Part shown: positions 1 through 51,095 of the stretch, in pieces
Layout: every line of letters starts with the position of its first letter
Numbering within the stretch: the first letter of the stretch is position 1
Source of the DNA: a virus
Length of the DNA stretch: 51,095 bases
IMG/VR virus record: IMGVR_UViG_3300021963_010005
Span: 1-51,095 of that record
Direction: 5' to 3' (one strand)
The notes under the pieces: model-generated
The model's database searches: none
Seen by the model: only the letters and a program-made list of their open reading frames with translations
Told to the model about the DNA's origin: nothing
Translations under genes and position numbers: made by a program

Positions 1-39
1 TTCTCGCACAAGAAGAAAGATGATTCTTCAGAGTCTTAA
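1..39 (+). CDS. C-terminal tail of a truncated upstream gene
   Basis: Frame 1 reads 12 residues (FSHKKKDDSSES) to a TAA stop at 37-39, followed directly by a strong hairpin. This fits the last codons of a gene that begins outside the window. The tail is charged and probably disordered. Nothing can be said about function. Confidence 0.5.
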   Translation, partial: FSHKKKDDSSES

Positions 40-48
40 TTCAAAAGA

Positions 49-82
49 AAGAAAGGGCGGAAACACGACTCCGCTCTTTCTT
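49..82 (+). terminator. Rho-independent terminator
   Basis: A 13-bp stem with one G-U wobble (arms 49-61 and 70-82) and an 8-base loop follows the stop codon at 39 and precedes an AT-rich tract. It separates the upstream gene from the next small membrane protein gene. Confidence 0.8.
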
Positions 83-102
83 AAATTAATATAATAAAAA
101 AT

Positions 103-333
103 ATGAAAACATTAACATTAGATAGAATAAGTGATTCAATGATCAAAGGATTCTTATACCTATGTGTGACATGGACAGTTTGCGCATTGGCGTTCCAATT
201 ATTTTTTGTTTATCTGGAAGTTACAGGCCAACAAGAAAGAACACTAAGAATATCAAATCACCTTGCATGGAAATTTGATGGTAATTTTAAGAATACCCCA
301 GGCAACATCTTTTACGAGGGACCTGCAAAATAA
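103..333 (+). CDS. Small single-pass membrane protein
   Basis: 76 residues. One strongly hydrophobic segment (about residues 16-38, rich in L, V, F and W) predicts a single transmembrane helix, followed by a polar C-terminal domain of about 35 residues. No family is recognised. It lies between a terminator and the CsgG-like lipoprotein gene, 12 bp apart, so it may share a transcript with the two envelope-directed proteins downstream and act in the host envelope. Confidence 0.6.
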   Translation: MKTLTLDRISDSMIKGFLYLCVTWTVCALAFQLFFVYLEVTGQQERTLRISNHLAWKFDGNFKNTPGNIFYEGPAK

Positions 334-345
334 AAAATATTAAGG

Positions 346-1074
346 ATGAAAGGACTTGTACTTATACCAGCATTCCTAGTAAGTTGTTTAATTTCAGAAA
401 ATGCAATTTCACAAACTATAGGGAAAACTCAAACTGAAGATTTTAAAGCAGACTTTGAAAAAAAAGCTGACATCTCTCAATATCTAGATTACGAAGGACC
501 TAAAAAGAACATCCAATTGTTAAAGTGCGGTATTAACGACGAGACTTACGAAGCATATCCGGAATTAAAGGAAAAAAGGGTAGGACTTGGTGTAACTAAT
601 ATCGTATTAGAATACCTAGACAATCTAAATCGTTTTGAATTTACAGAGGATAAAACCGAAATTAAAAACAGAATGGTTAAGCAATTCCAGGCATCACAGT
701 CAGGTATTTCGGAAAATAAACTAGATGGCAGGGGAAAGATCAAACTTGCCGATTATTTTGTTGAAATTGAGTGTTATGATTATTCTGTTTCTGAAGATGA
801 AACAGTAAATCTTAAAGACGGAGTAAAGAATTTATTAGTTACTCGTATTGGTTTACAAGTTAGATTTACTAATGCTGAAACAGGAGCTATTATAGCTGCT
901 TCTGGATTGGGAGAAGCTAAGACGACAAGAGAATTAACATTTGTTTCCGATGCTACTGTTGATCCAGTTAAATTTAATCAATCAACAATTAGTATAGCAA
1001 CTAAAAAAGCTTTGGATATAGCTTGCGCTAATATTCTTGGCAAGATGGTAAAGAAAGGGGTTTTCACAAAGTAA
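346..1074 (+). CDS. CsgG-like secreted lipoprotein
   Basis: 242 residues with an N-terminal export signal and a lipobox (LVSC, Cys14). The body resembles the CsgG family: a GVTNIVLEYL helix followed by NRFEF, then an ADYFVEIECYDY strand region, then a VRFTNAETGAIIAASGLGEA strand pair and a C-terminal helix. CsgG forms the outer-membrane curli secretion channel in bacteria, and CsgG-domain proteins are known from marine T4-like phages. Here it would be exported to the host envelope. Its role (pore, superinfection block or host manipulation) is not shown. The family call rests on pattern resemblance only. Confidence 0.55.
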   Translation: MKGLVLIPAFLVSCLISENAISQTIGKTQTEDFKADFEKKADISQYLDYEGPKKNIQLLKCGINDETYEAYPELKEKRVGLGVTNIVLEYLDNLNRFEFTEDKTEIKNRMVKQFQASQSGISENKLDGRGKIKLADYFVEIECYDYSVSEDETVNLKDGVKNLLVTRIGLQVRFTNAETGAIIAASGLGEAKTTRELTFVSDATVDPVKFNQSTISIATKKALDIACANILGKMVKKGVFTK

Positions 1075-1122
1075 GTGTTTAAGACTATTCTTTAGTTACA
1101 CGACCTAAAGTAAAGTATTAAA

Positions 1123-1761
1123 ATGAATTTAAAAAGAAAAGGAGTTGTATTCCTTCAGATGGTTATGTTGTCTCTTTCCTTACTGGCATTTACCGGATGC
1201 AAGTATTCTAAAAAGGAAAAAGACAAGCAGGTAATGTCTAAAATACAACCAGAAACTATACACGACACTCTTCTGCTTGCGCAGGACACTATTTATATAG
1301 AAACCCCTGTTCCCTATATTGTTACTAAGGACTCAATCATTTATGTAAGTAATCCAATTGACACCCTAGCAATTTTAAAAATGTTTGTTGATAAAAAAAT
1401 ATTCAGAGACACACTAAGATTTGAATATGGGTATGTTGCTATTACTGACAGTGTTTCTGGAAGTTCCATAGTTTCTAGAAATTTTATACCTAAATTTAAA
1501 GTTCCAGTTAAGGAAAGAATACAAACAGTAAAGGAGGAACCTACATCTAATTTTTATCTTGGACTCAATGGAGGATTTGATAAACCAAATTATATGTACT
1601 CCTTAGGGACATCTTTACTTTACCAAACTCCAAATAGTAGAATTTACCAAATCGGTATAGGAGTGTGGAACAAGACAGATGATGGTGTGTATGGTCAATT
1701 CATCCCTTATATCCATGGGGGGGTTTATTGGAAACTTAATTTAAAGACTAAGAAAAATTAA
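1123..1761 (+). CDS. Predicted lipoprotein with beta-rich C terminus
   Basis: 212 residues. A hydrophobic signal segment (about residues 8-24) ends in FTGC, a plausible lipobox with Cys26. The mid region is rich in Thr, Asp and Ile/Tyr. The C-terminal 70 residues alternate aromatic and small residues (FYLGLNGGF, YSLGTSLLY, GGVYWKLN) like an outer-membrane beta-strand array. It follows the CsgG-like gene and may work with it at the outer membrane. No family is recognised. Confidence 0.6.
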   Translation: MNLKRKGVVFLQMVMLSLSLLAFTGCKYSKKEKDKQVMSKIQPETIHDTLLLAQDTIYIETPVPYIVTKDSIIYVSNPIDTLAILKMFVDKKIFRDTLRFEYGYVAITDSVSGSSIVSRNFIPKFKVPVKERIQTVKEEPTSNFYLGLNGGFDKPNYMYSLGTSLLYQTPNSRIYQIGIGVWNKTDDGVYGQFIPYIHGGVYWKLNLKTKKN

Positions 1762-1877
1762 AATCATTCTTAGACTTATGCAGCGGGTAGGGACCATTTT
1801 CTTGCGAATTTATTTCCGTAAAAGGAAGGTTAATTTGTAATTTTTCCCGGGTTTGGTACTATAGTTTAAAAAAACGT

Positions 1878-2156
1878 ATGAGGATCGTATCAAACCCAAC
1901 CCGCTGTATTTTATTCTTCGATGTCGATTGCGACGACAAAAAACTCAACGTAGAATTAGAACAGGATCTCTCAACAAATGATGTTAAGGTTAAAATCTTT
2001 TACGAGGGATCACAAATCACAGACGAGAATCTTATTTCATTAGTAACTGAATATATGCTCCAGAAGTATATAATTACGTATGATGATTCAGAAGATTCTG
2101 GTGATGCAAAAGTTATGCCTCAATCTGAGGGTGTAAGATTAGATCCTGCAATATAA
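1878..2156 (+). CDS. Small hypothetical protein
   Basis: 92 residues, acidic, with an alternating strand-like first half (CILFFDVDCDD, VKVKIFYEG) and a helical LVTEYMLQKY segment. No recognised domain, signal or membrane segment. It is 10 bp upstream of the prolyl-4-hydroxylase-like gene and probably cotranscribed with it. Confidence 0.5.
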   Translation: MRIVSNPTRCILFFDVDCDDKKLNVELEQDLSTNDVKVKIFYEGSQITDENLISLVTEYMLQKYIITYDDSEDSGDAKVMPQSEGVRLDPAI

Positions 2157-2166
2157 TTTTTATTCT

Positions 2167-2718
2167 ATGGTAAAAGAATATGAAAATTTTATAACTGACG
2201 AAGAATGTCAGTTTATGATAGAAGCTGCGCAAAAGCAATTCATGAGAACAACTACTCTTGGAAAAGAAATTGAGGGATACCGCGTAGCTGATGGAGCATG
2301 GTTAAATGATAGCTCAGAGATTATTAAAAATTATAGAAAGAGAATTTCAGAGGTCTCCGGATTTCCTATAGAGAATATGGAATTAATCCATATTGTTAAA
2401 TATGAAATAGGTGGGGAATATAAAACACATCACGATTTCTTTCATCCAGGTGAAGGATATTATGAAAGTGAAATGAAAAGAGGTGGGCAAAGAGCTAAAA
2501 GTGCTCTTGTTTATTTAAACGATGATTTTACCGGAGGTGAGACAGAATTTCCGAAAATTAATATCAGGGTAAGCCCAAAGAAAGGTAAGCTTGTTTTATG
2601 GGACAATACCTTTGAAGACGGCAACCCAGATCACGATAGTCTTCACGCGGGACTTCCAGTTATCTCTGGAACGAAATACATTGCAGTTATTTGGATAAGA
2701 TTTGGGAAATTCATTTAA
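2167..2718 (+). CDS. Prolyl 4-hydroxylase-like 2OG-Fe(II) oxygenase
   Basis: 183 residues with the full P4H-type double-stranded beta-helix pattern. The iron ligands are H88-x-D90 (in YKTHHDFF) and H160 (in DSLHAG); K170 in GTKYIAVIW sits where 2-oxoglutarate is bound. The segment SALVYLNDDFTGGETEFP is typical of the family. The enzyme should hydroxylate a peptidyl or free substrate using O2 and 2-oxoglutarate. Such enzymes are frequent in T4-like phages of aquatic hosts. At least five more of this superfamily occur in the window, all beyond 22 kb. Confidence 0.85.
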   Translation: MVKEYENFITDEECQFMIEAAQKQFMRTTTLGKEIEGYRVADGAWLNDSSEIIKNYRKRISEVSGFPIENMELIHIVKYEIGGEYKTHHDFFHPGEGYYESEMKRGGQRAKSALVYLNDDFTGGETEFPKINIRVSPKKGKLVLWDNTFEDGNPDHDSLHAGLPVISGTKYIAVIWIRFGKFI

Positions 2719-2746
2719 AACATTTTTTATTACGCATTCTTGATTT

Positions 2747-2754
2747 TATATTTG
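2747..2754 (+). promoter_or_regulatory. Bacteroidota-type -7 box (TAnnTTTG)
   Basis: TATATTTG matches the Bacteroidota primary-sigma -7 consensus TAnnTTTG and lies 15 bases upstream of the TTG start of the next gene. A clear -33 TTG is not obvious. Confidence 0.45.
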
Positions 2755-2769
2755 TAAAAATTACAAAAA

Positions 2770-3192
2770 TTGGCTCACGATATAATTGCAAAATGTAAAA
2801 GATCTGGTGAAAGAATTTCTTTCATTTCTATAGGTGCCTTTAATCAAGGTAAATCCTGGATATTATATGAATCCCTAAACTGTACAGATTTTAATACGGG
2901 GGTATCAGGAAATGGAGGTTCTGCTGTTTTGTCGGAGGATCAGCTTAGAATTTCTCTTTCCAAGTTTAATTATCTAAAGGGAGAGCCTGTCGATGATATT
3001 AAATATACTGTGGAATCGTCATCCCCGTGCAAAAATGCAAGGGGGATTTTTAGTAGGGTATTAAGAGCGATAGGCACCAAAAGCAAACAAGAAGATATTA
3101 GAATAAATCTTGATACTGAGGCTTTGGCTGACGTGGAAAGATTCATAGGGGCCCTCCAAGGAAAGGGGGATGTCGTAATACAGTTTGCTTAA
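2770..3192 (+). CDS. Hypothetical protein, TTG start
   Basis: 140 residues, starting with TTG just downstream of a TAnnTTTG box; no in-frame ATG gives a longer product. It has mixed alpha/beta character, a Gly/Ser-rich stretch (TGVSGNGGSAVLSEDQ) and an acidic C-terminal helix (TEALADVERFIGALQ). No family is recognised. It is transcribed alone, ahead of the NUMOD1 gene. Confidence 0.5.
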   Translation: MAHDIIAKCKRSGERISFISIGAFNQGKSWILYESLNCTDFNTGVSGNGGSAVLSEDQLRISLSKFNYLKGEPVDDIKYTVESSSPCKNARGIFSRVLRAIGTKSKQEDIRINLDTEALADVERFIGALQGKGDVVIQFA

Positions 3193-3285
3193 AACCTTGA
3201 TTTTTTCATATTTTTTGGAACCTTTTTGAATTTTGGGTCTATAATATGTGTATATTAATTATTTAAAAACCTAAATTTCAAAAAA

Positions 3286-3501
3286 ATGTCAAATTCAAAA
3301 AACACTGCTAAAAGCAAAAAAGCAACAACAAATCCCCGTTCTAAGTCAGTAATGCAAATGACCGCTGGTGGTAGAAAGCTAAAGAAATATAGCTCTATTC
3401 GTCAGGCTGGTTTAACCACAGGAGTAGATCCTAGCAGCATTTCAAAAGTTACTCGCGGAGTTCTTCAGAGTGCTGGTGGTTTCCGTTGGCAGACTGTCTA
3501 A
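3286..3501 (+). CDS. Standalone NUMOD1-like DNA-binding protein
   Basis: 71 residues. A Lys/Ser-rich basic arm (residues 1-30) precedes a helix-turn-helix unit, SIRQAGLTTGVDPSSISKV, ending in GGFRW. This is the pattern of NUMOD1 modules, normally found as DNA-binding tails of phage homing endonucleases. No nuclease domain is present, so it is a freestanding DNA-binding protein, or a remnant. It has its own intergenic region upstream and a terminator downstream, which suggests a well expressed single gene. Confidence 0.7.
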   Translation: MSNSKNTAKSKKATTNPRSKSVMQMTAGGRKLKKYSSIRQAGLTTGVDPSSISKVTRGVLQSAGGFRWQTV

Positions 3502-3517
3502 GACGTCTAAATTATCG

Positions 3518-3550
3518 AAAGGACTCCTTTTTTAAAGGGGTCCTTTTTTG
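3518..3550 (+). terminator. Rho-independent terminator
   Basis: Arms 3518-3527 (AAAGGACTCC) and 3537-3546 (GGGGTCCTTT) pair with one mismatch and are followed by a T tract. It ends the NUMOD1-like gene. Confidence 0.8.
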
Positions 3551-3571
3551 TTTTATCATTAAATTTGCTCA

Positions 3572-4258
3572 ATGATCTTCGATTTTTATGAGAATTTCTC
3601 TGGGATCTATCCTCTAAAAAAGGCAGATCTCTTGCATCCTGACCGCGAAAGACTTGGATATTATTGGGATTTTGAGGATTTTATTGTTGAGCACCAAAAG
3701 GGTAAGGGGCTGGTTTTACAGGGATTTATGATCTCCTCCGAGGAGGATCTTTCTAATTTCGTAAAAATGTTTGACCGAGCGTTTTTAACATTCTCCATAG
3801 GATCTGTTATTAAGAATGCACTCTCTGATTTTATTCTTTGGAATTCGGATCTTGTGAAGAATTTAGAAAGAAATACGGTTGCCGAAATTAAATTACAATT
3901 CTCTGATAGAATAAAAGAAAGAAAGAATTTTTTATTTTCTTTAAATAGTTCTTTGAAAAATGGTAACATTTGGATAGCTACCAATAATTATTGGAGCATG
4001 TTGGTTAAAAGGGATATTGAAGGTTTTTGGGGGAATGGAGTTGAAATTAAAACACTTCCTGACGATTTTTCGATCATGAATAGAAAGGACGTTTGGGAAG
4101 AAGTAGATTTGCTAGGTCCCCTAGAATTTGAGCCAGAAATGGCTTGGCAGGAGCTTTCTTTTTCCTATCCTAATTTAGTGAAGTATATAGATGAAGAAAC
4201 CAGACAAAAATCGGGAATTGATTTTCTCGACCAATGTCATGGTTTTGGTCTAATCTAA
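3572..4258 (+). CDS. Hypothetical protein, tandem paralogue A
   Basis: 228 residues. It is related to the next gene: both have FYE near the start, then PL....L and a D..R...GY.W block, then a [ST]SxE(E) motif followed by F(D/N)R, and both end PLE...VKYI...(F)GLI. No known domain, signal or membrane segment. It probably arose together with its neighbour by duplication. Confidence 0.55.
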   Translation: MIFDFYENFSGIYPLKKADLLHPDRERLGYYWDFEDFIVEHQKGKGLVLQGFMISSEEDLSNFVKMFDRAFLTFSIGSVIKNALSDFILWNSDLVKNLERNTVAEIKLQFSDRIKERKNFLFSLNSSLKNGNIWIATNNYWSMLVKRDIEGFWGNGVEIKTLPDDFSIMNRKDVWEEVDLLGPLEFEPEMAWQELSFSYPNLVKYIDEETRQKSGIDFLDQCHGFGLI

Positions 4259-4266
4259 GACTATGG

Positions 4267-5013
4267 ATGATATTAGGAAAAACCCCGGGGATAAATGTTA
4301 TATTTCCTTTTTATGAGATCTATTCGGAAAAAAATCCATTAGACATTAGAGAATTATTTAATGATCCTCAAAGGGAAAAGTATGGCTATTTGTGGAAAGA
4401 TTTATATCCCTCTATCATCAAACAAACATCTAAGCAGAGATATCACAGAAAGCCTTTTGTTGGGATTTACGTTTCGAGCTACGAAGAAGCAGCGATCTGC
4501 ATAAGTCTTTTTAATCGGTATTTTTATCTCTCTCTTATTTCAAGATTTGACTGGTTTTTAAACAGTTTTTCCCCAGCTGGAATATATCACAGAAAAATGC
4601 TCGAGTCCGGATATGACCGGGATGAGATAATATGGATAGGCTTTTACGAGTATTTAAAAGACTGCTTCAACTATTATTACGTCCCGTTTAAAAGATTCTT
4701 AGCATCCAAAAGACCAGACAAATGCTGGGTTTCCTTCGACCCCCAGCCGTTGTCGCCGAAAGATCCGGTTTATTCGGATTTTCTGTGCGGAACCCCATCC
4801 GTCGAGGTTTTATCCTATGGATATCAAAACCATCTTACCACAGACACTTGGGAAACCGCAATAAAAGAAGGGCCTCTAGAACATCCCGAAATCCCTATTT
4901 TAAAGGATTTCATAGATTATTTTCCCGGAACAGTAAAATACATTCCTGAAAATATCTTTGAAAAAATAGAAATAGGAAATCTCAGAGAGCTAAAAGATTT
5001 TGGACTTATATAA
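4267..5013 (+). CDS. Hypothetical protein, tandem paralogue B
   Basis: 248 residues from the ATG at 4267; an in-frame ATG at 4234 would overlap the previous gene by 25 bases. The later start is preferred because MILGKTPG then leads directly into VIFPFYE, matching IFDFYE at the start of the upstream paralogue. It is rich in Trp, Tyr and Phe. Function unknown. It ends FGLI like its paralogue. Confidence 0.55.
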   Translation: MILGKTPGINVIFPFYEIYSEKNPLDIRELFNDPQREKYGYLWKDLYPSIIKQTSKQRYHRKPFVGIYVSSYEEAAICISLFNRYFYLSLISRFDWFLNSFSPAGIYHRKMLESGYDRDEIIWIGFYEYLKDCFNYYYVPFKRFLASKRPDKCWVSFDPQPLSPKDPVYSDFLCGTPSVEVLSYGYQNHLTTDTWETAIKEGPLEHPEIPILKDFIDYFPGTVKYIPENIFEKIEIGNLRELKDFGLI

Positions 5014-5021
5014 AATATAGA

Positions 5022-5411
5022 ATGGAAGAGAATGAAATTAAAGAAACAACAGTTTCTCCAGAGGTTGAAGAAAGAGGAAAGATCACAGATCTTGATGTCG
5101 CCAAAAAAATGCTAAATCTTAAGCAGAGCGCAGATTCCAGGAACATCAAATTTGATCTATCTTTTCTTGTACTTAAAAACCTAATGGAGCAAAAGAAGTG
5201 TTTCTATACAGGAAGGGTTTTTGATGGGAAGGGAGATTATGCATTAAGCATAGACAGAATAGACAATAAAATAGGATACATTGATGGAAATGTGGTAGCT
5301 TGCACTGTTGAAATCAACCGTAAAAAAACTGACATTACTATCGAGGAGATAGAAATGATTTATAAAGCGATAAAAAAAGCTAAAAAAGGATCGGGCGATT
5401 CCGGTGAATAA
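5022..5411 (+). CDS. HNH endonuclease-like protein
   Basis: 129 residues with a compact HNH/treble-clef-like core: C60 in KKCFYTG, then SIDRID (77-82), GN at 89-90, C94, N99 and K101. The arrangement C-x-x-TG ... SIDRID ... GY..GNVV.C...N..K is characteristic of small phage HNH proteins, where the Asp-Arg pair replaces the first His. It probably cleaves or nicks DNA. It sits 8 bp after the paralogue pair and 3 bp before the metallopeptidase gene, so it is part of an operon. Confidence 0.65.
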   Translation: MEENEIKETTVSPEVEERGKITDLDVAKKMLNLKQSADSRNIKFDLSFLVLKNLMEQKKCFYTGRVFDGKGDYALSIDRIDNKIGYIDGNVVACTVEINRKKTDITIEEIEMIYKAIKKAKKGSGDSGE

Positions 5412-5414
5412 TAT

Positions 5415-5780
5415 ATGAATACCTCGGATATTAATTTAAGAAATGCTAGGGCCATAGTAAGTTGGTGCTCCAATAATTTGGGGAAATCTAAATGCCGTAA
5501 CAATTCTAAATTAACTATCTCGATCTCTAGAAAGGTTAACTGTAAAGGCCTTTACGAGGAGAATGGCGAGGCTAGTAAAATTTATATTAATCCAGACAGA
5601 CATCGGAGCTTTAATGAGTTTATAGACACTGTAATACATGAATACACGCACTTTTTACAGGGTCTTAGATTTTATGATCAAATAATGGAGATAACCGGCT
5701 ATGACAAGCACCCGATGGAGCACTCATCGAATCTAGTAGCAGACATCCTCAAGAAAAAGTGCAGGAAGGATCTTTTTTAA
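5415..5780 (+). CDS. Small zinc metallopeptidase-like protein
   Basis: 121 residues. H75-E-Y-T-H79 is a zinc HExxH motif inside a hydrophobic helix (FIDTVIHEYTHFLQ), and HPME (99-102) downstream could supply the third ligand, as in SprT/gluzincin-like proteins. No signal peptide, so it would act in the cytoplasm, perhaps on host or prohead proteins. Substrate unknown. Confidence 0.65.
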   Translation: MNTSDINLRNARAIVSWCSNNLGKSKCRNNSKLTISISRKVNCKGLYEENGEASKIYINPDRHRSFNEFIDTVIHEYTHFLQGLRFYDQIMEITGYDKHPMEHSSNLVADILKKKCRKDLF

Positions 5781-5857
5781 AATTAGGCAAAAATCCCTTA
5801 CATTTACAGGGTAAACATCGGATTTAGGGGCTGGGACCCCGTTAAAAAAGAAACCAA

Positions 5858-6247
5858 ATGGACGGAAAAAGATGGACAAAGGAAAAGGAGGATTTTTTAC
5901 TTGCAAATTATCAATCGCTATCTTTCAAGGAGCTTTCTGGGGCTTTAGAAAGAAGCATAGAGGGGATCAGATCCAAACTTAAAAGGATGGATCTATCAAA
6001 AGAACCAGCAAACAAGAAAGACGGGAGAAACAATTTGATTTTAAAACCATTAATTGGAAAATCCTCTGTTCCTGCTAAAGTTTATAGAAGAAAGCCTAAA
6101 GTTTTTGAATCTAAACCTACGGTAGAGATGATAGCTGTTCACATCGACAGAAAAACAACCATCTACATTAAAAAGGGGGAAAATCCAGAAACAGCTAGAT
6201 CCAACTATTTCAAAAAAAGAGAAGAATATTTATTATCTAAAAAATAA
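5858..6247 (+). CDS. SANT/Myb-like DNA-binding protein
   Basis: 129 residues. Residues 5-45 (WTKEKEDFLLANY, then F.ELS.AL.RS..GIRSKLKRM) match the GcrA/SANT-type helix-turn-helix seen in phage transcription and endonuclease-associated proteins. A basic linker and a strand-rich C-terminal part follow (AVHIDRKTTIYIKKGENPETA). It is likely a transcription regulator or DNA-binding adaptor. Confidence 0.6.
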   Translation: MDGKRWTKEKEDFLLANYQSLSFKELSGALERSIEGIRSKLKRMDLSKEPANKKDGRNNLILKPLIGKSSVPAKVYRRKPKVFESKPTVEMIAVHIDRKTTIYIKKGENPETARSNYFKKREEYLLSKK

Positions 6248-6251
6248 AGAT

Positions 6252-6491
6252 ATGAATTTTATAAAGCACGGTAAAAAGAGAATTAATTTGGAGGAAGTAG
6301 CCTTTATTATAGAGAAGGAGTACCGAAGAATGTCAGAAAATCCCTCCGAAGAATATAAAGACATCTACTCTTTAGATTTTATTTCCAACGGTAAACATTT
6401 AGTTTCTATCGACTTTGAAATCGAAGAAGAAAGAGACAAGTTTATGAAGTGGGTAGATCAGAAAATAGGAACTGAGCAGATTAAATCCTAG
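6252..6491 (+). CDS. Small hypothetical protein
   Basis: 79 residues, highly charged, alternating strands and helices (LEEVAFIIEKEYRRM, HLVSIDFEIEEERDKFMKW). It starts 4 bp after the previous stop and its own stop overlaps the next GTG start by one base, so the three genes are translationally coupled. No family recognised. Confidence 0.5.
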   Translation: MNFIKHGKKRINLEEVAFIIEKEYRRMSENPSEEYKDIYSLDFISNGKHLVSIDFEIEEERDKFMKWVDQKIGTEQIKS

Positions 6492-6892
6492 TGAAACTAA
6501 ATCTGATTCTTGCGTATAATAATTACGTAAGAATCAAATTGAAAAGATCCACACACTATGAAACCTACCCATCTTCGGTCTCTGATGTTACCGAAAGACT
6601 TTTAGAAGGGCTAGAAGAAGCTGAATTTTTTGAAAAAGAAGGAGCAGATTACGACGTTACATTTAAAAGATTTGCAGATTTTTTCCTTACCCGTTGGGTT
6701 AATGGAGAAGATATGGAGGATTTTCCGGAAGAAGAATTTAGCGATATTCTTAATCGATCTATTATAGAATCAGATATTAAGAGATTAAGCGACAGAAAAT
6801 TATTAGATTGTATAGAAGACGAGAGTGGTGAAACTCTATATTTTGTTACAGAGGAAGGCAAAAAAGAAATGGAAAGACTAAAATCAAAATAG
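6491..6892 (+). CDS. Acidic protein with winged-helix-like C terminus
   Basis: 133 residues from a GTG start that shares a base with the upstream stop. The C-terminal 45 residues (RLSDRKLLDCIEDESGETLYFVTEEGKKEM) resemble the final helix and wing of a winged helix-turn-helix domain (L..LIe......YxLTeeGk). The N-terminal part is acidic and unclassified. It may be a small regulator. It ends 1 bp from the convergent gene on the other strand. Confidence 0.5.
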   Translation: MKLNLILAYNNYVRIKLKRSTHYETYPSSVSDVTERLLEGLEEAEFFEKEGADYDVTFKRFADFFLTRWVNGEDMEDFPEEEFSDILNRSIIESDIKRLSDRKLLDCIEDESGETLYFVTEEGKKEMERLKSK

Positions 6893-6893
6893 A

Positions 6894-7343
6894 TTAGTCA
6901 AATTTCCCAAACACTTTTTCGATCTCTTCCCTTAGTGCTTCGTCCATTAGAATAAGTTCACATTCCCCTATTTCATAGTCTTCAAGACCTTCCCCGTATT
7001 CCAGATTGGCTGTATTATCGTTTAGATACTCTTCTACTGTATCATCTTCAAATCTGAAATCGTCTGTTATTGGAACTCTTGAAACCCCATCCTCGTCATG
7101 TTCCAAGTAAGCAGGGAGCCAAGCATAATCATAAAATTCGCTTTCTTCAATATCAGCATAATAGAAAAAATAAAGCTTTTTAGTGCTGGTGTTTCTTACA
7201 ACTGCTGCCCCGTCCTTGTCCCAGTTTTTAACGATTTCAAATATTTTATATTTGGCTTTTTTAGAAGGTCCAATTTCTAAGCCTTCGTCATCGTCATACG
7301 ACTCATTTAATTGAATAAAATCCCGGAATTTTTTAATTCTCAT
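6894..7343 (-). CDS. Putative capsid-targeted internal protein
   Basis: 149 residues, very acidic. The N terminus MRIKKFRDFIQLNE|S fits the pattern of T4 capsid-targeting sequences (T4 internal protein III begins MKTYQEFIAE), which direct proteins into the prohead core and are cut after Glu by the prohead protease. The predicted cleavage is after E14. The rest is unclassified, with YxxxWLPAYLE and many Glu/Asp. It is the only gene of this type here on the minus strand, read convergently to the 6491 gene. Confidence 0.6.
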   Translation of the reverse strand: MRIKKFRDFIQLNESYDDDEGLEIGPSKKAKYKIFEIVKNWDKDGAAVVRNTSTKKLYFFYYADIEESEFYDYAWLPAYLEHDEDGVSRVPITDDFRFEDDTVEEYLNDNTANLEYGEGLEDYEIGECELILMDEALREEIEKVFGKFD

Positions 7344-7348
7344 ATCTC

Positions 7349-7356
7349 TATTTATC
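7349..7356 (-). promoter_or_regulatory. GATAAATA box (late-promoter-like)
   Basis: On the minus strand GATAAATA lies 5 bases upstream of the ATG at 7343. It matches 7 of 8 bases of the T4 late promoter TATAAATA. The short spacing also allows an AT-rich translation-initiation role. Confidence 0.35.
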
Positions 7357-7382
7357 CGAAATAAAATTGAATTTTATGTCTA

Positions 7383-7390
7383 TATAAATA
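7383..7390 (+). promoter_or_regulatory. TATAAATA box (late-promoter-like)
   Basis: An exact TATAAATA, the T4 late promoter sequence, 10 bases upstream of the ATG at 7401. Confidence 0.4.
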
Positions 7391-7400
7391 AAAAGTAAAG

Positions 7401-7664
7401 ATGAATAATTTAACTTGGTCTGGAAATAGCCCCGCAAAGAAATCTGAAATCATCAAGGATGAGACTAAGACTAAGAAGAAGGTTGATTATAAGAAGGAAC
7501 TTTTAGATCTAGAAAGAGTACTCGAGAAAATAGAGGAAAAATACGAGATGCGCCCGACAAATCCCGTTTCTAGTTCTATTGTTAATTTAAAATCATCTAT
7601 AGAAGCTCTTAAAAAGGAGATTGAGAATATGAAATATATGGATGGTAAAAGAAGTGATAACTGA
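7401..7664 (+). CDS. Small coiled-coil protein
   Basis: 87 residues. Residues 25-80 are an almost continuous charged helix (KKELLDLERVLEKIEEKYE, then LKSSIEALKKEIENMK) with leucines at heptad spacing, predicting a coiled coil. It is preceded by an exact TATAAATA box and overlaps the next gene by 23 bases. It could be a scaffold or adaptor protein; function unknown. Confidence 0.55.
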   Translation: MNNLTWSGNSPAKKSEIIKDETKTKKKVDYKKELLDLERVLEKIEEKYEMRPTNPVSSSIVNLKSSIEALKKEIENMKYMDGKRSDN

Positions 7665-7878
7665 GAGTGATTTAAAAGCTATGTCGCTCAAGTTTGTTAA
7701 GGAAAGATTTGGATATTGTAATCTAAAAGAAGCTGCTTCTCGCTCAGAAATAGATCTTGGAAGTCATCGAATTTCTTTTGAGGCAGGGATTGTTATTCTC
7801 TTGCTTTCCTCGGGATACGTTAAGATTGGCAAAAAATACATTTTAAAAGATGGAAAAAAAGATAATATCAATGAATAA
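7642..7878 (+). CDS. Small hypothetical protein
   Basis: 78 residues. The start overlaps the coiled-coil gene by 23 bases; an alternative internal start (Met14, 7681) would remove the overlap. Mixed helix and strand; no recognised family. It overlaps the next gene by up to 29 bases, so the three genes are coupled. Confidence 0.45.
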   Translation: MVKEVITESDLKAMSLKFVKERFGYCNLKEAASRSEIDLGSHRISFEAGIVILLLSSGYVKIGKKYILKDGKKDNINE

Positions 7879-8254
7879 GGAGGAGCTCCTGTCTTACAGA
7901 AATCATGGATATATGACAGTAGGAACACTGAAAAAATTCATAGAGGATCATCAGATATCAGACGAATCAATAGTTGTAGTTCAGAGAATAGAGGATCTTT
8001 ATTATGAAGATCATGGCTGGAAGGTTTACCTAAAAGAAGCAGAGGGATCTAATTGGATGAAATCGTATAACGATGCACTGGATAGAGGTGAATTTGACGA
8101 CAAGGAAAAATATCCTGATTTCAAGGACGAGATGAGAGTAAAGTTTACAGAGCAACAAATAACAGAAGCTAGCTCTCAATATCATCCTGCTTGGTGTCCA
8201 GTTCTCTATGAGGACGATGGAAAAGAGATTCTCTTTTTAGATCTACATTATTAA
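7850..8254 (+). CDS. Hypothetical phage protein with TVGxLKKFI segment
   Basis: 134 residues from ATG 7850; a second start at 7871 (MNKEELL) is equally possible. TVGTLKKFIEDHQISDESIVVVQ, split between a helix and a strand, resembles a widespread small protein family in which T.g.L...L....D..V.v is followed by an aromatic C terminus (here SQYHPAWCP and LDLHY). Function unknown. Confidence 0.45.
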   Translation: MEKKIISMNKEELLSYRNHGYMTVGTLKKFIEDHQISDESIVVVQRIEDLYYEDHGWKVYLKEAEGSNWMKSYNDALDRGEFDDKEKYPDFKDEMRVKFTEQQITEASSQYHPAWCPVLYEDDGKEILFLDLHY

Positions 8255-8256
8255 TT

Positions 8257-8982
8257 ATGAGAGGTAGAAAAATTTGCATAATCATACCTTCTAGAATGGG
8301 AAGTTCTAGATTTCCCAATAAACCACTAGAAGATATTGGTGGAAAATCGATGATAAGAAGAGTATACGAAAGATGCACAGAATCAGTAGCAGATTCTGTG
8401 ATAGTATCAACCGAGGACAAATCAATATACAACCATGTCACAGAATTTGGGAATTGTTATATGACGCCCAAGTTTGATAATGGAACTCTCCGTGTATGTC
8501 ACACCGCATTAGAAATGTCCGGGGATTTTGATTACATAATAAATGTCCAGGGTGACGAACCTTTTATCGATCCAAGTTTTTTAGATAGACTAATAAATCA
8601 ATTGATTTTCTTCAGAGGAGGTACAATAATAACAGGTGCAACTGAATTGAAAGAGGAGGACATGTTAAACAGATCTTCAGTAAAAATGATAACTGATATG
8701 AATGACGATGTGATATCTTTTACTAGATCCCCCTTCTTTGGAAAAAATAAGAACATATTTAAACACGTTGGAATATACGGATTTCATAAGTCAGATATTG
8801 CAGAGATATCAAAGTTGAATCCCTCTCCCGGATCCACTGCTGAACAATTGGAACAGATTAGATGGATGGAAGAAGGATATAGAATGAAATACACACTTTC
8901 TTATAAGGAAACAATTGCTATCGATACACCGGAAGATTTAATAAGAGCCAAAGATCTAATGATTAAGGAAAAAATGCCTTAA
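8257..8982 (+). CDS. kdsB: KdsB-like CMP-Kdo synthetase (cytidylyltransferase)
   Basis: 241 residues, the usual length. The N-terminal nucleotide-binding loop IIPSRMGSSRFPNKPLEDIGGK (split at 8-29) and NVQGDEPFI (about 94-102) are the KdsB signatures. KdsB couples CTP to Kdo or a related ulosonic acid, forming the activated sugar for LPS or capsule assembly. The usual SGTDR motif is changed to NGTLR, so the exact sugar may differ. It suggests that the phage makes or redirects an activated acid sugar, in line with the glycosyltransferases elsewhere in the window. Confidence 0.8.
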   Translation: MRGRKICIIIPSRMGSSRFPNKPLEDIGGKSMIRRVYERCTESVADSVIVSTEDKSIYNHVTEFGNCYMTPKFDNGTLRVCHTALEMSGDFDYIINVQGDEPFIDPSFLDRLINQLIFFRGGTIITGATELKEEDMLNRSSVKMITDMNDDVISFTRSPFFGKNKNIFKHVGIYGFHKSDIAEISKLNPSPGSTAEQLEQIRWMEEGYRMKYTLSYKETIAIDTPEDLIRAKDLMIKEKMP

Positions 8983-8998
8983 ATTGCATCAATAATCA

Positions 8999-9006
8999 GA
9001 TAAATA
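8999..9006 (+). promoter_or_regulatory. GATAAATA box (late-promoter-like)
   Basis: GATAAATA located 5 bases upstream of the ATG at 9012; same word as upstream of the genes at 7343 and 14131. Confidence 0.35.
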
Positions 9007-9011
9007 TACAT

Positions 9012-9491
9012 ATGAAAATTTATGTTGATCTAGATGGAACAGTGTGCGATTTAAACTCAGCAGTCCAACGTTTTAGAGAAGATAATAAAGATCTTCACAA
9101 AGAAAGTATCAAATTTAAATATCCCTGGTCAGATCCAGGATTTTTTTTGAACCTAAGTCCTTTACCGTCAGCAATCCAATCTGTTAACGAGCTAGCATCT
9201 AAATATGATGTATGGTTTTTAAGCAGACCTTCCTTTAAGAACACACACTCCTATACAGAAAAAGCCGAATGGGTTAAATCGCATTTTGGATATGAGATGC
9301 AAAAGAAATTAATTCTTTGCGGTGACAAATCTCTCTTAAAAGGAAGAATCCTCATTGATGACCAGGATAATGCAAATCAAAGGATGTTTGAGGGAATTTG
9401 GATTAAGATCTTTAGCGAACAATTTCCTACCTGGGAATCTGCTATTATGAGAGTCCAGGAAATATCAGGTTTTGGGATAAATACATTGTGA
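9012..9491 (+). CDS. 5'(3')-deoxyribonucleotidase-like HAD phosphatase
   Basis: 159 residues of the NT5C family. HAD motif I is D6-L-D8-G-T; motif II Ser lies in WFLSRPS (about 76); KLILCGDKSLLKG carries the motif III Lys; ILIDDQDNA is motif IV. Members dephosphorylate deoxynucleoside monophosphates and phages use them to adjust nucleotide pools. It overlaps the next GTG start by 4 bases. Confidence 0.8.
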   Translation: MKIYVDLDGTVCDLNSAVQRFREDNKDLHKESIKFKYPWSDPGFFLNLSPLPSAIQSVNELASKYDVWFLSRPSFKNTHSYTEKAEWVKSHFGYEMQKKLILCGDKSLLKGRILIDDQDNANQRMFEGIWIKIFSEQFPTWESAIMRVQEISGFGINTL

Positions 9492-10219
9492 TTAAGCTTT
9501 TAAAATATGCTCAGTTTTTAAACGAGTCTAATTCTAGCCCAGAAGAATTCAATGATCTCCCCTGGGAAGAAGATCTTAATAATGGGATCAAGCGTCTTTT
9601 GGACATAAAGGACGAATTGGAAAACACAGAAGTAGGATCAGGTAGATATAGATTCAATATCAAAATATACGAAGGTTTTGATTTGCAAAAACTTGCATCA
9701 AAAACAGGAAAAAGTGAGGATTTTATCTATGATGAATATAACCAATTTATTTCGGATAGACTAGAGGGATTTATCGAGGATCTTGAACAGGAGTATGATT
9801 GGATAGAAAATATAGGTCAAGATGGTAGATCAGGTGGATGGCTAGTAATAGAGACATCAAAAAATCCTGATGAGATTTTAAACGATATTGAATATTTAAC
9901 TGACGATTATTCCTCGATAAAGGAGCAGTATGATTTTCCTCTTAGCGAGGAAGAAATGGATGATATTAATTTTTATCTAGAGAGCAACAAATCTTTATAT
10001 GATTTTGGCTTAGCAGAAAAACCACAAATTGTGAGGGATCTCTATGATACTTGCAAAGAAACAATCAAGCTTATTGATGGAGCGATAGAGGACTGGGAGA
10101 ATTTTATTGGTGCAATGCATGATATAGATAGAAGTATTAAAATCTCCAAGGGCTTAGTACCCCACGAGTTTGAATCTTATTTTTTAAGTTTTTATGGGAA
10201 GGATGATCAGAAGGTTTAA
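9488..10219 (+). CDS. Putative capsid-targeted internal protein
   Basis: 243 residues from a GTG start overlapping the previous stop. The N terminus MIKLLKYAQFLNE|S fits a T4-like capsid-targeting peptide with cleavage after E13. The remainder is acidic and helical with no recognised domain (contains EQEYDWIENIGQDGRSGGW). If correct, it is packaged in the head and perhaps ejected with DNA. Confidence 0.55.
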   Translation: MIKLLKYAQFLNESNSSPEEFNDLPWEEDLNNGIKRLLDIKDELENTEVGSGRYRFNIKIYEGFDLQKLASKTGKSEDFIYDEYNQFISDRLEGFIEDLEQEYDWIENIGQDGRSGGWLVIETSKNPDEILNDIEYLTDDYSSIKEQYDFPLSEEEMDDINFYLESNKSLYDFGLAEKPQIVRDLYDTCKETIKLIDGAIEDWENFIGAMHDIDRSIKISKGLVPHEFESYFLSFYGKDDQKV

Positions 10220-10496
10220 GGAAGATGAAAATCCAGTTGATGCTGTCATGGAGGTTAAAGATCCCGAAATGATTTACGAGATCATAAGAGGGGTATTTTA
10301 TGGAATAGCTAAAGGATTAGAGGAGGTAGATCTTTTTGAGGTCCAAGTTGGGAATGAGAATAAAGTTTTCTCCGTTTCAAGAAATCAGTGGGAGAAAGCT
10401 CTTAACAAATGCTTAGAAGAAATGATAGAAATAGAGGACTACGAAACATGTTCTGAAATAAAAAAGGCTTTATCCATTTTGTCTAGAAATATATAG
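10194..10496 (+). CDS. Small helical protein with UVR-like C-terminal helix pair
   Basis: 100 residues; ATG 10194 overlaps the previous gene by 26 bases, and ATG 10203 is an alternative. The C terminus CLEEMIEIEDYETCSEIKKALSIL resembles the UvrB/UvrC interaction motif and similar phage helical hairpins in which ExYE.c..ik..l recurs. Function unknown. Confidence 0.5.
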   Translation: MGRMIRRFKEDENPVDAVMEVKDPEMIYEIIRGVFYGIAKGLEEVDLFEVQVGNENKVFSVSRNQWEKALNKCLEEMIEIEDYETCSEIKKALSILSRNI

Positions 10497-10500
10497 GATC

Positions 10501-10755
10501 ATGAAACATATACAGATATACGAAAACTTTGAACCCAGGTTTGATCCCAATTATAATCCAAAAGATTATAAGATTTTAAATCCGGGTCAGATCCAGCACT
10601 ATAGGCAGGTTTTCAGACTGAGACCTGCTAGAGAAGTTGATTATGCATGTAAGGTTTTGGACTCCATTGAGAAGAAAGGCGGAAAAACTTCATTAAAACA
10701 ATGGAATGTGATTCAAAGAACGTATCACGGGGGAAATTATCCAGTAGATTATTAA
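10501..10755 (+). CDS. Small protein with capsid-targeting-like N terminus
   Basis: 84 residues starting MKHIQIYENFE|P. It shares MK-x-I-x-x-[YF]-x-x-F with the other capsid-targeting-like peptides but lacks the N before E, so assignment is weaker. The body is short and basic with repeated Asp-Pro/Asn-Pro (FDPNYNPKDYKILNPGQ). Its stop overlaps the next ATG by one base. Confidence 0.5.
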   Translation: MKHIQIYENFEPRFDPNYNPKDYKILNPGQIQHYRQVFRLRPAREVDYACKVLDSIEKKGGKTSLKQWNVIQRTYHGGNYPVDY

Positions 10756-11399
10756 TGAGACATCTTTTTGAATACTATGAATTTGATCAGCTTTCGGATT
10801 CAGCGAAGGAAAATGCTATCGACAACGTCAGGGAGGAGATGTACAGGGGAAACTGGATTGGCGATATGGATTGGGTTATAGATGATGATTCATTATTTGA
10901 ACCATCAGAGGAGGAAATGACTGCACTGTTTGGTCCAGATTATTACGAGAATAATGGGAATCGACATATGATCGAAAATACCCGTAAAAATATCTCCCTT
11001 GTCAGTAAAGAAGATCCTAATTATTATATTCATTGTGCAGATGCCTTAGATGTTTCCAATGATAATCTTTTTTTAAGATGGCTTGGAATTCCTAATAAAT
11101 TTAGAAAGTTCACATATTACACATTTAGGGATTCAGGCAGATCAACCGATACCTCGATAGAGTTTGAGATAGATGATGAAGAATCCTTAATAGAAAAATT
11201 CGGTAAAGAGGGAGTGGACGAACTTTATACCTATTTTGAATCTGCAGAAGAAAAATTCAAAAAACACATGGATTGGGTGCTAACTAGAATCTCAAATAGC
11301 TATTCCGAACAATTTGAGGAAAGTGGGGTAATTCATGCCATACAATCTAATGAAATAGTGTTTGATGAGGATGGTGAAATAGACGAAGAGAACTACTAA
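10755..11399 (+). CDS. Acidic hypothetical phage protein
   Basis: 214 residues from ATG 10755, coupled to the previous stop; a longer in-frame start at 10701 is unlikely because it lies within the preceding gene. It begins MRHLFEYYEFDQLSDSAKENAID, matching a common phage family that starts with Y.F.eLs..AkekA. Strongly acidic. Function unknown. Confidence 0.5.
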   Translation: MRHLFEYYEFDQLSDSAKENAIDNVREEMYRGNWIGDMDWVIDDDSLFEPSEEEMTALFGPDYYENNGNRHMIENTRKNISLVSKEDPNYYIHCADALDVSNDNLFLRWLGIPNKFRKFTYYTFRDSGRSTDTSIEFEIDDEESLIEKFGKEGVDELYTYFESAEEKFKKHMDWVLTRISNSYSEQFEESGVIHAIQSNEIVFDEDGEIDEENY

Positions 11400-11428
11400 T
11401 CTCATTTTAAATACCCGAGAAATTATTT

Positions 11429-11436
11429 TACATTTG
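11429..11436 (+). promoter_or_regulatory. Bacteroidota-type -7 box (TAnnTTTG)
   Basis: TACATTTG matches TAnnTTTG in the short gap upstream of the TTG-started gene at 11467. Confidence 0.45.
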
Positions 11437-11466
11437 TTAATATAAGACATACTTAAATTTCTCTCT

Positions 11467-12198
11467 TTGGGGCAAGAAGCAAAAAATTTTAATAAATTAC
11501 TAGAAAAGAACGGGTCTCTTTATGTGAGAAGCGGCAAGAATTTTAAGCCTACTTTTGATGTTAATGAGTACGTAGAAAAGTCAGTAAAGTGGGCATTTTC
11601 GCAAAAATATTTTCATGATGATGAAGAGGAAAGAACCCCTAGACAAAGGAAGTGCGATGCTACGCAAGGAAAAATAGGAGAGTTTGCAGTTTATAAAATG
11701 TTAAGGGAAAAAGGCTATGATCTAGAAGAGCCGGATTGGACTACAATTAGAGATAAAGGACAATTTGATGATGGCGATCTTCGCCTCGGTGATCTTAATA
11801 TTCAAATAAAAACACACACTAGTAGAAACGATCTCCTTAAATTAAAAAAAGAACAGTTCGATTCAAACGGGATTTATCATAACTGGGGAAAGAAAGAACC
11901 AATACTTTATACGTATTTTTTCATGTGCAGAATAAACACAGGAGTAAGAAGTGCTTTTGAATCTTTGAGCGATGAAGAATTTACCTTAGAGAATGTACTA
12001 AATCTCATACCGAATATTAATTTTAGAATCGAGGTGACCGGATTTATAAACATAAAAGATTTTAGAAAAATCATAGCAGAGAATCAATTCATTCCAGTGA
12101 ACGTCAAAATAAATAATTCATTTTCATTCAAAAAAGAATTCTACTACTGTCAAACTGGTGACCTCAGGGGAATAGATGAAATAAGTAAGAAAAAATGA
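11467..12198 (+). CDS. PD-(D/E)XK nuclease-like protein
   Basis: 243 residues from a TTG start behind a TAnnTTTG box. The core GKIGEFAVYKMLREKGY (E72) followed by GDLRLGDLNIQIKTH (D104/D109 and Q113-x-K115) has the order of a PD-(D/E)XK nuclease, with Gln in place of the usual Glu in E-x-K, as in several restriction enzymes. It may cut or process DNA, for example host DNA. The C-terminal part (VTGFINIKDFRKIIAENQ) could recognise the target. Overlaps the next gene by 4 bases. Confidence 0.55.
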   Translation: MGQEAKNFNKLLEKNGSLYVRSGKNFKPTFDVNEYVEKSVKWAFSQKYFHDDEEERTPRQRKCDATQGKIGEFAVYKMLREKGYDLEEPDWTTIRDKGQFDDGDLRLGDLNIQIKTHTSRNDLLKLKKEQFDSNGIYHNWGKKEPILYTYFFMCRINTGVRSAFESLSDEEFTLENVLNLIPNINFRIEVTGFINIKDFRKIIAENQFIPVNVKINNSFSFKKEFYYCQTGDLRGIDEISKKK

Positions 12199-12893
12199 TA
12201 GACATAGTTATACTTAGTTACGCTGCAAATGAAGAATTGCAAGAAGAAACTAAAAAATGTTTAGATTCTTTGTTTGAATCTGAAGAGAACGCTAAAGATC
12301 TTTTTAATGTTTATGTTTTAGAATCGCAAGAGAATGTTTCCTGGGATCAATACCCAAACACAAAAACCGTTATTCCGCCGAAGCCGTATGGGTATCACAA
12401 GTTCATGAACTATGGAAGAAAATTAGGATCAAGTGAATATGTTTGTCTGTGCAACAATGATTTAATATTTAAAAAAAATTGGGCTTCTGAAATTTTAAAT
12501 TTTGCAAAAAGACATCCTGAAATTCCTTCTTTTTCCCCAATGTGTCCAAAGACCCAACCACTATATGGTATTCAGGAAAACAGTGGATACCACATAGGCC
12601 ATCAAATAAGAAAACACATCTCGGGATGGTGTATTTTTCAAAGAAGGAATATTTATGAAATTATAGGAGATCTCGATGAAAGATTTACCCATTGGTTTTC
12701 GGATAATGATTATGCATTAACTCTGCACATCAATCATTTGCCTCATTGTTTAGTCTCCTCTTCTATAGTAGAGCATCATGATAAAAATATAGGAAAAACA
12801 GGTCCAACTGTTCTTTCTGAGCATGAAATGTTTCAGGCTACATTGGGAAGCCAAGGAATTTTTATTGAAAAGTGGAAGGATCTGCTGCGCTGA
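12195..12893 (+). CDS. GT2-family glycosyltransferase
   Basis: 232 residues. IDIVILSYAANEEL at the start and EYVCLCNNDLIFKKNW (NND in place of DxD, about residue 90) are GT-A/GT2 features, followed by HISGWCIFQRR and FTHWFSDNDYALTLH, which fits the acceptor side with D/E-D/N-x-D. It probably transfers a sugar from a nucleotide sugar to a surface glycan. Located between a nuclease-like and a capsid-targeted protein. Confidence 0.75.
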   Translation: MIDIVILSYAANEELQEETKKCLDSLFESEENAKDLFNVYVLESQENVSWDQYPNTKTVIPPKPYGYHKFMNYGRKLGSSEYVCLCNNDLIFKKNWASEILNFAKRHPEIPSFSPMCPKTQPLYGIQENSGYHIGHQIRKHISGWCIFQRRNIYEIIGDLDERFTHWFSDNDYALTLHINHLPHCLVSSSIVEHHDKNIGKTGPTVLSEHEMFQATLGSQGIFIEKWKDLLR

Positions 12894-12909
12894 TTAAATA
12901 TATAATCAG
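12890..12909 (+). repeat. Inverted repeat abutting a start codon
   Basis: CTGATTA and TAATCAG (arms 12890-12896 and 12903-12909) flank an AT loop. The repeat covers the stop of the GT2 gene and ends exactly at the ATG at 12910, so it could be an operator or a translational hairpin. Confidence 0.45.
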
Positions 12910-13572
12910 ATGGAAAACCTAAAATCTTATAAAAAATTCATTCTTAACGAGGGTCTTTTAGATCAACTACTTGGAAGGGAAGGGGCAGAAAAGCAAAATC
13001 TTCCTATAGAATCTCAAGTTAAAGAGGTTTCTACTAGGACCTTAATAGATGATTTGGCTAAAAAAATTAACAGCGCTGAAGACTCCCCCGTTTATGTGTT
13101 TACCCAGTCTGATCTTACTCAGGAAATTTACATATCTGTCGAGCTTTTTGCAGAAGCTAAAAGACTTGGATTTGAATTAGAAAAACAGGGAACCTTATAT
13201 ACGCCAGCAGGTAGATACTCATATTCAGTTTTGGATTGCTCAATTATGCAATCTTTTGATATCGAGAAAATAAAATATGACCTTTCCGGAATTCTTAGAA
13301 AGAATGGGGCTGAAAATGTAAAAACCATTATTGAGTTTGCAAACATTTCCTCCTTAGTTAAGGAGCAGATCTCCAGCATTTGTAATTTCATATCTTCCAG
13401 ACAAACTACTGACTACACATTAAAAGGAGGAGACTTTTTTATCGTATCGGATAATAGTAGTAATCAAAAGGGAGGAAAGGATTTCTCTCAGATAATCTCA
13501 TCATTTTTCCCGAAAATTCAAATCGAAAAATTTAAACACATTTTCTCAGAATCTGATGAAAATCCAGCATAG
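12910..13572 (+). CDS. Putative capsid-targeted internal protein
   Basis: 220 residues with N terminus MENLKSYKKFILNE|G, fitting a capsid-targeting peptide cut after E14. Downstream is LLDQLLGREGAE, a mixed alpha/beta domain with a predicted strand-helix repeat (LKGGDFFIVSDNSS), no recognised fold. Immediately preceded by an inverted repeat. Confidence 0.55.
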   Translation: MENLKSYKKFILNEGLLDQLLGREGAEKQNLPIESQVKEVSTRTLIDDLAKKINSAEDSPVYVFTQSDLTQEIYISVELFAEAKRLGFELEKQGTLYTPAGRYSYSVLDCSIMQSFDIEKIKYDLSGILRKNGAENVKTIIEFANISSLVKEQISSICNFISSRQTTDYTLKGGDFFIVSDNSSNQKGGKDFSQIISSFFPKIQIEKFKHIFSESDENPA

Positions 13573-13580
13573 GCTAGTAC

Positions 13581-13588
13581 TATAAATA
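13581..13588 (+). promoter_or_regulatory. TATAAATA box (late-promoter-like)
   Basis: Exact TATAAATA, 12 bases upstream of the ATG at 13601. Confidence 0.4.
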
Positions 13589-13600
13589 GTATCCAGTTTT

Positions 13601-14095
13601 ATGCTTAAAGAGTTTAAAATATCATTTAGAATATCTCCATTTCAAGAATTTGAAGAAGGATCCCTTGTAACATATAGAAACGAGAATCTTCTGGAATATC
13701 TGAAAGAAACCCTATATTCAAGATCGAATTTTTTCTATATAGAAGCTTGCGACTGGGAGAAATATAAATGTAAAATTTCTAATGGAATAGATTCACTAGA
13801 AACAACTCCTGATCAGTTAATAGAGGTTGTTGCTTATGTAGAGGAAATCTCAAAGACTGGAGCACATCTTCCATATGGGGAGAACCGATTGGAGAATGTT
13901 ATAAGATGGCAAGAGAATTTTAATAATCAGGAATCATATATTATAGAAGACCAAAAAATGGGAATTTTTCTAGAGGATAATACCTTTTATGAAGATAGTT
14001 TTAAATTAGTAGAACAGCCAACCAGTATAAATACTGTTTTAAAAATCTATAAAATGGCAAGATTTATAGACGATAAGATATCATCCATTATCTAA
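13601..14095 (+). CDS. Hypothetical protein
   Basis: 164 residues, acidic and mixed alpha/beta, no signal or membrane segment. It starts MLKEFKISFRISPFQEFEE. This resembles the capsid-targeting peptides only loosely and is not counted with them. Preceded by an exact TATAAATA box. Confidence 0.5.
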   Translation: MLKEFKISFRISPFQEFEEGSLVTYRNENLLEYLKETLYSRSNFFYIEACDWEKYKCKISNGIDSLETTPDQLIEVVAYVEEISKTGAHLPYGENRLENVIRWQENFNNQESYIIEDQKMGIFLEDNTFYEDSFKLVEQPTSINTVLKIYKMARFIDDKISSII

Positions 14096-14103
14096 GATAA
14101 ATA
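14096..14103 (+). promoter_or_regulatory. GATAAATA box (late-promoter-like)
   Basis: GATAAATA at 14096-14103, 27 bases upstream of the thioredoxin ATG; this spacing suits a genuine promoter with a short leader. Confidence 0.4.
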
Positions 14104-14130
14104 TGTTATACAAAATATAAGCAGAAAAAA

Positions 14131-14430
14131 ATGAATAGATTAGACAACGAGAACTTTTTCGAAACAATCAAATCATCAAACAAGTGTGTTGTTGATTTTT
14201 TTGCAGAGTGGTGTGGTCCATGTAAGGCTATGAATCCAATATTGGAGAGTGCGGAAAAAGAATTAGGTGAAGGTATGATTTTTAAAATAAATATAGAAGA
14301 GAATCCGGAGTTAGCAGAAAAGCTTGAGATTAGATCTATTCCTACTTTTATTTTTTACGAAAATGGAAAAGAGGTTACAAGAAAAATAGGAATGGTGCAG
14401 AAAAACTTTCTAATAGAATCTCTATCATAA
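14131..14430 (+). CDS. Thioredoxin
   Basis: 99 residues, a complete thioredoxin fold. WCGPC with C28 and C31 in VDFFAEWCGPCK, and the conserved cis-proline in RSIPTFIFYENG (about residue 72). It reduces disulfides in the cytoplasm, for example in ribonucleotide reductase; T7 uses host thioredoxin as a polymerase factor and T4 has its own. It ends coupled by a one-base overlap to the next capsid-targeted gene. Confidence 0.93.
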   Translation: MNRLDNENFFETIKSSNKCVVDFFAEWCGPCKAMNPILESAEKELGEGMIFKINIEENPELAEKLEIRSIPTFIFYENGKEVTRKIGMVQKNFLIESLS

Positions 14431-14741
14431 TGAAAAAAATTAAAACATATTCATCCTTCATTAACGAAGACAATCACGAGCAAATTCCTGGTGGCAAATC
14501 TTCCGGAATGACATTGATGGACATAGCTAAGATGCATGCTTATGATGATTCCTCAGATTCCACCTCTGAAGGATCAATACAGCAAATGTTAGAGCTACTT
14601 AGTGGACAACTCGAAAGGGGCAGAAAATATGAAATGGAGCATACCAATAACCCCGAACAAGCTGAGGAAATAGCTTTAGATCATTTAGCGGAGGACCCAG
14701 AATATTATAACAAACTGGAAGCTGCGGGCTTAGCTGATTAA
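14430..14741 (+). CDS. Capsid-targeted protein with DUF5661-like domain
   Basis: 103 residues. MKKIKTYSSFINE|D fits a capsid-targeting peptide cut after E13. The C terminus (GRKYEMEHTNNPEQAEEIA followed by DHLAEDPEYYNKL) is the E.EHT....A..IA.DHL.EDP.YY..L pattern of DUF5661. This domain recurs in phage and mobile-element proteins and here it appears joined to a targeting peptide. Function unknown. Confidence 0.65.
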   Translation: MKKIKTYSSFINEDNHEQIPGGKSSGMTLMDIAKMHAYDDSSDSTSEGSIQQMLELLSGQLERGRKYEMEHTNNPEQAEEIALDHLAEDPEYYNKLEAAGLAD

Positions 14742-14780
14742 AAAACCTTTAATTTTTTTTCAAAAATGAAGGAAACCTTT

Positions 14781-14788
14781 TATATTTG
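14781..14788 (+). promoter_or_regulatory. Promoter of the Y-RNA-like transcript (TAnnTTTG)
   Basis: TATATTTG, followed by GATATATAA at 14790-14798. With the known Bacteroidota spacing a transcript would begin near 14795, just before the first Ro-binding-like stem. There is no protein gene for the next 450 bases. Confidence 0.5.
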
Positions 14789-14794
14789 CGATAT

Positions 14795-15075
14795 ATAATA
14801 ACCAAAGATCTTTAAAATATTGGAATTTTGATTCGAAGCGGCAGGCTTGGTTACATCAACAATTATAAATCAAGAGCAATTTTGATGGCCTCATTGTCAT
14901 CAAAAGCAGATGTCAATCCTTCCCTATCAGGTAAAGACTCACTGGTCGCAAGAGCGACTCGTTACAATGATATGGTATTTCTAGTTGAAACTAGGGGATC
15001 CAATCACCATACGATTGGAGATTCGCTGACTTAAGCAGCAACCACCAAACTGGTAATTCTCGAACAAAAAACCAA
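14795..15075 (+). ncRNA. Putative Y RNA 1 (Ro60-binding RNA)
   Basis: A terminal helix joins TTTTG-A-TTCGA (14826-14836) to TCGAACAAAA (15060-15069): ten pairs with a single bulged A, as in the bulged Ro-binding stem of Y RNAs. It carries CGAAGCGG at 14834-14841, related to the CGAAGG of human Y1 RNA, opposite an ATTCTCG strand. An upper stem pairs TTGGT (14847-14851) with ACCAA (15044-15048). Inside are hairpins at 14880-14905 (8 bp), 14945-14958, 14981-14994 and 14999-15019. Bacterial YrlA RNAs carry a tRNA-like module in this position, but I cannot assign one. The Ro60 gene lies directly downstream. Confidence 0.65.
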
Positions 15076-15079
15076 ATTT

Positions 15080-15172
15080 AAAAATACTCTCCGAAGCGGG
15101 ACTGGGTGTTACTTCAAAGCAAACGAAAAAAAAAACACCCTCTCAATATTCTCGGTAAGTTTCTTTATACTA
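15080..15172 (+). ncRNA. Putative Y RNA 2 (short Ro60-binding RNA)
   Basis: A second copy of the same architecture. ACT-CT-CCGA (15086-15094) faces TCGG-TA-AGT (15152-15160), the internal loop again starts AGCGG on the left and ends ATTCTCG on the right, and a 7-bp upper stem GGGTGTT/AACACCC (15104-15110 with 15134-15140) closes an A-rich loop. CGAAGCGG is conserved while the pair beside it changes from U-A in copy 1 to C-G here, a compensatory change. It appears to be part of the same transcript as copy 1. Confidence 0.6.
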
Positions 15173-15188
15173 GACTAAAGTATTATGG

Positions 15189-15220
15189 AGGCCTATCGAG
15201 AACCGATAAGGCCTTTTTTA
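15189..15220 (+). terminator. Terminator of the Y-RNA region
   Basis: Arms AGGCCTATCG (15189-15198) and CGATAAGGCCT (15204-15214) pair with one bulged base and run into a T tract. It ends the non-coding transcript 27 bases before the Ro60 start. Confidence 0.85.
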
Positions 15221-15246
15221 TTTTATCACCATAATAAAACTTAGTT

Positions 15247-16881
15247 ATGTCTAGATTATCAGAATACTCATCAAAAGAAAGATCAAGCGTGAGAAAGCAC
15301 GAAGATACCATAGTGGAGAACTTTATGGGAGGTAACTCATACACATTAAGTCCCCTGCAAACCCTCAAGATTGTGGCTGCTAGTTCCATCTTTGGAGAGC
15401 CTCAATACTATAGAGACGGGTTAAACACAACCAAGACTATTAAGAATCATTCCACTATTCTGGAATATTCAATTCTTAAAGATTTATTTAAGGATAATAC
15501 CACCGCTGTAGATGTGTTTACGAGCGCAATCGATCGTGCCTTAGATTATGACTTCAAAGGAACTTTAGACTTAGCTACGGAGCTAAGAACAGTGTTTTAC
15601 ATGAGGTTAAATCCTTCTGTTATTTTTGTTCGTGCTTCTGTGCATCCAGGGAGATCAGAATTTAATGAAAAGAACCCAGGTTATATGAAAAACGTGGGAA
15701 AATCGATCGCTTCTCGCCCGGACGATCTAACCAACCAGTTCGATTATTTCATGTTTTTGAACAAGTCTAAAAACAAGTTAAGTTCTTTGATCAAAAGAAC
15801 ATGGGCTGAAAAATTACAGGAATATTCCAGGTATCAATTAAACAAATACAAAGGGAAAAAACTAATTGATTTGGTTAGAATTTCCCATGCTTTTAGCCCA
15901 GATATCGATGAGCTAATGAAGACTGGAACATTAAAGGTAGAGGAAAGTGAAAGAACTTGGGAGAATTTAAAATCTGAGGGAAAGACCTGGACTGAAATTT
16001 TAGAAAAAATTGAAATTCCACACATGGCTCTTTTAAGAAATCTGAGGGGAATTTTCACTGAGATCAATGATGCAGAGGTTGCTAAAAGTGTAGCAGAAAA
16101 ACTTAAGTCTGGGGTATTAAACGGAAAGCAATTTCCTTTTAGATACTGGTCTGCTTATAAAGCTATTGGGAAAGAGAACGATGTTAACCATAAAGGAATT
16201 CTAATGGATGCCCTGGAGGAGTGCATGGATATTGCAGTTGATAATATGCCAAAGCTAAAAGGTAAAACAATTTCTCTTTCTGACAATTCAGGTTCTGCCT
16301 GGGGTTCATGTAATTCTGAATATGGATCTGTTTATGTAGCTGAGATTGCAAACCTATCTTCTTTGATAACAGGTAAGAACTCAGAAGAAGGAGAAATAGG
16401 ATTATTTGGTGATCGATTGATTGTAGAACCTGTTTCTAAGAGAAACGGACTTCTTTCGCAGCTTAAAAAAGTTAATGCTGTTGAACAGGGGGAAGGAAGA
16501 CTTGGGGGAGGAACTGAAAATGGAATTTGGATATTCTTCGACGATGCTACCAAGAATAAAAAACACTACGATAATATCTTCATCTATTCAGATATGCAAG
16601 CTGGACATGGAGGATTATACGGAACAAATCCCAAGGAATATAAGGATTTTATTCATGGGGGAAATGGAAGACACATCGATGTACTTGCTTTAGTTTCTAA
16701 ATACAGAAAGGAAGTAAATTCTAAGGTCAATGTTTTTAGTATTCAGGTTGCAGGATATGACAACTCTGCTCTTCCTGAAAATCTATACAGGGGAGCAATT
16801 CTAGCAGGATGGACAGGCAAAGAACCGATTTTTGCTAAAGCTATTATCGATACATGGGATCAGATAGAATCCAATCAATAA
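15247..16881 (+). CDS. rsr: Ro60/Rsr (TROVE and vWA domain protein)
   Basis: 544 residues, the usual size of Ro60. An N-terminal TROVE HEAT-repeat ring (about 1-330) contains the conserved MALLRNLRGIF (about 260) and PFRYWSAYKAIG (about 297). A C-terminal von Willebrand A domain has the metal-site motif SLSDNSGSAWG (D344-x-S-x-S). Ro60 binds Y RNAs on its outer ring and the ends of misfolded RNAs in its hole; in Deinococcus the Y RNA tethers it to PNPase for RNA decay. The upstream structured RNA makes this a complete Ro-Y RNA locus. Phage Ro60 genes are known in a few mycobacteriophages. Confidence 0.92.
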   Translation: MSRLSEYSSKERSSVRKHEDTIVENFMGGNSYTLSPLQTLKIVAASSIFGEPQYYRDGLNTTKTIKNHSTILEYSILKDLFKDNTTAVDVFTSAIDRALDYDFKGTLDLATELRTVFYMRLNPSVIFVRASVHPGRSEFNEKNPGYMKNVGKSIASRPDDLTNQFDYFMFLNKSKNKLSSLIKRTWAEKLQEYSRYQLNKYKGKKLIDLVRISHAFSPDIDELMKTGTLKVEESERTWENLKSEGKTWTEILEKIEIPHMALLRNLRGIFTEINDAEVAKSVAEKLKSGVLNGKQFPFRYWSAYKAIGKENDVNHKGILMDALEECMDIAVDNMPKLKGKTISLSDNSGSAWGSCNSEYGSVYVAEIANLSSLITGKNSEEGEIGLFGDRLIVEPVSKRNGLLSQLKKVNAVEQGEGRLGGGTENGIWIFFDDATKNKKHYDNIFIYSDMQAGHGGLYGTNPKEYKDFIHGGNGRHIDVLALVSKYRKEVNSKVNVFSIQVAGYDNSALPENLYRGAILAGWTGKEPIFAKAIIDTWDQIESNQ

Positions 16882-16885
16882 ATTT

Positions 16886-16910
16886 AAAAGGATCTTCGGA
16901 TCCTTTTTTA
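16886..16910 (+). terminator. Terminator with UUCG tetraloop
   Basis: AAAAGGATC and GATCCTTTT close a C(UUCG)G loop at 16895-16898, followed by T residues. It lies directly after the Ro60 stop. Confidence 0.9.
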
Positions 16911-16913
16911 TTG

Positions 16914-16922
16914 GATATATAA
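16914..16922 (+). promoter_or_regulatory. GATATATAA box
   Basis: GATATATAA, 3 bases before the ATG at 16926. The same nine bases occur at 14790, 17821, 18683 and 50988. Confidence 0.35.
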
Positions 16923-16925
16923 AGT

Positions 16926-17564
16926 ATGAAAGTTATAGATCACTTTGGACTTATTGAAAGACTTAACGTTTCCTTTTCTGAATTTAAAGATCCCAGAGAC
17001 GGAAAGGTCTACCAAACAGTAAAAATAGCAGGGGTAGAATGGTTCAGGGATAATCTCAATTTTGATGATACCGAAGAGTTTGGAAACGTAGGAATTTTAC
17101 AAGACGTATTTTCGATCGAAATGCCTTCGATTGAAGTCCCTGGGAGTAGTACATGCGGCAGATTATATTCTTTCTCTGCAGCTCAGGAAGCTTGTCCAGA
17201 GGGATGGGAAATACCTAAAAGGGATGATTTTATAGAATTATACAAAAAGATCGCACAAAAAGATCCTTTTGACTGGAAGGATCCTGAAAGAGCGATGTTC
17301 TTTTATACCTGCTATGGAAAAAATTCCATTCTAGGGGTAAAAGATTGCGGATATTACGACAATCTTGATTACACAACAAAAGATGGGGTTAAGAGGACAA
17401 AAAAATTTATAAATAAACCCGGATGGGGTCACATCTTCACGAGCACCTCAGGATCATTGATCAACGGAGGATCTGTTTTTGTTTATAGATCAGATTATAA
17501 GCATGGAGTTGAAGATGTAAGATATGGTTTTTATCCGGTTAGGCCAATTAGAAAAAATATATAA
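16926..17564 (+). CDS. FISUMP-domain protein
   Basis: 212 residues. The order DGKVYQTVKIAGVEWFRDNL, then GRLYSFSAAQEACPEGWEIPKRDDF, then HIFTSTSG and a YGFYPVRPIR end matches the FISUMP (Fibrobacter succinogenes major paralogous) domain, found mainly in surface proteins of Bacteroidota and Fibrobacterota. No signal peptide is present, so it is probably a virion component, perhaps a tail or head decoration that binds host surface, acquired from the host lineage. Confidence 0.75.
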   Translation: MKVIDHFGLIERLNVSFSEFKDPRDGKVYQTVKIAGVEWFRDNLNFDDTEEFGNVGILQDVFSIEMPSIEVPGSSTCGRLYSFSAAQEACPEGWEIPKRDDFIELYKKIAQKDPFDWKDPERAMFFYTCYGKNSILGVKDCGYYDNLDYTTKDGVKRTKKFINKPGWGHIFTSTSGSLINGGSVFVYRSDYKHGVEDVRYGFYPVRPIRKNI

Positions 17565-17579
17565 GACATGGACACTGAA

Positions 17580-17822
17580 ATGAAAAGATTTTATGATTTC
17601 TTAAACGAGATGAAAAAAGGATACGGAGACGATTTTTCGCTAAGAGATATAAAAAAAGGAGAAATTGTTACTTACATGGGAACTAGATATCACGTTGTAG
17701 ATTCCAATGAAGTTGTTTTAGAGCTATCTAAAGACAAAGAAGCAAAGCCGGGCGAAAAAAAGAATCTTTTAGTGAACAGAAATATGTTTAGACAAAACGG
17801 AGCTATTCCTGATCAAAACTGA
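17580..17822 (+). CDS. Putative capsid-targeted small protein
   Basis: 80 residues from ATG 17580; an upstream in-frame ATG at 17568 adds four residues. The later start gives MKRFYDFLNE|M, close to T4 MKTYQEFIAE. The body is basic/acidic mixed with strands (GEIVTYMGTRYHVVDSNEVVLEL), like a small beta-barrel. Follows the FISUMP gene closely. Confidence 0.55.
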   Translation: MKRFYDFLNEMKKGYGDDFSLRDIKKGEIVTYMGTRYHVVDSNEVVLELSKDKEAKPGEKKNLLVNRNMFRQNGAIPDQN

Positions 17823-17829
17823 TATATAA
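17821..17829 (+). promoter_or_regulatory. GATATATAA box
   Basis: GATATATAA overlapping the upstream stop and 17 bases before the ATG at 17847. Confidence 0.35.
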
Positions 17830-17846
17830 AACATAAAACTATAATA

Positions 17847-18179
17847 ATGAAACACATTAAAACATTCGATTTGATAAATGAGGAGTTTGAAGCTCAGACA
17901 GAGCAAGAAATTTACGCAGAATCTTGGAACCCTTCCGAGGTTGCAGATGCAGATTATGATTTAATCTGGGCCAACACTCAGGGAGAAACAGTTTCGGCTT
18001 CTTTCGCAGCTTCCCCTGGACCAATTATGAATGACGCAGACGGATCTGCTATTTCTATGTTTGATAGTGTAAAAGGAACATCCACAGACGGAAATGACTA
18101 TGTAGCAGAGGCTGTTTATCAAGAGACAAAAGAGGAAGGCAAATATGCTATTGTCTCTTTTATTATTCATACGGTGTAA
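17847..18179 (+). CDS. Putative capsid-targeted small protein
   Basis: 110 residues. MKHIKTFDLINE|E fits a capsid-targeting peptide cut after E12. The remainder is acidic with a Ala/Ser-rich strand region (TVSASFAASPGPIMND) and ends in hydrophobic strands (KYAIVSFIIHTV). Function unknown. A strong terminator follows. Confidence 0.55.
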   Translation: MKHIKTFDLINEEFEAQTEQEIYAESWNPSEVADADYDLIWANTQGETVSASFAASPGPIMNDADGSAISMFDSVKGTSTDGNDYVAEAVYQETKEEGKYAIVSFIIHTV

Positions 18180-18198
18180 TTAATTACAGATAAAAAAT

Positions 18199-18231
18199 AA
18201 AAGGCTGTTTCATGAAAAGACAGCCTTTTTT
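18199..18231 (+). terminator. Rho-independent terminator
   Basis: AAAAGGCTGT and ACAGCCTTTT (arms about 18199-18208 and 18220-18229) form a stem over an 11-base loop followed by T residues. Confidence 0.9.
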
Positions 18232-18336
18232 AGTGGAAACATAAAGGGTCTATTTTGATATAATTACTGACTTTAAGTATCAAAAAGAGTTGTTTTTTAT
18301 TTAGATACATACTAGCAATATAAGAGTAAATAGTAA

Positions 18337-18663
18337 ATGGCACTGGTAATCTACACTAAATTAAAGGAGCTACAAATACAAGAAAAAGAGATCTACGAGT
18401 TCGGTAATTGGCTAAGAAGCTTTACTAACGAATCAACCTGGGAGGACGATGATGAATACATGGGTGATTATGAAGAAGAATCTGAAGCTCCTACTAATCA
18501 AGATGGCGATATTATGGAATATCCCTGGGATGATTTTTACTATGTGATTATTCCCGATAATTTAGAAGAGCTTGAAGAAGCTAAAGAGGTGGCAGAAAGT
18601 CTTGGTGTTTATTCAAGATTTGATGTTTATGATCTAAATAGGGTATTTCTGGTGGTCAAATAA
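18337..18663 (+). CDS. Hypothetical acidic protein
   Basis: 108 residues, strongly acidic mid part (EDDDEYMGDYEEESE) and a C-terminal alpha/beta segment (LEEAKEVAESLGVYSRFDVYDL). No recognised family. It has a 105-base leader of its own after a terminator. Confidence 0.5.
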   Translation: MALVIYTKLKELQIQEKEIYEFGNWLRSFTNESTWEDDDEYMGDYEEESEAPTNQDGDIMEYPWDDFYYVIIPDNLEELEEAKEVAESLGVYSRFDVYDLNRVFLVVK

Positions 18664-18682
18664 AAACCACCCAAATACTTTA

Positions 18683-18691
18683 GATATATAA
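18683..18691 (+). promoter_or_regulatory. GATATATAA box
   Basis: GATATATAA, 15 bases before the ATG at 18707. Confidence 0.35.
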
Positions 18692-18706
18692 AAAAAAAGA
18701 ACAAAA

Positions 18707-19258
18707 ATGGCTTTACAAATAAACCAGGAGATAGAAACACTCAACAAAGGGATCGTTCCTACCCCGTACCTAAGGATAGAATCCTATAGGATCGATAAGA
18801 TCCTGGGATACATGATCGTACAAGTTGCTTTGTTCTCCAGTAAAGCTGATGCCGATACTAATAAGTTCGTTTATGCTGATGATATTACGGATCCTTTAGG
18901 AAGAACAGGACAGACTGGACCTATCGCGGTTTCTATAAGTTATAATGATGAGAGCATAAATTATCCAACTCTGTTGGAATTTCCTCTGACTGTATCAGAG
19001 GATGTTTCTGAAGATATCTACGAATCACAAGAAATCACCAACACAATAACATACAATGATTTCGACGAAAACGGAAATATAGTAGAAAAAACCAGAGAGG
19101 AGACAACAACACAGAGGGTTAAAACCGGAACTAGAACAGTTACCAAATCACGAATAGATTTGTCTGTTATTGATGGTGATCCTTATGGCTGGGCATACAC
19201 TAAAGCAAAAGCAGCATACGAAGAAATTTTTGGAGTAGGTAATGTAACTGATTGTTAA
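18707..19258 (+). CDS. Probable virion structural protein
   Basis: 183 residues, no signal or membrane part. Beta-rich with a Thr/Glu-rich stretch (VEKTREETTTQRVKTGTRTVTK) and a C-terminal AYTKAKAAYEEIFG helix. Unusual richness in Thr, Ile and Val and proximity to the next Gly/Ser/Tyr-rich gene suggest a tail or baseplate appendage. No family recognised, so the structural call is inferred. Confidence 0.45.
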   Translation: MALQINQEIETLNKGIVPTPYLRIESYRIDKILGYMIVQVALFSSKADADTNKFVYADDITDPLGRTGQTGPIAVSISYNDESINYPTLLEFPLTVSEDVSEDIYESQEITNTITYNDFDENGNIVEKTREETTTQRVKTGTRTVTKSRIDLSVIDGDPYGWAYTKAKAAYEEIFGVGNVTDC

Positions 19259-19261
19259 TTT

Positions 19262-19735
19262 ATGAGCGTAGTTTCTATAGGTAGTTCTAACATAAACATG
19301 GGTAACCAGGGTGGATTAGCCGGTACCGGCCAATTGTCCAATCTTTGGGGAGGTACCTCTAGTGTGAGCCTTAACAACATATGGACTGCTAAGGTCTACG
19401 CTAGGAAAACTGGTCAATCCAACTTTGGATACTTTTCGAGCAAAAAATTCAGATGTATCAGATTAACAAGTAATGACTATGGTAAGGGGAATGTTGCATT
19501 TGCATATCCAATTATACTCACAGGCGGGGGAAGTAGTGTAGGTGACAACTATGCATGGGATTACAGTGTTTATAACTATGTTACAGTATCAGCAACTGCT
19601 ACATACCCATATACTTTTCAATACTGGGTAACGGTTTCTCCTAGCTCGGGAACGATTTTAAGTTACAGCTCATCTGTGAACCTTTACAATACTGATTGGA
19701 CAACTAATTATATTGTACAAGCTTATTTTGCTTAA
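19262..19735 (+). CDS. Probable phage surface/fibre protein
   Basis: 157 residues, very rich in Gly, Ser, Asn, Tyr and Thr. The N terminus (MSVVSIGSSNINMGNQGG) and SVSLNNIW resemble phage appendage proteins, and the C terminus (YPYTFQYWVTVSPSSGTI, then DWTTNYIVQAYF) resembles bacterial adhesin repeats (P..F..W.......a.F). It is the last plus-strand gene before the minus-strand decoration block, ending 4 bases from it, and is a candidate substrate for those enzymes. Confidence 0.5.
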   Translation: MSVVSIGSSNINMGNQGGLAGTGQLSNLWGGTSSVSLNNIWTAKVYARKTGQSNFGYFSSKKFRCIRLTSNDYGKGNVAFAYPIILTGGGSSVGDNYAWDYSVYNYVTVSATATYPYTFQYWVTVSPSSGTILSYSSSVNLYNTDWTTNYIVQAYFA

Positions 19736-19739
19736 ACCC

Positions 19740-20432
19740 TTATATCAGATCCTTTATTAAAAATCTAGGAAGGGTTTTTTCGTCGATGTGGCATACACCA
19801 TTAGACTCAAGATCCACAAAAGAAGGATTTCCCCCGAATAAATAATTTATATCTTTAAAATACCTGTTTAAGTGTTGTTGATTCAGAGTTATTGGGGGTA
19901 TATTATTGTACCTTTTTGTAAAAAAATCATAGTTTAAATCTATCACTTGTAAAACATCTTGGTATGTTTTATTCACGTCTGTATAATTATTAGAAGCTAT
20001 TATAGATGTGTTATTTAGCTCTTTAAAATCGAGGGGATTATTAGAATACATTTTATACAATTCGGTAAAGTCATTGATCTGTCCCTCTGTTAGTTCGTGT
20101 TTATAGCACAAATTTAATTTTTTTGGTTCTATGATACTGTTTAGTTTATTAAAATCATTTACAATCAGATCGTTATCTAAATGAATAAAGGGAGATGAGA
20201 TTGATGATAAAACTTTAAGCTTAGGATATGACCATAAGTTGTTTCTTTTATATCTTTCCTCTATATTGAATTCTATCCACTCATATTTCATTCCCCTCCC
20301 AATAAAATAATCTGAATCAGAATAGATCAAAGGAACTATACTCTGCTCGTTCAGTTTTTTTATAGAATGGTTCAAATAAATTTCTGTAACTTCTTTAAGT
20401 CTGATTGGTAAATATGTAAATACTATTTCCAT
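19740..20432 (-). CDS. GT-A-like glycosyltransferase
   Basis: 230 residues. SSISSPFIHLDNDLIVND (D-x-D about residue 86) after WSYPKLKVL is the nucleotide-sugar-binding core of a GT-A fold, similar to DUF6734-type enzymes. Last gene of the minus-strand operon; ATG immediately follows the stop of the methyltransferase gene. C terminus IKDLI. Confidence 0.6.
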   Translation of the reverse strand: MEIVFTYLPIRLKEVTEIYLNHSIKKLNEQSIVPLIYSDSDYFIGRGMKYEWIEFNIEERYKRNNLWSYPKLKVLSSISSPFIHLDNDLIVNDFNKLNSIIEPKKLNLCYKHELTEGQINDFTELYKMYSNNPLDFKELNNTSIIASNNYTDVNKTYQDVLQVIDLNYDFFTKRYNNIPPITLNQQHLNRYFKDINYLFGGNPSFVDLESNGVCHIDEKTLPRFLIKDLI

Positions 20433-21032
20433 TTATATTAAAGACCTTGATTTAATTTTTGTTTTGTCCGATGCTTTTATTTTAACCCTCCACATACCCC
20501 TTTGAAGTTCATCATAGGTGTCAATTAATCCATATTCATCGCAAATTCCGGATAGGTCAGATTCTACTAATCTGCAATAATTCCAAATTTTGTTGTAATA
20601 TTCATTTATAAAAACATTCCTATTCTTACAATAATCATGAACACATATGTAATCACCTCTTTTAATTAGTGGTGCGTAATTTATAAAATCAGTAATTTTA
20701 TTGCCTCCGTCGCAAAAAACAATTGTTCTTCCGTTTGATTGTATAAATGGAGCCATCGTGTTTCTTATTAATTCTTCCGAATTACTATCATGTATTATAC
20801 TTTGGACATTTTCTTTAAAATTATATGAATAAAAATCTTTGGTTTCCACTGTTATAATTTTACTATACGGACATATATCAGACAAAAGATGTGTCAATCC
20901 CCCGCATGCAGTACCTATTTCTACTATATTATCCGGTCTAACATCATTTAAAAAGTTTGGCAGTAAGGTGCTTACACAGTATGATGTTTGCTCTGTAACT
21001 AAATTATTATAAATGCAATGTGACTCTACCAT
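20433..21032 (-). CDS. Class I SAM-dependent methyltransferase
   Basis: 199 residues. IVEIGTACGGLTHLL (about 36-50) is motif I of a Rossmann methyltransferase, followed by an acidic end of strand 2 (TVETKDF) and GRTIVFCDGGNK; the layout resembles cephalosporin hydroxylase/CmcI-type and sugar O-methyltransferases. Probably methylates a glycan or small molecule. Ends KSRSLI. Confidence 0.75.
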   Translation of the reverse strand: MVESHCIYNNLVTEQTSYCVSTLLPNFLNDVRPDNIVEIGTACGGLTHLLSDICPYSKIITVETKDFYSYNFKENVQSIIHDSNSEELIRNTMAPFIQSNGRTIVFCDGGNKITDFINYAPLIKRGDYICVHDYCKNRNVFINEYYNKIWNYCRLVESDLSGICDEYGLIDTYDELQRGMWRVKIKASDKTKIKSRSLI

Positions 21033-22282
21033 TATATTAATGATTTTTTTATCACAAATTCTTCTTTTAATTTGCCATCTATTATCATATCCAGTAAAGA
21101 ATTTTCTTCCTCTATTTTGTGCATCAATTTATGATGTACCAAATCTGACCATTCTTTGCATAGTTTATAGTTCTCCTGGAAATTGTTAAGAAATTCGCTA
21201 ACAAATTTGGCAAACATTTTTCCGTTTGCTTTACATTTTTTTGAAGATTCATAAAAAGGATGAGAAGGAACCAGAAGAACCTTTTCTATTATGGCCAAAG
21301 GATATTCGTGTGTAGAAATAAAAGGAATTCCTGCCAGCATAAGTCCAATAGTTTTTTCGGAAAGATACTGGGATTTAAAATCCTTGTTACTCCAGGACCA
21401 GCTTTCACATAATATTTGCATTTTTGCTTTCGGTAAAACCCTAAAAAATACATCCATGTATCCCTTATGGTTTTCTATGTAGCTTATGTCGCCAAAGTCT
21501 TTATTTCCTATGATCGAATTTATTTTTATGTGCGGAATAATACCTGAGTTATTTAGATAGTCTTCGTTTTGTAATGCATCACTGCGTTGAAGTAATATCC
21601 TGCTATCCTTTAATTTGCTTAGCTCGTTAATGATCTCAACCCTGTTTATTTTATGGTTTTTTATGCTATACATGAGATCATAATCAAAATCCAATTTATC
21701 ATATATTTGTTTAAACTCGTAATACCATCTAACCGACCAATTTTGATTCCATTGAAAGATGATGTTTGTAAAAGAATAATAGAAATTAGGATATTGAGAT
21801 TCTATCACATCGTTCAGGAAGATATTATCGGTAACAATGTGATGGTCCTTTAATTTCCTTATGATGGATTCTATTTCTGACCATTTTTCGTCAAAGTAAT
21901 TTATATCCTTTGTTTGTAGTATTTTTTCTGTTCTGAAATACGTTATTATCCATTTTTGATTAGCTGGACAATCCCCCAGTAAATCCAGAAAAGTATTTAA
22001 GATCTGCTGAGTTTCGCCCTCCATATATTTTTTATCATGGATAATAGTTCCAATCTTAGGATCGTTGGTCTCGTTGAAAAATGCAGTAAAGTAGTCCAGA
22101 AGATGATATCCATCTTCTTCAAATGTGATTTCTTGTTTAAAAATAACCTCGATATCAATATCTCGATATCTACATAAAACACTTCCCTCTCCGTTTTCTA
22201 TCTTATACGATCTACCCTCTGTGTTGTGAGCAATCTTATAAAATAAAGATTTTTGATAAAAATGATGGATGTATATTTTCAT
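21032..22282 (-). CDS. Putative GT-B-like glycosyltransferase
   Basis: 416 residues. The C-terminal half (SEKTIGLMLAGIPFISTHEY, then a helical F.EFLNNFQENYKLC) matches the pattern SEKt..p...g.PFI in both halves of the 829-residue protein at 33681, so the two are related. The N-terminal half is divergent. The likely role is sugar transfer on a surface glycan. Ends VIKKSLI. Confidence 0.55.
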   Translation of the reverse strand: MKIYIHHFYQKSLFYKIAHNTEGRSYKIENGEGSVLCRYRDIDIEVIFKQEITFEEDGYHLLDYFTAFFNETNDPKIGTIIHDKKYMEGETQQILNTFLDLLGDCPANQKWIITYFRTEKILQTKDINYFDEKWSEIESIIRKLKDHHIVTDNIFLNDVIESQYPNFYYSFTNIIFQWNQNWSVRWYYEFKQIYDKLDFDYDLMYSIKNHKINRVEIINELSKLKDSRILLQRSDALQNEDYLNNSGIIPHIKINSIIGNKDFGDISYIENHKGYMDVFFRVLPKAKMQILCESWSWSNKDFKSQYLSEKTIGLMLAGIPFISTHEYPLAIIEKVLLVPSHPFYESSKKCKANGKMFAKFVSEFLNNFQENYKLCKEWSDLVHHKLMHKIEEENSLLDMIIDGKLKEEFVIKKSLI

Positions 22283-22807
22283 CTAGATTATTTTCTTTTC
22301 AAAATTATTTAGATCACCTTTTCTTAATCTGCCAGGGTGATTCAAATCGTAGATATTTTCATAGTAAGTGATAGGAATTTTTAGACTTTCTGACAGATAC
22401 TGGATTTCTTGGTTCCATTTCTTAATTGATTCATATTCTGAATCATAATTAGGTGTTTTTTCCCACAGATATGGGTCTATAGATTTGAAGTCTTTTTCCT
22501 GTCCCTTATAAATTAAATAAGCCCAACTTTCTGCGCATGCTATAAGATCCTTTCTTGAGAGAAGGATAACTTCTTCAAATTTTTTAGTCAGATCAATAAT
22601 CCAATCTAATCTGTCCCTTTCTTCCACGTTTTTAGGCTTGTGAAAAATTATTGTTTTGACCACCATTCTTTTAAAATCTACCGGCTCTGGAAGATTTGCC
22701 GCTGGGTTAAAAAGTTCAAATCCATACTGATACTTTTTCTGAACTGATAAAGATCTGCCCAATTCTGTCGACCCCGTCCTAGGTAAAGCTACTATTAAAA
22801 TACTCAT
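22283..22807 (-). CDS. PAPS-dependent sulfotransferase 1
   Basis: 174 residues. P9-R-T-G-S-T14 (IVALPRTGSTELGRSL) is the 5'-phosphosulfate loop, and VILLSRKDLIACAESWAY (R85 and S94) is the 3'-phosphate-binding motif of PAPS sulfotransferases. It would transfer sulfate from PAPS to a hydroxyl, on a sugar or Tyr. Shorter than most family members (250+), so it may be a minimal domain. It overlaps the upstream oxygenase gene by 4 bases. Confidence 0.7.
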   Translation of the reverse strand: MSILIVALPRTGSTELGRSLSVQKKYQYGFELFNPAANLPEPVDFKRMVVKTIIFHKPKNVEERDRLDWIIDLTKKFEEVILLSRKDLIACAESWAYLIYKGQEKDFKSIDPYLWEKTPNYDSEYESIKKWNQEIQYLSESLKIPITYYENIYDLNHPGRLRKGDLNNFEKKII

Positions 22808-23370
22808 AACAAGGTCTTGTTAACTTTAATTTTGGGATAGTCAAAATCTGTTTCAGTCATCCATATATTTAAAGCATATCTAGTTCCTTTGATAACAGGG
22901 AGTACACCATGGTAAGTGGAGGATCCGTTAAATGATATGCTGTCACCTAATTTTAAATCAAATAGAGATAGACCATCCAGACTTTCAAAATGAAAGGGAG
23001 GATTTTCTATTTCGGATAGAGAAAATTGGCCACCCTCAAATCCCTCTGACAGGACTATTACGGTTGTCAGCTCACTAGATTTATCTTTATGGAGGTTAAG
23101 GTATCTCCCGTTGTAATATGCTGTTAAACTGATATTAAAATTTTTTGGAACGAATGTGCTGTAATCAAACCATAGCTTAAAATCTCCATTTTTGTATTTG
23201 GAGTTTAAACTGTTGAATATTTTTTCTTTAAATGCTGGGTCATAAATTCTTCTACAATCCCAAGATTCTGTTGGCTTGTAGGAAAAAGGCTCTCCGTGCT
23301 CAAGACAAAAATTAATGATCTCTTTAGCTTCTTCGGCTGAACAAAAATTATTGTTTATGTTATAATTCAT
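22804..23370 (-). CDS. 2OG-Fe(II) oxygenase
   Basis: 188 residues with a P4H-like facial triad: H94-x-D96 (LHKDKS), H154 (STYHGVLPV) and 2OG-binding R164 (GTRYALNIW); the strand EGGQFSL and LGDSISFNG are also typical. A hydroxylase of a free or peptidyl substrate. Four-base overlap with both neighbours, ends VNKTLL. Confidence 0.8.
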   Translation of the reverse strand: MNYNINNNFCSAEEAKEIINFCLEHGEPFSYKPTESWDCRRIYDPAFKEKIFNSLNSKYKNGDFKLWFDYSTFVPKNFNISLTAYYNGRYLNLHKDKSSELTTVIVLSEGFEGGQFSLSEIENPPFHFESLDGLSLFDLKLGDSISFNGSSTYHGVLPVIKGTRYALNIWMTETDFDYPKIKVNKTLL

Positions 23371-24188
23371 ATTAAATATGAACTTTTTATTCTAGTCTGT
23401 TCTAGCAGATTATTATCAGAGATAAACCTATACAATTCTTCTGCTATTATTTTATATCCCAATCCGCTTGGATGTTTTCCTGCGGTTGAATTTGTCCAAT
23501 AATTTCCATCTTCCCAGACATCCTTTCTCTTTAAATTAATTAAGAAATCTGCAAATGTTTTTTCTCTATACCCCCAGTAATTTTTATTTTCTATTAATTC
23601 AGTTTTATCTACCTCAGCAACAATATCCTTTCTGATCATAATGTCAAAAGCATCGCAAAAAACATATCTTATTCCTAGATTTTTAAGTACAAATTGCAGG
23701 TACAGAATGTAATTCTGGTTGATTATATCGTGATAGGTATCTGTGAATAGGTTAGTAATGTAATAGTCCCTAAAATCCTTTTCTATCCTTCCATAATCAG
23801 GATTTAGATTATTTCCTCCGTCGAAAATATATTTGTACAAATGCTTTTTGCTTTTGTATCTTTCACCCCAGATAGAAAAGCTATGATCACCAGGAAAAAA
23901 TGGTAGAGAATCTCTCAGAGACGAAGACCACATCACTACAACGAGATCCTCTTTTTCGATAAGATTGTTTTTTAGTTTGTAGCAAAGGGCATTAAATATT
24001 GCATTATTAGAGAAAGCCCCTACCCCGTCATTTTGGAAATCACATCCAAGTAATTCCGATAGTTGCTTAGGCCAGCAATATTTGTGTCTTATGACAGTTC
24101 TTTCCTCTGGTATCTCGGTAGTTTTCTCTTCCTCTGAATTTCCGCCTACTCCTTCTGTCCAGCTATCGCCGTAAGCGAATAATTTCAT
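23367..24188 (-). CDS. SGNH/GDSL-type hydrolase
   Basis: 273 residues. Block I GDSW (7-10, AYGDSWTEG), a Gly-Asn block (GVGAFSNNAIFN) and the catalytic His in KHPSGLGYKI near the C terminus are SGNH features. An esterase or acyltransferase that adds or removes acyl groups on glycans would fit the neighbours. No signal peptide. Ends IKSSYLI. Confidence 0.7.
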   Translation of the reverse strand: MKLFAYGDSWTEGVGGNSEEEKTTEIPEERTVIRHKYCWPKQLSELLGCDFQNDGVGAFSNNAIFNALCYKLKNNLIEKEDLVVVMWSSSLRDSLPFFPGDHSFSIWGERYKSKKHLYKYIFDGGNNLNPDYGRIEKDFRDYYITNLFTDTYHDIINQNYILYLQFVLKNLGIRYVFCDAFDIMIRKDIVAEVDKTELIENKNYWGYREKTFADFLINLKRKDVWEDGNYWTNSTAGKHPSGLGYKIIAEELYRFISDNNLLEQTRIKSSYLI

Positions 24189-24192
24189 AGGA

Positions 24193-24333
24193 TTATCCCA
24201 GATGCTTATTTTTTATAGCAGTAACTACTGTCTGAAAAGCCGTTGCAATCTTAGTCTTTAAATCTACAGATATTGGTGCAACAATCGCTTTGATAGTTTG
24301 TGCGGGTCTTTCGATTCTTTCTTTCTTTGCCAT
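24193..24333 (-). CDS. Small protein between hydrolase and Hint genes
   Basis: 46 residues (start MAKKERIERPAQTIK). A basic N terminus and an Ala/Thr/Ile/Val-rich helix (KTKIATAFQTVVTAIKNK) are predicted. It fills the gap between the SGNH gene and the ATP-grasp/Hint gene and is read in the same direction. Coding status is supported by an uninterrupted frame and conserved spacing only. Confidence 0.55.
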   Translation of the reverse strand: MAKKERIERPAQTIKAIVAPISVDLKTKIATAFQTVVTAIKNKHLG

Positions 24334-24349
24334 TATATTTTAATTGTTT

Positions 24350-25840
24350 TTAAATTTTATTGGGTGGGCCTCCTGAGCATGAAGGACAGTACCAGCTATT
24401 ACACCAGTGTCCGCAATAGTTCCAAGGACACCAGCAGCTATTGTGCATTACCCCAAAATCCCCATCCCCAAAATCAACCAAGAATAGGTCGGAAGGTTCG
24501 AAATCCAAACTATAGATAGTTTTTTGAGCATGCTCCATTTCTAAACCTGTAATAGCAATTGTTGTTAAAGAAGCTGTCGTTGCATCTGTTATCACCAATT
24601 TATCTCCGACGTACATTTTATTTACTCTCTCAAATCTTGTTGCAGTGGAATCTTTTTCTTCAATGAAATATGTTGCCGATGGTGCATCAGTCCAAGTTCT
24701 TCCATCTGCTAAAGTTATTCTTATGTATATTGTATCCACTTGGGAAGAAACTGTTCCCTGTAAAGCAGTTTGTGTTTGAACGAGGGTTTCGTTTGCTCTT
24801 TCCATTGTGCTATCCCATCCAAATGTTTCTATCTTTTCTTGTTCAAATTTTGCTGCGTGATTGTCGTTAAAGTCGACATAATCAATGGATCGAACGTAAT
24901 CACCCAATTGAATACTATCGATATCAGTCAGGGTTCCATCATAACTTAATATCACGCTATCATCGTCAGTGTGATAATCATTTTTAGCGAAATTACCTAT
25001 TTCCTTTGTTAGATATTTGTATCTGCTCTTTTGATTTAATTTATTAGTTCCTGGTAAAACCTCATCTTCGGCGAAGGTAAGCGGTATTATTGTGGATTGT
25101 GTATATCCACCCATATTGATAACATCAAGATTTGAACCATAAATAATGTCTATACTTCTTATGATCGAATATCTTCCCTCTACTAAATTATCTTCGGAGA
25201 AGATGAATTCTTGGACTAAATGATTTTGATCAGCAGAATTTTTAAGTTCTCCTAGTTCGGATACGTTTGATATTCTGTATAATGCAGGATAATCTAAAAC
25301 ATTATAATTAGGTCTTCTAGCTTTTATTAAGGTGTTAGGATTTGTAGTTCTTTCGTATTCTACTGAACCCAAAGAGTCTAAATTTAAATTTTCAGAAGCA
25401 AAATAAGTTCCTGGTATGTATGAAGATCCCTCCATCAAGGCGAAGAATTCAAATTTATCTGCACAATACGTTTCATCAACTAAAGCTGTAGTATCGAATG
25501 CTTGTCTCAGGATGAATTTATAAGGCTGATCCTCTATATAGGGAACAGTCACAGATCCAACAGGTACTGGATATTCAGCAAATGAAATATTGTTCTCTAA
25601 GCATTTTTCTTCCAGGATTTTTTTGAATCTGTATTGTTCAGTGAGAGGTTTATAAGCATCCCCTTCTGTCCAAATAAAATGGAATTCAGTGATGCTATTA
25701 TTATTTAATACCTCGAATAATTGGGTATAGTCTAATAAATCTGCACCCTGATTATAAATCGTGGTGTTGGTGTTTATTTCCAAAAATTTAACAGAGTCTC
25801 CAGCTTGTAGTAAATCACTGCCAATTATTGTTGCTTTCAT
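24350..25840 (-). CDS. ATP-grasp-like/Hint protein with Cys/Trp-rich tail
   Basis: 496 residues. The N-terminal part (KFLEINTNTTIYNQGADLL, YKFILRQ, TLIKARRPNY, VQEFIFSEDNLVEG) resembles an ATP-grasp fold. A Hint domain follows from about residue 300 (SYDGTLTDIDSIQLGDYV; IRITLADGRTW; a block-F-like IYSLDFEPSDLFLVD) and ends GVMHN, with H466-N467 followed by S468. Its expected first Cys and block-B His are missing. The last 29 residues hold six Cys and four Trp. The tail could be released at HN|S. The ATP-grasp part is the less secure call. The gene begins the operon half ahead of the SGNH and sulfotransferase genes. Confidence 0.6.
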   Translation of the reverse strand: MKATIIGSDLLQAGDSVKFLEINTNTTIYNQGADLLDYTQLFEVLNNNSITEFHFIWTEGDAYKPLTEQYRFKKILEEKCLENNISFAEYPVPVGSVTVPYIEDQPYKFILRQAFDTTALVDETYCADKFEFFALMEGSSYIPGTYFASENLNLDSLGSVEYERTTNPNTLIKARRPNYNVLDYPALYRISNVSELGELKNSADQNHLVQEFIFSEDNLVEGRYSIIRSIDIIYGSNLDVINMGGYTQSTIIPLTFAEDEVLPGTNKLNQKSRYKYLTKEIGNFAKNDYHTDDDSVILSYDGTLTDIDSIQLGDYVRSIDYVDFNDNHAAKFEQEKIETFGWDSTMERANETLVQTQTALQGTVSSQVDTIYIRITLADGRTWTDAPSATYFIEEKDSTATRFERVNKMYVGDKLVITDATTASLTTIAITGLEMEHAQKTIYSLDFEPSDLFLVDFGDGDFGVMHNSCWCPWNYCGHWCNSWYCPSCSGGPPNKI

Positions 25841-25868
25841 AGTTTTCTTTCTTTATAATGTATATACC

Positions 25869-26156
25869 TTAAATTATAGTGTTGGTATTTTTTCTTGGAG
25901 AGGGCTCCATATATTCGGAATCTACCTCCCCCCAATACTCCCTCGTACATGGGTTGTAGTGTTTGGAAAAGATCTTTTTATTTATCGGACACCCACAATC
26001 GTTACAATATGCTGACCATTTAACTCCCTTTAATACCTCTCTTCTCTGATCACATCCAAGACACACGTTAAGCCTTTTTTGGGCTAATTCCTCCTGTTGC
26101 TGATTGGGTTTAAAAGATGCCTTCCAAGCTTCAAATATCTCTTTGTAATCGATCAT
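25869..26156 (-). CDS. Small zinc-ribbon-like protein
   Basis: 95 residues. Two CxxC-type knuckles, CLGCDQRR and CNDCGCP, and a further C (NPCTREYW) point to a zinc ribbon, typical of small phage proteins of the form FK.....E..A..R...C..C....C..CGC. It probably mediates nucleic acid or protein contact. It lies just upstream of the Hint gene in transcription order and overlaps the previous gene by 4 bases. Confidence 0.6.
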   Translation of the reverse strand: MIDYKEIFEAWKASFKPNQQQEELAQKRLNVCLGCDQRREVLKGVKWSAYCNDCGCPINKKIFSKHYNPCTREYWGEVDSEYMEPSPRKNTNTII

Positions 26157-26944
26157 ATCAATGTTTTCTTATTCTTTGGAAAGTCATAATAATCATATAT
26201 TTTTTCATACCTTTCCCTAAAATTATCATCCAGAACTATTTTACAGTCCATGTGTTTGCTCGAATTTACCGGATACAATTGGAAAGGTTTTTCGATTCTT
26301 TCAGAAACCCAATTTTCCAATTTTGGTAGTTCTTCAAAATCAAACCAAATTATATTGGGATCATTGTTTGTCCAGAAAGAAATTGGGGTTAGCAATATAT
26401 CTATCATATTAACCGCATATCCTTTTCGCTCCCTTTTAAAGTATTCCTCTTCGGATTTTCTGAATTTTGATGTTACTGACACATCTACTCTTTCTTCCAA
26501 TAGTCCCTTATCAATTAAGTAGTCACATATGATATTCCATCTTTGTTTTTTGTTTGTAATATCATCTTTAGTAAAAAAGAATAACTCATCAAGGGATAAT
26601 TTAGAAAATGCATCATAGAATCTAATAAATCCGAGTCTTTTAAAATCGAATAAAATGTGTTTATATAAGGAATAAAATCTTTCATGTCTTTGTCTCTTAA
26701 CTGAAATTATAGGATAGCTGTTTCCGAACTTAGATTGTAACTCTACAATAGATTCATGCCCATGATAGATGTAGTCCATTAATTTCAATTTGTCTACCGA
26801 CTTAAAATCGATATTCCCGTTTGATTTTTCCCATTCCCCATTATATGTTTGGATGTCTATTCCATTAACCAAACAGGAATAATGAAATGATGTCGATGCG
26901 CATCTGGGTAAACTTAAATAGAAAAATTTATTATCTACTAGCAT
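26153..26944 (-). CDS. PAPS-dependent sulfotransferase 2
   Basis: 263 residues. FYLSLPRCASTSFHY (P13 to T18) is the phosphosulfate loop of sulfotransferases, and IISVKRQRHERFYSLYKH (R84, R89, S92) is the 3'-phosphate motif. Its full length suits a carbohydrate or protein sulfotransferase. Sits between two 2OG oxygenase/zinc-ribbon genes. Ends PKNKKTLI. Confidence 0.7.
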   Translation of the reverse strand: MLVDNKFFYLSLPRCASTSFHYSCLVNGIDIQTYNGEWEKSNGNIDFKSVDKLKLMDYIYHGHESIVELQSKFGNSYPIISVKRQRHERFYSLYKHILFDFKRLGFIRFYDAFSKLSLDELFFFTKDDITNKKQRWNIICDYLIDKGLLEERVDVSVTSKFRKSEEEYFKRERKGYAVNMIDILLTPISFWTNNDPNIIWFDFEELPKLENWVSERIEKPFQLYPVNSSKHMDCKIVLDDNFRERYEKIYDYYDFPKNKKTLI

Positions 26945-27514
26945 TTATAATAATGTTTTTTTGATTTCCTTAGATGGCCACACGTTCATAGAATATCTAA
27001 TCCCACTTATTATAGTATCAACCGCATGAGGAATATTCGAATCAAAAACAAAAACACTACCAGTTTTTTTGTTGACGCAATATTCTTTGTCATTTATTGA
27101 ATATTTTACATCTCCCCCCTCGTAGTCATCATTGAGTTGGATAATATAGGTTATAGTTGCTCCATTTATTATTTCATGTGTATCTGGATGCCAGTCTAAA
27201 AAATCCCCGACTCCGTATTGATTGAAAGAATATTTAGGAACTCCCACATAAGATATACCTTTAAATGGATTTAACTTATTTGAGAGATCTATTATTTTAT
27301 CTGAAACGTTTTTAATTAATGGGAGATCCAACATTTTATTAGTGAAATATCCACCCATTCTTTTATTGCCATCATAATCCATATTTTCCCCAATCAATTC
27401 TCCATTTATGATCAGAGATGATTTCATTTTAGTTAATCCCAAAGAACATCCTAAATCTATTATAGACTGGCATTCCTCCTTGGTTAAAAAATCCTCTATG
27501 TATTTTATGAACAT
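26945..27514 (-). CDS. 2OG-Fe(II) oxygenase
   Basis: 189 residues: H109-x-D111 (DWHPDTH), H163 (NIPHAVDTII) and R173 (GIRYSMNVW), plus ITYIIQLNDDYEGGDVKY, a clear P4H/PKHD-type fold. Hydroxylation substrate unknown. Ends IKKTLL; coupled to the sulfotransferase gene downstream. Confidence 0.85.
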   Translation of the reverse strand: MFIKYIEDFLTKEECQSIIDLGCSLGLTKMKSSLIINGELIGENMDYDGNKRMGGYFTNKMLDLPLIKNVSDKIIDLSNKLNPFKGISYVGVPKYSFNQYGVGDFLDWHPDTHEIINGATITYIIQLNDDYEGGDVKYSINDKEYCVNKKTGSVFVFDSNIPHAVDTIISGIRYSMNVWPSKEIKKTLL

Positions 27515-27515
27515 A

Positions 27516-28169
27516 TTATATTAACGATTTTTCTTTTTTAATTAATTCAAATCCAACATTGCCTGCCATAACTATTCTATCCACTGTGGAATTTGGTGCA
27601 TTGTTAGGAGAATGAGGCATATCAGCTTCCATAATGATTAAATCATCCTCCTCTGGTCTGATCCAATATTCTTTCTTATTTGAACCCCTAAAATATAAAA
27701 CTCCATCCTCACCATTCATAATGTCTGGCATTTGTATATAATAAACATATGTGTAATTTGGAACGAACGATTTCATTTCCTTGTTAATTTCTGTATGCAC
27801 ATGAAATTTATCAACCCCTTTAATCTCGCTGTGTTTAAATTGTAATTGAACCGGATCTTTTGATCTTACAACATTCACCCATGCATCAGTATTAATCTTG
27901 TTATAAGGTAATTTTTTCTCGCTGTATATTTCTTTACAAAGATCAACTCCTATTTGAATAATCTCGTCTAATTTTATCTCCATGTTAAAATTCCCAATAA
28001 AATCTAAGTCGTTATTCCATTCTTTTTTGTATCCAAATCCATCAGTTTTAACATCAGGATTTGCTTTTATGATAGAATAAGCTTCTTCCAGATAAGCCAA
28101 TTTATTATCAGATTTATTCAATTTGGTTTTCCAGATAAATGTTGTCTCGTCGAAATATATTTTTTCCAT
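27516..28169 (-). CDS. Divergent 2OG-Fe(II) oxygenase
   Basis: 217 residues of the putative 2OG_FeII_Oxy_5 type: FHVHTEIN (H125-x-E127, with Glu replacing Asp, or H123), then MPHSPNNAPNSTVDRIVMAGN with H186 and R198. The family carries out hydroxylations in phages and bacteria; the Glu variant makes the activity less certain. Starts next to the halogenase gene. Ends KKEKSLI. Confidence 0.65.
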   Translation of the reverse strand: MEKIYFDETTFIWKTKLNKSDNKLAYLEEAYSIIKANPDVKTDGFGYKKEWNNDLDFIGNFNMEIKLDEIIQIGVDLCKEIYSEKKLPYNKINTDAWVNVVRSKDPVQLQFKHSEIKGVDKFHVHTEINKEMKSFVPNYTYVYYIQMPDIMNGEDGVLYFRGSNKKEYWIRPEEDDLIIMEADMPHSPNNAPNSTVDRIVMAGNVGFELIKKEKSLI

Positions 28170-28170
28170 G

Positions 28171-29403
28171 TTAAATCAATTCCTTCTTATTTCTGACTCT
28201 GTTTTTAATACCATTGTTTATAATATTCCACGAATCTGCTGGAAAAATTCCAACGATTTTCCAAATTTTATGCATTGGAAGTTTTGGTTTAAAATCATTG
28301 TCATGGTTCAAGAGATACTTTAAATTTTCAGGAACTTCTTCGGTAGATCTCTTTATTTTTTTCCAAAAATTACTGGAAGTTTTGTCACCAAAATAATGGT
28401 AGTAAATAAAAACCATGTTTTGATCATTCACCTCACGAACTAATTCATTATAATTTTTATCTGTTTTGTTTTTGGTATACATCTTATAAAAAGCATCCAA
28501 TTGGATTACCGTTGTCATGATTGATGTTGCCTCCAAAGGTTCTAAAAATCCCCCGCTCAATCCAATCGCAACGCAATTTTTTATCCACACCTTTTCGTAA
28601 CATCCTGGAGTGAATTTTATTAATTTATTGAAATTTACATCATATCCTAAAAAATCTATTACCTCTTTTTTAGCTTCTTCCTCCGTTATTTCGTTCATGT
28701 CAAATATGTAACCACACCCGATTCTTGTTTGAAGAGGAATTTGCCACATCCATCCATTTTTCATAGCGATTGCTCTTGTTTTTGTATAAAGATTTTTCTC
28801 CATATTTTCTATAAAGAATGGTATAGCTGAATTTACCATCAGATGTTTTTCGTAAGAAATCCATTTTGAATTATAATGCTTACCTATTAGTAATCTTTTA
28901 AATCCGCTACAATCAAAAACGAAGTTAGCATCAATTATTTTGTTGTCTGTTTTTAATCCTATTATTTCGTTTTTTTCGTTTGTTATTGGATCGGAAACAA
29001 TTCCTTCAACCCAAATAACCCCCCTTTCCATTGAAATCTTTTTAAGATACTGAGCAAGAAGTCTAGCATTAAAGTGAAACGAATGAGACGCCACTATAAA
29101 TGTTTTATCATATTGTAAAGGATGAAAATATGATGAATTTTCATCTGTCCAATTTTCAAATTCAATTCCAATCTTTAATGTAGATTCACAATTTTTTATA
29201 AGATCATCATCTGATATTCCAAGTTCGTTTAAAAACGATTTTAGATTTGCAGTTGATCCTTCTCCCGCTCCCAATATTCCAATTTCTTCACTTTCAATCA
29301 AAGTGATTTTCGATTCTTTAAATTTATGATTTAAATAGAGTGCGGTTAACCATCCGGCGGTACCTCCGCCCACAATCACAATATTATTTAAGTTAATCTT
29401 CAT
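28171..29403 (-). CDS. Flavin-dependent tryptophan halogenase
   Basis: 410 residues. FAD-binding GGGTAGW (12-18), catalytic-type Lys77 in CESTLKIGIEFENW, equivalent to K79 of PrnA/RebH, and W218-x-W220-x-I-P (GWMWQIP) are diagnostic for flavin-dependent halogenases, which carry WxWxIP; SGGFLEPLEATSI supplies the conserved Glu region. It would chlorinate or brominate Trp or a related indole, with FADH2 from a host reductase. No flavin reductase gene is seen nearby. Somewhat short of the 500+ usual length. Ends RNKKELI. Confidence 0.88.
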   Translation of the reverse strand: MKINLNNIVIVGGGTAGWLTALYLNHKFKESKITLIESEEIGILGAGEGSTANLKSFLNELGISDDDLIKNCESTLKIGIEFENWTDENSSYFHPLQYDKTFIVASHSFHFNARLLAQYLKKISMERGVIWVEGIVSDPITNEKNEIIGLKTDNKIIDANFVFDCSGFKRLLIGKHYNSKWISYEKHLMVNSAIPFFIENMEKNLYTKTRAIAMKNGWMWQIPLQTRIGCGYIFDMNEITEEEAKKEVIDFLGYDVNFNKLIKFTPGCYEKVWIKNCVAIGLSGGFLEPLEATSIMTTVIQLDAFYKMYTKNKTDKNYNELVREVNDQNMVFIYYHYFGDKTSSNFWKKIKRSTEEVPENLKYLLNHDNDFKPKLPMHKIWKIVGIFPADSWNIINNGIKNRVRNKKELI

Positions 29404-29948
29404 ATCAAATTCTGTTTTGATGAATCTGTTTTAATAATTGAAATCCAATTAACTAAAGAATATCTTACCCCTTCTTCGACCTTGGTTACTCTATGACGTA
29501 AATTAGATTTGAACATGTATAAATTACCAACTTTATACGTGATGGGTATTAGATTTCCTCTAGAATTTTTAATCTCCAGAATGCCTCCAGAATAGCTATC
29601 ATTAAGCTGAATAACTGTTGACATAAATCTATCACTATATGATACGGAATCTCGATCAGTGTGCCATCCGTAGTATTCACCTTTTTTATATTCTGTGAAT
29701 TGAAATGGACCTAAACCTGTTACTTCCGTTCCTGCAAAATTAAAATTCGACCTTAGAGCATTTTTTAATCTTTCATTTATTTCTCCTAGGTCTTTTATCC
29801 ACGCAACTGATGATTTTCTTTCTTTATAACTCTCATCAACAACTCCTGCAGCAGATAAAACTAATTCTTCCTTACACCTGTTTAAAATCAGGAGACATTC
29901 ATCACCAGATAAAAAATCTTCAATGATATTGATTTCATCGTTTATCAT
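29400..29948 (-). CDS. PKHD-type 2OG-Fe(II) oxygenase
   Basis: 182 residues: H96-x-D98 (YGWHTDRDS), H152 (LRHRVTKV), R162 (GVRYSLVNW) and STVIQLNDSYSGGILEI, a complete prolyl-hydroxylase-like fold. It overlaps the halogenase gene by 4 bases, so the two are coupled and may act on the same substrate. Ends SSKQNLI. Confidence 0.85.
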   Translation of the reverse strand: MINDEINIIEDFLSGDECLLILNRCKEELVLSAAGVVDESYKERKSSVAWIKDLGEINERLKNALRSNFNFAGTEVTGLGPFQFTEYKKGEYYGWHTDRDSVSYSDRFMSTVIQLNDSYSGGILEIKNSRGNLIPITYKVGNLYMFKSNLRHRVTKVEEGVRYSLVNWISIIKTDSSKQNLI

Positions 29949-30153
29949 TCTTTAAACCATATTTTATCCATCTGTACCAGATTCTTTCATGAATATAGTA
30001 CTGGATGGGTTTATACACAAGTTCAGCAACACCAAATGCTGCACCGACTTTCACTGATCCACTTACCCACCACATAATCAAAAATCCTATTGCAGTGCTT
30101 AGTATTCGGTAGCTAATAGTTTTGGCGATGTGTCTTTTTCTTTGGACCATCAT
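29935..30153 (-). CDS. DUF2061 membrane protein
   Basis: 72 residues. AKTISYRILSTAIGFLIMW and KVGAAFGVAELVYKPIQYYIHERIW match DUF2061 (K..SYR...T......G....A...gv.E...K...YY.HER.W), a two-helix membrane protein. Function unknown, common in phages and often beside APS kinase or phosphosulfate genes in bacteria. Overlaps the oxygenase gene by 14 bases. Confidence 0.75.
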   Translation of the reverse strand: MMVQRKRHIAKTISYRILSTAIGFLIMWWVSGSVKVGAAFGVAELVYKPIQYYIHERIWYRWIKYGLKNDKR

Positions 30154-30154
30154 T

Positions 30155-30532
30155 TTATCCTTTATTTTCGTCGTAGGTTACTGTACCGTCTGGTTTCATG
30201 TGACCCGTTCTGATAGCAGTTCCGCTGATAGCTGCAACATCTGCTGGGGGTTCATGATAGATCACATCATATCCTACTCCTCTGCCGTAGTTTACTGATT
30301 CAATATCAGGAATGACCGAAATGAATAATCTACCTTCCTGAATCAGATCAAGAAGTTCGATCTTTAATTCTTCAAATACCTGAGCTGCACTTTTAGGGTT
30401 ATTTTCATCCTTGGGAACGTCCCTGATTGCCAGCCATACGTTTTTCCCTTTGTCCAATTGCTGGTCGATTAGCCATCTGTGGCCTTTGTGCCAATTTTGC
30501 CATCTTCCGATGTAGAGTGCGTATTTTTTCAT
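30155..30532 (-). CDS. HxGH nucleotidyltransferase (possible APS-forming)
   Basis: 125 residues. H15-K-G-H18 in GRWQNWHKGHRW and ISGTAIR (102-108) are the two ATP-binding motifs of HIGH-type nucleotidyltransferases. Both NadM-type NMN adenylyltransferase and ATP sulfurylase carry them. It is read as the second gene after the APS kinase, and two sulfotransferases follow in the operon, so ATP sulfurylase-like activity is attractive, but NMN adenylyltransferase is equally compatible with the motifs. Confidence 0.7.
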   Translation of the reverse strand: MKKYALYIGRWQNWHKGHRWLIDQQLDKGKNVWLAIRDVPKDENNPKSAAQVFEELKIELLDLIQEGRLFISVIPDIESVNYGRGVGYDVIYHEPPADVAAISGTAIRTGHMKPDGTVTYDENKG

Positions 30533-30536
30533 ATTA

Positions 30537-30968
30537 TTATACTCCTATTAATGATTTAAGATTTTCGAATGATTCATCGATGGTATCACCATTTTCGAAT
30601 ATCGAAAAGTTTTTCAGTGGGAATTCAAAATCACTAGCATGAAATTTCTCTTTTCCTGCATAATGACCTCTTTTAAAGAGCACCTCTATAACATCGTTAT
30701 TCGCTTTTAAATCCTCCCTAATTGCACGATAAGGACAAACCATACTTATTACCACATTGTAATTTTTTTGGCTCATAAAACGAGCTATAGTAAAGGATTT
30801 TTCGATGTTGCGAATTCTTCCAGAATAGGAATAATCAGTGTTAGGGAAAATCTCCCTCAGATCGTCTCCGTCGATCCAGATTGTTTCTTTCTTCCCGAGG
30901 TGGTTAACTAATCTGTTTGCCATTTCGGTTTTACCTGTTCCTGGCTGGCCTATAAGTAAGTAAATCAT
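30537..30968 (-). CDS. cysC: Adenylylsulfate (APS) kinase
   Basis: 143 residues. P-loop G7-QPGTGK-T14, the APS pocket IDGDDLREIF (D33-G-D35), SGRIRNIEKSFTIARFM and VISMVCPYRAIRED (CPYR at 78-81) are the CysC signatures. It makes PAPS from APS and ATP. First gene of the block on the minus strand, ahead of the nucleotidyltransferase and two sulfotransferases. Slightly shorter than the common 170-200 residues. Confidence 0.8.
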   Translation of the reverse strand: MIYLLIGQPGTGKTEMANRLVNHLGKKETIWIDGDDLREIFPNTDYSYSGRIRNIEKSFTIARFMSQKNYNVVISMVCPYRAIREDLKANNDVIEVLFKRGHYAGKEKFHASDFEFPLKNFSIFENGDTIDESFENLKSLIGV

Positions 30969-30982
30969 ACTAAATTTTAGTA
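30968..30982. repeat. Perfect 15-base palindrome at operon head
   Basis: TACTAAATTTTAGTA straddles the APS kinase start (cat at 30966-30968 on the plus strand) and lies where the minus-strand operon must be controlled. It might be an operator or a short hairpin. No regulator is assigned. Confidence 0.4.
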
Positions 30983-31019
30983 CGAAATTGGATAAGTTTT
31001 CGAGGTTTTTTAAATTTAC

Positions 31020-31136
31020 CTAGTGGTTGTAAGTAAAGGGATCTCTTTTTTTGAGCTCCTCTATCTTTTTTAAAAATTCTTTCTTTCTCTTTCTTTTATC
31101 GAAATATTCTTTTATCCAGTTGATTAATTTTCTCAT
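31020..31136 (-). CDS. Small basic phage protein
   Basis: 38 residues (start MRKLINWIKEYFDKRKRK, then coil and RDPFTYNH). The ending (ELKKRDPFTY) is seen in many small T4-like and marine phage proteins, supporting a real gene. Basic helix and a coiled-coil-like segment; function unknown. The frame is uninterrupted. Confidence 0.55.
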   Translation of the reverse strand: MRKLINWIKEYFDKRKRKKEFLKKIEELKKRDPFTYNH

Positions 31137-31208
31137 CTAATTACTGCTTATATCTACTATATATTTTAAGTTTTCGGGACCAATTTGAGAAAGATACATA
31201 TAAAGAAT

Positions 31209-32093
31209 ATGGTACCAAAAAAAGATTCTAAAGTAACCAGGGGAATGATATTTGCTGGATGCTCCTATGTTTGGGGACAGGGTCTCTATTACTACAGTAA
31301 TATGGAAACCCTAGTTAATGCAGAAAGTGCCTGGGGATATAATCCAATGATCGTAAAGGAGGCACACCACAAATTCAAAGAATCGGTAAGATATCCCAGA
31401 ATTGTTGCAAAACATTTTAATCAATTTGAACTGGTGCACCCTAAGAACGGAGGGGCAAATGATCAGATAACCAATTACTGGAGTAATTGTTTTAAAAACA
31501 GGGAGAAGGGTTCCGAGGTTAGAGCATTTCATCCAGGACAATATGATCCGATTGAATTTATAGAATATGAAGATGTCTCTCATGTAATATTTCAATTAAC
31601 TCACTGGATGAGGGATCACTTTCAATATGAATACGAAGGAGAGATCATAGATTTCCCCGTTCAGTGGTCCTGGGATAATAGCAGGGATCGTCCATATAAC
31701 GACATGCTGTTGAGTTATTTAGAGAAGAATAACACAAATTTTACTGATTTAAATGAAAAGCTGATTTCTAAAAGTTTGGATAACGTAAAGACCTTTCTTA
31801 TGGAATGCGAGGAAATAGGGATCAAGACCTATATTTTAACATACGCGGATGAATTTTTAGAAAGGCTGAGAGAAGATAAATGGCTATCAGAAAGATGGGT
31901 AACAATCGATTATGAGGGAAAGAGGTATGAGTGCATTGACTATCTTCTTAAAGAACATCAGAACCTGACTATCTTCCAAGATTATGAGATGTTTGATGTG
32001 CCGCCTAACGATAGTCACCCATCTTTAAAGTGCCACAAAATCATAGCTCAGAACATAATAAATTTTATAGAAAATAACGAAAAAAATGGCTAA
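31209..32093 (+). CDS. SGNH-like protein, paralogue 1
   Basis: 294 residues from ATG 31209; a TTG at 31185 is also in frame. The ATG is chosen because MVPKKDSKVTRGMIFAGCS aligns with the start of the gene at 32812. Block I is GCSYVWGQG (Ser within GxS), block III NGGAND, and the C-terminal DSHPS carries the catalytic Asp-His. Similar proteins at 32812 and 38784. Cytoplasmic esterase or acyltransferase on a glycan is likely. Confidence 0.65.
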   Translation: MVPKKDSKVTRGMIFAGCSYVWGQGLYYYSNMETLVNAESAWGYNPMIVKEAHHKFKESVRYPRIVAKHFNQFELVHPKNGGANDQITNYWSNCFKNREKGSEVRAFHPGQYDPIEFIEYEDVSHVIFQLTHWMRDHFQYEYEGEIIDFPVQWSWDNSRDRPYNDMLLSYLEKNNTNFTDLNEKLISKSLDNVKTFLMECEEIGIKTYILTYADEFLERLREDKWLSERWVTIDYEGKRYECIDYLLKEHQNLTIFQDYEMFDVPPNDSHPSLKCHKIIAQNIINFIENNEKNG

Positions 32094-32805
32094 TATCTTA
32101 CTTCTTGGCGACACCTGGGCAATTTCCCCCTGGCATACATGGATGAACGGAAACACAATGGCAGGGGATTGGTTCGAATACCAATTCATGAAAAAGGGTC
32201 ACCCAACTTTTAATAAGGGTTGGGGAGGCAATCAGAATCATGCTCAACTGAAACAAGCAGAGGTCTTCTTAAACGCTACCAAAGGGACTAAGTGTGAAGC
32301 AGATCTTGTTATCTGGTTTCATAGCGAGCTTGTAAGGGATTTTTTATCAGGAGAGGTAATGGGAAAGATCCAAAATGAAATAATTGAAAAAGAGGGTTTT
32401 GACGGTGCTCTAGATTTAAAAGCAGACGAGATATACGGAACTGCAACACATCTAAAGCAGGAATTTCCCAATACTAAATGGGCAATTATCGGGGGACATG
32501 CCCCTATCAGGGGGACAAGATCCCACCTATTAGATTGGGCGGAGTTTAGGATTGATAACTGGAGACAGGAAATAGCTGGCCAGGAATGTCCGGAAAGCCA
32601 CGCTTTTGAATGGTTGGAAAAATGGAAAGGAAGCCTTTGGGATTGGCCAGCTATCGGGGAGGATATTATACAAAGGGAATTGGGGATAAGAGAAAAAATT
32701 CTAGCAGCAACCCAAAACGAGGATCTTTTCTATGACAGATCCCATCCGGCACTTGGACCTTTGAAGGATCTATCTGCTAGAATTATAGATCATTTTAAAT
32801 TATAG
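32086..32805 (+). CDS. SGNH-like protein, divergent
   Basis: 239 residues starting MANILLLGDTWAIS. The nucleophile Ser is replaced by Thr (GDT); GWGGNQNH and DRSHPALG are present. It belongs to the same superfamily as its neighbours but is not close to them. The Ser-to-Thr change may lower activity. Overlaps the upstream gene by 8 bases. Confidence 0.55.
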   Translation: MANILLLGDTWAISPWHTWMNGNTMAGDWFEYQFMKKGHPTFNKGWGGNQNHAQLKQAEVFLNATKGTKCEADLVIWFHSELVRDFLSGEVMGKIQNEIIEKEGFDGALDLKADEIYGTATHLKQEFPNTKWAIIGGHAPIRGTRSHLLDWAEFRIDNWRQEIAGQECPESHAFEWLEKWKGSLWDWPAIGEDIIQRELGIREKILAATQNEDLFYDRSHPALGPLKDLSARIIDHFKL

Positions 32806-32811
32806 GAATCA

Positions 32812-33684
32812 ATGATACCCAAGCAAGGAGCAAAAACACATAAAGGGATGATTTTCGCGGGATGTTCATTTACCTGGGGGCAGGGACTTTATTATTACAG
32901 TAATCTTCCAAGCCTCAAAGAGCCACCACCAGATGCTTATGATTCGAAGCTAGTGAGTTATCCTCACATAAAGTTTATGGAATCTGTTCGATACCCAAGA
33001 ATTGTTGCTGATCATTTCGATTCTTTTGAATTCGTTTATCCAGGAAACGGCGGATCAAACGAGGGTGCTATCGATTGGTGGATGCACTGCTTTACAAAAG
33101 AATTCCCTGGGCATGTTTTAAATGGATATAAAGTGCCACCTATCGATCCAAAAGAAATTTCTTATGTCATTTTCCAATTAACACAATGGCAAAGAGATCA
33201 TTTTCTTCTTCAAAGTGAAACTGATACGTACGATATTGCTTTCCACCAAATTTCTGAACCTGCTTATGCAGATCATTTTTTAGGGTGGATGGAGAGAAAG
33301 GGATTTGAGCTTGATACGTGGATAGAGGACTATAAGCAGAAAAGTATAGATCGTATTAAAAAATTTCTATTGTATTGTGAAGGAATGGGAATGAAAACCC
33401 TTCTTTTTACTTGGCCCAATGAATATGTTGAATTTATAAATAAAGATCCGTTTTTATCAGAAAGATTTTTAAAGATGGAATATAAAGGAAGCTTGTATGA
33501 TAGTATTTCAGATTTAATGTCTCCTGGAGCTATGCACAATAAATCATATAATCCTGAATTAACTATAAAATGGGACGAAGAAAGATTTTTGATTACACCG
33601 AAGGATCATCATCCTTCACTTAAGTGTCATCAGGTAATTGCTGACAACATTATAAAAAGGATCGAAAGAGATAAATTAAGATGA
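32812..33684 (+). CDS. SGNH-like protein, paralogue 2
   Basis: 290 residues. GMIFAGCSFTWGQGLYYYS is nearly identical to the paralogues at 31209 and 38784; NGGSNEG and KDHHPSLKCHQV carry the Asn and Asp/His blocks. It probably de-esterifies or acylates glycans, like the other two. Its stop overlaps the start of the 829-residue gene. Confidence 0.65.
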   Translation: MIPKQGAKTHKGMIFAGCSFTWGQGLYYYSNLPSLKEPPPDAYDSKLVSYPHIKFMESVRYPRIVADHFDSFEFVYPGNGGSNEGAIDWWMHCFTKEFPGHVLNGYKVPPIDPKEISYVIFQLTQWQRDHFLLQSETDTYDIAFHQISEPAYADHFLGWMERKGFELDTWIEDYKQKSIDRIKKFLLYCEGMGMKTLLFTWPNEYVEFINKDPFLSERFLKMEYKGSLYDSISDLMSPGAMHNKSYNPELTIKWDEERFLITPKDHHPSLKCHQVIADNIIKRIERDKLR

Positions 33685-36170
33685 ACCAAAAAGTAAATTT
33701 CGTTTATGATGACTGGGACGAAGGAAGTTCTAGTCCTAACCCAAACGGACAAAAATGGTTTCCAGAGGATGATGCTTGGTGCACTGCAGCAGTTCCAATG
33801 GAAGCATTGAAATTTTATAATTATAAAGAATTCAGAATAGAGGACGTTGAAAAATATCCATCTGAAAATTTTTTCTATCTTGTTTGGCATAGACATTCTT
33901 TATACAATAGATTTTTTTCCCTCAGTAAAATTCCAATCGGTTTGGACATCATAGGAATGATAAAAAAACACAAAAACCTTTATCTTCTTTTAATAAATGA
34001 GCAGGAGTTTGAGAGGTTTGAATGCTTAAAGGCAGCAGAGGATGTTTTTCGAAAATATGATTTTGATCCGAAGAAAGTTTTCTTGGTAAACAATAATGCT
34101 AGAAATGCAGAATACAAGGAGGAATTTGGAATAAATCTGAATGTTCACGGGACACGGGCGGAGCCACTTTCTCTCACAAAAATTCCCAAGATAAATTTTA
34201 TAGAGGATAAGAAAGGTCCGTTCTTCATGTCACATAATCATTCTCTTAGAGAACACAGATTAGGTCTTATTTGTCTTCTTAAAAAATATGGAATAATAGA
34301 TAATTTTGATTGGTCATATCTTAGACTCTGGACATTAAAAGATTCTGATCCGATGGCAATATTCGGGAGAATGTTTAATAAAACGGATCTTGAATTTCTT
34401 AAAGACGAGATTGATTTTTTGATTAATCACGGTACCAAAAAAAGCGAATATGAATCTCACTTTACTTGGCTGGATGATAAGATAGACGGAAGTCCTTCCT
34501 GGTGGAAAACTTACAACCCAGCTCAGTATGAACAAACATACTTCAATGTGACGACTGAGACCCTTTTCACTATGAAGGATGTTCATATAACGGAAAAGAC
34601 CTTTAAGCCTTTCATACATCTTCAATTTCCGATGATATTAGCTTCGCAGCATCATTTAAAATTTGTCAGGAAGTTTTATGGCTACGATTTCTTTGATGAT
34701 GTTATAGATCACAGCTATGATGATATTAAAGACGATAGAGATAGACTTTTTAAATTCGTCGAAGAAATAAAAAGAATAAACGATAATAAGGATTTCTTTA
34801 TAGATTTTTATAAAAAGAACAAGGAAAGATTTATTGCTAATCAAGAAAAAGTTTACGCAACAACAAATCATTACGATGATAAATTCTTCAATTTTCTGAT
34901 TAAATTCAATCGTCCAGAAAAGACCCTAAATTTAGTATATGATAATTGGGATTCAGTTCACAATAAACCAATTGAAGAAAATTCTAAGAATGTGTTTAAC
35001 ACAGATTTCCACATGATATTGGATAGCGTTGTTAAATCCCTACAGTTTGATGAATATCTAATTAAAAGATTCAGAATAGAGGATGTCGAAAAATATCCAG
35101 ATGAGAAATTTTTCTATTTCTTAACCACTATTCCAGGAAAGATATCAGAAAATCTCAAAGAGGGTAAAAGTCCAATTGCAAAAAAAGCAATAGATTTTTG
35201 GAGAAAATGCGAAAATCTTAACGTCATGATGATGAATGAGCAGGAATCAGAAAATATTGATATCCTAAATCATCTTGATAAATGGACAAAGGATCTAGGA
35301 TTAAATCAAAAACAACTTTGGGTTTCTAACAATAACACAAAGTTGCAAGAGCATAAGGAGAGAATAGGAACTGATATAAATGTTCATTCGACAGTAAGGC
35401 TTCCCAATTTTACAGCTGCTGCTTTTTTACATTCTGCCGGTAAACTTGATTTTAAAACTGAAAAAGATGGAGGATTTTTCATGTGTCAAAACAGAAGAGC
35501 CCGACCTCATAGATATGCCTTACTTTGTATTCTTAGAAAGATGGGAATTATAGAGGATGTTGATTGGTCTTTGGTTCAAGGATGGCAATTCACTAATGAT
35601 CCGAATGGATGGATTTCACAGGTATTAAACCCTAACGATATTGATGAAATGCAGGATCAGATTAATTACTTTGGATCTATAGAACAGAAGAAGTGTAGGT
35701 ACGAAGAAAAGTATACTTGGTTTGACGACAGAAGCAATACAGATAATGTCCCTTGGAACAAAACCTATGATAAGGACCAGCTAGAAAATTCTTATGTAAA
35801 CCTGACAACAGAAACGGAATTTCAAACTGATCATATCCATATCTCCGAAAAATCATTTAAATCGTTCTATGCCTTGCAATTTCCTATGATTTTGGCATCT
35901 CCCTTCCACATCAAAGAGATCAAGAAAAAATATGATTTTGATTTTTTTGATGATGTTATAGATCATAGCTACGATGAAGAGACTAATCACAGGGAAAGGC
36001 TTTTTAAGTTTGCAAAGGAAGTTAAAAGAATAAACGACAATAAAGAATTTTTTATTGAATTCTATAAAAATAATAAAGAAAGATTTTTGGAAAACAATAG
36101 AAGAGTTATTGCTTTGGTTGATGATAAGACCGACGAAAAATTTTTAAAAAAATTAGCAGGAATAATATGA
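33681..36170 (+). CDS. Duplicated two-domain glycosyltransferase-like protein
   Basis: 829 residues with an internal duplication: residues about 1-410 and 414-829 are homologous (NFVYDDWD vs NLVYDNWD; FRIEDVEKYPSE vs FRIEDVEKYPDE; EKTFKPFIHLQFPMILAS vs EKSFKSFYALQFPMILAS). The final SEK-F...PMILAS block is also present in the 416-residue gene at 21032. Both halves probably have GT-B-like Rossmann folds. Substrate unknown. It overlaps the epimerase gene by 4 bases. Confidence 0.6.
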   Translation: MNQKVNFVYDDWDEGSSSPNPNGQKWFPEDDAWCTAAVPMEALKFYNYKEFRIEDVEKYPSENFFYLVWHRHSLYNRFFSLSKIPIGLDIIGMIKKHKNLYLLLINEQEFERFECLKAAEDVFRKYDFDPKKVFLVNNNARNAEYKEEFGINLNVHGTRAEPLSLTKIPKINFIEDKKGPFFMSHNHSLREHRLGLICLLKKYGIIDNFDWSYLRLWTLKDSDPMAIFGRMFNKTDLEFLKDEIDFLINHGTKKSEYESHFTWLDDKIDGSPSWWKTYNPAQYEQTYFNVTTETLFTMKDVHITEKTFKPFIHLQFPMILASQHHLKFVRKFYGYDFFDDVIDHSYDDIKDDRDRLFKFVEEIKRINDNKDFFIDFYKKNKERFIANQEKVYATTNHYDDKFFNFLIKFNRPEKTLNLVYDNWDSVHNKPIEENSKNVFNTDFHMILDSVVKSLQFDEYLIKRFRIEDVEKYPDEKFFYFLTTIPGKISENLKEGKSPIAKKAIDFWRKCENLNVMMMNEQESENIDILNHLDKWTKDLGLNQKQLWVSNNNTKLQEHKERIGTDINVHSTVRLPNFTAAAFLHSAGKLDFKTEKDGGFFMCQNRRARPHRYALLCILRKMGIIEDVDWSLVQGWQFTNDPNGWISQVLNPNDIDEMQDQINYFGSIEQKKCRYEEKYTWFDDRSNTDNVPWNKTYDKDQLENSYVNLTTETEFQTDHIHISEKSFKSFYALQFPMILASPFHIKEIKKKYDFDFFDDVIDHSYDEETNHRERLFKFAKEVKRINDNKEFFIEFYKNNKERFLENNRRVIALVDDKTDEKFLKKLAGII

Positions 36171-37102
36171 AGATAGCATTAATAACAGGATGTAGTGGAT
36201 TAGTTGGAACATATCTAGCCAAAAAATGTGTTGAAGAGGGATATAAAACCATCGGTGTAGACATAAAGTATTCAGAATTTTTACCAGATTCTGAAAATTT
36301 TACTTTCGAACACAGAAATTTATTAAAGGATGGCGAGATACACAGTCTCTTTAGTGATTATAAATTCGATGTTGTTTTTAATTGTTTTGGAATAAAAGGA
36401 TCTCCTCTAAGAGCCAAAAATCAGCCAGTTGATTTTTTATATCCATCATTCAAAATAAACACTGAAATTATAAATCAGTGTGCAATTCTTAATATTTGGT
36501 TAGTCTTTGTTAGTTCCGTTGGTGTATATTCTCCAGCTGAAAAATTTGTAGAGGATGATGTCTGGAAAACTTTACCTGGCGAGGCAGATTGGTTTCCCTC
36601 TTGGTCTAAAAGAATGGGTGAGATATTGATCGAAGCTTATTCGAAACAATACGATTATAAAAGATGGACTATAATTAGGCCCGCAAACATTTTTGGGGAG
36701 TATGACGATTTTAGTGGTAATGGAACTCTGATCTCTAGTATAGTCAAGAAAGTTTATGAGGCAGAAACTGAAATAGAAGCATGGGGAGATGGAAGTCCTA
36801 TTAGGGATTTTGTTTTTGGAGATGATGTTGCTGAAGCTTTAATTGATTCCTATCGGAGAGAGATAAATGATGTCTTAAATTTTGGTTCGGGTATTGAGAT
36901 CTCTATTAAAATGATAATAGAGGAAATCATCAGAGCGAGTGGAAAAGATCTAAAAATTTCATGGAATCCATCAAAACCCAATGGAGATCTTCGTAGACAG
37001 ATGGACACAAAAAAACAGGATAGATATAGTATAAATCCGAAAACATCTATTTCGGAAGCAATAAAAAAGGTATATGAGCACTATTCAAAAATTCAGGGAT
37101 GA
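36167..37102 (+). CDS. SDR-family NAD-dependent sugar epimerase-like protein
   Basis: 311 residues. ITGCSGLVGTYLAKKC (TGxxGxxG), a FVSSVGVYSP strand, IRPANIFG and a C-terminal RDFVFGDDVAEA are extended-SDR features. The catalytic YxxxK is not seen: the equivalent FPSWSKRMGE has Lys but no Tyr four positions before, so it may have altered chemistry or be a dehydratase-like variant. It probably supplies an NDP-sugar for the glycosyltransferases. Confidence 0.7.
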   Translation: MKIALITGCSGLVGTYLAKKCVEEGYKTIGVDIKYSEFLPDSENFTFEHRNLLKDGEIHSLFSDYKFDVVFNCFGIKGSPLRAKNQPVDFLYPSFKINTEIINQCAILNIWLVFVSSVGVYSPAEKFVEDDVWKTLPGEADWFPSWSKRMGEILIEAYSKQYDYKRWTIIRPANIFGEYDDFSGNGTLISSIVKKVYEAETEIEAWGDGSPIRDFVFGDDVAEALIDSYRREINDVLNFGSGIEISIKMIIEEIIRASGKDLKISWNPSKPNGDLRRQMDTKKQDRYSINPKTSISEAIKKVYEHYSKIQG

Positions 37103-37811
37103 CCTTCTGTTAAAAGGGGTATTTGTCGGTGAATTAAGTGATTTTATTTCTCAGGACGAAATCGATAAACTAGGAGAGACATATTCTGGAGTTTCTAAAA
37201 TAGCAAAGGAAAAATTGTCAGAATATTTTATTTATAGACACAATTATCAACCTGCTAATGATGAACCCCAAACATATAATCATAAACCCACTGTTTTTGA
37301 AATAGCAGAAAGAGATAGATTCTGTAAAGAAAATAATCTATTGGTTTGGCAAAGATGGCTTGAATCTGCAGTTCCCCCTGGAGGAATGGAAATAACAAAC
37401 GATCCTTTTGATATTAGTTTGGAAATAATTAAAAAATTCTATCCAAACTTTTCAGATAGATTAGACAATTCAATTTCAAAGGGAAACATCAGTCTTTTTC
37501 AGGATGGAGATTTTATTTGCAATCATAGAGACGGAAAAAACGAAGGAAGAATATGTGGTATTCTGATTTATTTAACTCCAGAATCTGAATATAATGACGG
37601 GGGAGGAGAATTAATTCTAAAAACAGCTGACGACGAAACCCTATCAATTAAACCAACATTTGGTAAATTTTGCATACTAGATTTCACAACCCATAACATA
37701 GAGCACGAAGTAAATCCAGTAAAAAATGGATTCCAAAGATTTACCTATATAAATTTTATAACAATAAGAGATAAAGAATTTAAAGCATTAGACTTAACAA
37801 AATTATTATGA
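37074..37811 (+). CDS. 2OG-Fe(II) oxygenase
   Basis: 245 residues. H151-x-D153 (CNHRDGKN), H211 (NIEHEVNPV) and R222 (FQRFTYINF), with ICGILIYLTPE and GGGELIL, form the double-stranded beta-helix centre. It starts inside the 3' end of the epimerase gene (29-base overlap) and lies between two SDR genes, so it may hydroxylate an NDP-sugar or glycan. Ends DLTKLL. Confidence 0.75.
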   Translation: MSTIQKFRDDLLLKGVFVGELSDFISQDEIDKLGETYSGVSKIAKEKLSEYFIYRHNYQPANDEPQTYNHKPTVFEIAERDRFCKENNLLVWQRWLESAVPPGGMEITNDPFDISLEIIKKFYPNFSDRLDNSISKGNISLFQDGDFICNHRDGKNEGRICGILIYLTPESEYNDGGGELILKTADDETLSIKPTFGKFCILDFTTHNIEHEVNPVKNGFQRFTYINFITIRDKEFKALDLTKLL

Positions 37812-38782
37812 TAAACAAAGATTCAAAAATCCTGATCACTGGGGGATCCGGTCTGGTTGGACAAAATCTAACTAATAGATTACACAGAAAGGGCTATAGA
37901 AATTTAAGAATAAATCTTCACAAAAGAGGGGTGAGAAATCCTATAGAAGGAATTGAATATACTCATTTTGATTTAAAGGATCATCAAGGGTGCTTAGATG
38001 CAACAAAAGGCGTTGACATTGTTATCCACGCAGCAGCTTCAACATCAAATGCTGTAGATACCGTGGTAGATCCTCTTGCTCACGTTACTCCTAACGTGGC
38101 GATGAATAACTTTCTAATAGATGCCGCATGGAGAAACGGAGTTAATCATTACATTTTCATTTCTTCTAATACAGTGTATCCTCCAAAGGGAGACGATCCT
38201 GTGATAGAAACAGATTTTTTGTTTGACGAACCATATCCTGTCTATTTTCCAGTTGGATGGATGAAAAGATATGCTGAGGTTCAGTGTGAGCTTTATGCTA
38301 AATATCTACCAACAAAAATGAAGTGTACAGTCATTAGACCTGCTAATCTTTTTGGACCCCATGATAAGTATGATTTCAATAAATGTCATGTTACCCCAGC
38401 AACTATCCGTAAGGTAGCCGATAAGATGGATCCTATTCCTATCTGGGGAGATGGAAGTGAATTGAGGGATCTTCTATACATAGAAGATTTTGTCGAAGCA
38501 CTACAGACTGTAATTGAGAAAGAGTCTGAAATGTTCAATGTTTATAATGTTGGTTCAAATAAGGTTTATTCGGTACTTGAAGTTTTAGAAATTATGAAGG
38601 GCATTGCAGAGCATAAAGCACCGACAGAATTTATTTCAGGAAAACCCTCAATGATCCCTACGAGAAAAATAGATTCAAATAAAATAAAGAATAACCTGGG
38701 ATGGGAGGCAAAAACAACTCTTGAAGAAGGTTTAGAAAAAGCATATTTTTGGTATTTGGAAAATAAAAAAGAATTTAATTAA
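37808..38782 (+). CDS. SDR-family NAD-dependent sugar epimerase/dehydratase-like
   Basis: 324 residues. ITGGSGLVGQNLTNRL, HAAASTSN, IRPANLFGPHDKYD and RDLLYIEDFVEA place it in the GDP-fucose synthase/UDP-sugar epimerase group. The YxxxK is again altered: FPVGWMKRYAE keeps Lys only. The pair with the 36167 gene shares this change. Likely NDP-sugar conversion. Confidence 0.75.
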   Translation: MINKDSKILITGGSGLVGQNLTNRLHRKGYRNLRINLHKRGVRNPIEGIEYTHFDLKDHQGCLDATKGVDIVIHAAASTSNAVDTVVDPLAHVTPNVAMNNFLIDAAWRNGVNHYIFISSNTVYPPKGDDPVIETDFLFDEPYPVYFPVGWMKRYAEVQCELYAKYLPTKMKCTVIRPANLFGPHDKYDFNKCHVTPATIRKVADKMDPIPIWGDGSELRDLLYIEDFVEALQTVIEKESEMFNVYNVGSNKVYSVLEVLEIMKGIAEHKAPTEFISGKPSMIPTRKIDSNKIKNNLGWEAKTTLEEGLEKAYFWYLENKKEFN

Positions 38783-38783
38783 A

Positions 38784-39668
38784 ATGAAGGGATTAATTTT
38801 TGCTGGATGCTCTTTTACTTGGGGACAAGGATTGTATTATTATTCCGGAATGGAAACTTTAAAGTATCCTGCCCCAGATTCCTATGATTCAAAACTGGTA
38901 ACTGCTGCTCATAAAAAACACATGGCAACTCTGAGATATCCAAGATTGGTAGCAAACCATTTTAATACATGGGAGGTTGTTTCTAATCAGAATGGTGGAT
39001 CAGAGGAGACATCTATCAATTTTATTAATGCTGCTTTTGGATTGATAAATGGTTATGGCCATTTAATTGAAGAAAAGTTCGATTTCAGCGAGGTCGACTA
39101 TGTTGTTATACAAACATCCCAGCCAAATAGAAATGGATTCTATTACAATTACAAAGGAAAAGATAACCACTTTTTAATTTTCGATCAAGAAAGTAAAATG
39201 AATTTTTACGAGTGGATTATTGAGGAGAGAAAAATTTCGATCGATCAATGGAGAGAAGAGCACATTAAGGATTATTTCGAAAAAATAAGATCCTTAATGA
39301 ATATGCTAGAAAGCAAAGGAATTAAAACAAGAATACTTTGTTGGGAGAATGACTATCTCGAATTAATTAAGAACGATCTTTTCATGTACAACAGATACAT
39401 CGATCTTGAATATAGGGGTTCGACTTTTCCTTCTATCAGGGATCTAATGAGTGGGCATCCACATCTCATAATTAATTCAGATTACGATCATTTTCAAGAT
39501 CCTCCGAAAGATCACCATCCCTCCAAAGAATGCCATGATGTTATAGCAAAAAACGTGATTAGATTCATCGAGAAGGATTTGGAGAATCAGAAAGAATTTG
39601 TAGTAAAAGAAGAAGACTTTAAATTAGATCCACAGACTTCCGTACCTACTCCTAAAAGACTTATCTAA
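38784..39668 (+). CDS. SGNH-like protein, paralogue 3
   Basis: 294 residues. MKGLIFAGCSFTWGQGLYYYSG, NQNGGSEE and KDHHPSKECHDV match the paralogues at 31209 and 32812. C terminus TPKRLI resembles the KxLI tails of the minus-strand operon. It abuts, end to end, the convergent radical SAM gene. Confidence 0.65.
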   Translation: MKGLIFAGCSFTWGQGLYYYSGMETLKYPAPDSYDSKLVTAAHKKHMATLRYPRLVANHFNTWEVVSNQNGGSEETSINFINAAFGLINGYGHLIEEKFDFSEVDYVVIQTSQPNRNGFYYNYKGKDNHFLIFDQESKMNFYEWIIEERKISIDQWREEHIKDYFEKIRSLMNMLESKGIKTRILCWENDYLELIKNDLFMYNRYIDLEYRGSTFPSIRDLMSGHPHLIINSDYDHFQDPPKDHHPSKECHDVIAKNVIRFIEKDLENQKEFVVKEEDFKLDPQTSVPTPKRLI

Positions 39669-41120
39669 TTAAATTATTTTTACCTGCTCTTTTGGAAATG
39701 GGTATGTCCCGGTTTCAAAGTGGGTAATTCTACCATCTGTCATACTAGCAACAGGAATTGATTGGTCTATTTTTATGCTATCATACCAGTCTGCCAGCTC
39801 TGGGAATGTGCTTTTGAAATTTTTCTTTCTTCTGCTGTCATACTGGACATAGAAACTCTTAAAGTCGTGATGTAGAATAGACTTATCGTCTTCCGTTGTA
39901 TTGTGTCCCTTTTCTACAACTTGGATATAATCAAGCAATCTTTGGAATTGAGCATATTCACCAATGCTAAAAAGATCTGGTGTCATTTTTTCCTGGAACC
40001 ATTTGGTTAACTTAGCGTGTAAATCTTTCTTGAATTCATCAGGAAGGGCTAAAGGGGACATGAACGAAGGCCATCTTAAAATATTAAGATCTACGTTAGG
40101 CTTATTAGCACCATATTTCTTTTTAAGCTCTATCATATCATCTAGAAAATCTGTTATGCTATAGAGGCATAAACTATTAATAGTCATCATAATAGTGAAT
40201 GATCTAAGTTTTGCTCTTTCAAGAAAAGCTACGAGATTGCTTCTCCATTTTTCATAGACTAAACCATCTCTAATGTATTCTGCATGAATTCCATATGATT
40301 CATTGCTGGTGTAAACATCCATTTCCTTGATAGGAAGCTGATGTGTTATTGCAATCATTTTTTCCAGTGTTTCTTCGTTCATTCCTAAATTGGAATTAAC
40401 TGCAAATCTAAGTTCAGGTGAAGGATTGTTTTTAAGCACCTCCATGAAATCCCAGAAGTTATGACTTAATGAAGGCTCCCCGCCAGTAACCCTTATCTCC
40501 TCTAAATTTTTGGAAAGATCTGGCCACCATTCAAAAAATGCTGCAACGAAAGGATTTCTTTCATTGTGCTTACCGAATATTTCTGCCCAGGATCCATCAC
40601 TACGATATGCACCTGCAGAATCAGATTTCATCTTTTGATATGGACCATGCTTTTGGATTTCCTTTCCCCAGGTAGTGCTATATCCTGCATTACAGTAGCT
40701 GCAGGCAAAATTACAAGTCCGATCAAAGCTTATCTCTAATGTCTTAAGAAGAACATCGTCAGTGTAATCCATTTCTGAGATTTTCTTAATATCATCTTCC
40801 TTATAAATTATACTTTTGTAAACACGATCGGAAACGTTATTTCTTCCTATATCTTCTATCTTCCAGCAATATGAACATTCCGCAGGTCTAACACCAGTCA
40901 GCATCATTTTTCTCATCTGCTTCTTGTGCTTGGTATTATGAATTGCTGATGGATTATTTTTTATCTCCTCTAAATCAATTGGATGAGGTAGCGGTAAATG
41001 ACAAGATCCTGTGTATCCATGTCCAAGATGTATACTAGCATTATACCACTTAGCAGCACAAAAGCTTTTACTTACGCTGTTTAGGTTTCTTTCTCTCCAA
41101 TTAATTAATTCTTGCGACAT
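39669..41120 (-). CDS. Radical SAM protein with Cys-rich N-terminal domain 1
   Basis: 483 residues. C136-x3-C140-x2-C143 (RTCNFACSYC) is the radical SAM [4Fe-4S] motif; VTGGEPSL is the GGE motif. An N-terminal region with C21, C40, C82 and C85 (CAAKW ... GSCHLP ... ECSYCW) suggests an additional cluster or twitch/SPASM-like domain. Such proteins modify peptides or sugars through radical chemistry. Its relative at 41697 lies one gene further on, with a LamG-like gene between them. Confidence 0.8.
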   Translation of the reverse strand: MSQELINWRERNLNSVSKSFCAAKWYNASIHLGHGYTGSCHLPLPHPIDLEEIKNNPSAIHNTKHKKQMRKMMLTGVRPAECSYCWKIEDIGRNNVSDRVYKSIIYKEDDIKKISEMDYTDDVLLKTLEISFDRTCNFACSYCNAGYSTTWGKEIQKHGPYQKMKSDSAGAYRSDGSWAEIFGKHNERNPFVAAFFEWWPDLSKNLEEIRVTGGEPSLSHNFWDFMEVLKNNPSPELRFAVNSNLGMNEETLEKMIAITHQLPIKEMDVYTSNESYGIHAEYIRDGLVYEKWRSNLVAFLERAKLRSFTIMMTINSLCLYSITDFLDDMIELKKKYGANKPNVDLNILRWPSFMSPLALPDEFKKDLHAKLTKWFQEKMTPDLFSIGEYAQFQRLLDYIQVVEKGHNTTEDDKSILHHDFKSFYVQYDSRRKKNFKSTFPELADWYDSIKIDQSIPVASMTDGRITHFETGTYPFPKEQVKII

Positions 41121-41128
41121 ATGTTCTT

Positions 41129-41710
41129 TTATATTTTATGAATGAAATTACAATTTCCTGTTGTGTCTACGTATTTACCAAATACAAATTCTTCAAATTC
41201 GTGGTGGCAAATAAGATCCCCGTCTTTAAATATCTCTATTTCGTGGACAGTAAATTCCCGATAATTTAGATTAAATCCGTTCTTAGGAAAATTTCCAGAT
41301 CCGAATATTATATGGGAGTTCTCATCTCCTGCAATTCCTTTTTTTAGGAATTTAGTGATATATGTAACCTCGTCGAGGGTAACAGATAAAACACCACTTA
41401 TTTTTTTGATGATTAATTCATACTTTTTGTTTATCTCCCAATCGAAGTTTATGGTAATGTATTCAGGATCTGTATTTTTTTCTGTAACGATTAACATGAA
41501 TCCGTAATCCTCTAAATCAAATCCAAAATAGCTGGGAAGCTTAGCAAAAAGTGTTCCTTTTTCTTTCACTGGCTCTTCCAGTTCAAATATTATTCTAAAC
41601 TTGAAATCACCCTCGCTATCAAAAACTTTGTTAGCAGGATTTTCTATAAAATTGTTAGCCATTATATCTGGCCACATTATCCAAGGTTTACCTGATTCAA
41701 TTTTTAACAT
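41129..41710 (-). CDS. LamG/ConA-like protein
   Basis: 193 residues, beta-rich. HIIFGSGNFPKN, EFTVHEIEIFKDGD and a D-TTGNCNF end resemble the concanavalin A/LamG sandwich and the inserted domains of the GT7 proteins downstream. Located between the two radical SAM genes. A possible carbohydrate-binding protein or substrate of the radical SAM enzymes. Confidence 0.45.
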   Translation of the reverse strand: MLKIESGKPWIMWPDIMANNFIENPANKVFDSEGDFKFRIIFELEEPVKEKGTLFAKLPSYFGFDLEDYGFMLIVTEKNTDPEYITINFDWEINKKYELIIKKISGVLSVTLDEVTYITKFLKKGIAGDENSHIIFGSGNFPKNGFNLNYREFTVHEIEIFKDGDLICHHEFEEFVFGKYVDTTGNCNFIHKI

Positions 41711-43082
41711 TAGTATAAAAATTTTTCATTTCTGGGAATGTTTCTAAAAAACTTGTTCCTCTTCTTCTATCATGCTCATCGACAAATGCTACAAAATCTT
41801 TCCGATTTTTTTCGAATTCGAAATCATCTTCTGATATAGCATAATCATAAATTCTTCTTATTTTTTGAATCTCGACATTAGAGAATCCGTAATATTCTCT
41901 TGTGAATTCTGGAGCTGCGTAATAGAAAGCTTTCTTTGCTGCCTTCATGATTAATTCCTTGTGCTCCTTATCTAAGATTTTTACTGATTGATGTGTTGGC
42001 CATCTCAGATAAGAGGTATCAAGTTGGATAGCAGAAATCCAATATCTCTCGTTATTTTGATATTTCTTCTTTAACTCAAAAATCCTCTCTATTAGTTTCT
42101 CATATCCAAAAACAGAAAGAGCGTTAAAAGTTGCCATAACATTAATAGTAACCTTGGGTAGTTTAGAAAGAATATATTCTATATTTTCCATAAAGAGATC
42201 AAAATCCAATCCATGTCTAATATATTCTGCCTGTTTTCCCATTGATTCGCAAGAGGTAAAAATTATGAATTCATTTACTCTGTTCTCGTTTATTATTTTC
42301 TCTGCAATAGACACAAAATTTTCAACTAGGGATTTAGGCACACCTAGATTCGTGTTGATTGATATATTAAGATTTCTATTGGGGTTTTCAGATTCTGCAA
42401 TAAAATTTAGAAGCTTCCATGTGTCCTTTGATAGAAGAGGTTCACCCCCTGTAATTCTAAAAGTATGTAGATCATTATAAAGATCTGGCCACCATTCCCA
42501 AAAAGCATCTACGTAAGGATTATTCTCAGAATGCTTATATGGCATCTGATCAGTCTCTTTGAACCATTCTAGGTTATTAAAATTTCCAGAAGTGGGATAT
42601 GGCCCATATCTTTCGATCTCTTCCATCCATTTCGAGGAAAACATTGGACTGCAGTATGAACATTTAAAGTTGCACGTGTTTGAAAAATTAACCTCAGCAT
42701 ATTTAGGATTATAATTTTCCGTCCATCTTTTCGATGTGATATCTTCAAGAAAAGGCAAAGACCACGGTTCAGAACTTTTAAAAACTCTGTCAGAAAACGA
42801 AGACGAAGAATCTTCTATTTTCCAGCAATAGTTACATTCCTCTGGCTTACTCCCAGACAACATTTCTTTTCTTGCTTTTTTCTTTACCTTGGTATTATGA
42901 AGAGCAGTTGGATTATTTTTCAGCTCTTTCAAAGAAACCTTGTGTGGGATTGGATGGTGACACGAATGTGTCATTCCATTATGAAGGTGCATCGTCACTT
43001 GTGTCCACTTAGCAGCGCACATTCCACATCCGATGTTATCTAATTTTTTCTTAGTTTCTTCGTATCTTATATGTTCAGACAT
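41697..43082 (-). CDS. Radical SAM protein with Cys-rich N-terminal domain 2
   Basis: 461 residues. C137-x3-C141-x2-C144 (NTCNFKCSYC), RITGGEPLL and the N-terminal C22, C41, C83 and C86 equal the pattern of its paralogue at 39669. Probably an oxidative modification of a peptide or sugar. Ends 13 bases inside the LamG-like gene. Confidence 0.8.
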   Translation of the reverse strand: MSEHIRYEETKKKLDNIGCGMCAAKWTQVTMHLHNGMTHSCHHPIPHKVSLKELKNNPTALHNTKVKKKARKEMLSGSKPEECNYCWKIEDSSSSFSDRVFKSSEPWSLPFLEDITSKRWTENYNPKYAEVNFSNTCNFKCSYCSPMFSSKWMEEIERYGPYPTSGNFNNLEWFKETDQMPYKHSENNPYVDAFWEWWPDLYNDLHTFRITGGEPLLSKDTWKLLNFIAESENPNRNLNISINTNLGVPKSLVENFVSIAEKIINENRVNEFIIFTSCESMGKQAEYIRHGLDFDLFMENIEYILSKLPKVTINVMATFNALSVFGYEKLIERIFELKKKYQNNERYWISAIQLDTSYLRWPTHQSVKILDKEHKELIMKAAKKAFYYAAPEFTREYYGFSNVEIQKIRRIYDYAISEDDFEFEKNRKDFVAFVDEHDRRRGTSFLETFPEMKNFYTNVKN

Positions 43083-44524
43083 TAAGCTTTACAGTTTATT
43101 AACAGGGTGTTGGTTAAAACTTCCTTTGCGGAAACCAATTCATATTTCATATTATTGAACCCGTCTTTTTTATAATTGATGCTTTTTCTCTGCATCTGAG
43201 TCACGAACCTCTTTTCGTTCCTTGCTGTCGTTTCCCCTTTTGCCCATCTATTATTGACTAATCCTTCATCGACATGAGGAAGACATTCAAAGCTTCCCTC
43301 CCTTCTATATGGAATCGGCATATCAGTTACCTTAATTGCTTTCTCTACTATTTCCAGATTATAAGCTCTTGCTCCTACTCCTCCGACCAAATCCTGTACC
43401 TGTCCTCCATTAACAGAATCAAATTTGAAATGCATGACTGGCTTCTTTTTCCCGTCATGAAATTTAGAAACATCTTTAGGGTCTTTTACTGCTTCGTTGA
43501 ATATCATTAATTCAGCTATTTCACCTCTGAAGAAAATAGGATTTTCTTGATCGTCATTGTGTCCAACAAAGGAAGGACTTTTATCATTATATTGAAATAA
43601 TTCCTCGTTAATCAAGGTCGATCTATTTTCTTTGGTTCCTTTTTCGTTATATCTTCCCAATTCATCATTAATAAAGAAGCTAAATCTGTTATTGGATGAA
43701 TTATATGATGTAGTAACCCATGACCAAACTGAATCTTCTCTTTTTATCCAGTTATAAACCTGTCCACCGTCGCCATCAAAAAGCATGTTTGTAACTGCTC
43801 TTGAGTTATTGAATGATATACAATATGGACTATATGATTGCTTTCTAAAAACAGGAAATTCTATAAATTTTTTATCTTCTGTTCCTATTAACCAATCTTT
43901 GTATTTTTCAGGTTGTTGCTCCGGATTAAATAATACACATACAGTATGATCCGATCCTAGAAGTTTATTTATAGATTTTATCCAGGGGATTTCAACATAA
44001 GCATCATCTCCATTGAATCTTGCAAATTTTCTTTTTCTATATTTTTTATAAACGCGACAATTGGTATATCCTTCAAAATGACATCGATAAAAAAGATCGT
44101 CGTCCTCCATTCCCCAATCCCAATAGTCATTAGAATATCCATTTGTTTTTAACACATGTTCCTTTGTAAATAGAACTACACCTCCAAAATATTGCTCATA
44201 GTTTAATTTAAAATCATATTTTGAAAGTTTAGTTGCTATGTGAACTGGTGAATCTTCTGGGTAGGAATAATCACACTCATCATCTAAAGGAACCATATCA
44301 ACGTCATGCCATGCTATGTAATCACATCCGTCATCAAATGCATATTTAGCTGCAATGTTTTTCATTAATCCTCTATTGAATAACTTATCATCCACCTGAT
44401 GAGCAACGTAAAATTTGTGATCAATTCCTTTTTTATCTAGAAACTCTCCAAGCTTTGATGTGAGCTGCTGTAAGTGCTCAAATCTATTTCTGTATGGGAT
44501 GCATATTCCAAGTTTGTGTTTCAT
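43082..44524 (-). CDS. GT7-like beta-galactosyltransferase with LamG insertion A
   Basis: 480 residues. CIPYRNRFEHL, FNRGLMKN, WHDVDMVP (73-79), YFGGVVLF, GYSNDYWDWGMEDDD (135-143) and a C-terminal DGFNNMKYELV match the beta-1,4-galactosyltransferase family GT7, whose animal members share HDVDL.P and WGWGgEDDD. Between the catalytic core and its C-terminal segment is a LamG-like insertion (about 170-385). It should transfer galactose or a related sugar. Tandem duplicate of the next gene. Confidence 0.75.
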   Translation of the reverse strand: MKHKLGICIPYRNRFEHLQQLTSKLGEFLDKKGIDHKFYVAHQVDDKLFNRGLMKNIAAKYAFDDGCDYIAWHDVDMVPLDDECDYSYPEDSPVHIATKLSKYDFKLNYEQYFGGVVLFTKEHVLKTNGYSNDYWDWGMEDDDLFYRCHFEGYTNCRVYKKYRKRKFARFNGDDAYVEIPWIKSINKLLGSDHTVCVLFNPEQQPEKYKDWLIGTEDKKFIEFPVFRKQSYSPYCISFNNSRAVTNMLFDGDGGQVYNWIKREDSVWSWVTTSYNSSNNRFSFFINDELGRYNEKGTKENRSTLINEELFQYNDKSPSFVGHNDDQENPIFFRGEIAELMIFNEAVKDPKDVSKFHDGKKKPVMHFKFDSVNGGQVQDLVGGVGARAYNLEIVEKAIKVTDMPIPYRREGSFECLPHVDEGLVNNRWAKGETTARNEKRFVTQMQRKSINYKKDGFNNMKYELVSAKEVLTNTLLINCKA

Positions 44525-45930
44525 ATTCCTATTTTAACATGCGTTATATTATTCTCCTTAGATCTTCCGTGTTCTACAAATTGTAAATCTGAAAGGCCGT
44601 CTTCGGAAACATTGGATTTATTTTTTAAAATCTCATTGTGATATCTTAATTGATTCCATCTTGTTGATTGATCTTTCCATTTGTTGTTGAAGAATCCGTT
44701 CTCTTCGTGTTTAAGAGAATGGAAAGTGGAATTTCTTCTGTGGGGTATTTTTACCTGAGTATATTTTGGTAACTTAATATCTTTAATTTCGCAATTAAAT
44801 ATCTTTCCGTCGTTGCCGTTACCGGAGAGATCAATCATCTTATATTCCTCTATATAATTAGCAGTATACAAAACCTTGAGTAAATTATTCTTTTTATAAT
44901 CGGAAAATTTCAATCCAGTACATAGATCTGAAACCTCTTTAGCTTCCATCGGTTTTTGTATAACAGCAAAGGTGTCGATAGTTCCCTTGAAAAAATTCTG
45001 GCTCCATGCTCTTTTAGGATTTGATGCACCTAAATAGAAAGATTTCTGATTCTCGTAGGGAAATAACTCTTCATATTGATCAGTTTCTCCCAATAGAACA
45101 CCATCTTGATAAATGAAAACCTTTTTCTTAACTGGATCGAAAACTGCACATATGTTTGTTTGATATGGCTCTATTATTTCAGAGTTTAGATATAAAGGTC
45201 TTTTTTCAGAATCATATGTTGAGAAATGGTATCTTTTGAAAGAATTATATGCTATCAACGTGTCTGTACCAAATCCAGGCAAGCAAAATGCAGTAAAGAA
45301 ATCTGACTCTTTTTCAAAATCATAAGAAAGATCTCCTGGTCTAAATGAAATGAAAATTGTTGCTCCTGATTTAAGATCAAAATTATTTTTACCCACCACA
45401 TAAGAATCTAATCCATTAAAAGTTAGAGCCTTATAATCGGTTTTAGAATTCTCTAAATATGAAGTATCTAATTCACATCCATTGATCTCACATCTTAAAA
45501 AAAGATCATCATCTTCAAATCCCCATCCCCAATACTTATTTGAATATCCATTGATTCTACGAAATTCCCTTTCCGGGAAAATTGTCACGCCACCAAAATA
45601 TTGGTCGAAAGATTCTTTCTTTTTGCCTGTTTCGGATTCAAAAACATTTTTAGCTAGATGAATAGGATATTCAGAATGGCTGTAATCCACATCATAAGGA
45701 ATCAGATCCACATCATGAAATACTACATATCTGCATCCCATTTTTTTAGCGTACTTGAAGCCTATATTTAAAAGCATCCCACGATTGAAGAGCTTAGCAT
45801 CATCTTGCTCCACTACTATCAACTCAAAGGGTATACCTTTCTTTTCCAAATATTCAGAGATTCTTGCTTTGAATATTTGAAGCTGCTCGTACCTATTCCG
45901 GTAAGGAACTATTACCCCTAACTTCTGCAT
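44521..45930 (-). CDS. GT7-like beta-galactosyltransferase with LamG insertion B
   Basis: 469 residues. VPYRNRYEQL, FHDVDLIP (72-78), QYFGGVTIF, GYSNKYWGWGFEDDD (134-142) and C-terminal EDGLSDLQFVEHGR with THVKIGI align with GT7 (compare DGLNSLTYQ and TQITVDI in human B4GALT1). A LamG-like sandwich is inserted at about 165-370, between the GT core and its C-terminal part. Overlaps the upstream and downstream genes by a few bases. Confidence 0.8.
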   Translation of the reverse strand: MQKLGVIVPYRNRYEQLQIFKARISEYLEKKGIPFELIVVEQDDAKLFNRGMLLNIGFKYAKKMGCRYVVFHDVDLIPYDVDYSHSEYPIHLAKNVFESETGKKKESFDQYFGGVTIFPEREFRRINGYSNKYWGWGFEDDDLFLRCEINGCELDTSYLENSKTDYKALTFNGLDSYVVGKNNFDLKSGATIFISFRPGDLSYDFEKESDFFTAFCLPGFGTDTLIAYNSFKRYHFSTYDSEKRPLYLNSEIIEPYQTNICAVFDPVKKKVFIYQDGVLLGETDQYEELFPYENQKSFYLGASNPKRAWSQNFFKGTIDTFAVIQKPMEAKEVSDLCTGLKFSDYKKNNLLKVLYTANYIEEYKMIDLSGNGNDGKIFNCEIKDIKLPKYTQVKIPHRRNSTFHSLKHEENGFFNNKWKDQSTRWNQLRYHNEILKNKSNVSEDGLSDLQFVEHGRSKENNITHVKIGI

Positions 45931-46141
45931 CTACGTTCAGATTACTATTTTTTGTTTGCTTTAAAAATTCATAAAGATAGTGCTGGATTCTGTCACTCCA
46001 CTCATCCTTATCTACATCTACAATCCACATAGAAAGATCCTCCAGAGAGGTAGCAATCTTTTCTAAAGCTCTTACTTTTCTTGTCTCTAAAGCTATTAGA
46101 TCGTGAGAGGGTTCGCCTGCAGGTTTTTTTGATGTTGCCAT
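45893..46141 (-). CDS. Small coiled-coil-like protein
   Basis: 82 residues. A charged helix (LIALETRKVRALEKIATSLEDL) precedes a Trp-Asp region (WIVDVDKDEWSDRIQHYLYEFL). It overlaps the GT7 gene by 38 bases, so it is coupled to it. Function unknown. Confidence 0.45.
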   Translation of the reverse strand: MATSKKPAGEPSHDLIALETRKVRALEKIATSLEDLSMWIVDVDKDEWSDRIQHYLYEFLKQTKNSNLNVDAEVRGNSSLPE

Positions 46142-46146
46142 TTTGT

Positions 46147-46995
46147 TTAGATTGATATTATTTTTCTTAATAATTTATTCCAATTTTTATAGTCACCATA
46201 ATAAGAAACATCGTGCTCAAACATAAATTCATCATTTTCGATGTCTATTTTGGATCTGTTCTTTATTATAGTATCATACATCAGTTTATATTCATCAGAA
46301 AATGAATAATCTTTCCCAACTTCAGCAACCGCTTTTATTCTTTCTAGGCAACTTGAATCCCATTTAAAATGGTGGACTTGCACTGAATATTTTTCAGGGG
46401 GTGCTATCAATGGATGATTCCATCCTTGCCATCTCCATGTGGTTTGTCCTAAGATTTTTGCATAATGCTGGCCTGGTGTAATTTCAACACTACCTTTAAT
46501 GAAGCAGATCTTATTGGGACAAGCACCACTCATAGGATATCTAAAAAATCCTGCCATAGGGAATTGATCAAAGATAGGAATGTCTCGTTTTAAAACTGGA
46601 AAATTTCCATTCATTCCTATTCTATCAATAAATCCCCCTCTAACTATCTCCCATCCGTTTTCCTCACAATCATATTTGATATCTCGTAATGATTCTGAAT
46701 ATAAATGAAACTCGTCAACGTCTGCAATTACCCACCAGTCATTTGGTTTTTTCGACGTGTGTTTATTATAAAGCTCAGTAACCCTGTTCCAATCAAATAT
46801 CCTATCATAGACTGATTCAACTATCTTTACCTTATTATTCTTAGCTATTTCTTTCTTGATACTTTTGGTTAAATCTGGATGGAGATCTGATTCATATACC
46901 ACAATTTCTATTCTATCGACCATCCCAGAATAATGCTCGATAAAATGAGGGACTAATTCAATCCCGTGTCCTATGACAGATATGAGTCTTATCAT
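46147..46995 (-). CDS. GT-A glycosyltransferase (GT92/DUF23-like)
   Basis: 282 residues. DWWVIADVDEFHLY carries the DxD-type metal motif (about residue 92) of Glyco_tranf_2_4 proteins; the C-terminal YSVQVHHFKWDSSC supplies the His/Trp-rich acceptor side. Probably transfers a sugar onto a glycan. Its ATG overlaps the stop of the methyltransferase gene by 4 bases. Confidence 0.7.
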   Translation of the reverse strand: MIRLISVIGHGIELVPHFIEHYSGMVDRIEIVVYESDLHPDLTKSIKKEIAKNNKVKIVESVYDRIFDWNRVTELYNKHTSKKPNDWWVIADVDEFHLYSESLRDIKYDCEENGWEIVRGGFIDRIGMNGNFPVLKRDIPIFDQFPMAGFFRYPMSGACPNKICFIKGSVEITPGQHYAKILGQTTWRWQGWNHPLIAPPEKYSVQVHHFKWDSSCLERIKAVAEVGKDYSFSDEYKLMYDTIIKNRSKIDIENDEFMFEHDVSYYGDYKNWNKLLRKIISI

Positions 46996-47720
46996 TTCTT
47001 CTTTCTTTTAAATAGGGTTATACCTGATGAGGAAGGTTTAGATTTTAGAATTCCGTAGTTAAAAAGATTGAAACTTTCCCAATCATTATCAATGAAATCA
47101 TTCACGAATAAAGAGGGCCCAGAAAAATCGTGAAAATCCTTTTTCTGATCTTCAGTTATAATAAAATTCTGAGAATATTTAGAATCGGTATCATGTATTA
47201 TAATTAATCCATGCTCTGACATGATATTCTTATATAGCTCAAAGTCTAGGGAAACACCTTCATATGAATGATCCCCGTCTATAAATAGAACATCTATCTT
47301 AATATCCTGGGTCACAAAAAAGTCATAATATGCCCTTTCTGAGGTTTCTTTAACAAATCTCGGGTAGAAATGGGATCTAAAAAATCCGTCCTCCGAGTCT
47401 ATGTTAGACTGTCCACCTATTCCGTTGCACGGATCTACCACGTAGGTTGCTCCAATGTCTCCCCAATTATAATCCGGATTTCCCTCAAAAATACCATTCC
47501 TGTGGAGGTCTATTCTGGCCTGGGTCATAATCCTGGGGATAAATCCTCCCCCACTTCCTATACAAACACAATTCTTAGCCCTCATGAATTGGACTAAGGC
47601 ATAAACTATCATGCCATCACCCAGATCTAAATCAGTAGCTCCATGTGACCATCTGAAGGGTACTGGAACTTCACCGTCATTGGTTAAATTATTTTTAATA
47701 TAGTCAGAATTTAGAACCAT
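46992..47720 (-). CDS. Class I SAM-dependent methyltransferase
   Basis: 242 residues. CIGSGGGFIPRIM (motif I) and IDVLFIDGDHSYEGVSLDFELY with GLIIIHDTD are Methyltransf_24-type features. Often acts on sugars or aminoglycosides; here probably on a surface glycan. First gene of the minus-strand run, starting opposite the plus-strand metallophosphoesterase gene across a 108-base divergent gap. Confidence 0.75.
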   Translation of the reverse strand: MVLNSDYIKNNLTNDGEVPVPFRWSHGATDLDLGDGMIVYALVQFMRAKNCVCIGSGGGFIPRIMTQARIDLHRNGIFEGNPDYNWGDIGATYVVDPCNGIGGQSNIDSEDGFFRSHFYPRFVKETSERAYYDFFVTQDIKIDVLFIDGDHSYEGVSLDFELYKNIMSEHGLIIIHDTDSKYSQNFIITEDQKKDFHDFSGPSLFVNDFIDNDWESFNLFNYGILKSKPSSSGITLFKRKKK

Positions 47721-47828
47721 CCCAATATCTTATTGATTTATTATGAAAGATTTCAGTTTTTCGAAACTAATTAAGGGGATTTACCTATTACATTTTAGAT
47801 TACCGAAGTTTAAATTTACATTTACACC

Positions 47829-48611
47829 ATGGGAAAAAAGATAATGACTATAGGAGACGTGCATGGCAGAGATACGTGGAAATTTTTGACCCATGGAAGT
47901 AGCTATGAATTTGAGCAATGGGCGATTATGGTTACCAATGGTGCTGATCCTAATGATGAGTTATTTAAGAAGGATTACCCATACTTTGATGTAGATAAGA
48001 TTGTTTTTATCGGGGATTATGTGGATAGCTTTACAATTGGTAATGTTGAGATCAAGAAAAATCTCGAGGATATAATCTTTTTCAAAAAAGTGTTACCAGA
48101 TAAAGTGGTTTTGCTTTGGGGAAATCATGATGTTCAGTATTTTATACCCAATCAAATTTGTAGTGGGTATAGACCGGAGGCAAGATGGGATTTGCAAATT
48201 CTATTTGAACATAACATGAATCTGTTCCAGATGGCATATCATAAAGGTGATTATTTGTGGACCCATGCTGGTTTATTAAAGCCTGTTCTAAATGATATTC
48301 TTAAACACTATCCAGAATTAAAAGAACTTGAAAAAGAAGGTGACATTTTGAATGAAGCATTTAAAATGGAGATCCCACAAATATTTCAGGTGGATGGAGC
48401 AAGCGGGGGATGGAGCATGTATGGTGGTCCGCTTTGGACTAGACCAAAACAACTGGAAGAATATGGGGTAGATCTAAATCAAATAGTAGGACATACCCCA
48501 CAAGATAGATTAGTAGAGAAAGAAAACAAAAGAGGATATAAAATATGGTTAACTGATTATATTGAATACAACGAAGAATCCGATATAATGCCATTTGTTC
48601 TAGAGATATGA
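47829..48611 (+). CDS. Metallophosphoesterase
   Basis: 260 residues. GDVHG (9-13), GDYVD (about 63), GNHD (about 100), a WTHAG His and GHTPQ (about 219) are the five PPP/metallophosphoesterase motifs. It acts as a phosphatase or nucleotide hydrolase, in the family of T4/lambda-type serine/threonine phosphatases. Divergent from the minus-strand block. Its stop overlaps the next start by 4 bases. Confidence 0.88.
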   Translation: MGKKIMTIGDVHGRDTWKFLTHGSSYEFEQWAIMVTNGADPNDELFKKDYPYFDVDKIVFIGDYVDSFTIGNVEIKKNLEDIIFFKKVLPDKVVLLWGNHDVQYFIPNQICSGYRPEARWDLQILFEHNMNLFQMAYHKGDYLWTHAGLLKPVLNDILKHYPELKELEKEGDILNEAFKMEIPQIFQVDGASGGWSMYGGPLWTRPKQLEEYGVDLNQIVGHTPQDRLVEKENKRGYKIWLTDYIEYNEESDIMPFVLEI

Positions 48612-48892
48612 TATCGAAAAAAACCAAAGAGAGAGCTAAAAAAATAATCGATGGGACATATACACCACCCGAGAAAGATAAGGTAGTATTAACCTTTGAA
48701 ATAACAGAGAAGCAGTATAAAAAATACAAACGATGGAGAAACGCTAAGAAAAAGAAAGAGGGTGAACTTTATGTTGGTGCTATCGGTGGTGCTTATACAT
48801 TTTGTTTTACTCCGACTGGAATAGGTGAGATTGTAACAGCGAAAGCAGCAGACGGAGAAGAATTAGATTTAACTGATTATGACACGTGGTAG
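48608..48892 (+). CDS. Small hypothetical protein
   Basis: 94 residues. Basic helical N terminus (SKKTKERAKKIIDG, YKKYKRWRNAKKKK) and a strand-rich C-terminal portion (GGAYTFCFTPTGIGEIVTAK, then ADGEELDLTDYDTW). A family of similar short phage proteins exists, but no function is known to me. Four-base overlap with the upstream gene. Confidence 0.5.
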   Translation: MISKKTKERAKKIIDGTYTPPEKDKVVLTFEITEKQYKKYKRWRNAKKKKEGELYVGAIGGAYTFCFTPTGIGEIVTAKAADGEELDLTDYDTW

Positions 48893-48912
48893 AAAAAAAT
48901 ATACAAAAATAT

Positions 48913-49512
48913 ATGAAGATAATATTTTTAGATCATGACGGGGTAATTTGTCTTTCGAATAATTGGGGAGGTAGACATAAGAAGCAAAAGGAATATGGTC
49001 GTAAGATGGGTCAAGAAATCAAAGAACTCCCAGTGGAGGTTAGATTTGATAACTTTGATCGGAAGTCAATTGATATTCTGAATTCTATCTTAGAAGAAAC
49101 AGAAGCAGAAATAGTGGTTAGCTCGGATTGGAAACGCTGGGCGACAGTTGAAGAACTTGGCGAATATTACGAATCCCAGGGAATCATAAAACGGCCAATA
49201 GACTCGACAGCATTTTTTAAGGATCTCCAGGCTGCTGGTAAAATCCCAGGATTTGATGATTTTGCATGGGAGAGATACAGTGAACTAGAACAGGAGAGAC
49301 ATTTTGAAATTCTGGATTGGCTAAAAAATCACCCGGAGGTAACTCATTGGGTAGCGATTGATGATTTGAATATGGGCATACCCGTTAAAACCCATCATTA
49401 TGGGGATTTTGATAGGGAATGGGGTTTGGCAAATTTTGTTTGGACACCACAAATGACTGAAGGGATTAAACAATCAGGAATTAAAGAAAAGATCTTACAA
49501 TTTTTAATATAA
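48913..49512 (+). CDS. HAD-superfamily phosphatase-like protein
   Basis: 199 residues from ATG 48913; the in-frame GTG at 48886 is unlikely because it lies inside the previous gene. The motif FLDHDGV (D6-x-D8) near the start and HWVAIDDLNMG (an acidic pair) near the end are HAD motifs I and IV; EIVVSSDWKRW carries motif II. Resembles small phage HAD domains and polynucleotide-kinase phosphatase domains. Confidence 0.65.
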   Translation: MKIIFLDHDGVICLSNNWGGRHKKQKEYGRKMGQEIKELPVEVRFDNFDRKSIDILNSILEETEAEIVVSSDWKRWATVEELGEYYESQGIIKRPIDSTAFFKDLQAAGKIPGFDDFAWERYSELEQERHFEILDWLKNHPEVTHWVAIDDLNMGIPVKTHHYGDFDREWGLANFVWTPQMTEGIKQSGIKEKILQFLI

Positions 49513-49517
49513 TCTAT

Positions 49518-49709
49518 ATGGAATACGTAATTGTTTTCGGAATAATATTTTTAGTGTGTGGAATCATCTCTTGGTTCTGGGTCAGAGGAATTGATTACAT
49601 GAAAAAAAATCATCCGGATTATACGGGTGAAGATTTTCTAAATTGGGACAACGAAGATATAGACGACGAGTTCAGCAGACAATCAAAGAATAATAATAAA
49701 AAATCATGA
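49518..49709 (+). CDS. Small single-pass membrane protein
   Basis: 63 residues with one N-terminal transmembrane helix (residues 2-22, IVFGIIFLVCGIISWFW), then an acidic tail (DFLNWDNEDIDDEF). Part of a run of three membrane proteins; overlaps the next gene by 4 bases. Confidence 0.6.
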   Translation: MEYVIVFGIIFLVCGIISWFWVRGIDYMKKNHPDYTGEDFLNWDNEDIDDEFSRQSKNNNKKS

Positions 49710-50023
49710 AAGAAGTACTCAAAAAATCATTCTCAATTAGATCTCTAGAACCATTTCTGGTAGGGATTTTCATCATTCTATTATTAGAATATGTTGTTTA
49801 TCCAGGATTGACAACGGCAAATACAATCATCAATTTGTTATCCGGAGGATTGGCTCTTGGTATATTGATATTTCTTTATTATTATTTAAGAATTAAGGTC
49901 ATCGATAAAAAAAATCCAGATGAGATAGAATCTGGTGAAACTGAATTGGATTATGTTCCTTTAAAGGAAACAAAAAGAAAAAAGGTAGTGATTAAAAAAC
50001 AGACAGTCAAAAAAACAAAATAA
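49706..50023 (+). CDS. Two-helix membrane protein
   Basis: 105 residues. Two hydrophobic segments (about 15-33 and 38-58) predict a hairpin in the inner membrane, and the C-terminal tail is strongly basic (ETKRKKVVIKKQTVKKTK), facing the cytoplasm. Adjacent to a prohibitin-like protein, so it may cooperate with it. Confidence 0.6.
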   Translation: MKEVLKKSFSIRSLEPFLVGIFIILLLEYVVYPGLTTANTIINLLSGGLALGILIFLYYYLRIKVIDKKNPDEIESGETELDYVPLKETKRKKVVIKKQTVKKTK

Positions 50024-50024
50024 T

Positions 50025-50945
50025 ATGGAGTCGTTTGAAGAAAGGTATGCTCGCCAAAGGAGAGAGCGTGAAGAACAAGAAAAACAAGAACAATTAGAAT
50101 CACAATTAAAACTAAAAAAAATGATTAAAACAATCGGTGTTGCTGTAGCAGGATTTTTCCTGCTGATTTTTTTATTTATGTCTTGCGAAAGAATTGATGC
50201 AGGACATGTGGGCGTTAAAGTGAATCAGTATGGCGATAACAAAGGAGTGGATGATGTAGTAGCAGTTACAGGTATGGTATTCTATAATCCATTAACTACA
50301 AAGGTGTATGAATTCCCTACATTTATTCAGCACAAGGAATATAAAGATCAGAACTCATTCATTGTAAACTCAAAGGATGGTTCGGAATTCAGTGTATCTC
50401 CCATCATGAACTATTCCGTACAAAGAGAGAAGGTTCCTGCAATCTTTAGTAAGTATCGTAGACCTTTAGAAGATATTGAGGAGGGATTCTTAAAGACCGC
50501 GGTGTATGATGCATTCAGATTAGCAACTAACAAATATACGGCGGATGAATTGATTAGTAATAGAGCAGTATTCGAAGTAGAGGTTCGCAGATTATTAGAC
50601 GGGCAATTGCTGAAGGAAGGATTTGTAATCAATCAATTTACGTCTAATTTGATTTATCCAGAGACATTTAAAAAATCAATTGAAGCTAAGAACAATGCAG
50701 TTCAAGCAGCTTTAAGAGCGGAGAACGAGGTTAAAACAGCAGAAGCACAAGCTAAAATTAAGGTTGCAACTGCAGAGGGTAATGCACAAGCTATGTTAAC
50801 CTCTGCAAAGGCAGAAGCTGAAGCTAATAGACTTAAACAACAAACATTAACCCCGTTATTGCTACAACTTGAATGGATCAATAAGTGGGACGGTAAGCTA
50901 CCAGTTTATGGGCAAGCACCTATGCTTTATAAGCCGGTGAATTAG
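50025..50945 (+). CDS. SPFH/prohibitin-like membrane protein
   Basis: 306 residues. A charged N-terminal helix (1-33), a transmembrane segment (about 34-53, ending in LFMSC), then the SPFH core (ERIDAGHVGVKVNQYGDN, VSPIMNYSVQ) and a long coiled coil rich in Ala/Glu (AKNNAVQAALRAENEVKTAE, then AQAKIKVATAEGNAQA). Such proteins form ring scaffolds in membranes. Phage prohibitin-like proteins occur in large myoviruses, where the purpose is unclear; host envelope control is plausible. Confidence 0.85.
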   Translation: MESFEERYARQRREREEQEKQEQLESQLKLKKMIKTIGVAVAGFFLLIFLFMSCERIDAGHVGVKVNQYGDNKGVDDVVAVTGMVFYNPLTTKVYEFPTFIQHKEYKDQNSFIVNSKDGSEFSVSPIMNYSVQREKVPAIFSKYRRPLEDIEEGFLKTAVYDAFRLATNKYTADELISNRAVFEVEVRRLLDGQLLKEGFVINQFTSNLIYPETFKKSIEAKNNAVQAALRAENEVKTAEAQAKIKVATAEGNAQAMLTSAKAEAEANRLKQQTLTPLLLQLEWINKWDGKLPVYGQAPMLYKPVN

Positions 50946-50977
50946 TTACTAAATCATTCAATATAAGCGAAACAAAG

Positions 50978-51012
50978 AGATTGCGTTGATATATAATCTT
51001 CGCAATCTTTTA
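50978..51012 (+). terminator. Hairpin after the SPFH gene
   Basis: AGATTGCG (50978-50985) and CGCAATCT (51001-51008) pair perfectly around a 15-base loop and are followed by TTTATTTT. The loop carries GATATATAA (50988-50996). It ends the SPFH operon; since the tmRNA starts a few bases later, the same sequence may hold its promoter. Confidence 0.65.
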
Positions 51013-51017
51013 TTTTC

Positions 51018-51095
51018 GGGGGTGTTTGGTTTTGACAGACTCCGGTAGTTCTTTGAGATGATGCAGGCCGAGTTAGTATTGGAAACTCGTTAATC
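51018..51095 (+). ncRNA. ssrA: tmRNA (ssrA), 5' part, cut by window end
   Basis: GGGGGTGTTTGGTTTTGACAG aligns with the tmRNA 5' end GGGGCTGATTCTGGATTCGACGG of E. coli, including the acceptor strand and the TTYGAC element. GATGCAGGCCGAG then matches GTGCATGCCGAG, and ACTCGTTAATC matches the following CCTCGTAAAA helix strand. The acceptor 3' end, tag ORF and CCA lie beyond the window. It rescues stalled ribosomes with an encoded degradation tag; some large phages carry one. The 5' boundary is estimated from the alignment. Confidence 0.85.

Follow-up and report, generated by a model that had tools for sequence, protein, structure and literature searches.

Several described systems invite comparison with the viral locus considered here. 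In polymorphic toxins a pretoxin Hint domain is located directly ahead of a short C-terminal payload, and in the borosin-type RiPPs the core peptide is fused to an enzyme, namely a methyltransferase. In intein tools a Pro following the terminal Asn disfavors C-terminal cleavage. BIL/Hint domains are represented by the BIL domain of C. thermocellum (2lwy) and BIL2 of Tetrahymena BUBL1 (6y75). C-terminal cleavage by Asn cyclization can proceed independently of the initial splicing steps (PMC7765530), and the His at F:13 is dispensable in some inteins (PMC4031507). Finally, cyanophage clusters with halogenase, 2OG-oxygenase and carbamoyltransferase genes have been suggested to make a secondary metabolite (PMC7824862).

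The window, i.e. the whole 51,095-base stretch analyzed, is one entire virus record. It encodes a protein of 496 residues (24350..25840; minus strand here and below unless indicated) that combines an ATP-grasp-like domain, a Hint domain and a Cys/Trp-rich tail. Its Hint domain resembles the above BIL domains in fold (residues 290-467), in the terminal His-Asn and in the variability of the next residue. Unlike them, it has a His at position 1, lacks the block-B His and shows what is read as an Asp for the F-block His; furthermore, it sits behind an ATP-grasp-like enzyme, is followed by only 25-33 residues and is invisible to sequence profiles. As in the polymorphic toxins the Hint domain directly precedes a short C-terminal payload, but here the payload is conserved and belongs to a biosynthetic-type cassette, with no immunity-type partner recognized. 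As in the borosins a short C-terminal peptide is carried by its own enzyme and clustered with possible tailoring enzymes, but the enzyme is ATP-grasp-like rather than a methyltransferase, a Hint domain intervenes and the system is known here from genes alone. The cyanophage clusters share the marine tailed-phage setting and the halogenase beside 2OG oxygenases, but the passage describing them names neither a Hint/ATP-grasp fusion nor a Cys-rich tail (PMC7824862). A search of one literature library for the ATP-grasp/Hint combination in phages returned no paper.

Domain architecture of the ligase-Hint protein

Searches of Pfam, PHROGs, NCBIfam and PADLOC with the 496-residue protein gave no convincing match, and PDB sequence searches with whole-protein and Hint profiles recovered none; the Hint domain is recognized by none of the sequence profiles tried and is identified by its fold match alone. 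The whole-protein AlphaFold model has a mean pLDDT of 69, and the N-terminal half (residues 1-289; 24974..25840) is better predicted when modeled by itself (pLDDT 77). All long fold matches of this half are to enzymes of the glutathione-synthetase type: the full-length matches comprise glutathione synthetases, YgiC/YjfC and glutathionylspermidine synthetases, with Z of about 5 to 6.8 over about 190-229 aligned residues, a range in which a Z under 8 may reflect a common arrangement, and Foldseek retrieves 3k1t with an E-value of 3.6e-3. Positions invariant in this region are E21-x-N23, R112, D116, K129, K173, Q210-E211 and R228, among which E21, N23, K173, E211 and R228 are assigned as putative metal- or ATP-contacting residues by analogy only. 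The E-x-N close to the start, which is shared with YgiC, YjfC, GS and GspS, fits the permuted order of the glutathione-synthetase family; unlike those enzymes, the phage half has no sequence-level match and carries the Hint domain and tail. We regard it as a probable permuted, glutathione-synthetase-type ATP-grasp domain, and the fold scores lend moderate support to the ATP-grasp-like half proposed in the initial annotation.

The Hint domain (residues 290-467; 24440..24973), likewise proposed there, is confirmed by its fold. Foldseek pairs the model with 2lwy, the BIL domain of C. thermocellum (E 9e-8), and VIA aligns it to the Tetrahymena BIL2 domain with Z 16.6 (rmsd 2.0 over 140 residues) and to dozens of inteins with Z above 13. 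In these VIA alignments residues 290 and 467 equate to residue 1 and the terminal residue of several inteins. In place of the Cys, Ser or Thr nucleophile at Hint position 1 there is an invariant His290, and the His of the block-B TxxH motif is missing from residues 376-395, in agreement with the earlier remark that the missing N-terminal Cys and block-B His speak against splicing. The only conserved His residues of the domain are H290 and H466; from motif reading, the Asp at F:4 is D446 and the F-block His is apparently replaced by Asp451. At the C-terminus, the H466-N467 dyad (24440..24445), a candidate Asn cyclization site, does not vary even in relatives with only about 60% identity, and the +1 position, where an intein would have a nucleophile (Cys, Ser or Thr), varies and includes G, A, P, Q and N beside S and T. 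Splicing is excluded because the invariant His290 replaces the splicing nucleophile; full splicing of either class 1 or class 3 was rejected on this ground together with the absent block-B His and the unconserved +1 nucleophile. Cleavage at N467 by Asn cyclization is nevertheless possible, as judged from the sequence, because the His-Asn is invariant, uncoupled cleavage is on record (PMC7765530) and F:13 can be dispensed with in some inteins (PMC4031507).

The protein ends in GVMHN followed directly by SCWCPWNYCGHWCNSWYCPSCSGGPPNKI. This tail (residues 468-496; 24353..24439) is rich in Cys, Trp and Tyr, with six Cys and four Trp within the 21 residues CWCPWNYCGHWCNSWYCPSCS, just as first described from the reading frame at 24350-25840. 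Since the other 467 residues hold just two Cys and three Trp, the enrichment is far above chance (binomial 3e-10 for Cys and 9e-6 for Trp).

Phyletic distribution and conservation of the tail

No match to the 496-residue protein was found by tblastn in 50,697 annotated phage records including cultured phages, and no relative was found in GTDB genomes. In IMG/VR, by contrast with these, relatives occur on more than 100 viral contigs. Six large IMG/VR records of 115 to 289 kb each have a single copy of the gene, and the carriers are large tailed phages, because one 160-kb contig with the gene also has genes for baseplate wedge proteins and for long tail fibres. They constitute a family of uncultured marine phages, and the protein has never been annotated before.

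Every complete homolog retains a Cys/aromatic tail; homologs without it were named at the outset as a finding that would refute the initial reading. An alignment of 52 sequences shows no variation at H466, at N467 or at five of the tail's six Cys, and hardly any at the remaining Cys. Among 69 distinct tails, 65 contain six Cys, three contain eight and one contains nine, with the non-Cys positions being variable. The residue after N467 is Ser in 36, Gly in 11, Thr in eight, Ala in six, Pro in five, Gln in two and Asn in one; the Ser originally emphasized after the His-Asn is thus correct for this protein but is not a conserved feature of the family. The tails with additional Cys (CWCC...CC; L376 and L077), eight or nine in total, hint at paired Cys. 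A scan of 2.9 million viral contigs with the tail pattern CWCxWx[YF]CG..C recovered at least 80 stretches; all 70 newly fetched loci belong to the ligase-Hint family except for two chance ORFs, and for the matches listed we rejected the idea that the tail is a mobile module also carried by other proteins.

These patterns bear on the main alternative, which we consider somewhat unlikely: the Hint domain could be inactive and the tail unreleased, in which case the tail would be a built-in site for metal binding or disulfides within an ATP-grasp enzyme whose substrate is something else, e.g. the small protein P46 described below or a surface molecule. The His at position 1, the block B devoid of His, the Asp read at the usual F-block His and the variable +1 residue, Pro included, would all be in keeping with inactivity, and the fixed positions and nearly always even number of the tail Cys recall a folded metal or disulfide site. 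However, an inactive domain has no obvious need for an H466 and N467 that stay invariant down to about 60% identity, and the tail is modeled without structure (pLDDT about 30), though AlphaFold models are built without metals.

A conserved gene cassette

The ligase-Hint gene is embedded in a cassette (19740-29948), whose order was derived from gene clustering of 84 loci. It runs from an optional kinase/NMNAT-like gene through one or more 2OG oxygenases, a halogenase, a 217-residue 2OG oxygenase, an optional further 2OG oxygenase and a 263-residue sulfotransferase-like gene; thereafter come a 95-residue Cys-rich protein, the ligase-Hint gene, P46, an SGNH gene, a 2OG oxygenase, a 174-residue sulfotransferase-like gene and variable genes. 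In the window, the upstream edge is a 2OG-Fe(II) oxygenase with the C-terminus QNLI (29400..29948). It is followed by an optional protein of the flavin-dependent Trp-halogenase family (KELI; 28171..29403), the 217-residue 2OG-Fe(II) oxygenase-like protein (KSLI; 27516..28169), a further 2OG-Fe(II) oxygenase (KTLL; 26945..27514), the 263-residue sulfotransferase-like protein with a PRCAST motif and no Pfam match (KTLI; 26153..26944) and the 95-residue Cys-rich, zinc-ribbon-like protein with weak family matches only (NTII; 25869..26156). The 217- and 263-residue proteins are invariant partners. Downstream of the ligase-Hint gene are, directly next to it, P46 (24193..24333), a conserved protein of 46 residues ending in KHLG, an SGNH/GDSL-like hydrolase (SYLI; 23367..24188), a 2OG-Fe(II) oxygenase (KTLL; 22804..23370), the 174-residue sulfotransferase-like protein with a PRTGST motif and a weak PF13469 match (KKII; 22283..22807) and three genes of uncertain class encoding 416, 199 and 230 residues (KSLI, RSLI and KDLI; 19740..22282). 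The neighbors listed in the initial annotation, i.e. the Trp halogenase, hydroxylases of the 2OG type, two sulfotransferase-like genes and a radical-type gene pair (39669-43082), are all present.

Linkage was assessed by independent searches with the 217-residue oxygenase and the 263-residue protein, taking the best 80 loci of each. All 114 loci that have either gene and enough flank also have the ligase-Hint gene, a count in which many loci share a contig with others and beyond which more distant loci lacking the gene could exist; P46 is encoded in 113 of them. The same two proteins have no tblastn match in cultured phages, and six cassette proteins have no match to known anti-phage defense proteins in PADLOC.

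The halogenase is less constant, being present in 21 of the 27 cassettes with enough upstream sequence, and on this count it was rejected as the key partner. The six cassettes without it still have tail Trp; halogenation of the tail Trp, one of the modifications that the initial annotation proposed looking for, is not upheld as the central idea, because the halogenase is optional. The enzyme shares 30-41% identity with halogenases from cyanophages and pelagiphages in culture; the three regions inspected, around the halogenases of HTVC008M, P-SSM2 and S-H38, showed no comparable cassette, and the enzymes there do not have the C-terminal tag described below.

P46 (xERPxTVIK...LKTKxATAFQxVVxxIKxKHL) is conserved over its full length and has no family match. 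A second alternative, to which we assign little probability, makes P46 the real peptide substrate of the ATP-grasp half as well as of the tagged enzymes, with the Hint domain and tail as a recognition or regulatory piece. It would agree with the position of P46 next to the ligase-Hint gene in 113 of 114 loci and with its being untagged, small and conserved. On the other side, P46 lacks a variable core and is poor in the residues on which such chemistries typically act, and the Cys/aromatic tail and the Hint domain are left unaccounted for.

In several phages, tail-fibre genes of 1600-2200 residues lie close downstream of the cassette (L097, L091). Because of this proximity modified fibres are a conceivable target, and a third, improbable alternative is that the cassette decorates the virion surface (tail fibres or glycans), with the ligase-Hint protein as one more surface-modifying enzyme. 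The glycosyltransferase-like, radical SAM, epimerase and SGNH genes nearby would suit such a role, but the one-to-one linkage of the oxygenase, the sulfotransferase-like gene, the ligase-Hint gene and P46 points instead to a closed pathway, and the Hint domain and tail again find no explanation.

A shared C-terminal tag

About a dozen unrelated enzyme families encoded by this cassette and the 84 related loci end in a common tag, K-[ST]-[LI]-[LI]-COOH, with a wider form [KNSQE]-[STKNEY]-[LI]-[LI] across unrelated cassette families. The strict tag is found in 429 of 517 distinct cassette proteins as against one of 179 distinct flanking-family proteins, and any two hydrophobic terminal residues in 512 of 517 as against 18 of 179, a contrast that is descriptive, given that the pattern was defined on the same families and that the sequences are mutually related. 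The tag also occurs inside the cassette on proteins outside the defining families, such as those with 199 (RSLI), 383 (KTLI), 389 (KTLI) and 246 (KSLI) residues, and, at other places of the 160-kb genome, on the products of some epimerase and SGNH genes. A DNA-level signal was rejected: the Leu, Ser, Thr and Lys codons of the tag are near background, with Ser encoded as both TCN and AGY, and because of this the signal is placed in the protein. Ile is encoded preferentially as ATA, a bias that plausibly stems from ATGA overlaps with the following gene. The tag resembles a class I PDZ ligand and might serve to bring the enzymes together on one shared partner. Among the regular cassette members, the ligase-Hint protein (K[ILV] in most) and P46 (KHL[GS]) alone lack it, which fits substrates or a hub rather than tailoring enzymes.

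Functional interpretation

A tailoring pathway with the tail as candidate core peptide would most simply account for three things together: the Cys/aromatic peptide fused to an enzyme, the one-sided Hint domain and the enzyme set tied to them. Our best reading, a tentative one with chances clearly short of even, is that the protein processes itself and serves as the ligase-fused precursor of a modified peptide. Under this proposal the Cys/Trp/Tyr-rich tail would be modified while bound to its carrier by the 2OG oxygenases and sulfotransferase-like proteins, and optionally by the halogenase, SGNH hydrolase or a radical SAM protein. Release would follow afterwards, with the Hint domain freeing the tail through cyclization of N467 assisted by H466, and the ATP-grasp half could cap the new amino end or join something to the new end. 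In favor of a precursor are the retention of the His-Asn over a Hint fold spanning 290 to 467 despite the loss of the N-terminal chemistry, and the match of the N-terminal half to peptide-bond-forming ATP-grasp enzymes (YgiC, glutathione synthetase and glutathionylspermidine synthetase). Against it are the apparent Asp451 at the F-block His, the Pro after N467 in five of 69 tails, the tail Trp that does not follow the presence of the halogenase, and the middling ATP-grasp match (best Z 6.8). What the locus offers toward a possible RiPP pathway is the conserved fused tail and the conserved P46 as putative precursors, and clustered, linked oxygenase, halogenase and sulfotransferase-like genes whose products may act on a peptide; neither a known RiPP precursor nor a leader-binding domain nor a transporter turned up.

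The wider proposal of a new class of phage modified peptides, with a ligase-fused core, one-sided release by Hint and a dozen unrelated enzymes gathered by K-[ST]-[LI]-[LI] as a docking tag, is distinctly doubtful. Marine phages commonly encode flavin halogenases and 2OG oxygenases, enzymes whose natural substrates are for the most part unknown; here a conserved candidate substrate is encoded beside such genes. If correct, the proposal would imply that phages make tailored peptides during infection and that there is a new way of cutting a peptide from its carrier. The common C-terminal tag provides a simple, testable means of searching for every member of such pathways.

Other genes in the window

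The radical SAM genes at 39669-43082 constitute a pair with twitch domains (NF033640, E 1e-90 to 1e-101), with a 193-residue protein encoded between them and two glycosyltransferase-like genes near; a like pair is present in the 160-kb relative. Two adjoining short ORFs at 30155-30968 match the two ends of the PHROG kinase family phrog_10255 and apparently represent a single bifunctional enzyme split into two genes. On the plus strand, an 829-residue protein (33681-36170) consists of two similar halves, indicating an internal duplication, and belongs to no known family. Also on the plus strand, a 544-residue protein (15247-16881) matches PHROG 850, an RNA-binding protein family, and is possibly TROVE-like.
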